From NCBI GenBank assembly GCA_905479915.1, contig CAJQOH010000008.1, positions 1 through 59,005 of the forward strand: a stretch of DNA of 59,005 nt, given 5' to 3'. Below, piece by piece: positions 1 to 59,005 of this stretch. This stretch comes from an uncultured Flavobacteriales bacterium. GTDB lineage: Bacteria; Bacteroidota; Bacteroidia; Flavobacteriales_E; Vicingaceae. The translations under genes were made by a program, and so were the position numbers. Position 1 is the first letter of the stretch; each line of letters begins with the position of its first letter. Below the pieces are notes generated by a model. The model made no database searches and had not been told where the DNA came from. It saw nothing but the letters and a program-made list of their open reading frames with translations.

Positions 1-20
1 ATGCTTAGGGAAGAGGTACG

Positions 21-61
21 TTTTAATTTTATGTGAAACTTGTTTTCACATAAAATTAAAA
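21..61. terminator. Long perfect hairpin, terminator-like
   Basis: Positions 21-38 pair perfectly with 44-61 (18 bp), leaving a 5-nt loop. The arms begin and end in A/T runs, so the structure could terminate transcription in both directions. The sequence after it, to about 110, has no recognisable coding content apart from a short open frame from the ATG at 61. It could also be a repeated extragenic palindrome or the end of a mobile element, since the next gene lacks its 5' end just downstream. Confidence 0.55.
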
Positions 62-256
62 TGATCCAACGACCCGAAGGGAGGCGGAAGGAAAAAGAAT
101 CTAGAATAGTCTGTAAAAACTTGGTTTAGTCATAGAATACGTTTAGATGATGCCAATAAACTATACTACTCCAATCCAAATTCCTCTTATTTAATTTTTG
201 ACAGTATTGCAAAAGAGTTAAAAGGAACCAACTCTGATGAACTAGGAGAGGCCAAA

Positions 257-1954
257 ATGGGTATAGGTCGCTACTATCTCTTAAAAGCAAATTTTGATAA
301 ATCGATTAAACTGATCAATGAAGCCCTCAACATCTTTGAATTAAACAACAATCTATCGGGAGCTGCAAAATCGCATTCCCTAAAAAGTATTTTATTATTT
401 AGAATTTCTGATGCTGAAAACGGGTTTATTCACTCTAAAAAATCTCTTGAGCTATACACCTTAGCAAATGATACTAACGGTCAAATTTCTTCACTCATTA
501 ACTTGTCATATGACTACTTGATGAACAATGAACCAGACACTGCTTTTATTTATATGGTGAAATTGAAACGTGCTGAAAGCAGAATGAAAGAAACAAGTAA
601 ATACTTCATGTACCAAAACTTTGGTCTCTATTATCAGCATGTAAGAGATTTCAATGCCTCAATAGACGCTTTTAAGAAAGCTATTGTAATTGCTAAAGAA
701 AACGATATGGTTGACAGCGAAACAAGTTGTTACAAGTCTATTGCAGGTACATATTTAGATATGAAAGATTATAAAAATGCTGAGAAGTATTTGATCATGA
801 GTATTGAAAAAGCAACAGAAAACAACCTATTGCATGAAAGTAATGAAGCTCATATCACCCTAATCACTTTGTACGAAATTTTAGGAAACTATTCAAAGGC
901 TTTCAATTTGGATAAAATAAATGATGAGATTGAAAAAGAGATCTACAATCTAGAAAGAATAAACAAAGTCAATGAAATTGAATCCCAACTTAAACTAACA
1001 GAAAAAGAAAAAATTATTGCTCAAAAAGAACTAGAATTAAAGAATGAACAAGTTCAGATACTAGAAGCAAAATCCAAAATTTCTCAACTCATTTTTGTCG
1101 TTATACTCAGTATACTCATTATTATTTCAATAATAATTGTCTTACTAAGAGTTAAGAAATTAAACAATAAAGTTAGTGCTCAAAAAATGATGTTAGAGGA
1201 AAAGAATCAAGAAATTACAGACAGCATTAATTACGCACAACGCATTCAATCAGCTATACTTCCTGCTTCAGATTATTTTAAAAAATATTTACCGAACTCT
1301 TTCACTTTATACAAACCCAAAGATATTGTTGCTGGAGATTTTTACTGGATGCAGGTACTAAATGATGAGGTACTTTATGCAACGGCAGATTGCACAGGTC
1401 ATGGTGTTCCTGGAGCTATGGTAAGTGTTGTTTGTTCAAACTCTCTAAATCAGAGTATTAAAGAATTACAAACAATAAATCCGGCTAAGATTCTTGAAAT
1501 GACCCGTAATTTGGTAAAAGAAAGATTTAGCTCTAAGGATGATGATGTAAAAGATGGAATGGACATAACATTATGTTCTATAAACTTTAAAACAAATACG
1601 TTGCAATTTACTGGGGCTAATAACCCCCTATACATTATTCGATCTGGTGAGGTCATCGAGATTAAAGGCGACAAACAACCAGTAGGAAATCACATCAATG
1701 AAAAGCCTTTTACATTACACACCATAGAACTTCAAAAAAACGATGTTATCTATACTTTCTCTGATGGTTATGCAGACCAATTTGGTGGAGAAAAAGGAAA
1801 AAAATTCATGTATAAACGTTTTAAAGAATTATTAATATCAATCTCTTCTAAATCGATGGAAGAGCAAAAAAACATACTCGATACTACTTTTGAAGAATGG
1901 AAAGGAAACCTTGAACAAATTGATGATGTTTGTGTTATAGGTGTAAGAGTGTAA
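257..1954 (+). CDS. TPR / transmembrane / SpoIIE-type serine phosphatase, 5'-truncated
   Basis: Counting from the ATG at 257, residues 1-220 are degenerate TPR helices, 225-275 a coiled coil, 277-298 a transmembrane helix, and 320-565 a SpoIIE (PPM/PP2C-like) phosphatase domain. Metal-binding blocks are visible: GDFYW near 360, ADCTGHGVPGAM near 377-388, then SDGYADQFGG and the terminal EQIDDVCVIGV. Family members with this layout normally begin with a signal peptide and more TPRs, as the complete relative at 25073 does. Here the frame is open upstream to 110, still reads like TPR sequence, and then meets a stop with no ATG, so the 5' end appears lost. Such proteins dephosphorylate Ser/Thr phosphoproteins, often anti-sigma antagonists; the partner is not known here. 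The gene converges on its neighbour with only 2 nt between them. Confidence 0.85.
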   Translation: MGIGRYYLLKANFDKSIKLINEALNIFELNNNLSGAAKSHSLKSILLFRISDAENGFIHSKKSLELYTLANDTNGQISSLINLSYDYLMNNEPDTAFIYMVKLKRAESRMKETSKYFMYQNFGLYYQHVRDFNASIDAFKKAIVIAKENDMVDSETSCYKSIAGTYLDMKDYKNAEKYLIMSIEKATENNLLHESNEAHITLITLYEILGNYSKAFNLDKINDEIEKEIYNLERINKVNEIESQLKLTEKEKIIAQKELELKNEQVQILEAKSKISQLIFVVILSILIIISIIIVLLRVKKLNNKVSAQKMMLEEKNQEITDSINYAQRIQSAILPASDYFKKYLPNSFTLYKPKDIVAGDFYWMQVLNDEVLYATADCTGHGVPGAMVSVVCSNSLNQSIKELQTINPAKILEMTRNLVKERFSSKDDDVKDGMDITLCSINFKTNTLQFTGANNPLYIIRSGEVIEIKGDKQPVGNHINEKPFTLHTIELQKNDVIYTFSDGYADQFGGEKGKKFMYKRFKELLISISSKSMEEQKNILDTTFEEWKGNLEQIDDVCVIGVRV

Positions 1955-1956
1955 AT

Positions 1957-2610
1957 CTATAAGCAATTCTTATCAATCTGTTTTTCAATAAAACTCACAG
2001 AGCTTTCAATTCCAAGCCCTAAAGCTTCATACAAATCATCACATGCTCCCTCTACATTACCTTGCATCTTTTTTACATAAGCTCTATTGGTGTAGCCTGC
2101 TTCTAGCCTTGTTTCTATAATTTCTCCATCATAACGATTGGTTTCAATAGCAATAATTCTATTAAAATCTTTCATCGCATTCTTATAATCTTTAAACTGC
2201 TGAGCCCTAATAATTCCAACGTTATTTAAAGAATTCCACATCTCAGCACTGTACTTTTTTGCCATTGAAATAGTTTTCTCATAATCTTCAACAGCGCCTT
2301 GATAATCTTTATCAGCTTCTCTTTCGAGTGCTATATTGTAATAGAAATCCATTGGTTGTTCTTTCTCCTCTACATCAACAGCTATTATTTCTGCCTCAAC
2401 ATCTTCCAATTCCTCTTCAACAAAAATATCTTCAACATACTCAGCTTCCGTTAATTCAGTTTCTGTTGGCATTTCAACATCTTGAAATGCCCAATACAAG
2501 ACACCAACCATAATCGATATGGCAACAATTAATTTAATTAAACCATCGTTATTATCAGAACTCTTTCTAGCATTATAGCGAGAACCAAATTCAATATCAT
2601 CTTCTTTCAT
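1957..2610 (-). CDS. Membrane-anchored TPR protein
   Basis: A 217-residue protein. It has a short hydrophilic N-terminus (1-22), one transmembrane helix at about 25-43, a highly acidic linker (45-90) rich in Glu and Asp, and three TPR-like units (90-205). The last unit has the GACDDLYEALGLG pattern common in Bacteroidota TPR proteins. The topology suggests the repeats face the periplasm and bind an envelope protein, but no enzymatic domain is seen. It is convergent with the SpoIIE gene and lies immediately upstream (same strand) of the C-terminal fragment of the split TIGR02757 gene, so the two may once have been co-transcribed. No specific function can be named. Confidence 0.8.
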   Translation of the reverse strand: MKEDDIEFGSRYNARKSSDNNDGLIKLIVAISIMVGVLYWAFQDVEMPTETELTEAEYVEDIFVEEELEDVEAEIIAVDVEEKEQPMDFYYNIALEREADKDYQGAVEDYEKTISMAKKYSAEMWNSLNNVGIIRAQQFKDYKNAMKDFNRIIAIETNRYDGEIIETRLEAGYTNRAYVKKMQGNVEGACDDLYEALGLGIESSVSFIEKQIDKNCL

Positions 2611-2643
2611 AAAGATAAAACTAAGAAATCTAGATGAGCTATT

Positions 2644-2904
2644 CTAAAAGCCTTCAAATACCCCTAAACCAAATAAAGCGAAATCATATTTTACTGGATC
2701 CTTTGGATCTAGATCCCTTAAACTTAAATCCAATTCTGTTACCGCCTTATCATCATTTTGTTTTCTATGAAGTAACCCTAATTTCCTTGCTACATTTCCT
2801 GAATGTACATCTAAAGGACAAGATAAATTGGCAGGAGAAATAGATTTCCACAATCCAAAATCTACGCCTGTATTATCGTTTCTTACCATCCAACGTAAAA
2901 ACAT
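2644..2904 (-). pseudogene. TIGR02757/DUF2400 protein, C-terminal fragment (gene split by the element)
   Basis: This fragment encodes the last 86 residues of a TIGR02757-family protein. It contains the conserved LSCPLDVHSGNVAR block and ends in DPVKYDFALFGLGVFE. The missing N-terminus is on the far side of the element, at 16615-17157. The ATG at 2904 is the internal Met of the original MFLRW sequence and falls inside the 6-bp att core; upstream of it the sequence is element DNA. Joined to the right flank through the core, the frame reads KNINMFLRWM without a gap. The family's role is not established. The D-x-H and LG patterns recall helix-hairpin-helix DNA glycosylases, which is my inference. 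The fragment is unlikely to work alone. Confidence 0.92.
2899..2904. other. attL core (AAACAT)
   Basis: Six bases shared with 16642-16647. To the left lies the host TIGR02757 gene, to the right element DNA. Beyond these six bases the two junctions diverge at once on both sides, as expected for recombination by a large serine integrase, which uses a very short identical core. Confidence 0.85.
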
Positions 2905-2919
2905 GTAACTACGGATAAT

Positions 2920-2959
2920 TAAGGTAGTAGATTAATTTATTATGTTATAACTAACTTTG
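2920..2959 (+). promoter_or_regulatory. Promoter of the rescue gene, next to an attP arm
   Basis: A perfect Bacteroidota -7 box, TAACTTTG, lies at 2952-2959, only 6 nt before the ATG at 2966, so the mRNA would be nearly leaderless. No clear TTG appears at the -33 position. TAAGGTAG at 2920-2927 is the inverted partner of CTACCTTA at 16623-16630, next to attR. The promoter lies wholly inside the element, so the rescue gene travels with its own expression signal. Confidence 0.6.
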
Positions 2960-2965
2960 TACACG

Positions 2966-3739
2966 ATGAGTAAAGTTATAGATAAAGAATTAAAAGATTT
3001 CCTCGATGAGAAGGTAATAAAATACAACACACCAGACTTTATTGGTAGTGACCCAATTCAGATACCTCATCAATACCAACTGAAAGAGGATATCGAAATA
3101 TCTGGCTTCCTAGCTGCGACCATCGCATGGGGTAACCGAAAGATGATAATTAAGAATGCTCAGCAAATGATGGAGATGATGGGTAACTCTCCTTATGATT
3201 TTGTTATGTCTTATAATGATGACCAACTAGAACGATTAGATGGGTTTGTTCATAGAACTTTTAACAGTATAGATTTCAGTTACTTCATCAAAGCACTTAA
3301 TAATATTTATAAGAATCATGGTGGGATGGAGAAAGTTTTCTCATCACATACCTCAACGGACAGTATGTTACCAGCGATAACAGAATTCAAAAGATTATTC
3401 TTTTCAATAGACCACCCAGATAGAACTACTAAACATGTGAGTGACCCATCAAAGGGTAGTTCATCCAAAAGGATAAATATGATGCTTAGGTGGTTCTGTA
3501 GACAAGATAACAACGGAGTTGACTTTGGCATCTGGAAGAATATATCACCTTCTATCTTATCGTGTCCATTAGATGTTCACTCTGGTAACGTGGCTAGACA
3601 GTTTGGTTTACTTACCAGAAAACAGAACGATGCTAAAGCATTAAATGAGTTGGATGCTAATTTAAGGGTATTAGATTCTGTTGACCCAGTTAAGTATGAT
3701 TTTGCTTTGTTCGGTCTTGGAGTATTCGAAAAGTTTTAA
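2966..3739 (+). CDS. Full-length TIGR02757/DUF2400 family protein, element-borne rescue copy
   Basis: A complete 257-residue member of the family that the element disrupts. It aligns end to end with the two host fragments, by eye about 60% identical in the N-terminal part and about 75% in the C-terminal part. It is therefore a diverged homologue and not a recent duplicate. It retains the conserved stretches IPHQ, GFLAATIAWGNRKM, MGNSPYDF, LDGFVHRTF, FFSIDHP, LSCPLDVHSGNVAR and DPVKYDFALFGLG. The ATG at 2966 is preferred over an upstream in-frame TTG (2957), which lies inside the -7 box. Where the host gene carries the att core (Met-Phe codons), this copy has ATGATGCTT (Met-Met-Leu), so it lacks the integration core. 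Biochemical function is unknown; a resemblance to helix-hairpin-helix DNA glycosylases is inference. Confidence 0.93.
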   Translation: MSKVIDKELKDFLDEKVIKYNTPDFIGSDPIQIPHQYQLKEDIEISGFLAATIAWGNRKMIIKNAQQMMEMMGNSPYDFVMSYNDDQLERLDGFVHRTFNSIDFSYFIKALNNIYKNHGGMEKVFSSHTSTDSMLPAITEFKRLFFSIDHPDRTTKHVSDPSKGSSSKRINMMLRWFCRQDNNGVDFGIWKNISPSILSCPLDVHSGNVARQFGLLTRKQNDAKALNELDANLRVLDSVDPVKYDFALFGLGVFEKF

Positions 3740-3745
3740 CCTATA

Positions 3746-3858
3746 AAAACGTGGTACTTTAAAAGTGTGGTACTTTTTTCTTTAATACCATTAAAATAAT
3801 ACGCTTAAAACGTAGTACTTTAATCCTTTGGATATAAGTAATACGTTTCGTATATTTG
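3746..3858 (+). promoter_or_regulatory. Putative res site and promoter of the small serine recombinase
   Basis: The intergenic stretch holds three copies of GTRGTACTTT (3751-3760, 3767-3776, 3812-3821). It also holds the palindromes ACTTTAAAAGT (3757-3767) and TTTAAT-acc-ATTAAA (3781-3795). A promoter follows: TTG at 3828-3830, a 20-bp spacer and a perfect -7 box, TATATTTG, at 3851-3858, 19 nt before the recombinase ATG. Repeated sites directly upstream of a resolvase gene are the usual layout of res sites, which also autoregulate the gene. Part of this stretch may terminate the upstream gene (AAAAGT/ACTTTT hairpin then a T run). Confidence 0.5.
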
Positions 3859-3877
3859 ATTCATCAAACAAATAATT

Positions 3878-4501
3878 ATGAAAGTTGCTATTCTAACTCG
3901 TGTATCAAAAGATTCACAATCCTACTCTCGACAAATAACTGATTTAAGAAAATATGCTGATAGCATGAGTTATGAAGTTGTTGGTGAATTCAATGAAAAG
4001 ATTTCTGGTGCTGCTAAAAATGAAGATAGAGAAGCATTAACTGGATTAGTTAATTTAATTAACACCAAAAAAATAGACAAAGTTCTTATCTGGGAACTTT
4101 CAAGACTAGGAAGAAATACACTTGAGGTTTTAAAATCTTTGGAGTTGTTCCATTCGCAAGGCGTTTCTTTATACGTGCTGAATTACAGCATAGAAACTTT
4201 AAATGAAGATGGAACTATAAATCCAATGGCTCAGATGATGGTAACAATGTTGGCTGAATTCAGTCGTGCAGAACGCTCTGCAATTCAACAAAGATTGGCA
4301 TCGGGGTACAAGAAATATTTAGCTTCTGGTGGAAGGGTTGGTCGTATTAAGGGTGAAGGCATGAGTAAAGAAAATCTATTAGATAAGCACAAGGATGTTG
4401 TGAAATACCTAAACAAAGGTAGAAGTATTAGAGAAACTGCTACCCTTGTTGGCAAGAGCACAAGAACTGTTCAAAAGGTTAAGAAAAATCTCGTTACCTA
4501 A
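3878..4501 (+). CDS. Small serine recombinase (resolvase/invertase family)
   Basis: A 207-residue serine recombinase. The N-terminal catalytic domain (1-140) begins MKVAILTRVS, with the nucleophile at Ser10, and has the conserved LSRLGRNTLE block near 79-88 and EFSRAERSAIQQR at about 129-141 (start of the E helix). The C-terminus (150-207) is basic with a helix-turn-helix (SIRETATLVGKSTRTVQKV), the usual DNA-binding module of resolvases and invertases. Length and layout match the Tn3-resolvase/Hin group, not the large integrases. Upstream repeats look like res sites. A plausible job is resolving multimers of the excised circle; site-specific inversion is possible, but no inverted gene pair is seen. 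It is convergent with the HEPN-like gene, overlapping by 8 nt. Confidence 0.93.
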   Translation: MKVAILTRVSKDSQSYSRQITDLRKYADSMSYEVVGEFNEKISGAAKNEDREALTGLVNLINTKKIDKVLIWELSRLGRNTLEVLKSLELFHSQGVSLYVLNYSIETLNEDGTINPMAQMMVTMLAEFSRAERSAIQQRLASGYKKYLASGGRVGRIKGEGMSKENLLDKHKDVVKYLNKGRSIRETATLVGKSTRTVQKVKKNLVT

Positions 4502-5405
4502 ACTTCCAATCATCAAATTCTGGACGATAAATTACGTCAGTATAAGTAACATCTCCATTGTCCTTTGTAATTCTAATTTCGACTGGTTTCCCATCTTTAA
4601 GAAACATTCCACCATAGTGTCGATTAATTTTATTCTTAAGCCAGATATAGAAATTATGCAACATGATGGTAGTATGAAACATATCTACCCATTCATCAAA
4701 TGGGAGGTTGTGCAATTGATGTGATAGGTCACCATCAATGAAGTTGTTAGGGTGCATATTACGACCAAGAAAAGAAAAATTAGAGTGTGCAATACTATTT
4801 CTAATTTGAGTTTTATAAGCTAACTGGAAAGAATCAAAAACAGGTTTCGAATACTTCTTTATCTTGTCTCTAATGTGAATTCTCAGTAGTTGCTGTCGAG
4901 AAGCTATTCCTTCACCTCTACTGGATGATTTAACTTTAAAATGCCAATCATAAGCATTACCTTCCAGAATTTGCACTAACTCATACCATGTCTTGATAAA
5001 ATGGTCACCTTCCCAAATTTTTAAATAGACCATACTTTCAAGATGAACGGTCATTTGCTCACCCTTAAGTAATTCATCTATTTCACCTTTTCTCTCTTTA
5101 TCCCACTCATGTAATTTTAAATATTCTGGGTATGTCCATTCACTTAGCTTAGACCTATATTGATGTATAAACTCATAATGAGTACCATCTGCTAGCCCAG
5201 CACTTCCTGGTCCAATGATATAAGGTGACGCTTTTCTACCCTTACTCAATTCAAATCCTTCCATAGATTTCTCGAACCCTCCATTAATAACAACTAATAG
5301 AAGGTCAGATGGGTGACTCTGATTTTTTAAGGCATGTTGAAATAATTTTTCAAACTCTGGTTCTAGATGTACTCTTATGGAATCTAACTTATCTCTAAAT
5401 AACAT
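4494..5405 (-). CDS. Uncharacterised protein with HEPN-type RxxxxH motif, last gene of the restriction operon
   Basis: A 303-residue protein of no family I can name. A helical region (about 120-260) contains IRNSIAHSNF at 201-210, which gives R202-x4-H207, the signature of HEPN domains (many are RNases). The C-terminus (264-303) is a small beta-rich tail. No signal peptide or membrane helix is present. Its ATG follows the hsdR stop after a single nucleotide, so it is translated as part of the restriction operon. Possible roles are a toxin-like effector released when restriction fails, or a subunit of the complex. It could also be a HEPN domain without nuclease activity. The operon link is firm; the function is inference. 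Confidence 0.75.
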   Translation of the reverse strand: MLFRDKLDSIRVHLEPEFEKLFQHALKNQSHPSDLLLVVINGGFEKSMEGFELSKGRKASPYIIGPGSAGLADGTHYEFIHQYRSKLSEWTYPEYLKLHEWDKERKGEIDELLKGEQMTVHLESMVYLKIWEGDHFIKTWYELVQILEGNAYDWHFKVKSSSRGEGIASRQQLLRIHIRDKIKKYSKPVFDSFQLAYKTQIRNSIAHSNFSFLGRNMHPNNFIDGDLSHQLHNLPFDEWVDMFHTTIMLHNFYIWLKNKINRHYGGMFLKDGKPVEIRITKDNGDVTYTDVIYRPEFDDWKFR

Positions 5406-5406
5406 A

Positions 5407-8400
5407 CTACTTATTTAACCTATCAAATACCTTCTTCAACATATACTCCTTCACCATACCACCAAAATCTTTATCATCCATCATCTTGGAGAAGATGTCT
5501 TGGTTTTGGTCCATGCGACCGATTAGCTTATCCATAAACACATCTTCGAAGCCGAACTTAAAATTAGCCATAGAGTTGTTCTTAGCTTGCTCGGATAGCT
5601 TAATATCAGCTACCAACTCAGCTTCTATCTGGTCGAAGAATAATTTATCCGCATCGTTAAACTCGGTAGAGAATCGTGTGTTGAGTACTTCTATAATTTC
5701 TGATAGTGCTGCTTCTTCATCTTTATTGTTACTTCTGATTCCAGATTCGTTACTACCATCTAGACCATATTCAGCTTGGTCTTCCAGTGCTATGTTGTTC
5801 TCAGCTATCTTTTGTAGTCTGTAATATTCTAAGGAAACCTCATCACCCAGCTTAAATCTATCTTGTTGACCAGTACGTGGTAACTTCTTTAATAAGAAAC
5901 GACCGTAGGTAAATAGTTTTTCTAACTCAACATCACTAAAAGGCATTATCTGGGTTAAGAAAGAATATAGTCTGGTAAAGGATTGTAGAGCATGTTTAAA
6001 GTTCTCTTGGGTAATCTCAGTGCCAACTACATCTTCTTTAGAGTTCTCTTCTGGTAGCTGCTTAAAACGCTCCACTGCTGGGTCTATGTATGCATTCAGC
6101 TTACCTTGCTCCTTAACAGATAAGGTCTTCATGGATTTAAAGAAGATGTTACAGAAAGAATCCACCTCAGTATCCCAAATTACATGAGCCTTGTCTATCT
6201 CACCCTTAAGGTCGTATAAGTGATTCGGGTCAGTAGTTTCTTCAACTGTAGTTAACTCGTAATAAGGTTGAAAAGAATTTTGGATATCCTCAGTCTCATT
6301 AGTGAAATCCAAAACAAAGGTATCCTCTTTACCAGCACACATTCTATTTAATCTAGATAAGGTCTGTACACACTTTACCCCAGATAATTTTTTATCTACA
6401 TACATGGTGTGCAGTAGTGGCTGGTCAAATCCAGTCTGGTATTTATCCGCTACCAATAATAGTTGATATTCTTTAGATGCAAACTTCTTTGGTAGTTCTT
6501 TTTCTTTAAAACCATTCAGTTCTACTTCGGTTACTCCTTCTGGGTATTTATCATAAATCACTTTTCCAGAGAAGGCTACTAAGGTCTTAACATCTGTATA
6601 GCCTTTAGATGCTATGTACTTGTCAAACTCTTCCTTATAACGCACCGCATGAAGCCTAGAACTGGTTACTACCATTGCCTTAGCTTTACCACCAATCTTT
6701 TTAGATACAACTTGTCTAAAGTGTTCAATGATTACCTCACTTTTCTGTGCGAGGTTATGAGGATGAAGTGACATGAACCTACCAATGGCTCTAGCTGCTT
6801 GTTTCTTATTTACATTCGGGTCATCCTCAATTTCTTTAGATAACTTAAAGTAAGTTTTATATGTTGTATAATTCTTTAGTACATCCAAAATAAAGCCTTC
6901 TTCAATGGCTTGTTTCATTGAGTATAGGTGAAATGGTTTAGGTGTACCAGTAGTATCTGGTGTACCGAATACTTCTATGGTTTTAGGTTTTGGGGTTGCA
7001 GTAAAAGCAAAGAAGCTGAGGTTATCTTGTTTACCTCTGGCTTCCATAGATTTTCTGATTTCATCTTCTGCATCATCATCCAGCCCAGAATATACTTCTT
7101 CTTTTTCGGCTTCTTCTAAAGTCTTTGCTGATAGCACCTCTTTTAACTTCTTAGTGGCTTCACCACCTTGTGATGAGTGAGCCTCATCTATGATTACAGC
7201 ATACTTACGATTAGGTATCTCACCAATCTTGTCTAAGATAAATGGAAACTTCTGTAAGGTGGTGATAATGATGTTAGACCCAGCTGTAATTGCATCCGCT
7301 AACTGCTGAGAATCCTTATCAATCTTCATCACCACACCATCCTTATGCTCGAATTGGTAGATGGTGTTTTGTAACTGACTATCCAGTACTCTACGGTCGG
7401 TGATAACAATTACCGAATCAAATACCCGATTATTTAAAGCATCGTGTAAACTAGACAACCTATAAGATAGCCATGCTATACTATTTGATTTTCCCGAACC
7501 CGCAGAGTGTTGGATAAGGTAATTAGTTCCAGCACCATTAGACTTTGCATCCTTGGTTAAACTGCGTACCACATCCATCTGGTGGTATCGTGGAAATATC
7601 ATTGTCTCTTTCTTCTTCTTTACACCGTTCAACTCATATTCTTCTACGTTGAGGTGAAGGAACTTAGAAACAATATCTAACAAGCTATCCTTGGTCCATA
7701 CATATTCCCATAGGTAGGCTGTTCGGTATCCATCTTTGTTTGGTGGGTTGCCAGAGCCATTGTTATAACCAAGATTAAAAGGTAGATATCTCGTCTTCTT
7801 ACCAGCTAATCTAGTGGTCATAAATGCTTCATCAGTATCAACTGCAAAGTGAACTAGAGAACGCTTCTTAAAATGGAATATCGGCTCTGTTGGCTCACGG
7901 TCATATACATACTGTTTCTTAGCATTGTTAACCGTCTGTCCAGAGAACTGATTCTTCAATTCTATAGTAGATAACGGAAGACCATTAAGACTCAGCACCA
8001 TGTCTAATGAGTTTTTACCATCACGCTCGTAATAAAGCTGTCTGGTGACCGATAGGTGGTTCTTTTGATATAACACCTCAGCCTCTGGATTTAGCGTGCT
8101 CTCTGGTCTAAAGAAAGCCATCTTAAACTTCACACCATAGTCTGTAAAACCATTACGCAATACATCCAACGTACCTCTTAAGTCCAATTCACGGATTAAT
8201 CGATTTAGCACCTTTGTTTCAACCTCAGCCTTATGAATACCAGATATTTTCTCCCATTCCTTAGGTTGTGATTCCTTTATGAAGTCAGTAATGTATTTAG
8301 GGAATAATCCCAACTGAGGATTGTAATCATCTGAGTGACCTTGAACATATCCACCATGTTCCAATAAAGAAGCCTCAATAGCCGCTTCAAATGTTAATTC

Positions 8401-8421
8401 TGTATGTATTCCTTGTGCCAT
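5407..8421 (-). CDS. hsdR: Type I restriction enzyme, R subunit (HsdR)
   Basis: A 1004-residue motor and nuclease subunit, the usual HsdR length. The N-terminal nuclease domain (about 1-200) carries the D...ELKN-type active-site motif in SLDMVLSLNGLPLSTIELKN. The SF2 helicase domains follow: Walker A HSAGSGKSNS near 305-314, DEAH in VIIDEAHSSQ near 411-420, motif III FAFTATP near 472-478, and the second RecA fold with TGFDQPLLHTMYVDKKL and QTLSRLNR. The C-terminal helical region binds HsdM/HsdS. It translocates DNA with ATP after HsdS recognises unmethylated target and cuts at a distance. ATG at 8421 starts 2 nt after the DUF262 gene's stop, and a HEPN-like gene follows after 1 nt. Confidence 0.95.
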   Translation of the reverse strand: MAQGIHTELTFEAAIEASLLEHGGYVQGHSDDYNPQLGLFPKYITDFIKESQPKEWEKISGIHKAEVETKVLNRLIRELDLRGTLDVLRNGFTDYGVKFKMAFFRPESTLNPEAEVLYQKNHLSVTRQLYYERDGKNSLDMVLSLNGLPLSTIELKNQFSGQTVNNAKKQYVYDREPTEPIFHFKKRSLVHFAVDTDEAFMTTRLAGKKTRYLPFNLGYNNGSGNPPNKDGYRTAYLWEYVWTKDSLLDIVSKFLHLNVEEYELNGVKKKKETMIFPRYHQMDVVRSLTKDAKSNGAGTNYLIQHSAGSGKSNSIAWLSYRLSSLHDALNNRVFDSVIVITDRRVLDSQLQNTIYQFEHKDGVVMKIDKDSQQLADAITAGSNIIITTLQKFPFILDKIGEIPNRKYAVIIDEAHSSQGGEATKKLKEVLSAKTLEEAEKEEVYSGLDDDAEDEIRKSMEARGKQDNLSFFAFTATPKPKTIEVFGTPDTTGTPKPFHLYSMKQAIEEGFILDVLKNYTTYKTYFKLSKEIEDDPNVNKKQAARAIGRFMSLHPHNLAQKSEVIIEHFRQVVSKKIGGKAKAMVVTSSRLHAVRYKEEFDKYIASKGYTDVKTLVAFSGKVIYDKYPEGVTEVELNGFKEKELPKKFASKEYQLLLVADKYQTGFDQPLLHTMYVDKKLSGVKCVQTLSRLNRMCAGKEDTFVLDFTNETEDIQNSFQPYYELTTVEETTDPNHLYDLKGEIDKAHVIWDTEVDSFCNIFFKSMKTLSVKEQGKLNAYIDPAVERFKQLPEENSKEDVVGTEITQENFKHALQSFTRLYSFLTQIMPFSDVELEKLFTYGRFLLKKLPRTGQQDRFKLGDEVSLEYYRLQKIAENNIALEDQAEYGLDGSNESGIRSNNKDEEAALSEIIEVLNTRFSTEFNDADKLFFDQIEAELVADIKLSEQAKNNSMANFKFGFEDVFMDKLIGRMDQNQDIFSKMMDDKDFGGMVKEYMLKKVFDRLNK

Positions 8422-8423
8422 AA

Positions 8424-10247
8424 TTAAATAACAAATTCTTTAATTTTATTTACATCCCATATAAGTCTTGCTAATTGCTCATAGAGTTTTTGTCTTTCTT
8501 TTATAGTCTGTTTAGTGTAGTCTGGCTCATTTTTAAAACTTAAGTTGTTCGACTCTTTAAACCTTAAGAAATTTGGGTTGTTGGTATAACAATTCTCATT
8601 TAATGAAGCCACTAACAAGTTCTGACCATAGTATTTCTCTAGTTTTTTAGAATACTCATCATCGTTTAGACTGCGGTTAATATCTTGGGGAAGAATAACT
8701 AAATCACCAAACATATTTCTAGTTCGTTGGAATTCTTCCTCTGTTTCAAACTCTGATTCATATCTATCATAATGGTCTACCCAGATATGTTCTATATCGT
8801 AAGGGTTCTTAATCGTCCTATCCACATAAACATCAAACCTAGTATCCTTACCACTTTGTTTTTCTACGAAATGCGTAAGTCTTGCTAACTGATGTAACAT
8901 GTATCTTTTAGTCCACCCATTTAATGAGAACCCTTCAATACCATCAATTTTAAATTCCATGGTGTTAATCTCTTCCGAAAGAATATCAGCCAATTCCGCT
9001 GGTGACTTTCTTCTGATTCTCTTTGCCAGCATAAACATAGCATAGGTCATGGCAGAGTAATCCAACGTTTTATAGTTGAATATTCGAATAGATATAAATT
9101 GGTCTAAGAAACATGAAACGATTCTTAGTTTAGAATCTATCACCTCCTTAGTATCTGATTTATCTATAGCAGCCAATAGAATTAACGGTTGTAACGTAAA
9201 GTTTCTGTTAGCATTATAAAAGATGTGTTCAAATCCATCGGTTAGGGTATTCGCATATTCTAAAATCCTCACATAGGTGTTCGTAAACAAAATAAACTCT
9301 TGCTGGACAAACTGGTTGTAGTCAGCTGATTTTTTAAGTCCTATAAAAGATGATTTCTCTCTTACCCATTTATGAAAAGCAGTACCAATGATATCAAAAT
9401 CACCAGGAACTGCATTCTTCTTTCTTTCCCTAATAGAATCAGCATATTGTGCTCTCAGCCAAGTTTTAATACAATCGCTTTCTTGTTCTTTACCTAATGA
9501 TTTGAGTTCTAACATTTTTGTTTTCCAGAAATCATTAGCCTTTTGTCTTTCATCATTTTCTGCAATTTCTGACAGCAAGAAACCTTTCAGCATCTCAGCA
9601 GCAGTAAGACTTAGACCTCTATCATTCATTGATACAAAAATCTTATGGGCATCTTGTTCTGTTTGAGCAACAATCTTAATGAACTGAACATTATCTATCA
9701 ACCAATCCTTAAAGAACGGTAGAGAACCCTCTGGTATGTTGTCAATCATAAGATTAACAATGTCTCCATATCTTTTCCAAATATTCTGAACGCTCTCTGG
9801 GTGACCTTCTGGCTCAAACTCAACATCATCAATTATGGCTTCTAAACATTGCGTTCTTTCTTCTACGTTTATGTTAAAAGTAGTCTTACCATATTTTTGA
9901 GAATAAATTAGATTAAGCACCTCAGCTTTATCGTGTTCATCGTGAAGGTGTTTTGTAATATAGAGTAAAAGCAAACTCAATGAAGTTAGTCGTTGCTGAC
10001 CATCTATAATTGCATTTTCATCTTCTGTGAGAACAACTGACCCCATAAAATAATGTCCGTATTTTTCTACCTCTTGTCTTTCGTGGTCTGGGGAGTAATA
10101 ATCCAAGAACTCACCAGTTAAGTCTTCTACAAGTTCTTCTATTTGTTTACGACCCCATTGGTACTCTCTTTGGTAATAATGTATGCTGTACTTTACCCCA
10201 GTAAATAATTCTCTAATGCTTTTAGGTGCTCCTAATATTTTCTTCAT
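8424..10247 (-). CDS. DUF262-DUF1524 (GmrSD-like) nuclease embedded in the type I operon
   Basis: A 607-residue fusion counted from the ATG at 10247; an upstream TTG (10253) is less likely. The N-terminal DUF262 domain has YQREYQW near 25-31 and IDGQQRLT at 81-88, the ParB/Srx-like NTPase signature of GmrS, SspE and BrxU. The C-terminal DUF1524 domain is an HNH nuclease: DIEHIW with His487, then GDLVILPQDINRS with Asn524. Stand-alone relatives cut modified phage DNA (GmrSD), or act with phosphorothioate (SspE) or BREX systems (BrxU). Here the gene lies between hsdS and hsdR, with 7 nt before it and 2 nt after it. It may restrict phage DNA modified so as to escape HsdR. That pairing is inference. 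Confidence 0.9.
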   Translation of the reverse strand: MKKILGAPKSIRELFTGVKYSIHYYQREYQWGRKQIEELVEDLTGEFLDYYSPDHERQEVEKYGHYFMGSVVLTEDENAIIDGQQRLTSLSLLLLYITKHLHDEHDKAEVLNLIYSQKYGKTTFNINVEERTQCLEAIIDDVEFEPEGHPESVQNIWKRYGDIVNLMIDNIPEGSLPFFKDWLIDNVQFIKIVAQTEQDAHKIFVSMNDRGLSLTAAEMLKGFLLSEIAENDERQKANDFWKTKMLELKSLGKEQESDCIKTWLRAQYADSIRERKKNAVPGDFDIIGTAFHKWVREKSSFIGLKKSADYNQFVQQEFILFTNTYVRILEYANTLTDGFEHIFYNANRNFTLQPLILLAAIDKSDTKEVIDSKLRIVSCFLDQFISIRIFNYKTLDYSAMTYAMFMLAKRIRRKSPAELADILSEEINTMEFKIDGIEGFSLNGWTKRYMLHQLARLTHFVEKQSGKDTRFDVYVDRTIKNPYDIEHIWVDHYDRYESEFETEEEFQRTRNMFGDLVILPQDINRSLNDDEYSKKLEKYYGQNLLVASLNENCYTNNPNFLRFKESNNLSFKNEPDYTKQTIKERQKLYEQLARLIWDVNKIKEFVI

Positions 10248-10254
10248 GTACAAT

Positions 10255-11583
10255 CTAGTTTAATACCTCATCTCTAACATCAACTTTTCCAGTAACTACT
10301 TCGCTGATTAATGCTGTTTTATATTCTTTCATTAATTCGATTTCTTTGAACATATTTTGAATAGCATTGCTAATTCTGTTCGTTTCAGAATCTATGTAAT
10401 CAGCAATTTGAATTTGTTCTTCTACAGTTGGAATAGCAATAAACAAACTCTTTAAGTCATGAGTATTATATCTGAAAACTTTTAAACCTTTTGCATACTT
10501 CCTTAACTCTGGGCAAAAACGCTGAGAAAAGCGATAAAGATATTTCTCATTCAACAGCTTTCTGTTAGGTTTCAGAAGGATTTGCTCACCGCCAATCAAT
10601 CCTTTTTGCTCCTTATTGTAATAACAGGTATGACCAAGGTCTTCCATGGTTTCTGATGTAGATACTAAAATGGTGTCACCTTTTGAAACTACTTGACTTT
10701 CTTTATAAAACTCACTATTTACAAAGAAGTTAAAAGAATCATCCACGATATCAACTTTATAAACCTTACCGTATTGTAGAGCAACATATTCCCCCTTGTT
10801 CAATAGTTCATCTCTTTTAAATCCCGTGTTACCTCGAGTAATTTCTGCAATCCAATCAATCCTATATCTTGTCCAATGCTTAGGAATTTCCCCCAACCAT
10901 TCAATACCCGAATCCTTCATCGGAGCATTTGGGTCGAGACCTTTGGTAACTGCTTGGTTAATGATTGCAGTACGCTCTTCTTTTAATAACTCAATCAGCT
11001 TTTCTTTTTTACAGATGAGGTCATCTATTTGTGTAGTCTTAAGGTCTAGATAGTTGGCGATTTGGGCTTGTTCTTCTAATGGTGGATTTGTGATTCTTAG
11101 TTCTTTAGTCTGAGTCTGATTAAAAATAGGAAGTGTAGAGGAATCCGCTTCACTCACTATGTGTTCTTTAATAGAGTTAAGAAAGTACAGGGCATAGGAT
11201 GGTATCATTCTCGCTTTATCTAGGCTAATGGCATTAATCTGTTGATTAGAACTACACTCTTCTTTAGCTAAGCCAATCTTACCAACTGTAGCACCAATCC
11301 CCACCAAAAGAATAGAATCCTTATCGTATATTCTACATTTCTTATCTTGAACCGCTTTTTGCGTTACATGTTTCTTTGAAGTACCTAGAACTAAAGAACT
11401 AAAGTCACCTGGTCCGTACCATGGTATGTTACCACCTTCGTAATATTCTTTATTGTCGGATGGTGGTGTTGAGCCCGTTTTAACATAGTTAGCAACAAAC
11501 TTTAATCTTGTCAAATCCCAATGACTAGGAACCGTCTTGAAACCAATTACATTAGTATCCTTATATGAGTCGTATTTCTTCAT
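10255..11583 (-). CDS. hsdS: Type I restriction enzyme, specificity subunit (HsdS)
   Basis: A 442-residue protein with two target-recognition domains, each followed by a conserved helical spacer. TRD1 begins at SHWDLTRLKFVANYVKTGSTP (about 19-39). The central spacer, EEQAQIANYLDLKTTQIDDLI, leads to the LIELLKEERTAIINQAVTKGLDPN linker. TRD2 begins at EIPKHWTRYRIDWIAEITRGNT, and the distal spacer is EEQIQIADYIDSETNRI. It sets the bipartite DNA target for HsdM methylation and HsdR cleavage. The gene is intact and single; no second hsdS or inverted repeat is visible that would suggest specificity switching. The ATG follows the hsdM stop by 2 nt. The recognised sequence cannot be predicted. Confidence 0.95.
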   Translation of the reverse strand: MKKYDSYKDTNVIGFKTVPSHWDLTRLKFVANYVKTGSTPPSDNKEYYEGGNIPWYGPGDFSSLVLGTSKKHVTQKAVQDKKCRIYDKDSILLVGIGATVGKIGLAKEECSSNQQINAISLDKARMIPSYALYFLNSIKEHIVSEADSSTLPIFNQTQTKELRITNPPLEEQAQIANYLDLKTTQIDDLICKKEKLIELLKEERTAIINQAVTKGLDPNAPMKDSGIEWLGEIPKHWTRYRIDWIAEITRGNTGFKRDELLNKGEYVALQYGKVYKVDIVDDSFNFFVNSEFYKESQVVSKGDTILVSTSETMEDLGHTCYYNKEQKGLIGGEQILLKPNRKLLNEKYLYRFSQRFCPELRKYAKGLKVFRYNTHDLKSLFIAIPTVEEQIQIADYIDSETNRISNAIQNMFKEIELMKEYKTALISEVVTGKVDVRDEVLN

Positions 11584-11585
11584 AT

Positions 11586-13334
11586 CTAAGCGATTACCTC
11601 TTTAATTAAACCGTCAGTCTCTTCTTCAAGAGCCAAAATATCTTCACGTATTTCACCTAAAGACCTCAATGGTTTGTACTCATAGAAGTATTTGGTGAAG
11701 TTGATTTCGTACCCCACATTGGTCTTCTTATCGTCTACCCAAGCATCTGGAACATGCGGCAACACCTCACGTTGCATGTACTCATTAATATCTTCTTTCA
11801 AAGGTATGTTCTCACTATCTCTAAGGCTGCTATCTGGTTTAGGGTTACCTTTCTTATCGGTCACCACTTGTCCATTCTCTTTTAATGGTCGTTCTACGGT
11901 TACCTTAGAGTACCCGAAATCCTTATTATCAAATATCTTGCACTGGTCACTCTCCATTAAGTCACCGTATAGTTTAGTGATGTCATTGATATGGCTCTCG
12001 CTCAACTCGTTACGCTTATCACCTAGAGATTTACTCATCTTTTTATACAGGTCAACTGCGTTAATCAGTTGAACTTTTCCTTTTCTTTCTTCTGGTTTAT
12101 TATTGCTTATTAACCAGATATAAGTGCTAATACCAGTATTATAGAATAATTGGTTCGGTAAGGCAATTACCGCTTCCAACATATCATTCTCTATCAACCA
12201 CTGGCGGATACTAGATTCATTCTTTTTACTACTCGGTGACCCAGAGAATAATGGTGAGCCATTGAATACAATTGCTAAGCGTGAGCCACCTTCTTCTTTG
12301 GGTTTCATCTTTGCCATTAAGCCCATTAAAAATAAAAAAGAACCATCACTTACCGATGGCAATCCAGCACCATATCTTCCTCCATGACCTAAAGATTCAT
12401 GTTCCTCTTTTACTTCTTTTTCTACTTTTTTCCACTTCACACCAAAGGGTGGATTCGTAATTAGGTAATCAAACTTATGATTGATAAACTGGTCTGCTTT
12501 CTGCTTTTCACTATCTTTATTCTTTAAGCTGTTTGCTCTTTTTATATTGGAAGGGTTCTGTCCTTTTATTAGCATATCCGATTTACAGATAGCGTAAGAT
12601 TCTGGATTTAATTCTTGTCCAAATACCTCTAGACGTGCATCTGGATTCAACTCTTGCAAATATTCTTCTGCTACCGAAAGCATACCACCAGTTCCAGCAC
12701 AACAATCGTATATGGTCTTCACAACACCTTTCTGGGTAAGTGTATCTCTATCATCCATAAACAATAGATTTACCATCAATTTAATCACCTCTCTAGGAGT
12801 AAAGTGCTCCCCAGCAGTCTCGTTAGATATCTCAGCAAACTTTCTAATAATTTCTTCAAACATATAGCCCATATCCATACTAGAAACTTTCTCTGGATGA
12901 AGGTCTATTTCTTGAAATCGTTTTAATACAATAAACAATAAATTATGGTCATCTAGTTTAGTTATCTGATTGTCGAATTCAAATTGTTCAATAATCTCTC
13001 TAGCATCTTCCGAGAACCCGTTGATGTAATTCCTAAGATTCGAAGCAATGTTGTTAGGGTCTGCTATTAGCTTATTAAAATCGAACTGACTACTGTTATG
13101 GAAGTTGTATCCAGCTACTTTGTTAAGGATTGGGTCAAGGTTCTGAATGTTCATGCTCTTAACTTGCTCAAACTTTTTTAACACCTCAGCTTTAGAGTTG
13201 TCCAGTACACAATCCAACCTTCTTAATACTGTTAGTGGTAGGATAATCTTACCGTAGTCACTCTGTTTGTAGTCACCTCTAAGTAGGTCCGCAATGGACC
13301 ATATAAAATTCGCTGATTCTTTTACGTTCGTCAT
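11586..13334 (-). CDS. hsdM: Type I restriction-modification adenine methyltransferase (HsdM)
   Basis: A 582-residue N6-adenine methyltransferase. The helical HsdM N-terminal domain (1-160) begins FIWSIADLLRGDYKQSDYGK. The N6_Mtase domain follows, with the SAM-binding motif CAGTGGMLSVAEEYL near 216-230, the catalytic motif NPPFGVKWKK near 300, and HGGRYGAGLPSVSDGSFLFL. The C-terminus is long and matches the hsdM subgroup with an extended tail. It methylates adenine in the HsdS target to protect host DNA, and is required in the HsdR complex. The ATG at 13334 lies 4 nt after the stop of the small XRE regulator, so the regulator and methyltransferase are probably co-transcribed. Confidence 0.95.
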   Translation of the reverse strand: MTNVKESANFIWSIADLLRGDYKQSDYGKIILPLTVLRRLDCVLDNSKAEVLKKFEQVKSMNIQNLDPILNKVAGYNFHNSSQFDFNKLIADPNNIASNLRNYINGFSEDAREIIEQFEFDNQITKLDDHNLLFIVLKRFQEIDLHPEKVSSMDMGYMFEEIIRKFAEISNETAGEHFTPREVIKLMVNLLFMDDRDTLTQKGVVKTIYDCCAGTGGMLSVAEEYLQELNPDARLEVFGQELNPESYAICKSDMLIKGQNPSNIKRANSLKNKDSEKQKADQFINHKFDYLITNPPFGVKWKKVEKEVKEEHESLGHGGRYGAGLPSVSDGSFLFLMGLMAKMKPKEEGGSRLAIVFNGSPLFSGSPSSKKNESSIRQWLIENDMLEAVIALPNQLFYNTGISTYIWLISNNKPEERKGKVQLINAVDLYKKMSKSLGDKRNELSESHINDITKLYGDLMESDQCKIFDNKDFGYSKVTVERPLKENGQVVTDKKGNPKPDSSLRDSENIPLKEDINEYMQREVLPHVPDAWVDDKKTNVGYEINFTKYFYEYKPLRSLGEIREDILALEEETDGLIKEVIA

Positions 13335-13338
13335 ATAT

Positions 13339-13539
13339 CTATTCAGTTTCTTTATTCTCTATTAGTAAATCTTTCACACTCACTTGTAACAAGTCAGCAA
13401 TCTTGTATAAGACCTCAACACTAGGTTGTCTCTTATTGGTAACATAGCTATTCACCATGTTGTAACTTTTATCCAGCTTGGATGCCAGCCATGTTTGCTT
13501 AATCCCCTTATCGTCAAGTACTTCTTTTATCCTATTCAT
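13339..13539 (-). CDS. Small XRE-family regulator, first gene of the restriction operon
   Basis: A 66-residue single-domain HTH_3 protein: MNRIKEVLDDKGIKQTWLASKLDKSYNMVNSYVTNKR forms the helix-turn-helix, followed by PSVEVLYKIADLLQVSVKDLL. Size and position resemble controller (C) proteins that delay restriction gene expression after entry into a new host. The same operon encodes methyltransferase and nucleases. TATGAG/CTCATA half-sites 11 nt upstream of the start are candidate operators. It could alternatively be a simple autorepressor of the element. The HTH assignment is firm; the controller role is inferred from context. Confidence 0.88.
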   Translation of the reverse strand: MNRIKEVLDDKGIKQTWLASKLDKSYNMVNSYVTNKRQPSVEVLYKIADLLQVSVKDLLIENKETE

Positions 13540-13549
13540 AGTATGGAAT

Positions 13550-13583
13550 TATGAGTCATTAAATATAGTTTTTATATCTCATA
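13550..13583 (-). promoter_or_regulatory. Candidate operator/promoter of the restriction operon
   Basis: Inverted half-sites TATGAG (13550-13555) and CTCATA (13578-13583) flank a near-consensus -7 box, TATATTTA on the minus strand (13560-13567), upstream of the XRE gene start at 13539. The layout fits autoregulation by the XRE protein. No clear -33 box is visible. Confidence 0.35.
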
Positions 13584-14004
13584 TAATGATGGAGAATTAA
13601 TTTATTTTTATCTGTACCAAAACGCACCTCATTAGCACGTATTCGCTGACCCAATATTGAGGACATCATCATTTTAGTAACATTTCTTAGTATTTATTTA
13701 AAGAGGCAAGCACCCCCTCCCTCCATTAATAGAAGGATAATTAAGGGTACAGAAGTCACATCCAGTAACCTTTCTTACATATAGATGAAAGTTTTTTTGT
13801 CGTCAGCGGCAATTGAATGTATTTATAATTAGTAGACCAGATTTTTTGGACCACAAGCATCACGACAAAAGTCGTTATGAACAAAAGTGAAAGAAATCGG
13901 GTCGGGAGACTTTACTATCAATGGATTGTGTAGTAACCTTAAGCAAATAACAACAAGAACCTCCTTGTATTGGACTTCTTGTGCCTTTATTAAAACAATA
14001 CAAA
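13584..14004. other. Intergenic region between the restriction operon and rep; candidate origin
   Basis: About 420 bases with no convincing gene. A 66-codon minus-strand frame here overlaps the rep start and has no domain. Visible structures are a small hairpin ACGAC-aaaa-GTCGT near 13861-13874 and an inverted pair ACAAGAA (13953-13959) / TTCTTGT (13976-13982) directly before rep. HUH initiators usually nick hairpins near their own gene, so this is where I would place an origin. No iterons were recognised. Confidence 0.3.
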
Positions 14005-14667
14005 ATGAAATTAAAAACATGGATGACATCAGAAGAGATTGCTAGTATAGCTAATAAGCATACTAGAACAATAGAAAGAAGAAGAGATAAAATAATTAAA
14101 GAAACACCAGATATAGATTGGTTTAGAATGAAATCGAAGCCTTACAAGTATCACATGAATTTCTTAGAAGAGTTTGTATCACCTATAGTATTTGACCTAT
14201 TGGATAGGAATAGACAGTTGAGTAACACCATAGCATGTATGCATAGAACAGATTCATTAGAGCAACACCTATCGTTTTTAGAATGGGACTATTTTGTCAC
14301 CATAAGCTATAAAGATTCATTGAGCAGTAAAAGATGCTTTTCAGCTATGTCTGAATTATATGAAAAAGTTGAGGCATATTCATTCAGTGGTGACTGTAGA
14401 ATGTTCTTTACCACCGAGCCATTCTCTAATCGTAAAGGATACCACAACCATCTGGTACTAAGAATGAGTGCAGATACTAAAACTGTTACCCGTTTTATTG
14501 AGAAATATGCACCGATAGGTCGAGTTGATGTTAAACCGTATGACCATGAACTAGCTGGTGTATTCTATACCGCTAAGGACAAGCATAGAAACGATGATTG
14601 GGACATCCTAGGAAACAAGTTAACCGAGGAAGGGATACAAATAGAAAAGAATCGCAAATCAGCTTAA
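14005..14667 (+). CDS. Putative HUH-type replication initiator (Rep)
   Basis: A 220-residue protein from the ATG at 14005; the frame can be read back to a GTG at 13981, but the ATG is preferred. The N-terminus (7-35) looks like a helix-turn-helix (MTSEEIASIANKHTRTIERRR). Three motifs in the right order suggest an HUH endonuclease: YFVTISY (96-102); GYHNHLVL with His147 and His149 as metal ligands; and FYTAKDK with Tyr188 as nucleophile and Lys191. The length is short for a plasmid Rep and there is no helicase domain. It may start rolling-circle replication of the excised element or act in transfer. The middle residue of HNH is not hydrophobic as in typical HUH motifs, which lowers certainty. 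Confidence 0.65.
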   Translation: MKLKTWMTSEEIASIANKHTRTIERRRDKIIKETPDIDWFRMKSKPYKYHMNFLEEFVSPIVFDLLDRNRQLSNTIACMHRTDSLEQHLSFLEWDYFVTISYKDSLSSKRCFSAMSELYEKVEAYSFSGDCRMFFTTEPFSNRKGYHNHLVLRMSADTKTVTRFIEKYAPIGRVDVKPYDHELAGVFYTAKDKHRNDDWDILGNKLTEEGIQIEKNRKSA

Positions 14668-14834
14668 AGGCTCTCTAGTTGGTGAATCTTGTCCTTAATA
14701 GATTCTATCTCACGTTTAAATCTTAAGACCTTGATTCTGTTTTGTGCCGCCACCCGTTGGTCATTATCGGTGGCGATGTTCAGCTTGGTCTGCTGTAGTT
14801 TTATTTGGTTGTCGATGTCTTGTATTTTATTCAT
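14664..14834 (-). CDS. Small coiled-coil ORF, 56 residues
   Basis: An ATG at 14834 opens a 56-residue frame on the minus strand ending at 14664. It is highly charged and amphipathic with no Pro or Gly (MNKIQDIDNQIKLQQTKLN... RFKREIESIKDKIHQLESL), typical of a short coiled coil. It is convergent with rep, overlapping its last 4 bases, and otherwise fills the rep to integrase gap. The regular heptads argue for a real gene. It could be a Rep regulator or a recombination directionality factor, but no family is recognised. Confidence 0.5.
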   Translation of the reverse strand: MNKIQDIDNQIKLQQTKLNIATDNDQRVAAQNRIKVLRFKREIESIKDKIHQLESL

Positions 14835-14860
14835 GGTATCTTTTTATATATAAATATCAT

Positions 14861-14898
14861 GCTACCTTATTTAATCTAAATAAGAATCAATAAATTTG
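14861..14898 (+). promoter_or_regulatory. Integrase promoter overlapping a copy of the attP arm
   Basis: A perfect -7 box, TAAATTTG, lies at 14891-14898, 19 nt before the integrase ATG. Directly upstream, 14861-14878 reads GCTACCTTATTTAATCTA and matches 17 of 18 bases of 16622-16639, the element side of attR. If that arm is an integrase binding site, the protein would also bind over its own -33 region and repress itself. Confidence 0.55.
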
Positions 14899-14917
14899 TA
14901 AGCATAATAATTATACC

Positions 14918-16618
14918 ATGCTAGCAATATACTGTAGACATTCAAAAGCAAAAAAAGAAGGTAAAGACACATCTATTGCTACACAGAAAAAACATGGCGT
15001 AGAACTCGCTGAATATTTAAACTTAGAATACGACACCTATATCGACAAGGGGATATCTGGCACGAGTGTAGATAAAAGAGAGGGGATGTTGCGATTACTT
15101 GAGGATGTTAAAAAGGGTAAGATAACAGTATTCTATGCTCATGACCAAGATAGGATTGAGCGTGATACAAGTTTCTGGTTGGAGTTCTGCTCAATCATAA
15201 TAGCAAACAATGTTAGGTACTTCGAGAACACTTTAGAAATTGATTTGACCGAACCTAGCAATGCTATGAGCACGACCATGAAGTCGGCTTTTTCTGCGTA
15301 TTACGCTGCCCAGACAAGTAAGGCTGTTAAGAACTCTATAAAGAGAAATGCAGAGAGAGGAAAAGTGAGAGGGATACTACCTTATGGCTACACTAAAGAT
15401 GAAGAAGGTTTTGTTATTAAGCACACAGAACAAGCTAAAGTGGTTGAACTCATTTATGAGTTATCGCTAGGAGGTTTGGGGACATATTCTATATCAAATG
15501 AACTTAATAAGAAAAACATTCCAACCAAGTTTCATGAATTTGAAGGTGATATAAAACGTAAGGCAGATAAGTATCAACCAGAAAGAACATTTAAAAAATC
15601 GGAAGTAAGGTGGAGGGGGAATGTCATCTACGACATGATTAAGAATGAATCTTACAAAGGAATTAAAAGAGTTGGGAACATAATTGTTGAGATACCTCCA
15701 ATTGTTTCTGATGAAACATGGATTAAGGCTGTTGAGAACCTAGAGCAGAACAAGAAAAATGTTGGTCCTAAAAATCAGTACCATTATCTGTTAAATGGTC
15801 TTGTATACTGCCACCATTGTGGAAAACCAGTTATAGGTAAAAAAAGATTAAAAGGTAGAGATAACGCATATAAGTGTACTGGAAAAAGATACCCAAACCC
15901 AGACTGCACAGAATCAAGAGGATTAAACATTCCTAAACTTGAAACCTTTATAATAAAACACTTATTCGAATCAAAGGATTTAACAACTTACCTCTTAAGC
16001 CTACCAGAAAGAGAGGGTGAGGTTGATGTGATGAAAAGTAAGTTAATACAATCTAAGAAAGACTTAGAGAAGATTAAAACAATAATAGCTAATACAGATG
16101 AATTATTGGTTTCAGCAACAGCTGACCGAAGAGAGCGATTTATAAAAATACTAGATACCAATGAGAAGAAACAACGCTCATTAGTCGAGACTATAGAAGT
16201 ATTGGAAATTAAAATTGGTGAGAGTCTTAAAACAGAACGTGATAAAATACTTAAAGAAGTTACCCAAGGATATGATAGGGACTTATCTTTTGATGAGTTG
16301 AAAGATTTGGTTCATACGGTTGTAGAAAAAATTGTGGTGAAACATGTTGTGAAAGAAAAAGAAGATATTGAAAAATCACATCATGTTCTATTCATAAAGT
16401 ATAAAGGGTTCGATGAACAACTGGTGATTCAAACAAATAATTACCTTGCCTACACATGGTCGGGTATGATATTTAACAATGTCAATAATGTTGAAGAACT
16501 AGACCCGAATAAAATAGAGATTGATTGGGAAAAGGTAGCAAATCAAGAAACGTTAACAATGCCAATGCAGAGTTATAGGCTGACTCTAAAGGAAGATGAG
16601 TTAATTCATTTTGATTAA
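14918..16618 (+). CDS. Large serine recombinase (integrase)
   Basis: A 566-residue large serine recombinase. The catalytic domain (1-150) starts MLAIYCRHSK with Ser9 as nucleophile, and has DKGISGTSVDKREGM and DQDRIERDTSFW. The recombinase domain (about 155-285) contains LPYGYTKDEEG and WRGNVIYDMIKNESYKG. A zinc ribbon is formed by Cys298, Cys301, Cys320 and Cys330. A coiled coil (about 355-425) follows, the element needed for synapsis and directionality. These enzymes join attP and attB through a very short core without host factors. The stop is 23 nt from the attR core, the usual location for an integrase gene. A recombination directionality factor was not identified. Confidence 0.95.
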   Translation: MLAIYCRHSKAKKEGKDTSIATQKKHGVELAEYLNLEYDTYIDKGISGTSVDKREGMLRLLEDVKKGKITVFYAHDQDRIERDTSFWLEFCSIIIANNVRYFENTLEIDLTEPSNAMSTTMKSAFSAYYAAQTSKAVKNSIKRNAERGKVRGILPYGYTKDEEGFVIKHTEQAKVVELIYELSLGGLGTYSISNELNKKNIPTKFHEFEGDIKRKADKYQPERTFKKSEVRWRGNVIYDMIKNESYKGIKRVGNIIVEIPPIVSDETWIKAVENLEQNKKNVGPKNQYHYLLNGLVYCHHCGKPVIGKKRLKGRDNAYKCTGKRYPNPDCTESRGLNIPKLETFIIKHLFESKDLTTYLLSLPEREGEVDVMKSKLIQSKKDLEKIKTIIANTDELLVSATADRRERFIKILDTNEKKQRSLVETIEVLEIKIGESLKTERDKILKEVTQGYDRDLSFDELKDLVHTVVEKIVVKHVVKEKEDIEKSHHVLFIKYKGFDEQLVIQTNNYLAYTWSGMIFNNVNNVEELDPNKIEIDWEKVANQETLTMPMQSYRLTLKEDELIHFD

Positions 16619-17157
16619 GCCGCTACCTTATTTAACCTATTAAACATATTAATATTTTTTGCTGCAGACTTTTTATATGGATCACTTACATGCTTTTGTG
16701 TTCTATGAGGATGATCAATTGAAAAAAATACCTTTTTAAATTCATGTATTGCTGGTTGCATGGAATTGTTTGTTTGATATTTTTCAAAAACTGTCTCCAT
16801 TCCATCATGATTCTCATAAATATTTTGAAGACCCTTTATAAAGTATTTAAAATCTTCGGCATTAAAAGTTCTGTGCACAAAACCATTCAAACGATTCAAT
16901 TGAACATCATCATGATCCATAATAAAATCATAAGGAGAATTTCCCATTAACTGAACCATACGGTTCGCATTTTTCACAATCATTTTTCTATTCCCCCATC
17001 CAATAGTAGCGGCTAAAAACCCTGCAATCTCTACATCTTCTTTCAAACTAAATTGATGAGGAATAGAAATCGGATCTGGCTCTATAAAACTTGGGCGGTT
17101 GTATTCAACCACCTTTTCATCTAAAAAAGACTTTATATCTTGGCTTATCTTATTCAT
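16615..17157 (-). pseudogene. TIGR02757/DUF2400 protein, N-terminal fragment with element-encoded tail
   Basis: The host gene's N-terminal part (about 172 residues) up to KNINMF, after which the reading frame runs into element DNA and adds NRLNKVAA before a stop. The ATG at 17157 is chosen because the -7 box TAATTTTG (minus strand, 17167-17174) overlaps an upstream TTG. The conserved segments GFLAATIGWGNRKM, MGNSPYDF, GFVHRTF and FFSIDHPHRTQKHVSDP are intact, so decay is not visible; this suggests a recent insertion or a truncated protein tolerated beside the rescue copy. Its stop overlaps the last codon of the convergent integrase gene. Confidence 0.92.
16622..16647. other. attR: core AAACAT with element arm
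   Basis: The core AAACAT is at 16642-16647; host gene sequence continues to the right. On the element side, CTACCTTA (16623-16630) is the inverse of TAAGGTAG (2920-2927) inside attL, so the joined circle would have an attP with inverted arms around the core. Confidence 0.85.
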
Positions 17158-17227
17158 ACGTTCTGACAAAATTAATTATTAAGATCAATTGAGAAAAAAC
17201 GTACTTTAGTTTCTTTAAGAAAAAAGA

Positions 17228-18151
17228 ATGGCTGAAAAAAAAGTTAAAGAAGTTAAAAGTACCGGTTTCGGTTCTAATGCTAGAAACGAAAGTGATCGGT
17301 TAATTTCAAAAAACGGAAAGTTTAATGTTAAAAAAGAAGGTTTAACATTTTTTGAACGGTTCAACCTGTTTCATTCCTTAATAAACATGGGAACGATTCC
17401 ATTTTTTATTTGCTTGATGGCTGGTTTCTTTCTTATCAATTTATTTTTTACCGGAACCTATCTTATAATTGGATTAGATAATTTACAAGGTACAACGGCT
17501 AATAATGAGTTTTATGACGCCTTCTATTTTAGTGCGCAAACACTCACTACAGTTGGATATGGCGGTTTACATCCAACAGGAAAATTAATAAGTTTAGTCG
17601 CAAGTTTTGAAGCATTCACAGGATTATTAGGTTTTGCAGTTTCTACAGGTCTTTTGTATGGAAGATTTTCTAAACCAAAACCCAAAATAATGTTCTCTAA
17701 CAATGCGTTAATCTCTCCTTACATGGAAATGACAGGCTTAATGGCTAGAGTAGCTAATCCTAAAAACAATCAACTTATAAATGTTACTGCAAAAATGATG
17801 TATTCTCAAACTGAGGAAACAAATGGCAATAAAACCAGAAAATTTTATCCCTTAGATTTAGAAATAGATAAAATAAGCCTTTTTGTTACTAGTTGGACTG
17901 TTGTTCATCCTATAACTAATGATAGCCCTCTTTATAATTTAACACACCAAGAAATAAAAAATCGTGATGGTGAACTGATTTTATTACTTAGTGCTTATGA
18001 TGAATCTTATAGTCAAGATTTACATGCTAGAACCTCATACAAACCAGAAGAGATTGTTGAAAATGCTAAATTTGTATCCGTTATTGGCTTTAATGAAGAA
18101 AAACAATCTGTAGCCCATCTAGATAAATTGAGTGACTATGAATCCGTATAA
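17228..18151 (+). CDS. Inward-rectifier-type potassium channel (KirBac-like)
   Basis: A 307-residue channel subunit. The N-terminal slide helix region (about 35-55) is followed by TM1 (about 60-83), a pore helix and selectivity filter TTVGYGGL near 107-114, TM2 (about 122-145), and then a C-terminal cytoplasmic immunoglobulin-like domain (150-307) typical of Kir channels. As a tetramer in the inner membrane it should pass K+. It stands alone, with a divergent promoter region shared with the host TIGR02757 gene. Family assignment is secure; gating ligands cannot be read from sequence. Confidence 0.92.
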   Translation: MAEKKVKEVKSTGFGSNARNESDRLISKNGKFNVKKEGLTFFERFNLFHSLINMGTIPFFICLMAGFFLINLFFTGTYLIIGLDNLQGTTANNEFYDAFYFSAQTLTTVGYGGLHPTGKLISLVASFEAFTGLLGFAVSTGLLYGRFSKPKPKIMFSNNALISPYMEMTGLMARVANPKNNQLINVTAKMMYSQTEETNGNKTRKFYPLDLEIDKISLFVTSWTVVHPITNDSPLYNLTHQEIKNRDGELILLLSAYDESYSQDLHARTSYKPEEIVENAKFVSVIGFNEEKQSVAHLDKLSDYESV

Positions 18152-18180
18152 ATTGGAATGATTATTGGTAAATTTGAATT

Positions 18181-18516
18181 ATGAAGAACTTAATAATAAT
18201 TGCGTCAATCATGTTAACCAGCTTAACAATAAACGCTCAAGAAAAAGTAAAGACATACAAAGTATTGGCCGCTTGTGGTCAATGTCAGCTTGATATGAAT
18301 TCTAAATCTGGTTGTGAACTCGCTATCCAATATGGAGGTAAAAAATACTGGGTTGAAGGAAGTACACTCCAAGATCATGGAGATGAGCACGACCCGGAAG
18401 GAGGAATGTGTAAAAAGACAAGAAAAGCCGAAATTCAAGGAACTTTTAAAGACAAAGAATTTCATGCTTCCTCTTTTGTTTTAATCGACAAGAAGAAGAA
18501 GAAGAAGAAAAAATAA
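18181..18516 (+). CDS. Small secreted Cys-rich protein (DUF6370-like)
   Basis: A 111-residue protein with a signal peptide (1-19, cut after INAQ). The mature part shows the CGQCQLDM...GCELA pattern, then HGDEHDPEGGMC, resembling the DUF6370 family of small exported proteins. Conserved Cys and His residues suggest metal binding or disulphides. The tail is eight consecutive lysines encoded by AAG/AAA triplets, a low-complexity end likely to vary in length. It begins 29 nt after the channel gene on the same strand and may be co-transcribed. Its function is unknown. Confidence 0.75.
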   Translation: MKNLIIIASIMLTSLTINAQEKVKTYKVLAACGQCQLDMNSKSGCELAIQYGGKKYWVEGSTLQDHGDEHDPEGGMCKKTRKAEIQGTFKDKEFHASSFVLIDKKKKKKKK

Positions 18517-18840
18517 TTACGCTTTATTGTCCAAATAACTGACCAACCCTTTAAGCGTGTCGTCCCAAAAGTTTTCATAAAACTTTAACCAATCACTCAC
18601 TGTTTTTAATGATTTTGGATTGGGATAAATCATTTGTTCTCGTCCATTCTTCTTTATTTGGACTAAATCGGCATCCTCTAAGATTTTAATATGCTTAGTT
18701 ACCCCTTGCCTAGAAATATCGAATTGAGCAGAAATTTCTGTAATAGGTAAAGCTACACTGGCCACCACAAGAGCGTGTAAAATTTCACGTCTTGTAGGGT
18801 CAGCAATTGCTTTAAATATTTTATCTATTTGCTTTTGCAT
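18517..18840 (-). CDS. ArsR-family transcriptional regulator
   Basis: A 107-residue winged-helix repressor: FKAIADPTRREILHAL, then ITEISAQFDISRQGVTKHIKILEDADLV (recognition helix) and the wing KNGREQMIYPNP. The Cys metal-binding motif of ArsR/SmtB is absent, as usual for the subgroup paired with SRPBCC proteins. It is the second gene of a two-gene operon; its ATG overlaps the stop of the SRPBCC gene by one base. Two palindromes upstream of the operon are probable operators, implying autoregulation. The effector is unknown. Confidence 0.9.
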   Translation of the reverse strand: MQKQIDKIFKAIADPTRREILHALVVASVALPITEISAQFDISRQGVTKHIKILEDADLVQIKKNGREQMIYPNPKSLKTVSDWLKFYENFWDDTLKGLVSYLDNKA

Positions 18841-19253
18841 TATTTAGCTAAATAATCTTTTAATTGGTTAACACATTGTTCCCAACCTCCACTAAAACTT
18901 TCAAACATTTTAATAGCAGATTCTCCAGGAAAATTTGCGATTCCTGAATGTTCTAAAAACAACTTCGTACCTTCTCCCTCTGCTTCTAAAACCCATTTCA
19001 CAGTTGTTTCAACATTCGTATTTTCTACTATCCATGTATATACTAAAGTATATGGGCTTGCCTCTTTAACTTCTCCAGTAATGGTCATACAACCTTGTTC
19101 TTCGCTTGCTGTAAAAGTATAAGGCATTCCTGCTTTAGCTTCAAAATCAGCTTTAATAAACCAAGTAGAAATCTCCTCAGCTTTAGAAATAGCATTCCAT
19201 ACTTTATCAACCGGATGGTTAATGATTTGTTCTTTTGTGATTACATCATTCAT
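18840..19253 (-). CDS. SRPBCC (AHSA1-like) ligand-binding protein
   Basis: A 137-residue START/Bet v1-like fold protein of the activator-of-Hsp90 C-terminal type: IINHPVDKVWNAISKAEEISTWF at the N-terminus, the VKWVLEAEGEGTKLFLEHSG strand pair, and the C-terminal helix FESFSGGWEQCVNQLKDYLAK. The fold encloses a hydrophobic pocket. In this context, paired with an ArsR repressor, it probably binds a small lipophilic molecule or serves a stress response, but the ligand is not known. It is the first gene of the operon. Confidence 0.9.
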   Translation of the reverse strand: MNDVITKEQIINHPVDKVWNAISKAEEISTWFIKADFEAKAGMPYTFTASEEQGCMTITGEVKEASPYTLVYTWIVENTNVETTVKWVLEAEGEGTKLFLEHSGIANFPGESAIKMFESFSGGWEQCVNQLKDYLAK

Positions 19254-19284
19254 ATCTATAAAATTAAGTTTAATATTTGTTTTA

Positions 19285-19341
19285 GCAACTAATTGGTTGC
19301 AAATATAAATAGAAATATTAATTAAGCAACTAAACGGTTGC
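19285..19341. promoter_or_regulatory. Two matching palindromes, probable ArsR operators
   Basis: GCAACTAATTGGTTGC (19285-19300) and GCAACTAAACGGTTGC (19326-19341) are near-identical imperfect palindromes 41 bp apart, about four helical turns. They lie between the divergent SRPBCC/ArsR operon and the PPOX gene, so the repressor could control both. The second is followed by a T run and might also act as a weak terminator. Confidence 0.6.
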
Positions 19342-19390
19342 TTTTTTTTAATCCAAGATTAATTTATCTTTGATCAAAATACTTCTTAAA

Positions 19391-19915
19391 ATGTCTGAAC
19401 GAGTCCAAAAAATAAGAGAAAAGCATGGTGAGCCTTCTGAAAGAGCTCAAAAAAAAGTACTCAATTATTTAGCAGATGATGTAAAAGAGTTTATCAAGCA
19501 ATCTCCTTTTGCAGTTTTATCTACCTCAGATAGTAGCGGAAACTGTGATTCTTCGCCTAGAGGCGGAAAACCAGGTTTTATAAAAATTTTAAATGACACT
19601 ACTCTCTTAATGCCAGACATAAGAGGAAATCGTTTACTACAAAGTACTTCCAATATCGAATCCAATCCTAAAGCTGGTTTAATATTCTTTATTCCCGGAA
19701 ACAACAAAACGGTAAGAGTTAATGGAACTGTTCAATTCTTAACATTTGATGAACTAGAAAAGTTAGGTCTAAATAACGAAGTTTTCAACCCTGATGAAAC
19801 CTCTCAAATGATTCAAGGATTAAGAATTACAGTAGATGAAGCCTACCGTCATTGCCCAAGAGCCTTATCCTTTTCAGATTTATGGAACACTGATAATATT
19901 TTCAAAAATCAATAA
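19391..19915 (+). CDS. Pyridoxamine-5'-phosphate-oxidase-like flavoprotein
   Basis: A 174-residue split-barrel FMN-binding protein. The N-terminal helix is followed by FAVLSTSDSSGNCDSSPRGG, the classic PPOX core with the Ser/Arg phosphate contacts, then LLMPDIRGNRLLQSTSNI, AGLIFFIPG and the C-terminal CPRALSFSDLW. It resembles the MSMEG_1061 type. The ATG at 19391 is chosen because a perfect -7 box, TATCTTTG (19365-19372), covers the upstream TTG. It probably reduces an unidentified substrate with a flavin cofactor. It is divergent from the ArsR operon and shares its operator region. Confidence 0.88.
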   Translation: MSERVQKIREKHGEPSERAQKKVLNYLADDVKEFIKQSPFAVLSTSDSSGNCDSSPRGGKPGFIKILNDTTLLMPDIRGNRLLQSTSNIESNPKAGLIFFIPGNNKTVRVNGTVQFLTFDELEKLGLNNEVFNPDETSQMIQGLRITVDEAYRHCPRALSFSDLWNTDNIFKNQ

Positions 19916-19942
19916 CCGTTTATCAATTCTTACAACACATTT

Positions 19943-19977
19943 AACTATAAAAACAACCTTAAACTATTTTTATAGTT
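19943..19977 (+). terminator. Intrinsic terminator after the PPOX gene
   Basis: AACTATAAAAA (19943-19953) pairs perfectly with TTTTTATAGTT (19967-19977) across a 13-nt loop, 28 nt after the stop. The right arm is itself part of a smaller AACTAT/ATAGTT palindrome that could serve the next gene's repressor. Confidence 0.5.
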
Positions 19978-19978
19978 G

Positions 19979-20006
19979 TATAACTAAAATTTTAGTTATA
20001 CATTTG
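19979..20006 (+). promoter_or_regulatory. BlaI-type operator overlapping a promoter
   Basis: A perfect 22-bp palindrome (19979-20000; half-site TATAACTAAAA) overlaps the -7 box TACATTTG (19999-20006), 4 nt before the BlaI ATG. The repressor would block its own promoter, the standard BlaI/MecI arrangement. The short distance implies a leaderless or nearly leaderless mRNA. Confidence 0.7.
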
Positions 20007-20010
20007 TTGT

Positions 20011-20367
20011 ATGAAAGAATTAACTAAAGCTGAAGAACAAATTATGCTCATCATATGGGCAAAAGAGAAATGTTTTGTAAAAGAAATCGTTTCAGAACTC
20101 CCAGAACCCAAGCCTGCATACAATACTGTATCTACAATAGTTAGAATATTAGAGAAAAAAGAATTTGTTGCTTATGAAGCCTTTGGGAAAACACATCAAT
20201 ACTACCCTTCAATTTCTAAAGAAGAATACAAAAGTTTAAAGACAAACAATTTAATGTCTAACTTTTTTGGAGGTTCGGCAGAATCTATGCTCTCCTTTTT
20301 TATGAAAGAAAATAAAATGGATATCAACCAAATAGACGAGTTGCTAAAAGAAATTAAAAACAAGTAA
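20011..20367 (+). CDS. BlaI/MecI-family repressor
   Basis: A 118-residue winged-helix repressor: LTKAEEQIMLIIWAKEKCFVKEIV, then PKPAYNTVSTIVRILEKKEFVAYE as recognition helix and wing, and a C-terminal dimerisation helix. BlaI proteins are released from DNA when a partner M56 membrane peptidase cleaves them. The partner gene follows after 1 nt, and a perfect palindrome sits on the promoter. No beta-lactamase is nearby, so it probably regulates an envelope-stress function. Confidence 0.93.
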   Translation: MKELTKAEEQIMLIIWAKEKCFVKEIVSELPEPKPAYNTVSTIVRILEKKEFVAYEAFGKTHQYYPSISKEEYKSLKTNNLMSNFFGGSAESMLSFFMKENKMDINQIDELLKEIKNK

Positions 20368-20368
20368 G

Positions 20369-21532
20369 ATGGAAACATTATTTTATATTTTCAAAGTAGG
20401 AATAATTTATGCAGCATTATATCTGATTTATTTCGGATTATTTCGGAACAACACCAATTTTCAAACAAACCGAATTTACCTTTTAGCAATTGCTCCGCTA
20501 TCTTTTCTTTTGCCCCTGTTAGATTTTAACATATCCGAAACCGCTCAATACCACATTATGTTACCCACTTTTGAATACAACAACACCATTTCAGAAACAA
20601 TGACCTACAGCTGGAAAGATTTAATTCTATTCTTTTATGGAGTGATTTCTGTCAAGGTTTTATTTCAATTTCTGAACAATTTCTTCAAAACGATAAATAC
20701 CATTTCTAAAATCAAGAAAGGAACTCAAAAGGAAATTCAACCCTTTTCATTCTTTTCTTTTATCCATGTTTCAGAAAAGATAAAGAATGAAGAGAGACAA
20801 GCCATTCTTTACCATGAACAAATCCATTCTACACAAATCCATTCTTTAGATATAATTATTTATGAAATCAGTAAGGTATTGCTTTGGTGGAACCCATTTT
20901 TATGGATGGGACTCAATTCTGTTAAAAGTAATCACGAATTTATTGCGGATAAGTTGGCTTCCGAAAAAGCCGACAAGTATTCATCGGTTCTTGTTGCTCA
21001 ACTGCTTGGTGTGAATTGCAGTGTATTAGCAAACAATTTTAAATCTAAACCATTAATTAAAAAAAGAATTATGATGATGAAAACAAAAAAATCAAGTCGA
21101 ATGAGCATATTAAAATATGCGTTAGTTATTCCTGTTATAGGGTTAGCAATAATAACAAGCAACAAAGAGACGCTGGCAAATCCAATAGAAAGCCTTACCC
21201 TAGAAAAACATAACGATAACAAAGTTTATCAAAAAGTAGACGTTATGCCAGAGTTTAAAGGTGGTCAAAAGGGTTTAATGAATTATTTAATGTCGAACAT
21301 AAAATACCCTAAAGAAGCTCAAAAAGACAACATTCAGGGTAAAGTTTTGGTGAGCTTTGTAATTGATTCTAAAGGCAATATTAAAGACATTAAAATACCT
21401 AAACCTGTCAATACTATGTTAGATGAAGAAGCTATTCGAGTAATTGAAACAATGCCTAAATGGACTCCAGGTAAAAAAGATGGAAAAGCAGTAAGTGTAC
21501 AATATACAATTCCAATTATGTTTAAGCTTTAA
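20369..21532 (+). CDS. M56 (BlaR1-like) membrane metallopeptidase with TonB C-terminal domain
   Basis: A 387-residue protein. Transmembrane helices lie at about 5-23, 33-50, 85-105 and 247-262. The zinc peptidase motif HEQIH (HExxH) is near 150-154, with the downstream Glu in NHEFIADKLA. The periplasmic C-terminus (about 290-387) is a TonB/energy-transducer fold (YPKEAQKDNIQGKVLVSFVID... AIRVIETMPKWTPGKKDGK). Classic BlaR1 has a penicillin-binding sensor at this position; here it is replaced. It probably senses an envelope signal and cleaves the BlaI repressor encoded just upstream. The TonB domain might instead contact outer-membrane receptors. Confidence 0.92.
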   Translation: METLFYIFKVGIIYAALYLIYFGLFRNNTNFQTNRIYLLAIAPLSFLLPLLDFNISETAQYHIMLPTFEYNNTISETMTYSWKDLILFFYGVISVKVLFQFLNNFFKTINTISKIKKGTQKEIQPFSFFSFIHVSEKIKNEERQAILYHEQIHSTQIHSLDIIIYEISKVLLWWNPFLWMGLNSVKSNHEFIADKLASEKADKYSSVLVAQLLGVNCSVLANNFKSKPLIKKRIMMMKTKKSSRMSILKYALVIPVIGLAIITSNKETLANPIESLTLEKHNDNKVYQKVDVMPEFKGGQKGLMNYLMSNIKYPKEAQKDNIQGKVLVSFVIDSKGNIKDIKIPKPVNTMLDEEAIRVIETMPKWTPGKKDGKAVSVQYTIPIMFKL

Positions 21533-21570
21533 AAATAATTCACATCAAGTCCAGTTAGTACTTGAAACCA

Positions 21571-21606
21571 AAAAGGGGAAATTCTTTAATTAGAACTTCC
21601 CCTTTT
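21571..21606. terminator. Bidirectional terminator
   Basis: AAAAGGGGAA (21571-21580) pairs with TTCCCCTTTT (21597-21606) between the convergent M56 and outer-membrane genes. The A and T tracts at the ends suit termination in both directions. Confidence 0.75.
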
Positions 21607-21622
21607 AATTTAACCAATTTAT

Positions 21623-22132
21623 TTAAAAAGTATATCGAATTGATACCCCTAAAGTAAATTCGAAACCAGAATAATCCCTTACAAAATTAAACATCGGTCT
21701 AGAATCTACACTTACTGTAAAAGGCAAATCAACTTCTTCATTAAAATCATATTCAACACCAACTTGAGCACCTAAAGCTGCTCCAACAGCACTACCATCC
21801 CTTACCAATTGATCTCCATTAATCGCAGCACTAAAAGAATACATCCAAACCTGAGCACCAGGACCAGCAAACCAACTAAACCCGCTCTCAATATCTCCAA
21901 GAACATGAAAAGCTCCAGATATTCCTAAACGATTAAAATTATTATCAGTCGAAAAACCAGCACCAACCTCTACTCTATTTAAATCTCCTAATCCTTGTTG
22001 AAAAGAAATTTCAGGTCCAATACCATAATTACCAGCACTTGTTCTTAAACCTATTGTACTAGGGTACACTTGAGACTTAGCCGAAAATAAAACAACCAAT
22101 AACATTGTTGTCAATAAATAAAATTTCTTCAT
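21623..22132 (-). CDS. Small outer-membrane beta-barrel protein
   Basis: A 169-residue protein with a signal peptide (1-20, MKKFYLLTTMLLVVLFSAKS) and alternating amphipathic strands that end in an aromatic residue (VSIRYTF), as required for BAM-mediated insertion. The length suits an eight-stranded barrel. No named family is recognised. It is convergent with the M56 gene and divergent from the FAD enzyme. Confidence 0.8.
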   Translation of the reverse strand: MKKFYLLTTMLLVVLFSAKSQVYPSTIGLRTSAGNYGIGPEISFQQGLGDLNRVEVGAGFSTDNNFNRLGISGAFHVLGDIESGFSWFAGPGAQVWMYSFSAAINGDQLVRDGSAVGAALGAQVGVEYDFNEEVDLPFTVSVDSRPMFNFVRDYSGFEFTLGVSIRYTF

Positions 22133-22271
22133 AGCTTCTCTTTTTTTTTATAAAAGTATCTCAAATCAATGCTCCGAATTAAACTTAGTTATAAATAATA
22201 TTAACAGTTAGTTTGGGATAACCTACTATGAATTTTATATTTTTACGACTCTTTTACAACTAATCACATTG

Positions 22272-23510
22272 ATGACAACAGAGAATGTAGACGTTTTAAT
22301 TATTGGAGCCGGACCTTCTGGCTCTATGGCTGCATCGATGGTTAATAAAAATGGATTTAAAGTTAAAGTTGTAGAAAAAACACAATTCCCTAGATTTGTA
22401 ATTGGAGAAAGTTTACTTACAAGATGTATGGATCATTTTGAAGAAGCTGGAGTTCTTGACGCGATAAAAGAAAAAGGCTTTCAAGTAAAAAATGGAGCTA
22501 CTTTCCTGAAAGGTGAAAACAGGTGTGATTTTAACTTTTCTGAACAGTACACAAAAGGTTCGGAATGGACTTGGCAAGTTCCAAGAGATGAATTTGATAA
22601 AGTTATTGCAGACAAAGTAGAATCAATGGGGGTAGACATTGAATATCAAACAACTGTTACCGATATTCAGTTTAACGGATCTAATTCAACAACTACTGTT
22701 CTAGACAAAAATGGTAAAGAAAAAAAGATTGAAGCAAAGTTTATTATTGACTCCAGCGGATACGGCAGAGTAATTCCAAAACTACTCAACCTTAGCACAC
22801 CATCCTCTATGCCTGCAAGAAGTACTTTGTTTGCTCAATTTAAAGATGTAAACAGGCCTCACAATAGCGATAGAAATAGAATTGTTGTTGTAGCGCATGA
22901 CCCCCAAATTTGGATATGGATCATCCCTTTTTCTAATGGAAATACTTCTGTAGGTTTTGTTGGAAATCCTGAGTTCTTAAATAAATATGAAGGAAACTTA
23001 GAAGAAAAGTATAGAGCTTTAATTGCAGATGAACCACTAATTAGTGAACGCTTTAAAAACGTAGAACTAAAATTTGACCCTGTACATATCGAAGGATATT
23101 CTGTTGCTGTTAAAAAACTTTACGGTAAAGGATTTGTGCTAACAGGTAATTCCACCGAGTTTTTGGACCCTATCTTTTCATCAGGAGTAACATTTGCTAC
23201 CGAATCAGGAATCATTGCAGGGAAACTGGTAAGTAAAAAACTAAAAGGAGAAACAATAGATTGGGATAATGAATATGTAAAACCTATTACACAAGGAATA
23301 GAAACTTTTAGAACATACATTAAAGCTTGGTATGATGGAACCCTACATCAAATTTTCTTTTCAGATCAAATAGACAAAACAATCAAAAATAAAATATGTT
23401 CTGTTCTGGCTGGCTATGTTTGGGATAAGTCCAATCCTTTTGTTACTAGACACCAACAATCTGTTAAAAACCTGGCTAATTTCTTGTCTAAAAAACAAAC
23501 TAGTAAATAA
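22272..23510 (+). CDS. FAD-dependent oxidoreductase, halogenase-like
   Basis: A 412-residue flavoprotein of the group that includes geranylgeranyl reductases and tryptophan halogenases. It shows the N-terminal dinucleotide motif IIGAGPSGSMAA, then FPRFVIGESLL, the second FAD motif VLTGNSTEFLDPIFSSGVTFA, and WIWIIP near 220, which matches the WxWxIP signature of flavin-dependent halogenases. The halogenase catalytic Lys cannot be placed with certainty, so an oxidase or reductase role remains possible. ATG at 22272 is preferred over TTG three bases upstream. The gene has no biosynthetic cluster around it. Confidence 0.85.
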   Translation: MTTENVDVLIIGAGPSGSMAASMVNKNGFKVKVVEKTQFPRFVIGESLLTRCMDHFEEAGVLDAIKEKGFQVKNGATFLKGENRCDFNFSEQYTKGSEWTWQVPRDEFDKVIADKVESMGVDIEYQTTVTDIQFNGSNSTTTVLDKNGKEKKIEAKFIIDSSGYGRVIPKLLNLSTPSSMPARSTLFAQFKDVNRPHNSDRNRIVVVAHDPQIWIWIIPFSNGNTSVGFVGNPEFLNKYEGNLEEKYRALIADEPLISERFKNVELKFDPVHIEGYSVAVKKLYGKGFVLTGNSTEFLDPIFSSGVTFATESGIIAGKLVSKKLKGETIDWDNEYVKPITQGIETFRTYIKAWYDGTLHQIFFSDQIDKTIKNKICSVLAGYVWDKSNPFVTRHQQSVKNLANFLSKKQTSK

Positions 23511-23757
23511 AATATCTACTATTCGTTTAGTTAGTTTTTCAATGTCGGTTATTGTTCATTTAATGATTATTAAATATCCTTCCTCAATAAAAATCTAATA
23601 AAAACAGTATCTTGTTCTTTATAAATTTCAAGACATTAAAAAGCTCTGGCATAAAATATCATTTATAGGTTTAAATAACCTACAGAAAGGTGAAGCTCTA
23701 GAACACTTCCGAGAAATTATTTTAATCAATCGATTAATTTCGATTACTACCATAGCA

Positions 23758-25032
23758 ATGGTAATTTACTTACCAATAGAAATTATATTTAACAGTTTTG
23801 AATTAGTTCCCTACATATTAATTGAAATAGGAATACTTAACTCAACACTATTATTTAATTACAAAAAATGGTTTGGGTTTTCTCGAATTTACTTTATTAT
23901 AGCCTGTATTTTTTCTATTGTCCCAATGATGTATGTTGTTCCAGATGGAGGTGGGAACGAATTCTTTTTACTACCTCTATCTCTACTTCCTGGATTAATA
24001 TTTCGTAACAGATGGTTGGATATTTCATTTTTCATTCTTGTTGTTATTGTATTTTACATTGTGCTTTCTACCAAAGGGTTAATAGATCCAATAATTGATG
24101 TCCCACAAGAACAAATTGAGTTTTTTAGAAATATTTATATAGGAGTAGTTTTTCTCCTTTGTTTCACTATTATCTCCTACTTTAGAATATTAGTCAATCA
24201 ATTAGAAAAAATAACAAAGAAGAAAAATGAACTCTTAAAAATTTCAAACGAAGAGATTAAAGCGAGTATCAGTTATGCAAAGAGAATTCAACAGGCAATT
24301 CTTCCTTCAATGAACTTGATAAAAAAGAATTTACCTCAATCTTTTATTTATTACAAACCAAAAGACATTGTTGCCGGTGATTTTTATTGGATGCACCTCC
24401 TACCTGAACCAAACGGTTGGGATGTAAATGGAGATGTGGTGCTTTTTGCAGCTGCTGATTGTACAGGGCATGGGGTTCCTGGAGCAATGGTAAGTGTAGT
24501 TTGTCATAATGCACTTAACCAATCGGTAAAAGAATTCGGAATTACTGAACCGAATCTAATTTTAGAAAAAGCAAGAGATATTGTAATTGATACTTTCTCT
24601 GAAAGTATAGAAAATGTGCAAGATGGAATGGACATTTCTATCTGTGTTTTAAACACAAAAACCAAAGAATTAAACTATGCAGGAGCCAACAATCCTTTAT
24701 GGATAATTCGAAACAATAGCAATAGTATTGAAGAATACAAAGCTGATAAATACCACATCGGAAAATGTGATATGATGAAGTCTTTTACCAATCATAAAAT
24801 TCAATTAAACGAAGGTGATACCATTTATATATTTTCTGATGGCTACCCAGATCAATTTGGGGGAGCAAAAGGCAAAAAATTAAAATCTAAACCCTTTAAA
24901 GACCTCTTATTGTCTGTTCACAAAGAGCCTATAGACACCCAAAAAGAATTGCTACATCAACATTTCGAAAAATGGAAAGGCACTTTAGAACAAGTAGATG
25001 ATGTTTGTGTTATTGGTGTAAGAATATTCTAG
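23758..25032 (+). CDS. Membrane SpoIIE-type phosphatase with possible non-canonical start
   Basis: From the first ATG the protein has 424 residues: several transmembrane helices (about 1-150), a coiled coil (150-180), then a SpoIIE domain with KDIVAGDFYW, ADCTGHGVPGAMVSVVC, NVQDGMDISI, GANNPLWIIR, SDGYPDQFGG and EQVDDVCVIGV. The reading frame is open back to 23602 and reads as credible protein. At 23635 it gives IKKLWHKISFIGL, where ATT takes the place of an expected ATG; no ATG, GTG or TTG occurs upstream. So the true N-terminus is probably about 41 residues longer, begun at ATT or destroyed by a point change. It is followed after 40 nt by a second SpoIIE gene. Confidence 0.85.
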   Translation: MVIYLPIEIIFNSFELVPYILIEIGILNSTLLFNYKKWFGFSRIYFIIACIFSIVPMMYVVPDGGGNEFFLLPLSLLPGLIFRNRWLDISFFILVVIVFYIVLSTKGLIDPIIDVPQEQIEFFRNIYIGVVFLLCFTIISYFRILVNQLEKITKKKNELLKISNEEIKASISYAKRIQQAILPSMNLIKKNLPQSFIYYKPKDIVAGDFYWMHLLPEPNGWDVNGDVVLFAAADCTGHGVPGAMVSVVCHNALNQSVKEFGITEPNLILEKARDIVIDTFSESIENVQDGMDISICVLNTKTKELNYAGANNPLWIIRNNSNSIEEYKADKYHIGKCDMMKSFTNHKIQLNEGDTIYIFSDGYPDQFGGAKGKKLKSKPFKDLLLSVHKEPIDTQKELLHQHFEKWKGTLEQVDDVCVIGVRIF

Positions 25033-25072
25033 ATCATTACTCATAACTATAAAAATTAGTTATCTTTCAATA

Positions 25073-27034
25073 ATGATTTGGCAATCTCATATAAAAACTT
25101 GGATCCTTTTAATTGGTACAGTTTTATTCTGTTTTTTTTACTCCCCAGTAAAATCAAATGAACTAGATAGTCTTATTAATTATGAGCAAGCATTAAAAAA
25201 TGATACCAACAAAGTTATTGCAATTATAGATATAGCAAGAATTTACATTGAGTACGATTTTATTAAAGCGATTGAACAAGGTAAGTTGTCACTTAAATTA
25301 TCTGAAGAACTCAATTATGAATGGGGTAAAATTAACAGTTTATCGTGTCTAGCAGATGCTTATGAATATTCTGGAAGATACTCTAAAACTCAACAATTAA
25401 ATTTTGAAATCTTAGCACTATATCAAAAGAATAATGATCAAGATGGTATCAGTGGAACTTATAACAACATAGGCATTATACACTATTACTTAGGGAATTA
25501 TAACGAAGCTATAGAATTCACAAACAAAGCTTTAAACTTCTATTTAAATCAAAAAGATAAAGAAGGAATATCTATGTGCTATAACAACTTAGCAAATTCT
25601 TACTCAGATCAAGGAGATTATGAAACAGCCCTAAATTATTACGATAAATCACTGGCCCTTTATAGATTGTTAGGAGATGATGATGGAATCTCTTTAACTA
25701 AAGGAAATATTGGTGAAGTCTATATTGAACAAACTAAATTTAATGACGCTTTTATTCAATTAATTAGTGCATTAAATGCAGCAAGAAAAACAAACAATGA
25801 ATGGCAACAAGCTAATATTTATACAGCACTAGGAGATCTTAGAACAAGACAACATCAAACAGATAAAGCCATTGAATATTTATTGAAATCAATTGTAATA
25901 TTTAAAAGCTTAGGTGCCGAAGCCGAAAAAGCTGAAACCTACAAAGCAATTTCTATTGCCTACGAACAAAAAAATGATTTCAAACAATCTCTCCACTACA
26001 TAAAATTGCACAATGAAATAAACAATGAATTATTTTCTGAAGAGAATTCTGATAAAATAGCTGAAATGAACTCTCTTTATGAGATAGATGAAAAAGAAAA
26101 AGAAATTCTAAAACAAGAAGCCAACGCTACAATTCAAAAATCACAACAAAATGCAATTATTATAGGATCTTCAATAGGCTTTTTACTATTGTTTATTATT
26201 GTAGGTATATCAATTAGAGGGAATTTATCCAAAAGAAAAGTAAATGAAAAACTAGAGCTCCAAAAACATCAAATAGAAACAAAAAACAGAGATATTACCG
26301 ACAGTATTCAGTATGCAAAAAGAATTCAAGGAGCAATACTACCTTCTGACAAAGTGATTAAAAAATACCTTAAAGATAGCTTTGTACTTTATTTACCTAA
26401 AGATATTGTGGCCGGAGATTTTTACTGGATGGATACCTTTGGCGAGAATGTTTTATTTGCCGCTGCAGATTGTACAGGCCACGGAGTTCCTGGAGCTATG
26501 GTAAGTGTAGTTTGTCAAAACGCATTGTATAGATCTGTAAAAGAATTTAACCTTTCGGAACCAGCAAAAATATTAGACAAAGTTACCGAACTAGTAATAG
26601 AAACATTTGAGCATAGTGAAGCTAGTATTAGTGATGGAATGGATATCGCCTTATGCTCCTTAAACCTAACTACTAATAAGTTACAATACGCTGGAGCCAA
26701 CAATTCTTTGTATTTAATACGTAACGAAGAGCTTTTAGAGATTAAATCTGATAAGCAACCTATCGGAAAATTCCTTCATAAAAAACCATTTACCAATCAC
26801 AATCAACAACTGTTCAAGGATGATAAGATCTATTTATTTACAGATGGTTATGCTGACCAGTTTGGAGGTGAAAAGGGCAAGAAATTTAAGTACAAACAAT
26901 TTAGATCTCTTCTTCTAAAAAACAATAGCATCCCTATGCAAAAGCAACTTAATCTTTTAAATGAAAACTTTCAGCAATGGAAAGGTGATTTAGAACAGAT
27001 TGATGATGTATGTGTAATTGGAGTTAAGATATAA
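25073..27034 (+). CDS. TPR / transmembrane / SpoIIE-type phosphatase, complete
   Basis: A 653-residue protein that is the intact counterpart of the truncated gene at 257. A signal sequence (1-29) is followed by six or seven TPRs (about 35-330; NNIGIIHYYLGNYNEAIEFTNKAL and repeats), a transmembrane helix at about 361-382, a coiled coil (390-420), and a SpoIIE domain with DIVAGDFYWMD, ADCTGHGVPGAMVSVVC, SDGMDIALCS, TDGYADQFGGEKGKKF and EQIDDVCVIGV. The TPRs face the periplasm and the phosphatase the cytoplasm, so an envelope signal could control dephosphorylation of a cytoplasmic regulator. No kinase or anti-sigma partner is next to it. Confidence 0.92.
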   Translation: MIWQSHIKTWILLIGTVLFCFFYSPVKSNELDSLINYEQALKNDTNKVIAIIDIARIYIEYDFIKAIEQGKLSLKLSEELNYEWGKINSLSCLADAYEYSGRYSKTQQLNFEILALYQKNNDQDGISGTYNNIGIIHYYLGNYNEAIEFTNKALNFYLNQKDKEGISMCYNNLANSYSDQGDYETALNYYDKSLALYRLLGDDDGISLTKGNIGEVYIEQTKFNDAFIQLISALNAARKTNNEWQQANIYTALGDLRTRQHQTDKAIEYLLKSIVIFKSLGAEAEKAETYKAISIAYEQKNDFKQSLHYIKLHNEINNELFSEENSDKIAEMNSLYEIDEKEKEILKQEANATIQKSQQNAIIIGSSIGFLLLFIIVGISIRGNLSKRKVNEKLELQKHQIETKNRDITDSIQYAKRIQGAILPSDKVIKKYLKDSFVLYLPKDIVAGDFYWMDTFGENVLFAAADCTGHGVPGAMVSVVCQNALYRSVKEFNLSEPAKILDKVTELVIETFEHSEASISDGMDIALCSLNLTTNKLQYAGANNSLYLIRNEELLEIKSDKQPIGKFLHKKPFTNHNQQLFKDDKIYLFTDGYADQFGGEKGKKFKYKQFRSLLLKNNSIPMQKQLNLLNENFQQWKGDLEQIDDVCVIGVKI

Positions 27035-27050
27035 TTAAGCCTAACAATAA

Positions 27051-27071
27051 GAGAATTAAATTTTAATTCTC
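27051..27071. terminator. Bidirectional terminator
   Basis: GAGAATTAAA (27051-27060) pairs with TTTAATTCTC (27062-27071) between the convergent SpoIIE and coiled-coil lipoprotein genes. The right arm covers the last codons of the lipoprotein gene. Confidence 0.5.
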
Positions 27072-27941
27072 AACCACCATTACCAAATACTTCGAAGAAG
27101 ACCAAAAAGCATCTGAATCAAGTATCAACAGCTTTTCAGCACTATCATCTTCTCCCTCTATCTTATAAGATTCTGAAGGATGATTTGAAATAATTTTAAC
27201 CTTTTTACTCATTAATTCTATTTCATTTACCGTACTAATATCAATCTTAGTAAAATACTCTCTATTAAAATCATCAGATAATTTTGCTGTTTTTCCGATA
27301 CCAATAAATCCACCTGATTTTGAAATTACACCTTGCTCTTTCAACTCTTTAGCAGAACCGTAACAATAATAAGCAGTATTTAATTCATCTTCTTGATCTC
27401 CTAACTCTTCTATTCTATTGTTATACTCTTCAAATAGAACCATTAATTGTTTATTTGCTTCAGCCAATTGCGTATGCAACTCTGCAATTTCACCATCTTT
27501 TTCTTGCATACGTACTGCTAATCCTTCAATCATAGTTTCCAATTCTACAATTTTCAAATTAGACTCCTCTTTGTTTTTTCGGAGCTTAGAATTTAAAGCT
27601 GCCATCTTATCTTTATTCTCTAATAGCAAGTTGTTAATCAAATCAATGTCTCCCATAATTTGATCCTTCATATTGCCATTCATTTCAACATTTCCTTTAT
27701 CAAATCTGGTGGTAATTAAATTTTCTCTTTCTTTAATTTGAGCAAGGTTTGCTTCAATCTCATTCATTGAACCAATAAAATCAACTATTAGAGCTTCTTT
27801 ACCTTCTAAATTACCATTTGCTTCCAACTTTTCAGCTTCCAAGTCAGCAATTTTATTCTCTAACTCATCTGTATTACACGCAAATAAGAATGCAATTAAA
27901 CTTAATAAAAATGTTGCTTTAAATAACCTTAGAATATTCAT
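27063..27941 (-). CDS. Coiled-coil lipoprotein (Cbp1-like)
   Basis: A 292-residue lipoprotein. The lipobox LIAFLFAC places the acylated Cys at residue 22. A long coiled coil (about 25-195) follows, then a C-terminal domain with ELNTAYYCYGSAKELKEQGVISKSGG, FIGIGKTAKLSDDFNREYFTKIDI and a beta-rich end. The conserved middle resembles the Bacteroidota proteins annotated as Cbp1-type collagen-binding adhesins, a name that need not describe the function here. It is most likely anchored in the outer membrane. It is a single gene, convergent with the SpoIIE gene. Confidence 0.8.
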   Translation of the reverse strand: MNILRLFKATFLLSLIAFLFACNTDELENKIADLEAEKLEANGNLEGKEALIVDFIGSMNEIEANLAQIKERENLITTRFDKGNVEMNGNMKDQIMGDIDLINNLLLENKDKMAALNSKLRKNKEESNLKIVELETMIEGLAVRMQEKDGEIAELHTQLAEANKQLMVLFEEYNNRIEELGDQEDELNTAYYCYGSAKELKEQGVISKSGGFIGIGKTAKLSDDFNREYFTKIDISTVNEIELMSKKVKIISNHPSESYKIEGEDDSAEKLLILDSDAFWSSSKYLVMVVEN

Positions 27942-27986
27942 AAATTTTCTTTTTATAATTAATTTTAAACCTTAAAAATAAGCCTT

Positions 27987-28688
27987 ATGCAAATTAAACG
28001 AATATTTCTTCTAATAGTTATAGCTTTAACCTTAAATTCTTGTATTAATACAATTGATGGTAACGGTAAAGTTGTTAAAGAGAAGAGAAACATTGAATCT
28101 TTCAACAAAATAGATATTTCTGGAGGCTTTGAAGTAATGATACATCAAGACAAAAAAGAAAGACTTGAACTAGAAGTTGATGAGAACCTTCTAGAATTAA
28201 TTATTACTGAAGTTAAAAACAATACGTTATTTATTTCAAGCTCTGAACCTATTGGAAATAGCACAGCTTTAAAACTATATATTACAACAAATGATCTTGA
28301 ACATATTGATGCTGCTGGTGCAATAGAATTAAACAATAAAGGAACCTTTAACGGAGAAAATCTAGACATCAGTGTTAGTGGTGCTGCAGACATTAAACTT
28401 AATGTTGACATTACAAATTTAGAAATTGACCTAAGTGGTGCTAGCGAAACTACACTATCAGGAAGTGCTGATAATTTTAATATCGATATCTCAGGAGCAG
28501 GAGAATTAGAAGCAAAAAAATTAAAAACTAGAAACACTACAATTGATATTTCAGGTGCAGGAAGCGCAGTTGTTTATGCAAAGAAAACATTAGAAGTTTC
28601 AGTTTCTGGAGCAGGAAGTGTGCAGTACAAAGGGAACCCAAAAGTTAAAAAAGACATTAGCGGTGCAGGTTCTGTAGAACAGATTTAA
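27987..28688 (+). CDS. Head-GIN domain (DUF2807) lipoprotein
   Basis: A 233-residue protein with a lipoprotein signal (IALTLNSC, Cys at 19) and a DUF2807 domain. It begins with RNIESFNKIDISGGFEV and continues as a right-handed beta-helix with the repeated DISGAG / SVSGAGS motif, occurring about six times. The family is abundant in Bacteroidota and of unknown function, sometimes called putative auto-transporter adhesin. It is divergent from the Cbp1-like gene. Confidence 0.88.
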   Translation: MQIKRIFLLIVIALTLNSCINTIDGNGKVVKEKRNIESFNKIDISGGFEVMIHQDKKERLELEVDENLLELIITEVKNNTLFISSSEPIGNSTALKLYITTNDLEHIDAAGAIELNNKGTFNGENLDISVSGAADIKLNVDITNLEIDLSGASETTLSGSADNFNIDISGAGELEAKKLKTRNTTIDISGAGSAVVYAKKTLEVSVSGAGSVQYKGNPKVKKDISGAGSVEQI

Positions 28689-28757
28689 AATTATTTTAAC
28701 AAAATGATGAACGGTTATGCTTTTCAACCCTAACCGTATTATTTTTGATTTGTTCAC

Positions 28758-29189
28758 ATGAAAAAACTCATTGAGATATATAATAAAGTAAACCGTTTTG
28801 GAGAAGAAAATGGAATGAAGCTTACAATACTTGAACCGGGTTCTATCTCTTATGAAATGGAAGTTTTACCAAAACATTTAGCAACTCCTACAACAATACA
28901 TGGAGGAATGATTGCTGCTATGATGGATGGTGTAATTGGAGTTGCAGGATTAAGTGCTGTTGCTCTAGAAAACAAGCTCGTTTCTACTGTCGAATTTAAA
29001 ATAAGCTATTACAACCCTGCTCTAGTTGGAGACATACTTACCGGGAAAGGAACAGTAGAAAAAAAAGGAAACAGAATTATTTACGCTTCCGGAGAAATTT
29101 ACAATCAAAACAATAAAATAATTGCTAAAGCTTTAGGAACGCTTAACGCCTACCCTATTGAAAAAAGTGATATGACTGAATATTTATAA
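28758..29189 (+). CDS. PaaI-family hotdog thioesterase
   Basis: A 143-residue single hotdog domain. The active-site block TPTTIHGGMIAAMMDGVIGVAG matches the HGG...D/E signature of PaaI-type acyl-CoA thioesterases, followed by VSTVEFKISYYNPA. It hydrolyses an acyl-CoA in the cytoplasm; the acyl chain cannot be predicted. The next gene starts 2 nt after its stop, so they share a transcript. Confidence 0.92.
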   Translation: MKKLIEIYNKVNRFGEENGMKLTILEPGSISYEMEVLPKHLATPTTIHGGMIAAMMDGVIGVAGLSAVALENKLVSTVEFKISYYNPALVGDILTGKGTVEKKGNRIIYASGEIYNQNNKIIAKALGTLNAYPIEKSDMTEYL

Positions 29190-29191
29190 CT

Positions 29192-32100
29192 ATGAAAAAA
29201 ATCATCTTATTTTCGTTTGCCGCAACCTTACTATTTTCAGGAAATATTAATGCGCAAAAAAAGAAAAAAGCAACACCTAAAAGCAAATACAATTCTGGCT
29301 TATTTAATGCTTTAAAATTTAGAAGTGTTGGTCCAGCATTTACCTCTGGTAGAATAGCAGACATTGCAGTGAACCCAAACAATACTTCACAATACTATCT
29401 TGCCGTAGCTTCTGGTGGGGTTTGGAAAACAAACAATGCAGGAAATACATACACACCAATTTTTGATGGACAAGGATCGTATTCTGTTGGTTGCGTAACA
29501 ATAGACCCTAACAATGAAAACACAATATGGGTAGGATCGGGAGAAAACAACAACCAAAGATCTGTAGCTTATGGTGATGGTATTTACCGTTCTGATGATG
29601 GTGGAAAAAGCTGGGAAAACATGGGGTTAAAAGCTTCTGAACATATTGGAAATATCATTGTTCATCCAAAAAATTCTGACATTATTTATGTTGCTGCTTA
29701 TGGTCCGTTATGGTCTGAGGGTGGTGAACGAGGTGTATACAAAACAATAGATGGTGGTAAAACGTGGACAAGAGTTTTAAACATTAGTGACAATACTGGT
29801 ATTGCAGAAATTATAATGGATCCTAGAAATCCTGATGTAATATACGTTTCAGCACATCAAAGAAGAAGACATGTGTTTACATATATTGGTGGAGGGCCAG
29901 AATCTGGAATCCATAAAACTACTGATGGGGGTAAAACTTGGTCTAAAATAAATAAGGGACTTCCTAAAGTAGATATGGGAAGAATTGGTTTGGCTATTTC
30001 TCCTGCTAATCCAGAATATATTTATGCAATTGTAGAAGCTTCTCAGGGAAAAGGTGGATTCTTTAGAAGTACAAATAGAGGTGCTAGTTGGGAAAAACGC
30101 AGTAGTTATGCCACTAGTGGAAATTATTATCAAGAAATTGTTTGTGACCCGAATGATGAAAATAAAGTATTCTCTATGAACACATGGCTACATCATACTG
30201 AAGATGGTGGAAAAACATTTAAAAAAACTGGTGAGAAAAGTAAACATGTAGACAATCACTGTATGTGGATTGACCCTACAGATACAAAACATTGGGTTGT
30301 TGGTTGTGATGGAGGGATGTATGAAACTTGGGATCATGCAGCCAATTGGCAATTTAAACCTAACCTACCTATTACTCAATTCTATAAAGTAGCTTTAGAT
30401 AACGCCTACCCTTTTTATAACATTTATGGAGGAACACAAGATAACAGCAGCCAAGGCGGACCTTCAAGAACAACAAACAATGTAGGTATCGTAAATGCTG
30501 ATTGGTACATTACCAATGGTGGTGATGGTTTTGAATCTCAAATAGACCCTAAAGATCCAAACATTGTGTATGCTCAATCTCAATATGGATGGTTAGTAAG
30601 GTATGATAAAAAAAGTGGTGAAAAAACAGGCATCAAACCTTACCCAAAGAAAGGTGGTGAAGGCTTAAGATGGAATTGGGATGCCCCATTATTGATTAGC
30701 CCTCACAACAACAAACGATTGTACTTTGCTGCTCAAAAATTGTTTAAAAGCGATGATAGGGGTGATACTTGGACAGAAATTAGTGGTGACTTAACTCGAA
30801 ACCTTGACAGAAACAAATTAAAGGTAATGAACAAAGTTTGGAGTATTGATGCAGTAATGAAAAATAAATCAACTACTATTTTTGGAAACATTGTTGCTCT
30901 AGACGAATCTCCAGTAAAGGAAAATTTAATCTATGTTGGTACAGATGATGGCCTTGTTCAAGTATCAGAAAACAATGGTGAAACATGGAACAAATACAGT
31001 AGCTTCCCAGGAGTTCCAGCAATGACCTATGTAAACATGTTAAAAGCTTCTAAACACCATGAAGCAACTGTTTTTGCTGCTTTCAACAACCATAAAAAAG
31101 GTGACTTTAAACCTTACATTTTAAAAAGTACAGACAAAGGAAAAACATGGGTTTCTATTGCTGGAAACCTTCCAGAAAAAGGTGCTGTTTATTGTATAGA
31201 ACAAGATCATGTTAACCCTAACATCTTATTTGCAGGAACTGAGTTTGGTGTTTTTGTAACACTTAATGGTGGTGCAGCATGGACTCAACTAAAATCTGGA
31301 CTTCCAACAGTAGCTGTTAGAGATATGGAAATTCAAAAAAGAGAAAATGATTTAGTATTAGGAACATTTGGAAGAAGTTTTTATGTATTAGATGATTATT
31401 CTTCATTACGTGAGTTGGCTGATGAAAAACTATTGGACAAGCGTTTCCACATTTTTAATGTGAAAAAACAATTAATGTTTAACACAAAAAACCCATTAGG
31501 TTATAGAGGGAAAAATGCTCAAGGTGAAATGTACTATGCAGCTAAAAACCCTCCACTAGGAAGTGTTATTACTTACTATTTTAATGACAGTCTTAAAACT
31601 GCTCAAGAAATTAGAAGAGAAAAAGAAAAGAAAAGTGAAGATGATCATTACCCAACTAAAGAGCAAATCAAAAATGAAGCACAAGAAGAAAAAGCTTTTC
31701 TACTTTTTGTAATTAAAGATGAAACTGGCGATGAAATTCAAAAAATTAAAACAGATGCTAGTGCTGGTCTAAAAAAAGTAATTTGGAATTTCAGGTATGC
31801 CCCAACTGGACCTATAAAATTAAAAACTAGAAAAGTTGGGCGTTATGGTTCTGATGATGTTGGTCAATTAGCACTACCAGGAAAATATACTGTTACCCCT
31901 TATCTAAGTAGCAATGGAAAAACAGAAAAATTAGCAGAACCAAAATCTTTTGAAATAGAACTACTAAACAATACTACTCTTCCAGCAACAGACAAGAAAG
32001 CTTTATTGGCTTTCCAAAAAGAAGTGGCTGAATTAAGAAGGTCTGTTGATGGTTCGGAAAGACTATTGGGTGAAATCAACAACAAATTAAAGTACATAAA

Positions 32101-32458
32101 GGTTGCAATAGAAACTACCCCAAATACCGACTTAAGTCTTCTCAACAAAGTAAAAGAGTTAGAAGCAAATATTAATACAACTAGTATCGCTCTTTGGGGA
32201 GATGGAGACATTAGCAAGCATGAATATGAAGTTTATCCAGGCTTAAGTGAACGACTAGGTATTGTTATTTATGGCATTTGGAATTCTACTTCTGCACCTA
32301 CAAAAACGGCTATCAATAATATTAAAATTGCCAAAGAAGAATACGTTCCTGTATTGGCTGCAATACAAAACTATGTTAGTGAGATTAATAATTTAGAAAA
32401 AGAACTAGGTGTTACACCGTATACTCCAGGAAGAGGAAAAGACTGGAAAGAAGATTAA
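29192..32458 (+). CDS. Exported BNR/VPS10-type beta-propeller protein
   Basis: A 1088-residue exported protein (signal peptide 1-21, cut after NINA). The mature chain begins with a lysine-rich stretch, then two beta-propellers built from sialidase/VPS10-like BNR repeats (SDDGGKSW, TIDGGKTW, TTDGGKTW, STDKGKTW). The C-terminal region (about 780-1088) has a fibronectin-like segment and a helical end. Families with this layout are often named glycosyl hydrolases, but no sialidase catalytic Asp/Glu/Arg set is evident, so a binding or scaffold role is just as likely. It has no T9SS sorting domain. Confidence 0.85.
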   Translation: MKKIILFSFAATLLFSGNINAQKKKKATPKSKYNSGLFNALKFRSVGPAFTSGRIADIAVNPNNTSQYYLAVASGGVWKTNNAGNTYTPIFDGQGSYSVGCVTIDPNNENTIWVGSGENNNQRSVAYGDGIYRSDDGGKSWENMGLKASEHIGNIIVHPKNSDIIYVAAYGPLWSEGGERGVYKTIDGGKTWTRVLNISDNTGIAEIIMDPRNPDVIYVSAHQRRRHVFTYIGGGPESGIHKTTDGGKTWSKINKGLPKVDMGRIGLAISPANPEYIYAIVEASQGKGGFFRSTNRGASWEKRSSYATSGNYYQEIVCDPNDENKVFSMNTWLHHTEDGGKTFKKTGEKSKHVDNHCMWIDPTDTKHWVVGCDGGMYETWDHAANWQFKPNLPITQFYKVALDNAYPFYNIYGGTQDNSSQGGPSRTTNNVGIVNADWYITNGGDGFESQIDPKDPNIVYAQSQYGWLVRYDKKSGEKTGIKPYPKKGGEGLRWNWDAPLLISPHNNKRLYFAAQKLFKSDDRGDTWTEISGDLTRNLDRNKLKVMNKVWSIDAVMKNKSTTIFGNIVALDESPVKENLIYVGTDDGLVQVSENNGETWNKYSSFPGVPAMTYVNMLKASKHHEATVFAAFNNHKKGDFKPYILKSTDKGKTWVSIAGNLPEKGAVYCIEQDHVNPNILFAGTEFGVFVTLNGGAAWTQLKSGLPTVAVRDMEIQKRENDLVLGTFGRSFYVLDDYSSLRELADEKLLDKRFHIFNVKKQLMFNTKNPLGYRGKNAQGEMYYAAKNPPLGSVITYYFNDSLKTAQEIRREKEKKSEDDHYPTKEQIKNEAQEEKAFLLFVIKDETGDEIQKIKTDASAGLKKVIWNFRYAPTGPIKLKTRKVGRYGSDDVGQLALPGKYTVTPYLSSNGKTEKLAEPKSFEIELLNNTTLPATDKKALLAFQKEVAELRRSVDGSERLLGEINNKLKYIKVAIETTPNTDLSLLNKVKELEANINTTSIALWGDGDISKHEYEVYPGLSERLGIVIYGIWNSTSAPTKTAINNIKIAKEEYVPVLAAIQNYVSEINNLEKELGVTPYTPGRGKDWKED

Positions 32459-32461
32459 AAG

Positions 32462-32496
32462 AAAAAAGCCTAGAGATTATTTCTTTAGGCTTTTTA
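32462..32496. terminator. Bidirectional terminator overlapping the HD gene's end
   Basis: AAAAAGCCTA (32463-32472) pairs with TAGGCTTTTT (32486-32495) between convergent genes, giving a stable stem with A and T tracts. The right arm encodes the last residues of the HD protein. Confidence 0.75.
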
Positions 32497-33055
32497 AATG
32501 CTCATAATACGCCAGCTTGTTTGGCCTTCTTAGTTCAAGAGAAGAGTCCGTATAGTACTCATGCTTCTTTAAAAACTTAATTTGAGTTTCATTCCATTCA
32601 TCTTTTGAAAAAAGAAACCCATGCTCTGCTAATTCCTGATGTAAGGTCTCTGCTATTTTTGTGACATCATTTCTTCCCAAATAATCATAATCTGCATCAC
32701 ACATTACTTTCTCAAGCAAAGACACCGGTCTTGCTTTTACCCTGGTAGTTAATATAATCTCTCCTATTGTCTTAATTTGATGAGCATTGTAACCGAAATT
32801 AGGCAACACCTCATTTACCATTTCAACCGCCAATACTTCATTTTCTTCATATTGAAAAAGGAAACCTGAATCATGATATAAAGCTGCAGTATTTACTAGA
32901 ATTTTTTCTTCTTGATTTAAATTCTCTAACTCTGCTATTTTTATAGAAACTTCATATACATCCAAAGTATGATGAATACCATGATAGTACAGATTAGAAC
33001 TCAACTCTGTTTCCAACCTATCCAAGATATATTTTTTAGCCCCTTTAAAATCCAT
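32477..33055 (-). CDS. HD-domain phosphohydrolase
   Basis: A 192-residue HD-superfamily protein. Metal ligands are visible in LYYHGIHHTLDV (near 23-34), ALYHDSGF (HD pair near 59-66) and MCDADYDYLGR (Asp near 120). The family hydrolyses phosphodiesters or nucleotides. Its ATG overlaps the stop of the adenylate cyclase gene by one base, so the two are translationally coupled. A natural guess is that it degrades or acts on the cyclase's product, but no family-specific evidence supports that. Confidence 0.88.
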   Translation of the reverse strand: MDFKGAKKYILDRLETELSSNLYYHGIHHTLDVYEVSIKIAELENLNQEEKILVNTAALYHDSGFLFQYEENEVLAVEMVNEVLPNFGYNAHQIKTIGEIILTTRVKARPVSLLEKVMCDADYDYLGRNDVTKIAETLHQELAEHGFLFSKDEWNETQIKFLKKHEYYTDSSLELRRPNKLAYYEHLKSLKK

Positions 33056-36000
33056 TATTGTAAATTAACTTTCTTTCTTAAGTCACTATTTGCTCGTTTT
33101 CCATCTTTATCTTCAGCGTAGTTTGCCTTTATTCGTTGTACAAAATACATGGCAATTTTACCTTTATTTTTTGCTTCAACATTCCCTCTAAACTCACAAT
33201 CAAAATAATCCTTAATTACATTATAAGTTACTTCAGAAACATTAACCATACCAACTTCTCCACTAGACTCTAATCTTGCAGCAGTATTTACAGTATCCCC
33301 CCAAACATCGTAAGCAAACTTTTTCTTTCCTACTACCCCAGCAATCAATGGACCAGTATGTATTCCTATACGTAATTCAAAATAAGGAAGGTTATTCTTT
33401 TTTCTTTCCGCGATATGCTCTTCCATAAACTGAGCTATTTCTAGTCCTGCTAAAGTTATCAAAATTGGATTATTAGAATTTTCTACTGGGATTCCTGAAG
33501 CACACATATATGCATCACCAATCGTCTTAATCTTTTCTATATGATACTTCTCAACAATATCATCAAAATGAGAAAAACAATAATCTATTTCTTTCACCAA
33601 ATCAGCCGTTGTTAATTTTTCCGCTAAAAAAGTAAACCCTTTAAAATCGGTAAACATTACTGAAGTATAAGCATAATGCCGAGCTTTTGCTTTTCCATAT
33701 GCCTTAAGTTCTTCAGCGGTTTCTTTGGGTAAAATGTTTAACAACAACTCCTCTGTCTTTTCTTGCTCGCTTACCAATTGTTTCGTCCTAACAGTTATTT
33801 TTTCCTCCAAAACTCTTTGTTGCCGCTTCAATTGCTTTTCTCTTAAACGAATAACAACTAAAATCAATACGATAAGCCCAAATAAACAAGCTAGGTAAAA
33901 CCACCATTTTTTATAAAAGGGAGCAGAAATAGAAAAACTAAATGTTTTAACACTTGTTTCTTTACCCAAAATGTTTTTTGCTTTTATGTGTAATACAAAA
34001 TCACCATTCGGTAAATAAGGTAAATCAATATCATGATCTTGACTCCAGTTTGACCATCCGTTTCTTAAGCCTTCAATGTAGTACTTAAAATTAATTGCAT
34101 TAGATTTTACAAAATAAGGTGCTGAAATATTAAATTTTAATGAGTTCGCCTCATAATCTAATTCGAGATTGTCTTTAGCTAAAAGAGCTCCTTCTTTCCC
34201 TATTACAAAATTGAGGTAAACATCAAAAATTTCTTGATACTCTTCTTCGGTATTCAGTATCTTAAAAATAGAATTGTTGTTATCAATAATCCAAATATTA
34301 GTTTCAGAATCAACATATATATTACTGATATCATCAAACAATTCTAAAAAACCTTCCGGCAAATTTGCGTAATCTGAATGCTCATGAATACTTACCCATT
34401 TAAGTTCATTAAATACCCAGGTAATGTTTTTTTGAGAAAAAATGTATTTTGATTGCCCTCTAAACTTCTTATTTGTTTTAGCATTAAAAACAATAGAATC
34501 ATTTTTTTCATTGTAGCTATATAAGCCTGTTGAAAGAAAGAAATAAGGAGTATTAAACACCCTTCTTACCAATACTCTCTCTGTAAAGTCAGTTTCAAAA
34601 GTGTAGGGTTTAATATTAACTGGATTACCCGCATTATCAAAAAGTATATTGTAGGCAACATTCTCACACCCTACCCACAAGTTATTTTTATCTAGCTCTA
34701 ATACAGAGTATATATTCTCTTTAAAGTCATTTAACTTATCCTCTACTACCCAAGAATTATCAATGTTCTTTAAAATTAATAAACCAGTATTTGTTCCAAC
34801 ATAAAACTTATTTAGATTGACCTTTGATTGAACTATAAAGTTCACATACCTGTTTGCAATAATTTGTTCAGCTTTAAACTCAGTGATTTCATAAAGGCCA
34901 GTGTTTGCTGCAATCAATAATACATCTTTATACGGTAAAAACTGTTTTGCTTTACCTTCTATTCCTTCAATTTTATGATACTTATGACTAATACTCTGTA
35001 AGGCATAGATCTTTTTAGATTGAAATTTTGATACCTTTTTAACAGGCGTTTTTTCTGCTTTTTTTTCTATTACAGTTACTTCCTTTTTCTCTTCTTTAAT
35101 TACTTCTTCAGGTTCCGGTTCTACGATTTTTTCCTCTTCAACTTTATCTTTTGACTTCTTCTTTTTCTTCTTTTTCTTTCTCTTTTTAAACAGCTTATTC
35201 CATACTTTTTCTTTTTTCACTTTCACCTCTTCCTTATCATTCTCTTTTTTTAATTCATTTGAAGACTTATCATCAGCTTCAATAGTATTTACTGCTTTTT
35301 TTTCAGCATCCTTTACCTTATCTTTTTTCACCTCATTTACCCTAACCAGAACCTCAATTTCTTCATAATTCTCAACCTCATCAAGGTAATAAACACCCTC
35401 ACTTGTGGAAACATAAATGGTTGAATCAACATCTATAATTGAGGTTAAATTCCCCTCCAATCCTGGATAATAATTTAAATTTCGAATAGGTAGTTTTAAA
35501 TCTACCCTACTCATTCCATATTCATGCAATAACCACAAACCTTTATTTTGGTCAATACCCATAGAGTAAATCTCATCATCAGGCAACCCTGTCTGATAAT
35601 TTAAAGTATACTTCACCTTTTTTGTATACTTATCAATTACCAAACACCCTCCTGTTACAGTTGATAATACAAAGGTGTTTTTATCAATATTTATTCCTCC
35701 CGAAAGAATACTCTCCTCAATATAGTCACTAGATTCATATTCATATGCATGTAACTTAGAGCCATTAAACAGGTAAAGAGAATCTTTACTTGTTCCAAAA
35801 AGAACCTGTGATTTACCATATTTTAAAAAGAAAATTATTCTATCATCGAATAGCTTTTCACCTCCCTTTACAGGAACCTTAAAACTATCTTTAAGCTTAT
35901 GTAACCCTAATTTATCTATGTTAACATAGACATCCGCTTTATTGGTAAAAAAACCGGTATAAGGCTCGCCAGATTCAGCCGCCCATTGTTTAATCTTTTT

Positions 36001-36450
36001 AGTCTCGATATTAAAACGAGTAATGTATTCGGTACTATAAAAATAGATATTGCCATTAAGTTCTGTTATCGTTTCAACATCACCAACATTTCTTCTCCCT
36101 ACAATTAAAGAAGCGTATTTATAGATGCCGTCTTCTCCTTTTACGAGAACACCAATACTGTTTTTACAACCAACAAAAATTTGACTAGAATTATCGTCAT
36201 GAAATAAACTCAAAGGAACACTTGGAGTAAGGATTGTATTCCAATTAACCCCATCAAAAGAAACTATTCCTCTTCTATTGGCAAACATCATTTGCCCTTC
36301 ACGATCTTGAGCCATTGCCCAAGATTCATTATCTATGCTCTTTTCACCAAAATTAAAATTGGTAACTAAAGGCGTTCCTTCTTGACCAAACACATTCAAC
36401 ACCCCTAAAAAAAAGGTAAAAAATAATACGTGTTTTATTCTATTTAGCAT
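33055..36450 (-). CDS. Receptor-type adenylate cyclase with periplasmic two-component-type propeller
   Basis: A 1131-residue protein: signal peptide (1-22); a periplasmic beta-propeller region of the two-component-regulator type (about 30-770), interrupted near 390-480 by a Lys/Glu-rich insert with a run of eight or more Lys; a Y_Y_Y domain (about 780-850); a transmembrane helix (WWFYLACLFGLIVLILVVIRL); a coiled coil; and a class III cyclase domain (about 926-1110). Metal-binding Asp935 and Asp979 are present. The base-specifying residues are Lys975 and Asp1048, which mark ATP over GTP, and Asn1055/Arg1059 complete the site. It probably makes cAMP on sensing an envelope ligand. It forms an operon with the HD gene. 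Confidence 0.9.
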   Translation of the reverse strand: MLNRIKHVLFFTFFLGVLNVFGQEGTPLVTNFNFGEKSIDNESWAMAQDREGQMMFANRRGIVSFDGVNWNTILTPSVPLSLFHDDNSSQIFVGCKNSIGVLVKGEDGIYKYASLIVGRRNVGDVETITELNGNIYFYSTEYITRFNIETKKIKQWAAESGEPYTGFFTNKADVYVNIDKLGLHKLKDSFKVPVKGGEKLFDDRIIFFLKYGKSQVLFGTSKDSLYLFNGSKLHAYEYESSDYIEESILSGGINIDKNTFVLSTVTGGCLVIDKYTKKVKYTLNYQTGLPDDEIYSMGIDQNKGLWLLHEYGMSRVDLKLPIRNLNYYPGLEGNLTSIIDVDSTIYVSTSEGVYYLDEVENYEEIEVLVRVNEVKKDKVKDAEKKAVNTIEADDKSSNELKKENDKEEVKVKKEKVWNKLFKKRKKKKKKKKSKDKVEEEKIVEPEPEEVIKEEKKEVTVIEKKAEKTPVKKVSKFQSKKIYALQSISHKYHKIEGIEGKAKQFLPYKDVLLIAANTGLYEITEFKAEQIIANRYVNFIVQSKVNLNKFYVGTNTGLLILKNIDNSWVVEDKLNDFKENIYSVLELDKNNLWVGCENVAYNILFDNAGNPVNIKPYTFETDFTERVLVRRVFNTPYFFLSTGLYSYNEKNDSIVFNAKTNKKFRGQSKYIFSQKNITWVFNELKWVSIHEHSDYANLPEGFLELFDDISNIYVDSETNIWIIDNNNSIFKILNTEEEYQEIFDVYLNFVIGKEGALLAKDNLELDYEANSLKFNISAPYFVKSNAINFKYYIEGLRNGWSNWSQDHDIDLPYLPNGDFVLHIKAKNILGKETSVKTFSFSISAPFYKKWWFYLACLFGLIVLILVVIRLREKQLKRQQRVLEEKITVRTKQLVSEQEKTEELLLNILPKETAEELKAYGKAKARHYAYTSVMFTDFKGFTFLAEKLTTADLVKEIDYCFSHFDDIVEKYHIEKIKTIGDAYMCASGIPVENSNNPILITLAGLEIAQFMEEHIAERKKNNLPYFELRIGIHTGPLIAGVVGKKKFAYDVWGDTVNTAARLESSGEVGMVNVSEVTYNVIKDYFDCEFRGNVEAKNKGKIAMYFVQRIKANYAEDKDGKRANSDLRKKVNLQ

Positions 36451-36542
36451 TAAATGATTTGATTTTTAAGGATAGTAAATTTACGATTAATAACAGAAAA
36501 AGTTTCTGCCGATTAATTAATTTAGCAGCTGATTTAAAAGTA

Positions 36543-38000
36543 ATGAGTAATAAGCCGAGCATACCGAAAGGAACAAGAGATTTTTCGCCAATAGAAATGG
36601 CTAGAAGAAATTATATTTTTGATACAATTAAAACGGTGTATAAAAAATATGGGTTTCAACAAATAGAAACTCCAGCAATGGAAAACCTAAGTACACTTGT
36701 TGGTACAGGAGGTAATGAAAGTGACAGTCTGATTTTTAAGATATTACCAAGAGGAGAAAAACTAAACAAGCTTGTTAAAGAAATTAATAACGTTAGAGGT
36801 GACCTTTCAGAAGAAAATTTTAATCCAATTATTTCTGATCACCTTTCAACTTTTAGCAAACATACAGAACAAGCATTACGCTACGACTTAACGGTACCCT
36901 TTGCACGTTATGTTGTTCAAAATCAAAATGACATTACCTTCCCTTTTAGAAGATTTCAAATACAACCTGTTTGGAGAGCTGATAAACCACAAAAAGGAAG
37001 ATACAGAGAGTTTTATCAGTGTGATGCTGACATTATTGGCTCTGATTCATTATTGAATGAGGTTGATTTAATCAAAATTATTGATGATGTTTTTTCTGAA
37101 TTATTTCAAGGAAAATTAAACTATACGGTTTCTATAAACAATAGAAAAATATTGCAAGGAATTGTTGAATCTGTTGGAGAAACAGATAAATTCGAACAGA
37201 TAGTTGTCGCTATTGACAAATTTGACAAAATAGGACTCCAAGGGGTCTATAATGAATTAGCTAAAATTGGACTTTCTCAAAATAGTGCATTTAAGGTTCT
37301 AAAGTTAATGATTAGCAAAGATACTTATGATGAAGTCAGGGTTAATTATCCTAATAAAACTGATCTTGAATTAGCTCCTGAAGTTTTAAATGTTCTTTCT
37401 CAGGATATTGCCAATACAATAAATGGACAAAAAGGAATTGAAGAATTAGAATTCGTATTTAAGAAAATAAAAATATTAGGAGTTAAAACTGCTAATATTA
37501 TATTTGATGCAACATTAGCCCGTGGTTTAGGATACTACACTGGAACCATTATTGAAGTTAAAATAGATAATTTCCCTAGTATTACTGGTGGCGGAAGGTA
37601 TGATGATTTAACGGGTAAATTCGGACTAAAAAATGTATCAGGTGTTGGTATTTCTTTTGGAGCAGATCGTATTTACGATGTGCTCTTTGACAACGACTTG
37701 TACCCTGAATTTAAAGGAGACTCTACTCAAGTATTGTTTATCAATTTTGGAAAAGAAGAACAAGATTATTGTTTACCACTTCTTTTTCAATTAAGAGAAG
37801 CTGGTATCAATTCAGAAATATATCCATCAGCAGCTAAAATGAAAAAACAAATGACTTTTGCCAATAACAAAGGCATTAAATATGTTGTTTTAGTGGGAAG
37901 TAACGAAATGGAGTCAGGGAAATTAACCGTTAAAAACATGGAAAACGGTGAACAAAAAAACTTAACTATAAATGAATTAATTAATTTAGTTCAAAAATAA
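36543..38000 (+). CDS. hisS: Histidyl-tRNA synthetase
   Basis: A 485-residue class II synthetase. The start at 36543 (MSNKPSIPKGTRDF) matches the family's conserved N-terminus; the frame extends 28 codons upstream but that part is unrelated. Landmarks are GTRDFSPIE, RYDLTVPFARYV (motif 2 region), the histidine-binding ARGLGYYTGTIIEV, and motif 3 GISFGADRIYDVL, followed by the anticodon-binding domain (about 390-485). It charges tRNA-His in the cytoplasm and is essential. The gene is divergent from the cyclase gene with about 90 nt between them. Confidence 0.96.
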   Translation: MSNKPSIPKGTRDFSPIEMARRNYIFDTIKTVYKKYGFQQIETPAMENLSTLVGTGGNESDSLIFKILPRGEKLNKLVKEINNVRGDLSEENFNPIISDHLSTFSKHTEQALRYDLTVPFARYVVQNQNDITFPFRRFQIQPVWRADKPQKGRYREFYQCDADIIGSDSLLNEVDLIKIIDDVFSELFQGKLNYTVSINNRKILQGIVESVGETDKFEQIVVAIDKFDKIGLQGVYNELAKIGLSQNSAFKVLKLMISKDTYDEVRVNYPNKTDLELAPEVLNVLSQDIANTINGQKGIEELEFVFKKIKILGVKTANIIFDATLARGLGYYTGTIIEVKIDNFPSITGGGRYDDLTGKFGLKNVSGVGISFGADRIYDVLFDNDLYPEFKGDSTQVLFINFGKEEQDYCLPLLFQLREAGINSEIYPSAAKMKKQMTFANNKGIKYVVLVGSNEMESGKLTVKNMENGEQKNLTINELINLVQK

Positions 38001-38092
38001 ATTGCCATTGTGAATTGATTGCACCCTAAGCGAAATGGAAGGGCAAGCAATTGATAAATTGATTCGTTCCTACAATGCTTAAAACAATGAAA
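38001..38092. repeat. Imperfect palindromic intergenic stretch
   Basis: Between hisS and hutH. CATTGT near the left edge and ACAATG near the right edge are inverted, and GATTGC/GCAATT lies further in. It could fold into a long imperfect hairpin and looks like a small extragenic repeat, but no second copy occurs in the window. It may also separate the two transcripts. Confidence 0.3.
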
Positions 38093-38094
38093 AT

Positions 38095-39612
38095 ATGGGA
38101 GCACACAGCATTAACAAAGACTGGTTAACACTAGAAACAATAGACACTATTCTTTCTAAAAACCTAAAACTAGAATTATCTGAAGAAGCTACACAGCTTG
38201 TAACAAAATGTAGAAATTACTTAGACAATAAAATGTCTACCAACAATAAACCTATTTATGGTATTAACACTGGGTTTGGATCATTATGCAATACCGAAAT
38301 TTCTAATGAAGATTTAGGGAAACTACAGCGTAACTTGGTAATGTCTCATGCCTGTGGTATGGGAGAGGAAGTTCCTCAAGAAGTTGTTAAACTAATGTTA
38401 TTGCTTAAAATTCAAGGTTTAAGTTACGGCCATTCAGGAGTTCAACTTAAAACAATACAACGATTAATCGATTTATACAATAACGAAGTCTACCCTGTTG
38501 TTTACCAACAAGGTTCACTCGGTGCATCGGGAGACTTAGCTCCTTTAGCACACTTAGTATTACCACTTTTAGGATTAGGCGAAGTAAATTACCAAGAAAG
38601 TAAAGTATCAGGTACAGCAATCAACCAACAATTTGGTTGGGATGAGATTCAATTACAATCCAAAGAAGGTTTAGCACTTTTAAATGGAACACAATTTATG
38701 AATGCTTATGGAGTCCACTCTTTATTGAGAGCTAAAAAACTAAGCGCTTTAAGTGATTTAGTTACTGCGGTTTCTATAGATGCTTATGATGGTAGAATTT
38801 CTCCTTTTAATGATTTGGTGCATAACGTTCGTCCACATGATGGTCAGCTTATTACTGCGCGCAACATTCAAAAATATTTAAAAGGAAGCGAAATCATTAC
38901 CCAAGAAAAAGAACACGTACAAGATCCTTATTCCTTTAGATGTTCCCCTCAAGTTCATGGCGCAAGTAAAGATGCTATAGCTCATGTTCAAAGTGTTTTT
39001 GAAAAAGAGATTAACGCTGTTACTGATAACCCAACTATTTTTCCTGATGAAGATGAAATTATATCAGCTGGAAATTTCCATGGACAGCCCTTAGCAATCT
39101 CTTTAGATTATCTAGGGATAGCTGTTGCTGAATTAGGTAATATCTCAGAAAGGAGAACTTACAAACTCATTGGTGGAGAACGTAATTTACCAGCATTTTT
39201 AGTTGCTAATCCAGGTCTAAACAGTGGTTTTATGATCCCTCAATATGCACAAGCTTCAGTAGTTAGTCAAAATAAACAATTAGCTACACCTTGTTCTGTT
39301 GATACAATAGACTCTTCTAATGGGCAGGAAGATCATGTAAGTATGGGAGCGAATGCTGCTACAAAAGTTTACCGTATGGTAGACAATTTAGAAAAAATTA
39401 TGGGTGTTGAAATTATGAATGCTGCGCAAGGTTTAGAGTTCAGAAAACCATTAAAATCATCCCCTATTATTACTGATTTCATTTCTGAATACAGAAAAAC
39501 TGTTCCTTTCGTTAATGATGATGTAGAAATGCACCCTTTAATGAAAAAAAGCATTCAATTTATCAAAGAATATGCTTCAAGTATCTCTGTTAAAGAACCT
39601 TCAATCCATTAA
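38095..39612 (+). CDS. hutH: Histidine ammonia-lyase
   Basis: A 505-residue member of the aromatic ammonia-lyase family. The Ala-Ser-Gly triad that cyclises into the MIO cofactor is in GSLGASGDLAPLAHL (about 140-154). Also present are the conserved YGINTGFG near 59-66, the GLALLNGTQFMNAY block and the active-site segment DNPTIFPDEDEIISAGNFHGQP. It converts L-histidine to urocanate and ammonia, the first step of histidine degradation. No other hut gene is in the window. It lies directly after hisS, two unrelated uses of histidine. Confidence 0.95.
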   Translation: MGAHSINKDWLTLETIDTILSKNLKLELSEEATQLVTKCRNYLDNKMSTNNKPIYGINTGFGSLCNTEISNEDLGKLQRNLVMSHACGMGEEVPQEVVKLMLLLKIQGLSYGHSGVQLKTIQRLIDLYNNEVYPVVYQQGSLGASGDLAPLAHLVLPLLGLGEVNYQESKVSGTAINQQFGWDEIQLQSKEGLALLNGTQFMNAYGVHSLLRAKKLSALSDLVTAVSIDAYDGRISPFNDLVHNVRPHDGQLITARNIQKYLKGSEIITQEKEHVQDPYSFRCSPQVHGASKDAIAHVQSVFEKEINAVTDNPTIFPDEDEIISAGNFHGQPLAISLDYLGIAVAELGNISERRTYKLIGGERNLPAFLVANPGLNSGFMIPQYAQASVVSQNKQLATPCSVDTIDSSNGQEDHVSMGANAATKVYRMVDNLEKIMGVEIMNAAQGLEFRKPLKSSPIITDFISEYRKTVPFVNDDVEMHPLMKKSIQFIKEYASSISVKEPSIH

Positions 39613-39613
39613 A

Positions 39614-40057
39614 ATGATACTTCGACTACGCTCAATACAGGCAAAACTACTTTTTATTCTTATTCTTATAATAACATTTTCTTGTAACAATAATCCTTCA
39701 GAAAGTGAGGCAATCATGAAGGTTATGAATGACCAAGAACAAGCCTGGAGTGATGGCAATATTGATGGTTTCATGGAAGGCTATTGGAAATCTGACTCCT
39801 TAATGTTTATTGGTAAAAATGGGATAAAGTATGGCTGGAAAACTACCTTAGATAATTATAAAAAATCTTATCCCGATAAAGCTGCTATGGGGAAACTAGA
39901 ATTCGAAATTATTAAGCTAGAAGTAAACGGTTCCTCTGCTTTTATGCTTGGAAAATGGAGTTTAATTAGAGCAAATGACAACCCGAATGGATATTTTGAC
40001 CTATACTGGAAAAAGATAAATGGCCAATGGGTAATTACTATAGATCATACTAGCTAA
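39614..40057 (+). CDS. NTF2-like (DUF4440-type) lipoprotein, start within a repeat
   Basis: A 147-residue lipoprotein from the ATG at 39614. The signal segment KLLFILILIITFSC places the acylated Cys at residue 24. The mature domain is an NTF2-like alpha+beta cone (IMKVMNDQEQAWSDGNIDGFMEGYW ... YFDLYWKKINGQWVITIDHTS). Upstream in-frame codons from 39572 overlap hutH and are unlikely to be used. The start codon and first residues lie in a sequence containing CTTCGACTACGCTCAA (39620-39635), which I recall as a common dispersed repeat in Bacteroidota. The stop overlaps the next gene's ATG by one base. Confidence 0.8.
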   Translation: MILRLRSIQAKLLFILILIITFSCNNNPSESEAIMKVMNDQEQAWSDGNIDGFMEGYWKSDSLMFIGKNGIKYGWKTTLDNYKKSYPDKAAMGKLEFEIIKLEVNGSSAFMLGKWSLIRANDNPNGYFDLYWKKINGQWVITIDHTS

Positions 40058-40863
40058 TGTTAAAACAAATTTGGAATACCATTTTTGTAAATACTTTTAA
40101 TGAAGTAGAATCACAAACATTAAACAGCCCTAAACTTGATAAGAAAGTAATTACGATACTTATAGTCGTTTCATTTTCATTAGTATTTATTCAATACTTC
40201 GGGAATTTTCAATTCTTAATTTCATCTTTAAAATCAATTCAATTCACTAGTGTAGTTGATTTATTGAACACACTCCAATCTTCATCTTCAAATATCAGGC
40301 TATTTCAATTAACTTATTGGGTAAGTATCATTGTCACCTTCTATTTTATAATTCCGGTGTTTATTATCAAAATCTTTTTCAAAGACAAATTGAGTGATTA
40401 TGGATTGTCTCCAAAAGGCTTCTTTAAGAGTTATAAGATTTATGTTGTCTTTTTTTTATTTATGGTCCCTCTAATATTGTTTGTTTCTACAACGGAAAGC
40501 TTCCAAAACAAATACCCTTTCTATAACCCTGAAGGAGAAAGTTTATACCCCAATTTTCTAATTTGGCAATGTTTGTACCTCATTCAATTCTTTGCTTTAG
40601 AATTCTTTTTTAGAGGATTTATCATACATGGAATTAAAAAACGATTTGGGTTCTATTCTATTTTTATAATGATGATACCGTATGTAATGATTCATTTTCA
40701 AAAACCAATGCCCGAAACAATAGGTGCTATTTTTGCTGGAATAATCTTAGGTGCCTTAAGTTTAAAAAGTCGTTCAATTTGGCTAGGTGTAGCGATTCAC
40801 TACTCTGTAGCGATAACTATGGATCTTGCAGCTTTAGTTCAAAAAGGATATTTTGACCAATAG
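40057..40863 (+). CDS. CPBP-family intramembrane metalloprotease
   Basis: A 268-residue multi-pass membrane protein with six to eight hydrophobic segments. The CPBP (Rce1/abortive-infection) motifs are EFFFRGF near 184-190, with one Glu of the usual EExxxR pair replaced, His in YVMIHFQKPMPE, and the second His in GVAIHYSVAI. These proteases cleave membrane substrates; functions range from bacteriocin immunity to prenyl-protein processing. It is coupled to the upstream lipoprotein by a one-base overlap. The substituted Glu may weaken activity. Confidence 0.85.
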   Translation: MLKQIWNTIFVNTFNEVESQTLNSPKLDKKVITILIVVSFSLVFIQYFGNFQFLISSLKSIQFTSVVDLLNTLQSSSSNIRLFQLTYWVSIIVTFYFIIPVFIIKIFFKDKLSDYGLSPKGFFKSYKIYVVFFLFMVPLILFVSTTESFQNKYPFYNPEGESLYPNFLIWQCLYLIQFFALEFFFRGFIIHGIKKRFGFYSIFIMMIPYVMIHFQKPMPETIGAIFAGIILGALSLKSRSIWLGVAIHYSVAITMDLAALVQKGYFDQ

Positions 40864-40902
40864 ATAAGATTAAATAATCGAGTGTAAGGAAGTTCAAATA
40901 GA

Positions 40903-41739
40903 CTAGTGCTCCTCGTAAGCTGGAACAGCTAAATAATCCCTGAAGAAATTCATTCCTAAATAAAAGAATGCTGTATCAATTAATGCCGCTAGTAACTTAA
41001 ACACATATCCTGTTAAAATAAAAGCAACTAATTGTGGTACAATTGCTTTTTCATCATTCATTGGTAGAGCACCTTCTGTAAAATAATAAGTAGTAATAAT
41101 AACTGCCGTTGAATCTATTAACTGGCTAACAAGAGTAGAACCATTGTTTCTTAACCACAAGTGCTTCCCTTTTGTGATTCTTTTCAGGAAATGAAAAATA
41201 TGGACATCACAAAATTGAGCTGTTAAATAAGCAATCATTGATGCTATAGTGGCCCCAAATGCAAAATACCTTAATTGATAAAACACTCTACCATTAGTAC
41301 CTATTGGTGGAATACCTGCTTCTGGACAGATTGCTTCTCCAACGTTAATTCCATTTAAATAACCAATTCCATCACAGATATCTGGTGCTGGAGGTAAAAT
41401 ACCACCTAACCACAATATAAAAAGCACCCAAATGTTTAAAATTAACCCTATCCACACTAAAAGATTTGCTCTTTTTTTGCCATATATCTCAGAGATAAAA
41501 TCAGTACATAAAAAAGTAATAGGATAGGCCAAAACTCCAACCGGCAACATATAGGTATTAGGCTCTGCACCAAGATAACCCGAGATATCGATAAACCGAG
41601 TAATACCAAGAATATTAAGCATCGTTAACGAGCCCAAAAACAACCCTGCCAAGACCATAAAAACGACCTCTCTCCTCCACACAATTTGTGAATCTATACT
41701 CGTATTTTCGTCTCCTAATAATCGCATATTAAGGGTCAA
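40903..41739 (-). CDS. Queuosine precursor transporter (YhhQ family)
   Basis: A 278-residue inner-membrane protein with about seven hydrophobic segments. The family signature is YMLPVGVLAYPITFLCTDFISEIYGKKRA near 60-88, together with HLWLRNNGSTLVSQLIDSTAVI. It imports a 7-deazaguanine precursor for tRNA queuosine. An insert rich in Cys and Pro (about 115-150) separates two segments. The gene stands alone, convergent with the CPBP gene. Confidence 0.9.
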   Translation of the reverse strand: MTLNMRLLGDENTSIDSQIVWRREVVFMVLAGLFLGSLTMLNILGITRFIDISGYLGAEPNTYMLPVGVLAYPITFLCTDFISEIYGKKRANLLVWIGLILNIWVLFILWLGGILPPAPDICDGIGYLNGINVGEAICPEAGIPPIGTNGRVFYQLRYFAFGATIASMIAYLTAQFCDVHIFHFLKRITKGKHLWLRNNGSTLVSQLIDSTAVIITTYYFTEGALPMNDEKAIVPQLVAFILTGYVFKLLAALIDTAFFYLGMNFFRDYLAVPAYEEH

Positions 41740-41881
41740 ATATACATTTTTATCTATGTTTTTATAATAATTTTTTTCTGTGCTTCATAAAAAACGAATT
41801 AATTTGAATGATTCATAAAACAAATTTTATTGCTATTAATTAAAAGTTTATTTTCGCAGATTAAGTATTATCTAAACACAT

Positions 41882-44800
41882 TTGAAAAAGTTATTATTAT
41901 CAATATTTGGTATTGAGAAAGAGGAATCATTAAGTGTTTCTCTTTTAATGATTCAATCATTGTTTATAGGTATATTTAATGGTACCTTCTACATTAGTTC
42001 TCACACCTTATTTATTGGTTCTTACGGAGGTGAATCCATACCAATGGCCTATTTAATCTCTGGGGGAGTTGGTATTGTACTAACCTTAATCTATTCTAAA
42101 TTACAGGAAAAAATAAAGTTTTCTTCCCTTTCTAAGGTTAACTTGATTTTTGTTTCAATAATTACTATTTGTTTAGCACTCAGTTATTCTTTTATTGATA
42201 AAAAATTAGTTGATTATGCTCAATTTGTTCTATTCGGCCCCCTCTTTGTCTTAAGTATAGTTTCATTCTGGGGGGTTGCTAATAGATTATATAACTTAAG
42301 ACAAGGAAAAAGGTTATTCGGAATTATTGATGCAGGGATTATTTTTGGAATTATCATAAGTAATATTGCCGTAGCTACCCTACCATACTTTACAGGTATA
42401 GAAATTAACTTTGAACAATTACTCTTCATAAGTTTAGTTTGTACAGTTGTTACTGTAATTATACAGTTTATCATAAGCTCTAAATTCAGTTTAGATAAAA
42501 CTGAAGAATCTGAAAATGAGGAAGAAGAAACTGAAGAAACCTCAGGACTAAAGATAATGCTTCAAAATAAATACGTTTTAATGATGGCAGCTTTTGCTGG
42601 GCTATCAATGCTTATCGCGTTTTTTGTTCAATATTCATTCCTTTTGGTTTTAGCAAAAAAATATACCAATGAAATTGATTTTGGTTCATTCTTAGGTGCT
42701 TTTACCGCTATAATTATGGTATTCACCCTATTACTTAAAACATTTGTTTACAGTAAATTGATTAAGAATTATGGTTTAAAAACTTGTCTTGTTTTACTTC
42801 CTATATTGCTAGCTGCTTTTACAGTTGCTGCCATCGCAATTGGTTATGGAATGGGAATTGAAGACATTGAATCTTCTGGATTCTTATTTTTCTTTATGCT
42901 TATTGCATTGAGTAAATTGATTGCTCAGGCAGTTAAAGAAGGTATTGAATTACCTTCATTCAAATTAATTTATCAAACACTAAGTAAAAAAATACGATTT
43001 ATCGTTCAAGCTCAAATTGATGGAACAATAAATGAATTTTCTGCTCTTTTATCTGGATTGTGTTTGGTAGGTTTATCTGCATTGAGCTTTATTGGGTTAG
43101 TAGAAATTTCTGTTGTAATGCTCTTTATTGTATTGGTATGGCTTTATATCGCTTTTAAACTATATAGTCGTTATAAAGAATCTTTAGAATCTGGCCTTAA
43201 AGTAGAAACTAATGAAAATGAAAAAAACTACATTACTCCTATTTCTGAGTCTATTTTAGCTAAACTAAAATCAAATAAAACCATTACAGACCCTAACCTA
43301 GTAATTAGTTTACAAGCTATTGACCCTGTTCTTTTTGAAAAAGAAATTAAAACAATAGAAACCAGAATAACAACTACAGAACTTCAGTCATTTTTAATGA
43401 CAGAAATTTTAGAATACCCAGATCAAAATCATTTAGAGACTTTATCCCATATTGAAAAAAACACATCATCAGACGCTATTAAATCTCAAGCCTCTAGTTT
43501 AATTAGTGAAATCAAAGAAACCTATGTAGGTATTGATTATAAAAAGATAATTGCACTATCTAACTCAAAAGACAATAAAGATAGAATTACAGCAATTCTA
43601 ATGATCAGGTCTAATTATGATCCTAACTACGATACTATTTTATTGAGGTTAATTAAAGATCCAAACTTTGATGTTAAGTCAGAAGTAATTAAAACATGTG
43701 GACTACTTGGCAAAACGGAGCTTACACCTATTATAATTGAGTATTTGGCAGATGATGAACTATATTCTATTGCATATTCTACTATAAAAGCTTTAGGAGA
43801 GAATGCCATTGAATATTTACTACAAGCATTCTTTAAATCTAACGTTACTGACAAATCATTAATTGTAGTTACAGAACTTTTATCATTTATCAATACTGAA
43901 CAAGCAGACAGTTTATTAATGGAAAAACTTTTTTCTAAGAATAGACTTATTATGCAAAAAGCGGCTATTGGAATTACTGCTAAAAAGATTAGCCCACAGT
44001 CAGAAAAAGAAACTATTGATTTAATCAACTTACTAAACGAACAAGTTTCTATTGTTGCATGGAATTATGCTGCATACAATGCCTTCAAAAAGAATAATCC
44101 TGAAATGGTAATTACACTTGAAGCTATTCAGGATGACATTGATTTATCTAAAGAAATATTGTTCTCAATATTATCTATTATTTATGATGACAACTCTGTT
44201 AAAATTGTAAAAAACAATATTGAAACTGGAGATCCTGACAATATCAGTTATGCCATGGAGATGCTTGACTTATTTATTCACGAGCATTTAAAACCTAAAT
44301 TATTCCCTGTTCTTGACGATAGTCTATTGTCATCTAAGATTACGCTATTAGAGGATTATTTCCCTATTGAGATGTTTAAAGAAGAGAATATTTTTGATTT
44401 AATCTTAAATAGAGATAGCAACTATATCTCTGATTGGGCAAAAGCAAGCCTTCTATATGAGATTAAACTTGAACAAGATGATGTTACTCAATCATTTTTA
44501 GCTCAATTATTTAATCCAAAAAAAATAATACGAGAAATAGCTTACTACAAAATGTCAACTATTGATAAAGCGCTACAAAACTCCATTCTTGAAAGATTTT
44601 CTGAACAAGATAAATTTAAATTAATCAAAGAAATAGAGACTATTTCTAAAGATAAAAATGAATTAATGATTCTTTCATTATTAAAACTGAAAGAAGTGAT
44701 AGCTAATGATGGGTTCAAACCAATGAATTGGGTTACCGATATTCCGCATATTCAATCAGAGATTATTGATACCCCAAAAAGTACTGTTCTTAAAGAAAGC

Positions 44801-44971
44801 TCTATCAATTATTTATTTAGAGAATCAAATAAAAATGTATCATGTAATATAATAAACAATCAATATTCAGGATTAAAATCTAAGGATAGAATTATAAGTA
44901 TAAACAAAACTGTTTTCAATAAAATAGCTAGTCATAATTTATTTACAAGAATGTTACTTTTAGAAAATTAA
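41882..44971 (+). CDS. Nucleotide-transporter-like membrane protein with HEAT-repeat domain
   Basis: A 1029-residue protein. The N-terminal half (1-430) has about 11-12 transmembrane helices with the outline of ATP/ADP-translocase (NTT) or MFS carriers. An acidic loop is near 203-222. The C-terminal half (about 450-1000) is soluble and helical, built from HEAT-like repeats (IRSNYDPNYDTILLRLIKDPNFDVKSEVIKTCGLLGK). NTT-HEAT fusions are known in free-living bacteria, some with a cyclic-nucleotide-binding end; that end is not evident here. The only fitting start is TTG at 41882, giving MKKLLLSIFG. It opens the co-directional run leading to the SpoIIE, TIR and nSTAND1 genes. The substrate is unknown. 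Confidence 0.75.
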   Translation: MKKLLLSIFGIEKEESLSVSLLMIQSLFIGIFNGTFYISSHTLFIGSYGGESIPMAYLISGGVGIVLTLIYSKLQEKIKFSSLSKVNLIFVSIITICLALSYSFIDKKLVDYAQFVLFGPLFVLSIVSFWGVANRLYNLRQGKRLFGIIDAGIIFGIIISNIAVATLPYFTGIEINFEQLLFISLVCTVVTVIIQFIISSKFSLDKTEESENEEEETEETSGLKIMLQNKYVLMMAAFAGLSMLIAFFVQYSFLLVLAKKYTNEIDFGSFLGAFTAIIMVFTLLLKTFVYSKLIKNYGLKTCLVLLPILLAAFTVAAIAIGYGMGIEDIESSGFLFFFMLIALSKLIAQAVKEGIELPSFKLIYQTLSKKIRFIVQAQIDGTINEFSALLSGLCLVGLSALSFIGLVEISVVMLFIVLVWLYIAFKLYSRYKESLESGLKVETNENEKNYITPISESILAKLKSNKTITDPNLVISLQAIDPVLFEKEIKTIETRITTTELQSFLMTEILEYPDQNHLETLSHIEKNTSSDAIKSQASSLISEIKETYVGIDYKKIIALSNSKDNKDRITAILMIRSNYDPNYDTILLRLIKDPNFDVKSEVIKTCGLLGKTELTPIIIEYLADDELYSIAYSTIKALGENAIEYLLQAFFKSNVTDKSLIVVTELLSFINTEQADSLLMEKLFSKNRLIMQKAAIGITAKKISPQSEKETIDLINLLNEQVSIVAWNYAAYNAFKKNNPEMVITLEAIQDDIDLSKEILFSILSIIYDDNSVKIVKNNIETGDPDNISYAMEMLDLFIHEHLKPKLFPVLDDSLLSSKITLLEDYFPIEMFKEENIFDLILNRDSNYISDWAKASLLYEIKLEQDDVTQSFLAQLFNPKKIIREIAYYKMSTIDKALQNSILERFSEQDKFKLIKEIETISKDKNELMILSLLKLKEVIANDGFKPMNWVTDIPHIQSEIIDTPKSTVLKESSINYLFRESNKNVSCNIINNQYSGLKSKDRIISINKTVFNKIASHNLFTRMLLLEN

Positions 44972-45024
44972 CAGAAAATAGGCTATATCTATTTTTTTAA
45001 TAATTTTGAGGATTATTTAAACGA

Positions 45025-45450
45025 ATGAAAATAAACAATAAAACATCAACTATATTCAAACAATTAATATTAAATATTATTGTTCCAGTTGTTTGTGCGC
45101 TTGTTATTCTAGCTCTTTTAAATCAATACCGTGTAAAAACGAGTACTGATCAAAATAATAAAATTCAAAATCAACTTATTACTGACCAAATTGAATTAAG
45201 CCTTGTTCATCAAGATTTTGGTTTAGAAGCTGTTGAATCAAGAATTGAAGCAGATCTCTTTGTTCAGAGTCATCACCTAGTTAACCGTATTTTTAAAAAC
45301 ACAGACAGCATTGAGGTTGTTGACCTATCTCTTATAAGAGATTCATTAAATATGTATTCTCGAGAGCAAGATATTTACATCATAAATCGAGAAGGTGTAA
45401 TTGTTAATACCACGTTTGAAAAAGAAAAAACTTTAATCTCTTTACCATAG
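45025..45450 (+). CDS. HAMP/SpoIIE phosphatase, N-terminal part (frameshifted)
   Basis: Encodes the first 134 residues of a receptor-type phosphatase plus a short out-of-frame tail. It shows a transmembrane helix (about 14-36) and the start of a periplasmic Cache-like sensor (DIYIINREGVIVNTTFEKEK). In the A-run 45425-45430 the frame is lost. Reading one extra A continues as NFNLFTIGEKFQTYLENVF and leads directly into the next ORF. As given the gene is broken, either really or through a consensus error. Confidence 0.8.
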   Translation: MKINNKTSTIFKQLILNIIVPVVCALVILALLNQYRVKTSTDQNNKIQNQLITDQIELSLVHQDFGLEAVESRIEADLFVQSHHLVNRIFKNTDSIEVVDLSLIRDSLNMYSREQDIYIINREGVIVNTTFEKEKTLISLP

Positions 45451-45500
45451 GTGAGAAATTTCAAACTTATTTAGAAAACGTTTTTGATGGTAAAGAATAT

Positions 45501-47000
45501 GTGAGTGAAAAGTTTTCAATTGAATTGAAAACTGGAAAACTTCGAAAATATACTTACCAACCTACTTTAGATGGCAAATATCTTATCCAAACAGGAACAT
45601 ATAAATTAGAAGCAGATAAGTGGGTAAACAAAACGAAAGAAACACTTAACAACATTTCTAAAAAGTATAAGAACATCAAAAAAATCGACTTATTTATTGA
45701 TGCTGACACTCCGTTTAGCTTAATTACTTCAGCTACAACTAAAGAAAACACGGCTTTCATTAAAGGTATTTTTAATACACTTGATACTAACCTTAGCCAA
45801 ACAATTGAAACAGTTGAAAATGATAGATATATTGAAAAAGAATATATCCCTATGAAAAGGCAGAATACAACGCTGTATGAAAAAGCATTAATTGAAATTA
45901 TTGCAGATAGAACTGATGCTCATGTAAATCAAAGAAATGATCTCATTCAAAATGTTGCTATTTTCCTATTCACTATTCTACTTGTTATATTCTTAATCTA
46001 TCAAAAAACAAGAGTAATTACATCTCCTATTAAAAAGTTACTAGATAACGTAAACAGAATTACTCAAGGTGATTTATCAGGTAGAGCTGATGTTGAGGGG
46101 AATAATGAAATAACTAAACTCTCTGAAAAGTTCAATTATATGGTTGAACGTTTGCAAACTCTTTATAACAACTTGGAACAAAAAGTTAAAGAAAGAACTG
46201 CCGACTTAAATGCTAAAAAAGACGAATTAGAAGAGCAGAAAAAAGATATTGAAGATAGTATCAGGTATGCAAAAAGAATTCAAAATGCAATTCTTCCTCC
46301 AATGGCATATGTTAAGTCATTATTTCCAAATTCATTTATCTATTACCAATCTAAAGATATAGTGAGTGGTGATTTTTACTGGGTTGGAGAAGTTGACAAC
46401 AAAAAACTAATGGCAATAGTTGACTGTACAGGTCATGGTGTTCCCGGAGCATTTATGAGTATAATTGGAAATAATCAATTAACACAAACTGTTGGTATTG
46501 AAAGAACGGATGTTCCTTCTGACATTCTTAATGATGTAAATAGTGGTGTAACAGCATTACTAAGACAAACTAAAGGGAATACAAACGTTAAAGATGGAAT
46601 GGACCTAGCACTTGTGTCTATTAATTACGAAACGCTAGAACTAAATTTTGCAGGAGCATACAATCCCGTTTATATTATAAGGGATAAAGAGTTAATAGAA
46701 ATTAAAGCTGATAAGTTTCCTATTGGAGGCTTCTTAAATCAGGATTTAGAGAAATTTAAAAACAATGTCTTCCAATTGCAAAAAGATGATATGATTTATA
46801 TGTTCTCTGATGGTTATATGGATCAGTTTGGAGGACCTAAGGGTAAAAAGTTTAAATCAAGAAATATGAAAAACTTGATGATAACTATTTCTGAATTCTC
46901 TTGTGAGAAACAGCATACAATTCTTAAGGATACAATTACTGACTGGATGAAAGATGAAGAACAAGTAGATGATATATTAGTTTCAGGAATTAAGATTTAA
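45501..47000 (+). CDS. HAMP/SpoIIE phosphatase, C-terminal part (frameshifted)
   Basis: The continuation of the receptor phosphatase; its frame is open from 45426, so the GTG at 45501 is not a natural start. Within this part there is the rest of the sensor domain (1-145), a transmembrane helix (about 150-170), a HAMP domain (about 175-225), a coiled coil (225-255) and a SpoIIE domain: DIVSGDFYWVGE, IVDCTGHGVPGAFMSIIG, NVKDGMDLAL, SDGYMDQFGGPKGKKF, DEEQVDDILVSGIKI. The full protein would have about 658 residues. It starts 53 nt after the NTT-HEAT gene and ends 7 nt before the TIR-like gene, so it probably belongs to their transcript. Confidence 0.85.
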   Translation: MSEKFSIELKTGKLRKYTYQPTLDGKYLIQTGTYKLEADKWVNKTKETLNNISKKYKNIKKIDLFIDADTPFSLITSATTKENTAFIKGIFNTLDTNLSQTIETVENDRYIEKEYIPMKRQNTTLYEKALIEIIADRTDAHVNQRNDLIQNVAIFLFTILLVIFLIYQKTRVITSPIKKLLDNVNRITQGDLSGRADVEGNNEITKLSEKFNYMVERLQTLYNNLEQKVKERTADLNAKKDELEEQKKDIEDSIRYAKRIQNAILPPMAYVKSLFPNSFIYYQSKDIVSGDFYWVGEVDNKKLMAIVDCTGHGVPGAFMSIIGNNQLTQTVGIERTDVPSDILNDVNSGVTALLRQTKGNTNVKDGMDLALVSINYETLELNFAGAYNPVYIIRDKELIEIKADKFPIGGFLNQDLEKFKNNVFQLQKDDMIYMFSDGYMDQFGGPKGKKFKSRNMKNLMITISEFSCEKQHTILKDTITDWMKDEEQVDDILVSGIKI

Positions 47001-47007
47001 CATTTAA

Positions 47008-48279
47008 ATGAACACTACAACTATATATCTCTTTTCTGAAGATCAGAAATTAAAAAGCTGGACAGATTTATTCTGTAAGAATTTGTCTATGATCTCCACA
47101 CAGTTCTTTGGTGCGAATGAATCTATCGATGTTGTCAAATTTGATGGAAAACTTACTGCTTCTAGTAAACATGTTTTCTTGTTAACAGATAGTGTTTCTA
47201 GCAAACCTTCAGAAATAGGTAATACAAACAACAATATATACCAAGTACATTTATCTCCTGTTTCATTTAAAAACATTCCTGATTTTTTACATCAAGCACC
47301 TGTTTTTGAATTTTATGATGTTGATTTAGTTAACAATGAATCTAGCTGGAGCAATCTAGATGTTAGTACTGGTAATAGCTGGGAAAAGCTACTAGACTTT
47401 ACAAAAAGTATTTTTAACATCTACAAAAAAGATAAACAAACAATCTATTTAGCAAAAGCATCAGCAAATCAAGTATCAAATAGAAATTTTCTAAAACGTG
47501 ATTTACTCAATCAAGGATTTAATGTAGTTCCTGTAATACCATTAAATGATACGAGTGATGCTATTCTAGAAAAACAAATTAACGCATTACTTAAGGATGT
47601 CGCATTAAGTATTCATGTTTATGGAAATGATATTATGGCTGATAGCATTCATAATATAGAGGTTGTTGAATTTCAAAATAAAGTTTGTTCTAAAAACGAG
47701 GACAATAACCTACAGCGATTAATATGGTTACCTGCCGGAGTTAGGCTTGATAAAGAAAATAATGAATACATAAGTGTCTTAAGAAAAGATTTGGAATTAT
47801 TAAAAGGAGCTGAATTCGTTGAAGCCCCATTAGAATTGTTTAAATCTTTAATTTATCAAAAAATAGAGCGAATGTCTGCTCAAGATGAACAGTCTAAACA
47901 TGGGCTCTATTTTATATATGATAATCAAGAAAACAAAGACATCAAGCAAATTAAAGCTGAAATTAAAAAACATAAACTTGATGTTTTAGTAGTAAATAAT
48001 CTAGATGAACATCCACTTACTAATCATAAAAATAACTTAACCAATTCTGACGGAATTATTATCTATTATGATGGTTCAAATAGTAATTGGATTGAGAATA
48101 TTTTAAACGATATTATTAAGACTCCTAAATATCGAAATAATAAAAAGATTAATTCAATAGGAATTGTTAGCAATAGTAACCTAACCTTAAAGCCTGAATT
48201 GGAAAGTTATAAGTTGGAAAAAATTGATATTACAAGTAAAAATCAGTTAGAAACCTTTATTCAAAATATAAATAAATGA
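47008..48279 (+). CDS. Protein with TIR-like modules, partner of the nSTAND1 ATPase
   Basis: A 423-residue cytoplasmic protein made of three Rossmann-like units. The central one (about 143-210; TIYLAKASANQVSNRNFLKRDLLNQGFNVVPVIPL ... ALSIHVYGND) and the last (about 300-423; GLYFIYDNQENKDIKQIKAEIKKHKLDVLVVNN ... SDGIIIYYDGSNSNWIENIL) match the TIR-type proteins commonly found beside nSTAND1 NTPases. The N-terminal unit (1-105) is less clear. The catalytic Glu of NADase TIRs cannot be located with confidence, so NAD cleavage is not assured. The ATGA overlap with the nSTAND1 gene indicates a fixed pair. Confidence 0.75.
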   Translation: MNTTTIYLFSEDQKLKSWTDLFCKNLSMISTQFFGANESIDVVKFDGKLTASSKHVFLLTDSVSSKPSEIGNTNNNIYQVHLSPVSFKNIPDFLHQAPVFEFYDVDLVNNESSWSNLDVSTGNSWEKLLDFTKSIFNIYKKDKQTIYLAKASANQVSNRNFLKRDLLNQGFNVVPVIPLNDTSDAILEKQINALLKDVALSIHVYGNDIMADSIHNIEVVEFQNKVCSKNEDNNLQRLIWLPAGVRLDKENNEYISVLRKDLELLKGAEFVEAPLELFKSLIYQKIERMSAQDEQSKHGLYFIYDNQENKDIKQIKAEIKKHKLDVLVVNNLDEHPLTNHKNNLTNSDGIIIYYDGSNSNWIENILNDIIKTPKYRNNKKINSIGIVSNSNLTLKPELESYKLEKIDITSKNQLETFIQNINK

Positions 48280-51200
48280 GTTCAGTCTTATTAAATAAAG
48301 GTCAAGATTCGTTATTAACGAAACAGGTTGAATACAATCCTTTTCCAGGGTTAAGACCATTTAGTCCTAATGAAAGTCATCTATTCTTTGGTAGAGAAGG
48401 ACAAAGTGAAGAAATTCTTGAAAAACTATCTGAGAACAAATTCGTTGCTGTAGTTGGTACTTCTGGTAGTGGTAAGTCTTCATTAATGTACTGTGGTGTG
48501 CTACCTATCCTACATGCAGGATTTGTTCATGGAGCTGGATCGAATTGGGAAATCATTACAACAAGACCTGGTGCTGGACCAATATCAAATTTGGCTGAAT
48601 CTATTCTTGTAAATAAAGCTGGCTCAACTAAAGATAATAAAAGTTATACCGAAGAATTAGCACTTAACAGTGCTATCTTAAGGTCTAGTTCAAATGGGTT
48701 AATCGATATCGCCAATCAATTTGAAAAGGACAAGAATATCTTAGTAGTTGTCGATCAATTTGAAGAATTATTTAGGTATAAGAATTCTCAAGATAAAAAT
48801 GCGATTAATGAATCTGTAGCTTTTGTAAAGCTATTGCTTAATGCAGTAAAAGATGTTAATTCTAAAATTTATGTAGTAATCACGATGCGTTCTGACTTCA
48901 TTGGTGATTGTGCTCAGTTCCAAGAATTAACGTCATTAATTAACGATAGTCAATACCTTATACCAAGGATGACTAGAGAAGATGTTCAAAATGCTATTAA
49001 AGGACCAATAGCAGTTGGTGGAGGCCAAATATCTAATCGTTTAACAAATCAATTACTTAACGAAATCGGTGATAATCAAGATCAACTACCTATTCTTCAG
49101 CATTCACTAATGCGTACATGGGATTATTGGTCTAAATTTAAAACAGAAGGAGAAGTTATTGATATTCCACACTACGAATCAATTGGTAGAATGGAAAAGG
49201 CACTTTCTGAACATGCCAATGAAACTTTTGATGAGTTAACACCAGAAGGAAAAGACATTTGTCAGAACTTATTTAAAACACTTACTGAAAAAGGAAGTGA
49301 AAACAGAGGTACAAGAAGACCTACTGTAATTAAGGAAATTGCCGAAATTGCAATCTGTCAACCAAGTCAGGTTATTGAAATATATGAAAATCTAAGTCAA
49401 ACAGGAAGATCATTTCTAACCTCTAGTGATAAGGTTGTAACTGAAAATTCTGTTATAGATATTTCTCATGAAAGTTTAATGAGAATCTGGGATCGTTTAA
49501 TTGCATGGGTTGAAGAAGAATCTGTAGCAGTTAACATGTATCTTAAATTATCCGAATCAGCAGCTCTTTATCAAGTTGGAAAAACTGGTTTATGGAGACC
49601 ACCAGATTTACAACTTGCCACAAAATGGAAGGAACTTAAAAAACCTACATTAACTTGGGCTGTTAGACATGATATTGCTTTCGAAAGAACAATGTCATTC
49701 TTAGATGCCAGTGTTTTAGACCATGAAGCGGAAGAACTAAACAAAGTAAAACTTCAAAAAAAGGCATTAAGAAGATCTCGAATTTTTGCTATTGTTTTAG
49801 GAACAGCTGCAATTATCTTAATGTTTATAATAGTTTGGGCAATCTTACAAAAGATTAAAGCCGATAAATTAACTATTGAAGCAAATGAACAACGTTTGAT
49901 AGCTCAAGAACAAACTGTTATTGCTGAACAACACGCAAAGGAAGCTCAGCTTGAAAAAGAAAATGCCAAACAAAGTGCAATAGAAGCAATTTTAGCTAAA
50001 AACGAATCTGAGAAGAATTTAATTTTAGCGGATAAGAATGCAAAAGAAGCTAGACAGAATTTAAATGTTGCAAAGATTAATGAGCAAAAAGCAAATGCAG
50101 CATCAGAAGAAGCTAAAAAAAATGCAGAAGAAGCATTAACTCAAAAAACATTGGCTGATAAGTCAAGTAAAAAAGCACAAAATTTAAGAATGCTTTCTAT
50201 TGCTCAATCGATGGCTGTAAAATCACAACAAATCAAAAAAGATTTGGATCAAAAGTCATTAGTAGCATTTCAAGCTTATTTATTTAACAAAAAGTATGAA
50301 GGTGAAGATCATCATGGTGATATTTATACTGGTTTATATGATGTGTTAAAAGCTAAAAAACCGAAGGACTACAATAACCTTAAAGGACATAAATCTTCTG
50401 TAAGAGCTATTACTACAAATCAAAAAAATAGTAAGCTTATTACAACAGGTTCTGATGGTAACATTTTTTCATGGGATTTGAAAGATTCTAGTAATACGAA
50501 ACTAATTGGTAACACTAAGGAAATAAATAGAGCCTTAGCACTAAGCAGTGATGATAAATGGTTAGCATGCGGTACTGAGAGAAGTAAAGTTATTTTATTT
50601 GACATTAACTCCGATACAAAAAAAGTACTAAAAGGGCATACTAAAGTAGTTTGGGCTTTAGACTTTATGGATAACAATACGTTGATTTCTGCAAGTGCTG
50701 ATAGTACGATCAGATTATGGAATGTAAACGATGAAAAAAGCATTATTGTCGCAAAAACGAAATCAAGAATAAAATCTTTCGCAATTTCTCCAGACAAAAA
50801 GTACATTGTAGGAGCTTCAGATAAGGGAGAGATTATATTGTGGAATAAAATGAAAGACTACTCTTCTACAATATTGTATACGAATAGCTCTAGATCTATA
50901 TCTCAAATTACTTATAGTAAAGATGGCAAACACATTGCTTTTGGAGATCAACAAGGTTTAGTTAGTATTCTAAATGTAGCCTCAAAGACAATCGAGTATG
51001 ATTTAATTGGACAATCTGCTAGAATCACTGATTTAGAGTTTAGCTCTAATGATATGTTTTTAGCTTCTGCAAGTTTTGATGGAACAGTTCAAGTCTTCTT
51101 AACTGAAAACTACGATCTATCTCCCCTAGTATTAAAAGATCATGATTCATGGGTGTCTAGTTTATCGTTTACAAACAATGACAAAACATTGGTTACAGGT

Positions 51201-51356
51201 ACTATGAGTAGCAAAATTAAACGCTACCCTACTAATATTGACCAGATGTCTACAGATATTTGTTCTTTAATTGCAAGAAACCTAACTCAGAAAGAATGGA
51301 AAAGATTTGTTGCTAAAGATATAGAGTACGAAAAAACTTGTCCCGATATTAAATAG
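48276..51356 (+). CDS. nSTAND1 ATPase with transmembrane helix, coiled coil and WD40 propeller
   Basis: A 1026-residue STAND NTPase. The nSTAND1 entry motif NPFPGLRPFSPNESHLFFGR (21-40) leads to Walker A GTSGSGKSS (61-69) and Walker B LVVVDQFEEL (156-165), then the helical and winged-helix part ending near 440. A transmembrane helix is at about 505-527, a long Ala/Lys/Glu coiled coil at 530-640, and a seven-bladed-type WD40 propeller at 690-1010 (GHKSSVRAITTNQKN, GHTKVVWALDFMDN, SASADSTIRLWN). Such proteins detect a trigger through the repeats and oligomerise to activate an effector, here presumably the TIR-like protein encoded just upstream. Confidence 0.9.
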   Translation: MSSVLLNKGQDSLLTKQVEYNPFPGLRPFSPNESHLFFGREGQSEEILEKLSENKFVAVVGTSGSGKSSLMYCGVLPILHAGFVHGAGSNWEIITTRPGAGPISNLAESILVNKAGSTKDNKSYTEELALNSAILRSSSNGLIDIANQFEKDKNILVVVDQFEELFRYKNSQDKNAINESVAFVKLLLNAVKDVNSKIYVVITMRSDFIGDCAQFQELTSLINDSQYLIPRMTREDVQNAIKGPIAVGGGQISNRLTNQLLNEIGDNQDQLPILQHSLMRTWDYWSKFKTEGEVIDIPHYESIGRMEKALSEHANETFDELTPEGKDICQNLFKTLTEKGSENRGTRRPTVIKEIAEIAICQPSQVIEIYENLSQTGRSFLTSSDKVVTENSVIDISHESLMRIWDRLIAWVEEESVAVNMYLKLSESAALYQVGKTGLWRPPDLQLATKWKELKKPTLTWAVRHDIAFERTMSFLDASVLDHEAEELNKVKLQKKALRRSRIFAIVLGTAAIILMFIIVWAILQKIKADKLTIEANEQRLIAQEQTVIAEQHAKEAQLEKENAKQSAIEAILAKNESEKNLILADKNAKEARQNLNVAKINEQKANAASEEAKKNAEEALTQKTLADKSSKKAQNLRMLSIAQSMAVKSQQIKKDLDQKSLVAFQAYLFNKKYEGEDHHGDIYTGLYDVLKAKKPKDYNNLKGHKSSVRAITTNQKNSKLITTGSDGNIFSWDLKDSSNTKLIGNTKEINRALALSSDDKWLACGTERSKVILFDINSDTKKVLKGHTKVVWALDFMDNNTLISASADSTIRLWNVNDEKSIIVAKTKSRIKSFAISPDKKYIVGASDKGEIILWNKMKDYSSTILYTNSSRSISQITYSKDGKHIAFGDQQGLVSILNVASKTIEYDLIGQSARITDLEFSSNDMFLASASFDGTVQVFLTENYDLSPLVLKDHDSWVSSLSFTNNDKTLVTGTMSSKIKRYPTNIDQMSTDICSLIARNLTQKEWKRFVAKDIEYEKTCPDIK

Positions 51357-51371
51357 TTGTCTAAATAGATT

Positions 51372-52415
51372 ATGAAATTATTAGTTAAAAATATTACTCT
51401 ATTGCTTTTAGTTGCTTTCTCTTGCAGCAACCTTTTTGCTCAAGATGATGATTGTTTAGTTATCTTAAAAAAGGTTCAAAAAGATTACGAAGAAGGAATT
51501 ATTGAGAAAATACCAGAAACTTTATCTGAATGTATTAAAGGTGGTTTAAGAGGGGATGACAAGATAACGGCATATAAATTATTAATCAATGTCTACCTTT
51601 TTGACGATAGAGTTGAAAAAGCAGAAGAAACTATGGAGAGGTTATTGCTTTTTGAACCAGAAATGAAGCCTAATGAAGCTGTTGATTCTAAAGAGTTTAT
51701 TACCTTATTTGAATCATACAGAACAATTCCATTATACTCACTTGGAATAACAGCTGGTATCAATTATAGTAATGTAACAATAGATAAAGAATTTGGAACC
51801 TACAATACTGATTTTTATGATGGAAAATATTCTGCTCCTGATTTTGGTTTTCAAGTTGGACTTAATGCTGACTACCTGATACATAAAAACATTTATGCTA
51901 ATATTGAAGCATTGTTCACCAACAAAAAATTTAGCTATAAAACAGAGTTAAATAAATTTTCAACATTAGAATTCAAAGAAAGTGAAAGCACAATTCAAGT
52001 TCCATTAACAATTGCTTATCATTTTGGAAAAAAACGCGTAAAACCTACTTTTAAAATTGGTGGATATATTAATTACAACCTTTTAAGTAAATCAGAATTT
52101 ATTAGGTCTTATACCGAAAATACTCAGAGTAATATTACAGGTCCGTTAATTGATGTTTCACCTATGAGAACTAGCTTAAATTATGGTTTAATAGGTGCAT
52201 TAGGTGTTAAATATAAAGTTAAAGAAGGTTATTGGTTTTTAGATGCCTCTTACTCATACACACTATCTTCTTCTGTAGATCCAACTGAAAGATATAGTAA
52301 CCCTGAACTTTTATACGATTACCAATATGTTGATGATAATTTTAGCATCAATAATATTTCTATTGGATATAGACGCTTATTTTACAAACCAAAAAAATTA
52401 AAAATCCGTGAATAA
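51372..52415 (+). CDS. PorT-like outer-membrane barrel protein with helical N-domain
   Basis: A 347-residue exported protein (signal peptide 1-23). A helical TPR-like periplasmic domain (about 25-115; KVQKDYEEGIIEKIPETLSECI ... VEKAEETMERLLLFEPEMKPNEA) precedes an eight- to ten-stranded barrel of the PorT/OMP_b-brl_2 type, with GITAGINYSNV at the barrel start and SIGYRRLFY near the end. The N-domain is found in Bacteroidota envelope proteins next to WD40/STAND genes and may tie the barrel to periplasmic partners. It lies 15 nt after the nSTAND1 gene and overlaps the next gene by 8 nt. Confidence 0.85.
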   Translation: MKLLVKNITLLLLVAFSCSNLFAQDDDCLVILKKVQKDYEEGIIEKIPETLSECIKGGLRGDDKITAYKLLINVYLFDDRVEKAEETMERLLLFEPEMKPNEAVDSKEFITLFESYRTIPLYSLGITAGINYSNVTIDKEFGTYNTDFYDGKYSAPDFGFQVGLNADYLIHKNIYANIEALFTNKKFSYKTELNKFSTLEFKESESTIQVPLTIAYHFGKKRVKPTFKIGGYINYNLLSKSEFIRSYTENTQSNITGPLIDVSPMRTSLNYGLIGALGVKYKVKEGYWFLDASYSYTLSSSVDPTERYSNPELLYDYQYVDDNFSINNISIGYRRLFYKPKKLKIRE

Positions 52416-53616
52416 ACTTTATACATATAGCGCACTACTTTTATTGGTTGTTCTTTTTTCTTGTAAAAAGGATGAAAGTACTTTATTAGAACCTTCTGAT
52501 ACTTTTGTTAAATATTATGGCGACACCTATTTAAACGAAGCTCATGAAATGATAAACACCAGTGATGGTGGTTTCATAATGGCTGGAGAAACAGGAAATG
52601 CATCTTCTAAAAAATCAATGTTTGTAGTTAAAGTTGGTTCAAATGGTAATGAAGAATGGACTAAAACCTATAGCAACACCAATGATGAAGTTGCTAAACA
52701 TATAACTCTAGGATTAGATGGTGGTTATTTACTAGCAAGTACACAAGTTGATGTTAACAATAACCAAACTATTTTCTTTACAAAAATTGGAGCTTCTGGT
52801 GATATAGGCTGGAGAAGAAGTTATTTTATTAACGATAGTACATCTGTAGAAAAAGTAATTACTACATCAGATAATGAGTACTTGATATTAGCAAATACTA
52901 CCAAATACAATTTTACAAATAGTAATCCCTCAGGAAAATCCGATGTACTATTAATGAAATTAGATGTTAGTGGAAATTTCTTATGGTCTAAACAATATGG
53001 TGGGAATGATGATGAGTTTGGCTATGACTTAGAAGAAAAAATTGCATTAAACGGATATGTAGTTGTTGGATCTTCAATAAGTTTTGCTGAACCTACACAA
53101 GCTTTAACCAATGCTTTTATATTCCAAACCAATTCTGTTGGTACTGAAAATGGAAAAATAACTTACGGAGGAACAAATATTGATATTGCTTACGAAGTTG
53201 AACCTGTTTCTGATGGTTACTTAATTTGTGGAGAAACTCAAAGCAACGGAAATGGAGATAAAGACGTCTATCTATTTAAAGTAGAATTAAATATTTTTTC
53301 TTTAGTATTTGAAAAGTACTTTGGTGGTCCTGGAGTTGATATTGGCAATGCAATAACTTCAACAAGTACGGGAGATTTTTTAATTGGGGCAACAACTAAC
53401 TCTATTGGTAATGGAGCTAATGATGCTTACTTAATAAAAACAGATGCTAATGGAAACGAACTGTTTGTACAAACTTATGGTTCAACAGATGATGAAAAAA
53501 CAAACGACATTATAAGTTTAACTGATAATAAAATAATTATGCTTGGTTCTGATAATATCGGAGGCAATCAAATGATAACACTAACTAAAACTAAAGAAGA
53601 CGGAAGTCTAAATTAA
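52408..53616 (+). CDS. Propeller-like lipoprotein
   Basis: A 402-residue lipoprotein starting at GTG (52408) inside the end of the barrel gene. The lipobox LLVVLFSC places the Cys at 19. The mature chain has about seven repeats of the form DGGFIMAGETG...MFVVKVGSNGNEEWTKTYS, a propeller typical of Bacteroidota SBBP/delta-60-like surface proteins. It could be a surface ligand-binding protein. No sorting domain is present, in line with lipid anchoring. Confidence 0.85.
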   Translation: MNKLYTYSALLLLVVLFSCKKDESTLLEPSDTFVKYYGDTYLNEAHEMINTSDGGFIMAGETGNASSKKSMFVVKVGSNGNEEWTKTYSNTNDEVAKHITLGLDGGYLLASTQVDVNNNQTIFFTKIGASGDIGWRRSYFINDSTSVEKVITTSDNEYLILANTTKYNFTNSNPSGKSDVLLMKLDVSGNFLWSKQYGGNDDEFGYDLEEKIALNGYVVVGSSISFAEPTQALTNAFIFQTNSVGTENGKITYGGTNIDIAYEVEPVSDGYLICGETQSNGNGDKDVYLFKVELNIFSLVFEKYFGGPGVDIGNAITSTSTGDFLIGATTNSIGNGANDAYLIKTDANGNELFVQTYGSTDDEKTNDIISLTDNKIIMLGSDNIGGNQMITLTKTKEDGSLN

Positions 53617-53661
53617 ACTATTTTACGAATACCCAGTCAAAAGAACTAAAATATCAATACT

Positions 53662-56016
53662 ATGAATATTAAAAATATAAACATTCTTAAACCACTAATT
53701 TTAGTGGCTTTTTCGTTTTTTATAACTACTACCCAAGCACAAGTATCTGTTTCTGCTAATCCTATATCTATTGCAGGTTCTGCTGCATCAGAGGATATTG
53801 TGCTATCAAAAGAAGCCGATAGTTTAAGAGTTGTTGGTTTAAATGGTACCTCCGTTACTGCAGGAGCAAATTCAATCCAATTCAACACAGATACTGTTCA
53901 TGTTGACTTAACCGTAAACTCTAACTTATCTGTAACTCTAGGTAATGGTAATGATATAATCGGTACCAAAGGAGCAATGGATTTAACTGGAAACTCTATA
54001 ACAGTAGCTAACACTACTGAAAATATGATTCATAATGGAGTTTTAACTACTGACCAGAATGTTGTTATAGGCTTATCAGATGATTTTACTGGAACAGGTT
54101 CAATAACTTTAAGTGGTGGAACTGCAGATTTATCAATTACTGCTACTGACACTATTGATCATTCTGGTGCATTTAATGCTGATGTAATTACACTTAATGG
54201 AGGTGATATTTTAAATAATGGTGTGCTAACATCTACAGGAAACTTATCCATGACTTCTACAAGAATTATTGATATTCAATCGGGAGGAACAGTTGCTGGA
54301 GCAACTACAATGTCGTCTAGTTCTTTAACTATGGGAGCTAATATTAACTCTACTGGCTCAATAACTATTGGAACCGATGCCATTACTGGTTTAAATCTAA
54401 CAAGTTCATCAAGTTTAAGTATTGAACCAACTACTGCATCTACTACTATTGGTATTGGAAATACTGCTACAGGAGCATTAAATATTGATGCTACAGAAAT
54501 AACTGGATTAACTAACGGGTTTTCCTTAATTACTATTGGTAATACTGGAGGAACAGGTGCTATTGATATTCAAGCTTCATCATTTACCGATCCTTTAACA
54601 ATAGAGGCTGGTTCAGGTGTTACTACACTTAATGGTACATTAACAAATACTGGAAACACTGTTATTTTTAATGGAGATTTAACAATTACAGCTAATCAAA
54701 CCATTACATCTAGTGGACTAACAGTTCAGAACAATACATTAACTACAGGTGTTAATACATTAACTAGTAGTGGTAATGTTACACTAAATACAGAAGATTG
54801 GCAATTAACTGCAAATGGTACTACTGTTGGTCAATTTGGTGCCATAGATGTAACTGGTACGGTTACACTTACAAATTCAACTTTAACATTATCTGGTTCT
54901 CACACTGCTTCAGGAGCTGATGCAATCGTTATCATTAATAATGATGGTGCTGATGCTATTGTTGGAACATTCAATGGTCTTACAGAAGGTGCAACAGTTG
55001 GAAACGGATTTACTATTACTTATGTTGGTGGAGATGGAAATGATGTTGAATTACTAGCTGCACCATCAAGTGAAATGAACATACTTGGTAATGCGGTTAC
55101 TATTCTAGATGGTGCTCCTACTCCAAATACAGGAAACTTTACTGATTTTGGATCTGTAAATGTATTAGCATCTAGTCCAAACACTTTTACAATACAAAAT
55201 ACTGGAGCAGTTACATTAAACCTAACAGGAGTTCCTAATATGGTATTTATTACTGGAGCAGATGCAAGTCAGTTTTCTGTTACAGCTCAACCTACAGGAT
55301 CTACAGTAGCTGGTTCAGGAACTGAAACATTTACAATAACATTTTCCCCTACATCTTCAGGGTTAAAGCAAGCAGAAGTGTTTATTTATAATGATGATGC
55401 TGATGAAAACCCATACAACTTTGCTATTCAAGGTACAGGATTAAATAATGAAATTGATGTTACAGGTTTAGGAGTATCAATTGCAGATGGAAGTAATACA
55501 CCTTCAACTTTAGATGATACTGATTTTGGAGGTTCTTTAGTTGGAAGTCCTGTACCTCACACATTTACCATAGAAAATTTAAACTTAGGTCCAAACCTTA
55601 ACATTAATAGTGTTAGTACATCTGGAGCTAATTTTACAGAATTTGTTGTTTCAGCTATCACTACTCCAGCTTCAATTGCAGGAGGAGCAAATACAACATT
55701 CGTAATAACTTTTACCCCAGGTGCAACTGGAATTCGTTTTGCAGAAGTTACCATTGTAAACGATGATGATGATGAAAATCCATATACCTTTACTGTACAA
55801 GGAAATGGATTAAGTGACCCAGAAATTGATGTTTTAGGAAACGCTATTTCTATTACGGATAATGATCTATCTCCTTCTACAACAGACAATACTGATTTTG
55901 GTAGTGTTACAGAAGCAGGTGTTACTACAATTGTTAAAGTATTTACAATAGAAAATACTGGAGGAGGAGATTTAACACTAAACAATATTGTTGTTGGAGG
56001 GGGCTCAAGCTGCTGA
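53662..56016 (+). CDS. Giant secreted adhesin, N-terminal part (frameshifted)
   Basis: Encodes 784 residues. A signal peptide (1-26) is followed by a beta-helical region rich in Thr, Ser, Asn and Gly (about 30-465; repeated TSTGNLSMTS / TGTGSITLSGG units) and then three choice-of-anchor-D (ASH-like) repeats (about 475-784), each with the pattern DFGS...TFTIENTG...FTITFSPTSSG...NDDDDENPY. The third repeat breaks off at the G-run 55999-56003. Removing one G continues it as VVGGAQAAEFVLSPLG in the next frame. It is secreted; domains of this kind occur in T9SS-exported adhesins. Confidence 0.88.
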   Translation: MNIKNINILKPLILVAFSFFITTTQAQVSVSANPISIAGSAASEDIVLSKEADSLRVVGLNGTSVTAGANSIQFNTDTVHVDLTVNSNLSVTLGNGNDIIGTKGAMDLTGNSITVANTTENMIHNGVLTTDQNVVIGLSDDFTGTGSITLSGGTADLSITATDTIDHSGAFNADVITLNGGDILNNGVLTSTGNLSMTSTRIIDIQSGGTVAGATTMSSSSLTMGANINSTGSITIGTDAITGLNLTSSSSLSIEPTTASTTIGIGNTATGALNIDATEITGLTNGFSLITIGNTGGTGAIDIQASSFTDPLTIEAGSGVTTLNGTLTNTGNTVIFNGDLTITANQTITSSGLTVQNNTLTTGVNTLTSSGNVTLNTEDWQLTANGTTVGQFGAIDVTGTVTLTNSTLTLSGSHTASGADAIVIINNDGADAIVGTFNGLTEGATVGNGFTITYVGGDGNDVELLAAPSSEMNILGNAVTILDGAPTPNTGNFTDFGSVNVLASSPNTFTIQNTGAVTLNLTGVPNMVFITGADASQFSVTAQPTGSTVAGSGTETFTITFSPTSSGLKQAEVFIYNDDADENPYNFAIQGTGLNNEIDVTGLGVSIADGSNTPSTLDDTDFGGSLVGSPVPHTFTIENLNLGPNLNINSVSTSGANFTEFVVSAITTPASIAGGANTTFVITFTPGATGIRFAEVTIVNDDDDENPYTFTVQGNGLSDPEIDVLGNAISITDNDLSPSTTDNTDFGSVTEAGVTTIVKVFTIENTGGGDLTLNNIVVGGGSSC

Positions 56017-58909
56017 ATTTGTATTATCTCCTTTAGGGCTACCTGGTACTCCAATTACAATTGCTGGAGGTGGGACACAGAATTTCACCATTACTTTTGA
56101 CCCTACTGCTGTAGGTTTAAGAAATGCAAACGTTACAATAACAAGTGATGATGGTGATGAAGGAACATACAATTTTAACATTCAAGGAACAGGAACTGCA
56201 GGAACAGTTTACAAAATAGAAGATGCTACAGATGGTGATATTAACACCGCATGTTCAGGTACATTATTTGATGATGGTGGTGAAAATGGTAATTATGCTG
56301 CTAGTAAAGATAACACCTATACAATTAGACCAACTGATGCAGAAAGAGTATCCATTACTTTTATATCTTTTGATGTTGAATATAAAAATAATTGTGGTTG
56401 GGATTATTTAGATGTTGATTTTGGTTCTTATACTACTAGATTTTGTAATTCTGGAAATGGAAATATAAATGCCCCTACTTTAAATACTCCCTATTATTCT
56501 GATTATGGAAGCGATATCATTTTAACATGGCACACAGATGGTAACACTCAAGAAGCAGGGTTCGAAATTGCTTGGGAAGGATTAATATCATCAACAGTAG
56601 TATCAAATGATCTTAATTGTAATGCTGATAATTCTGGGCTTATTACAATCTCAAATGGAATTGGTGCAGGAAATGGGACTCCAACTTACGATTATCAAAT
56701 AAATTCAGGTGGTTATGGAGCTACAAACTCATGGACGACACTTCCTGCTGGAAGTCACCTTGTATCAATTAGAGATAACAATCTATGTCATTTTGATACT
56801 ACAATTACTTTAACAGAACCAAGTCCATTAGTTTTATCCGAAATTCATACCGATGAATCATGTTTAAATATTGCTGATGGAACACTTACATTATCTGCAA
56901 CTGGTGGAACTATTGGAGCGGGATATACCTACTCTTTAGGTGATAGTGCATATACTTCTAATAATTCTTGGGTAGGTATATCAGATACTACCTATTCTAT
57001 TGAAGTTCAAGATGCCAATGGTTGTATAGATTCTTCGAATGTAACTTTTGCTCCTGGAGCCGCTGGAATACTCAGTAGTTTAACCTCTGGAATTAGTCTT
57101 AATGATACTGTTTTCTGTTCAGGTGCTACTTCTCACACTTTTAGTGATACAGCAATTGCTGGTGCATACAATTGGGAATGGAGTTTTGCTTATTTTAGTG
57201 ATACCACCAACCTTCCTATTATAACTTCTGATACTAACCTTCCGTTCATTTCAGTTGATGTTAGTTCAGTAACTGATTCTTTTTATGTGATTGTTTATGC
57301 CTACAATGAATGCGGGCAAAGTGCACCCGATTCTATGGTTGTTTATCCTTCAATAATTAATGGAGGCTACCTTGATCTTCCCGCTACTGCTGATAGTTCA
57401 TCACAAACTGCAATTGACCTTACTCCATATGGACAACCCACAGGAGGAACCTTTGCAGCTATAAACACTCCACTTTCTATTGATGCATTGAATCAATATT
57501 CTCCTCATATTTCAGGAATTGGGTCCGAAGAAATTACGTATACCATCACAGATCAAAACGGTTGTGACCATGTCTTCACAGATACAATTATTATTGTAAG
57601 TAATGCTGGATTTATAAGTGGTGTTCCACCTTCAGAAACCTATTGTTTTTATAATGGAGCGTCTTCAGATACTATCTATGCAAATGAGTTTTTTACTGAA
57701 AATTTACTTCCCGGTGGAACTACAAGAGACAATGGTATTTATTTCGATATCAATAACCGTGAATTCAACGTTGATGAAAATCCTGCACTTACTGCTGCGG
57801 CTATAAACACAATATCGGTTGGTAGTACTTCTAAATGTTTGATTGACCCTTCTCAATTAACTGATGGACCACATACTTTAAATTACAAATACCAATCCAA
57901 TAAACTGAGTGTTGTGGGCCAAGGTGTTGAATTTATAAGTCAAACTATTAACCTTGGGTTCCCTTTTGGTTCAATTACAATTCAAATACCTAATTTTTAC
58001 CCTATATATGGAACACCTTATCAGCTTGATCAAGTCTATACGATAACTCAACAATTTTATGTAGATTCTATTGGTGAGGTAACGATATTAGGACAAGATT
58101 TCGCATGTAATGATCAAACAGTACCAATACAATTTTCTGCTCAGTATACACATACTGATGGTTCTGGATCATGGTCTGAACCAAATGGAATCCTTATAAA
58201 CCCGAATACTTTTGCTACATCTGTAAATCCTTCTACTGCAGATACTACGAATTCACCATATCAAATTATATACGAATATGAATCAACTGCTAATGGCAAC
58301 AATACTTGTAAAGTAAGTGATACATTAGACCTTGTTATTGCACCTATTCCTAACCCTAGTTTTGTTCTTGCACCATACCATTCAGAACAAGGAAATCCAG
58401 TTTCTACTTCTCCTTCACCAGTTGGTGGTAATTATAGTGGTAGTGGAATGCTTGATACTGTTTTTTACCCTTCATTATCTGATACTGGCCTAGTAACTAT
58501 TATTTATACCTATGGAGATCCTGCAACATCTTGTACGAGTGCAGATACAAATTCTACCTATGTAATTCCTAATAAAGGAACAATTAATAGCTTAAATGCA
58601 AACTATTGTTATGATGGTGCTAGCGTTACTATATCAGGGACTCCCAATGCAAATCAAGGAGCTGTAATAGGACTTTTCACAATTGACTCTAGTGATCCTT
58701 TAGCTATTGTTGATAATGGAAACAATACTGCTCAATTTGATCCAAATAAAGCAGGTCAAGGAACACATACAGTTACATTTACTTGGTCAGATCAAGGTAT
58801 TACTTTTGAGACTTCACAACAAGTTTTTGTTGACTCTATTGGCCCAGTATACTTTACAGGGTTAAGTAATACCATGTTAATTTCAAAAAACGCTATAAAA
58901 GTTGTTTAA
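55988..58909 (+). CDS. Giant secreted adhesin, C-terminal part (frameshifted)
   Basis: Continuation of the preceding ORF; the TTG at 55988 is merely the frame's edge. It completes the third choice-of-anchor-D repeat (1-70), then has a CUB-like domain (about 75-200; CSGTLFDDGGENGNYAASKD), two SprB-type repeats (about 205-355; LNCNADNSGLITISNGIGAG..., ESCLNIADGTLTLSATGGT) and several PKD/Ig-like modules with Cys pairs. SprB repeats belong to gliding-motility and surface adhesins. The end, ISKNAIKVV, is not a T9SS sorting domain and stops abruptly in the middle of a repeat unit, so the gene may be truncated at the 3' end too. Full span 53662-58909, about 1749 residues. Confidence 0.85.
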   Translation: MLLEGAQAAEFVLSPLGLPGTPITIAGGGTQNFTITFDPTAVGLRNANVTITSDDGDEGTYNFNIQGTGTAGTVYKIEDATDGDINTACSGTLFDDGGENGNYAASKDNTYTIRPTDAERVSITFISFDVEYKNNCGWDYLDVDFGSYTTRFCNSGNGNINAPTLNTPYYSDYGSDIILTWHTDGNTQEAGFEIAWEGLISSTVVSNDLNCNADNSGLITISNGIGAGNGTPTYDYQINSGGYGATNSWTTLPAGSHLVSIRDNNLCHFDTTITLTEPSPLVLSEIHTDESCLNIADGTLTLSATGGTIGAGYTYSLGDSAYTSNNSWVGISDTTYSIEVQDANGCIDSSNVTFAPGAAGILSSLTSGISLNDTVFCSGATSHTFSDTAIAGAYNWEWSFAYFSDTTNLPIITSDTNLPFISVDVSSVTDSFYVIVYAYNECGQSAPDSMVVYPSIINGGYLDLPATADSSSQTAIDLTPYGQPTGGTFAAINTPLSIDALNQYSPHISGIGSEEITYTITDQNGCDHVFTDTIIIVSNAGFISGVPPSETYCFYNGASSDTIYANEFFTENLLPGGTTRDNGIYFDINNREFNVDENPALTAAAINTISVGSTSKCLIDPSQLTDGPHTLNYKYQSNKLSVVGQGVEFISQTINLGFPFGSITIQIPNFYPIYGTPYQLDQVYTITQQFYVDSIGEVTILGQDFACNDQTVPIQFSAQYTHTDGSGSWSEPNGILINPNTFATSVNPSTADTTNSPYQIIYEYESTANGNNTCKVSDTLDLVIAPIPNPSFVLAPYHSEQGNPVSTSPSPVGGNYSGSGMLDTVFYPSLSDTGLVTIIYTYGDPATSCTSADTNSTYVIPNKGTINSLNANYCYDGASVTISGTPNANQGAVIGLFTIDSSDPLAIVDNGNNTAQFDPNKAGQGTHTVTFTWSDQGITFETSQQVFVDSIGPVYFTGLSNTMLISKNAIKVV

Positions 58910-59005
58910 AAAAAAGTTATTATGTGTAATACTTCCAACAACTTTTTTAGTCAGGTTGTCTCTAACAAAATCATGTAGCCAGATTTTTACATTTTCTAAA
59001 TTTTC
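58883..59005 (-). CDS. Possible C-terminal end of a minus-strand gene entering from the right
   Basis: From the window edge the minus strand has an open frame of 40 codons ending in TGA at 58883-58885. It reads like real protein (NVKIWLHDFVRDNLTKKVVG). It overlaps the last codons of the adhesin and could be the tail of a neighbouring gene or an inserted sequence that truncated the adhesin. The length is too short to be sure. Confidence 0.3.
   Translation of the reverse strand, partial: ENLENVKIWLHDFVRDNLTKKVVGSITHNNFFLNNFYSVF

Follow-up and report, generated by a model that had tools for sequence, protein, structure and literature searches.

Genomic islands that insert into a gene usually complete that gene through attP, an arrangement that works in one orientation only; this is how islands in icd and in tRNA genes are described in the sections of PMC10111431 available to us. 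The element analyzed here, which resides in a gene of the DUF2400/TIGR02757 family, resembles these islands in inserting at a specific site within a gene and restoring that gene's function. Unlike the islands described in those sections, it completes nothing where it joins the host gene, which remains in two parts; instead it brings a full second gene, which is foreign, altered at the target and found in either orientation (PMC10111431). Large serine integrases share with the recombinase of this element the domain make-up, the inverted-repeat attP arms and a site in a conserved gene (PMC4111918 and PMC10083194, in the portions available); compared with the integrases known from those portions, the DUF2400 elements stand apart in having a self-complementary AT centre and in occurring naturally in both orientations. 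A paper cited in PMC4111918 states in its title that the orientation of Bxb1 integration depends solely on the central dinucleotide. Helper-embedded PICIs also carry an intact copy of a gene like the one that they interrupt; the available text of PMC10111431 presents this backup as a captured phage late gene and describes no alteration of its att site.

In the open-licence literature, much of it accessible in part, searches on rescue or replacement copies and on palindromic centres found no such element, a weak indication of absence given this scope; for the family itself, DUF2400 led to one paper there, on Bifidobacterium, and TIGR02757 to none. Synthetic homing drives break their target and supply a recoded rescue gene that the cutter does not recognise. 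The DUF2400 element appears to follow the same logic, but is natural, is based on a DNA integrase and operates without homing. Our main reading, to which we give a probability of about 0.7 on the strength of sequence comparison, is that the element inserts at the Met175 codon of DUF2400 (numbered as in the rescue copy) and supplies a complete foreign copy, and that this altered copy would be a poor attB, making the element self-immune.

The split DUF2400 gene and its element

The window, that is, the whole stretch of 59,005 nucleotides that was analyzed (bases 1-59005 of contig 8 from a 3.57 Mb genome), contains a chromosomal DUF2400/TIGR02757 gene on the minus strand that is cut in two, at the invariant Met codon (Met175), by an inserted element with the following parts.

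2899..16647, no strand: whole integrated element, core to core, with 13,743 bp between the core copies (~13.7 kb)
2644..2904, minus: 3' part of the split host DUF2400 gene
16642..17157, minus: 5' part of the split host DUF2400 gene, the frame continuing into the element to 16615
2966..3739, plus: complete rescue copy of DUF2400/TIGR02757 (PF09674, E 1.4e-84; TIGR02757, 215 bits against a cut-off of 139)
3878..4501, plus: second, small serine recombinase, 207 aa, adjoining the rescue copy
5407..8421, minus: Type I restriction subunit HsdR (cargo), 80% identical to HsdR of G404
8424..10253, minus: GmrSD-type protein (cargo)
10255..11583, minus: Type I specificity subunit HsdS (cargo)
11586..13334, minus: Type I methyltransferase HsdM (cargo), 80% identical to HsdM of G404
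14918..16618, plus: large serine recombinase, 566 aa, with Resolvase, Recombinase and zinc-ribbon domains, ending at attP arm B

The element is delimited by the halves of the host gene on both sides and by the junction overlap ATGTTT, which the split host reads at both junctions on the minus strand (2899-2904 and 16642-16647). The joined host protein is 85% identical to that of the unsplit relative G028, and the frame of the 5' fragment is still open. A search of the whole genome returned exactly three DUF2400 pieces, namely the two host halves and the complete copy. The latter belongs to DUF2400/TIGR02757 by a profile match that exceeds the curated cut-off, and its likely start is the ATG at 2966, the ORF tool having placed it at a TTG (2957). 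Among 13 other genomes of the genus, seven have one one-piece DUF2400 match each and six have none at E 1e-8. The Resolvase, Recombinase and zinc-ribbon protein at one end and the inverted-repeat arms of attP identify this as an element of the large-serine-recombinase type; precise junctions with a short shared core are found in five elements. The type I restriction-modification set is complete (hsdR, hsdM and hsdS), with HsdR and HsdM scoring below the NCBIfam cut-offs.

Several other features of the window were recorded. A 228-aa protein (13981-14667) has no Pfam, NCBIfam or PADLOC match and contains GYHNHLVL, a possible equivalent of the two-histidine motif known from HUH replication proteins. 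Genes at 257-1954, 23758-25032, 25073-27034 and 45501-47000 have the repeat families D2 and D4-D6 in common (four places each; D1 and D3 occur in three places each) and, by reading of the sequence, are putative SpoIIE-type phosphatases. The first letters of the window are ATGCTTAGG, matching the rescue copy, which was judged to be chance.

Related elements, attP symmetry and orientation

Three further elements with a rescue copy reside at the same DUF2400 codon, in G404, G839 and G851; in each, the host halves lie at the borders, a homologue of the large recombinase abuts the site at one border and the full copy sits immediately within the other. G839 and G851 each have their two borders on separate contigs, and these are taken to belong to a single element; the G839 recombinase frame holds one stop. 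With two further interrupted genes, in G151 and G302, insertions at the Met175 codon are found in six genomes in total. These two emerged from 17 genomes of the class with two DUF2400 matches each; in the remaining 15, pieces of one gene lie together, with no insertion at Met175. The host 5' frames end at or shortly past the junction and the full gene is separate, so that the target is not continued across the junction.

The G151 insert (contig C11; L108 ~6840-7480) is ~640 bp long, breaks DUF2400 and has both attP arms without a recombinase or a rescue copy; we read it as a mini-element or a deletion remnant. In G302, two contigs (C15 and C4; the end of L106 and the start of L107) both stop exactly at the core ATGT of the split gene. 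No DUF2400 copy besides the disrupted gene was found in G151, and DUF2400 matches are present in 351 of the 395 genomes of the class, with none in the other 44; DUF2400 is therefore dispensable, a point against the main reading.

The large recombinase had a single match, a distant one (27%, G013), among 46 genomes of the window's order; further searches with it gave G404 plus two matches at 30% in the 395 genomes of the class, nothing except G404 at E 1e-70 in 399 genomes of the order of G404, and G839 and G851, besides G324, in 64 genomes of the order of G302. The recombinases of G013, G324 and G247 (26-31%) were set aside, there being no DUF2400 in the available flanks; those of G324 and G247 are at contig ends. 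Neither the recombinase, used singly and as alignment A1, nor the rescue protein found a relative in scans of viral contigs, and a scan of genome contigs gave one distant recombinase (26%, Evansella). Plasmid records contain DUF2400 in five cases and the recombinase in 174, and phage records contain DUF2400 in 15, all below 60% identity. Four of these 15 were opened, and in the three annotated ones examined no integrase is named within 5 kb of DUF2400. In Bacteroides and Parabacteroides gut phages (L208, L209 and L210), including LoVEphage, DUF2400 lies outside the annotated integrase regions. MT837540.1 (L211), deposited as a bacteriophage, looks bacterial, and its Met-Ala-Leu site was accordingly not counted as an element copy; its DUF2400 lies next to a methionine-synthase-like gene, and the record also includes a cytosine-methyltransferase-like gene (names by reading).

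Between the window and G404, the large recombinases are 37.5% identical and the rescue copies 65%, with HsdR and HsdM at the 80% given above; elements at this site appear to swap modules. The counterparts in G404 are as follows.

L041, 2501-5512: HsdR counterpart
L041, 7203-7832: small serine recombinase, 31% identical to that of the window
L040, 18417-20000: HsdM counterpart

The small serine recombinase adjoins the rescue copy in G404 as it does in the window, and a resolvase-like frame, recognised by reading of the sequence, lies near the large recombinase in G851 (L185 ~15692-16468).

The ends of the element in the window carry the following features.

2903..2927, plus: attP arm A, ATGTAACTACGGATAATTAAGGTAG, with the same spacing from AT as nine other arms
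16623..16647, minus: attP arm B, ATGTTTAATAGGTTAAATAAGGTAG
2952..2959, plus: promoter-like TAACTTTG, a match to TAnnTTTG

When the ten arms of five elements are aligned on ATG, their spacing is the same, in the form ATGT......GG.TAA, and attP is thus symmetric about AT, the probable crossover dinucleotide. Such a self-complementary centre predicts insertion in both directions. The orientations are 2:2: the rescue copy runs against the interrupted gene in the window and in G851, and with it in G404 and G839. The G151 remnant, which holds no gene to orient it, is tentatively placed in the orientation of the window by the similarity of its arms. In all four elements TAnnTTTG, which we take to be the Bacteroidota -7 promoter motif, is found at a distance of 48-50 bases from the core, counted from the A of its AT (shuffle chance 0.07-0.10 for each). 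A gene that is complete and brings its own promoter works whichever way round the element lies, and this would account for the carriage of a whole gene.

The target site in interrupted hosts, unsplit genes and rescue copies

In the rescue copy of the window, the equivalent of the target is changed.

3479..3499, plus: altered target-equivalent site, ATGATGCTTAGGTGGTTCTGT

According to the original prediction, the rescue copy differs here from the ATGTTT of the host gene, lacks the integration core and has changed codons with the protein nearly preserved. The letters do differ in this way: the host ATGTTT is confirmed, the host reads ATGTTTTTACGTTGGATGGTA across the empty site, and Met-Phe-Leu-Arg-Trp-Met-Val in the host faces Met-Met-Leu-Arg-Trp-Phe-Cys in the copy, by substitutions with no insertion. 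The claim about the core holds for the ATGT block, which is lost, but not for the probable crossover AT, which is kept, one flank only being changed; given that 125 of 125 genes have this Met codon, the accurate wording is that the copy lacks one flank of the core and retains AT. The change is a coupled amino-acid swap at residues 176 and 180 and not a silent recoding, and 'nearly preserved' was generous for a copy with protein identities of only 66% and 74% to the two host pieces. The DNA identity between copy and host is ~67% throughout (343/512 and 179/264); because about one-third of all bases differ, the altered codons alone prove nothing.

The evidence comes from the comparison of related sequences, which the original prediction had itself proposed. 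The junction overlaps are ATGTTT in the window, CATGT in G404, ACATGTA in G151, CATGTA in G839 and AACATGT in G851, the common part being ATGT. The reference set consists of 145 unsplit genes (125 plus 20 more, with G324 counted once and one of the two G031 copies read), which are those nearest to the query among the matches and not a random draw, 'unsplit' meaning not interrupted at the site, with a stop or frame break elsewhere in a few (e.g., G011, G209, G309 and G213). ATGT is present in all six interrupted hosts and in 139 of the 145 unsplit genes, and all four rescue copies read ATGA, the base after ATG thus being T in the former two groups and A in the last. Among the unsplit genes with ATGT, the T follows from a Phe or Tyr codon in 138, and G226 has a TTG Leu codon. 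TGGATGG, 12 bases after the start of ATG in 6/6 interrupted hosts, is lost from 4/4 rescue copies, where it is replaced by TGGTTCT (window), TGGTTAT (G404 and G839) or TGGTTTG (G851); bases +15 and +17, which are A and G in the six hosts, are changed in all four. No copy that retains the ATGT block was found among the four rescue copies, and a consistent loss of the target sequence across related elements is supported. On a weight matrix built from the six hosts, three rescue copies score below all 145 unsplit genes and that of G851 scores above two of them, although these scores partly restate the amino-acid change, the attB requirement being derived from six hosts that share the protein constraint.

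Self-immunity of the rescue copy is the best reading of these comparisons. The large-serine-recombinase element would insert at the Met175 codon, splitting the gene, and would supply the complete foreign DUF2400 copy from just inside arm A. If the integrase needs the flank that is lost in the copy, the copy would be a poor attB, so that attP would not recombine with it in the circular form (self-inversion or deletion), sister elements would not insert again and the cell would retain one working gene. The self-complementary AT would make insertion orientation-blind; a replacement 3' end fused to attP would then fail in one of the two directions, and a stand-alone gene would be carried instead. 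Rejection of the copy by the integrase, selection for this rejection and AT as the point of crossover are what we infer from the sequences.

Residue 176 is aromatic in 138 of the 145 unsplit genes; the seven without Phe or Tyr (G348, G218, G344, G226, G159, G167 and G420) are also the seven with the lowest matrix scores. The altered state is therefore not unique to the elements and the protein tolerates it. This bears on an unlikely alternative, namely that the source lineages already had Met or Leu at 176 together with Phe or Leu at 180, immunity being a by-product or a filter on donors. The altered pair is indeed carried by unsplit G226, G167, G344, G218, G159 and G420. Around the first five, comparison with element parts (the proteins of the window and the G404 recombinase) gave no match except DUF2400 itself, over 20 kb in G344, 12 kb in G226 and G159, 6.3 kb in G218 and 2.8 kb in G167; 1.2 kb of surroundings was read for G420. 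By reading, G226, G167 and G344 have DUF2400 beside one peptidase-like gene, and G218 and G159 beside a SpoIIE-type gene. These five are unexplained natural or relic cases of the altered state.

In a tree built without the att columns, the rescue copy of the window and G348 fall in a clade with G076 and five genes of the window's genus, the window's own host gene among them (98/90), the G404 and G839 copies are sisters of the Tyr-bearing G227 (99/96), and the G851 copy joins G226 and G167 (100/99). For the G851 copy, the nearest chromosomal relatives are already altered and a donor state older than the capture is clearly possible. Against inheritance from donors in the other cases, the chromosomal neighbours in the window-copy and G404/G839 groups have Phe or Tyr, with the exception of G348, and all four rescue copies have a state found in 7 of the 145 sampled genes. 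By hand arithmetic that ignores kinship, the chance that randomly drawn unsplit genes are all altered is 35/497,640 for three and 21/10,440 for two. The tree requires at least six changes of state. The 13-row clade that contains three rescue copies has eight altered rows and five that are not, which makes the number of separate origins uncertain; with the sister copies of G404 and G839 counted once, two captures are well separated and a third is likely. The trees omit G239, G070, G283, G403 and G419; the finished tree and the set used for coupling also omit 22 rows of dense distant clades and include 14 of the 20 added genes.

Chance divergence of a mobile copy under relaxed selection would fit the difference between copy and host at about one-third of the bases and is nevertheless highly improbable, given how few the departures from conserved residues are and where they lie. 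The copy of the window departs from the class consensus at 4 of 102 conserved columns, three of the four being residues 176, 180 and 181, which lie among the eight conserved columns 175-182 (hypergeometric p 0.0013). The rescue copies have 2-4 departures each, half or more at the target site (p 0.03 for G404, 0.03 for G839 and 0.0054 for G851), compared to only 3 of 255 departures in columns 175-182 for 111 chromosomal rows with Phe or Tyr. The 102-column test retains the altered chromosomal rows; an earlier conservation set of 119 rows left out G239, G070, G283 and the altered rows, which makes it circular at residue 176. Residues 176 and 180 also change together: in the tree set, 11 of 11 rows without an aromatic 176 also lack Met180, which is present in 108 of the 111 rows with one. 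Most often, Phe and Met have traded places across an interval of four residues, a spacing that would put both on one face of a helix; a search for a solved relative gave no match. A reason at the protein level, such as avoidance of mixing with the host N-terminal fragment, whose frame remains open, with an incidental effect on DNA, would account for amino-acid replacements in place of silent changes and is hardly plausible given how close the changed residues are to the crossover (within six codons).

A possible scar and possible gene replacement between families

The exception noted above, G348, belongs to a different family and has one DUF2400 match (search E 0.001), with the same altered site as the rescue copy of the window and 82% identity to it. 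Of nine other genomes of its family that were examined, eight have DUF2400 after a metB-like gene and co-oriented with it (names by reading), although in detail the metB-like gene is broken in G107 and another frame lies between the two in G283; the ninth, G387, has no metB-like neighbour in the available stretch. G348 has its gene at this native locus in the reverse orientation, with the metB-like gene on one side and on the other a repeat-protein gene, which G107 also has beside the locus. Neither an attP arm nor a host fragment was seen there by eye, and no element part matched. It is as if a rescue copy had been left after the rest of an element decayed, plain gene transfer being the alternative. 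Extended from this case, the self-immunity reading would make the element a natural counterpart of the recoded-rescue drive, with an orientation-blind insertion and an integrase-proof foreign copy that decay leaves as the sole copy, G348 being the scar; this extension is tentative and we put it somewhat short of even odds.

The comparison turns a guess of self-immunity into a comparative result and links a palindromic centre, two orientations and a stand-alone rescue gene in one mechanism. A naturally orientation-blind recombinase, together with escape alleles of its target, would be useful for mapping the rules of attB recognition. If the main reading is correct, integrase-proof rescue genes would let elements use protein-coding targets in the middle of a gene and would provide a route for the replacement of housekeeping genes between families; if the scar is genuine, each visit would exchange the gene between families and leave the lineage immune to the element.
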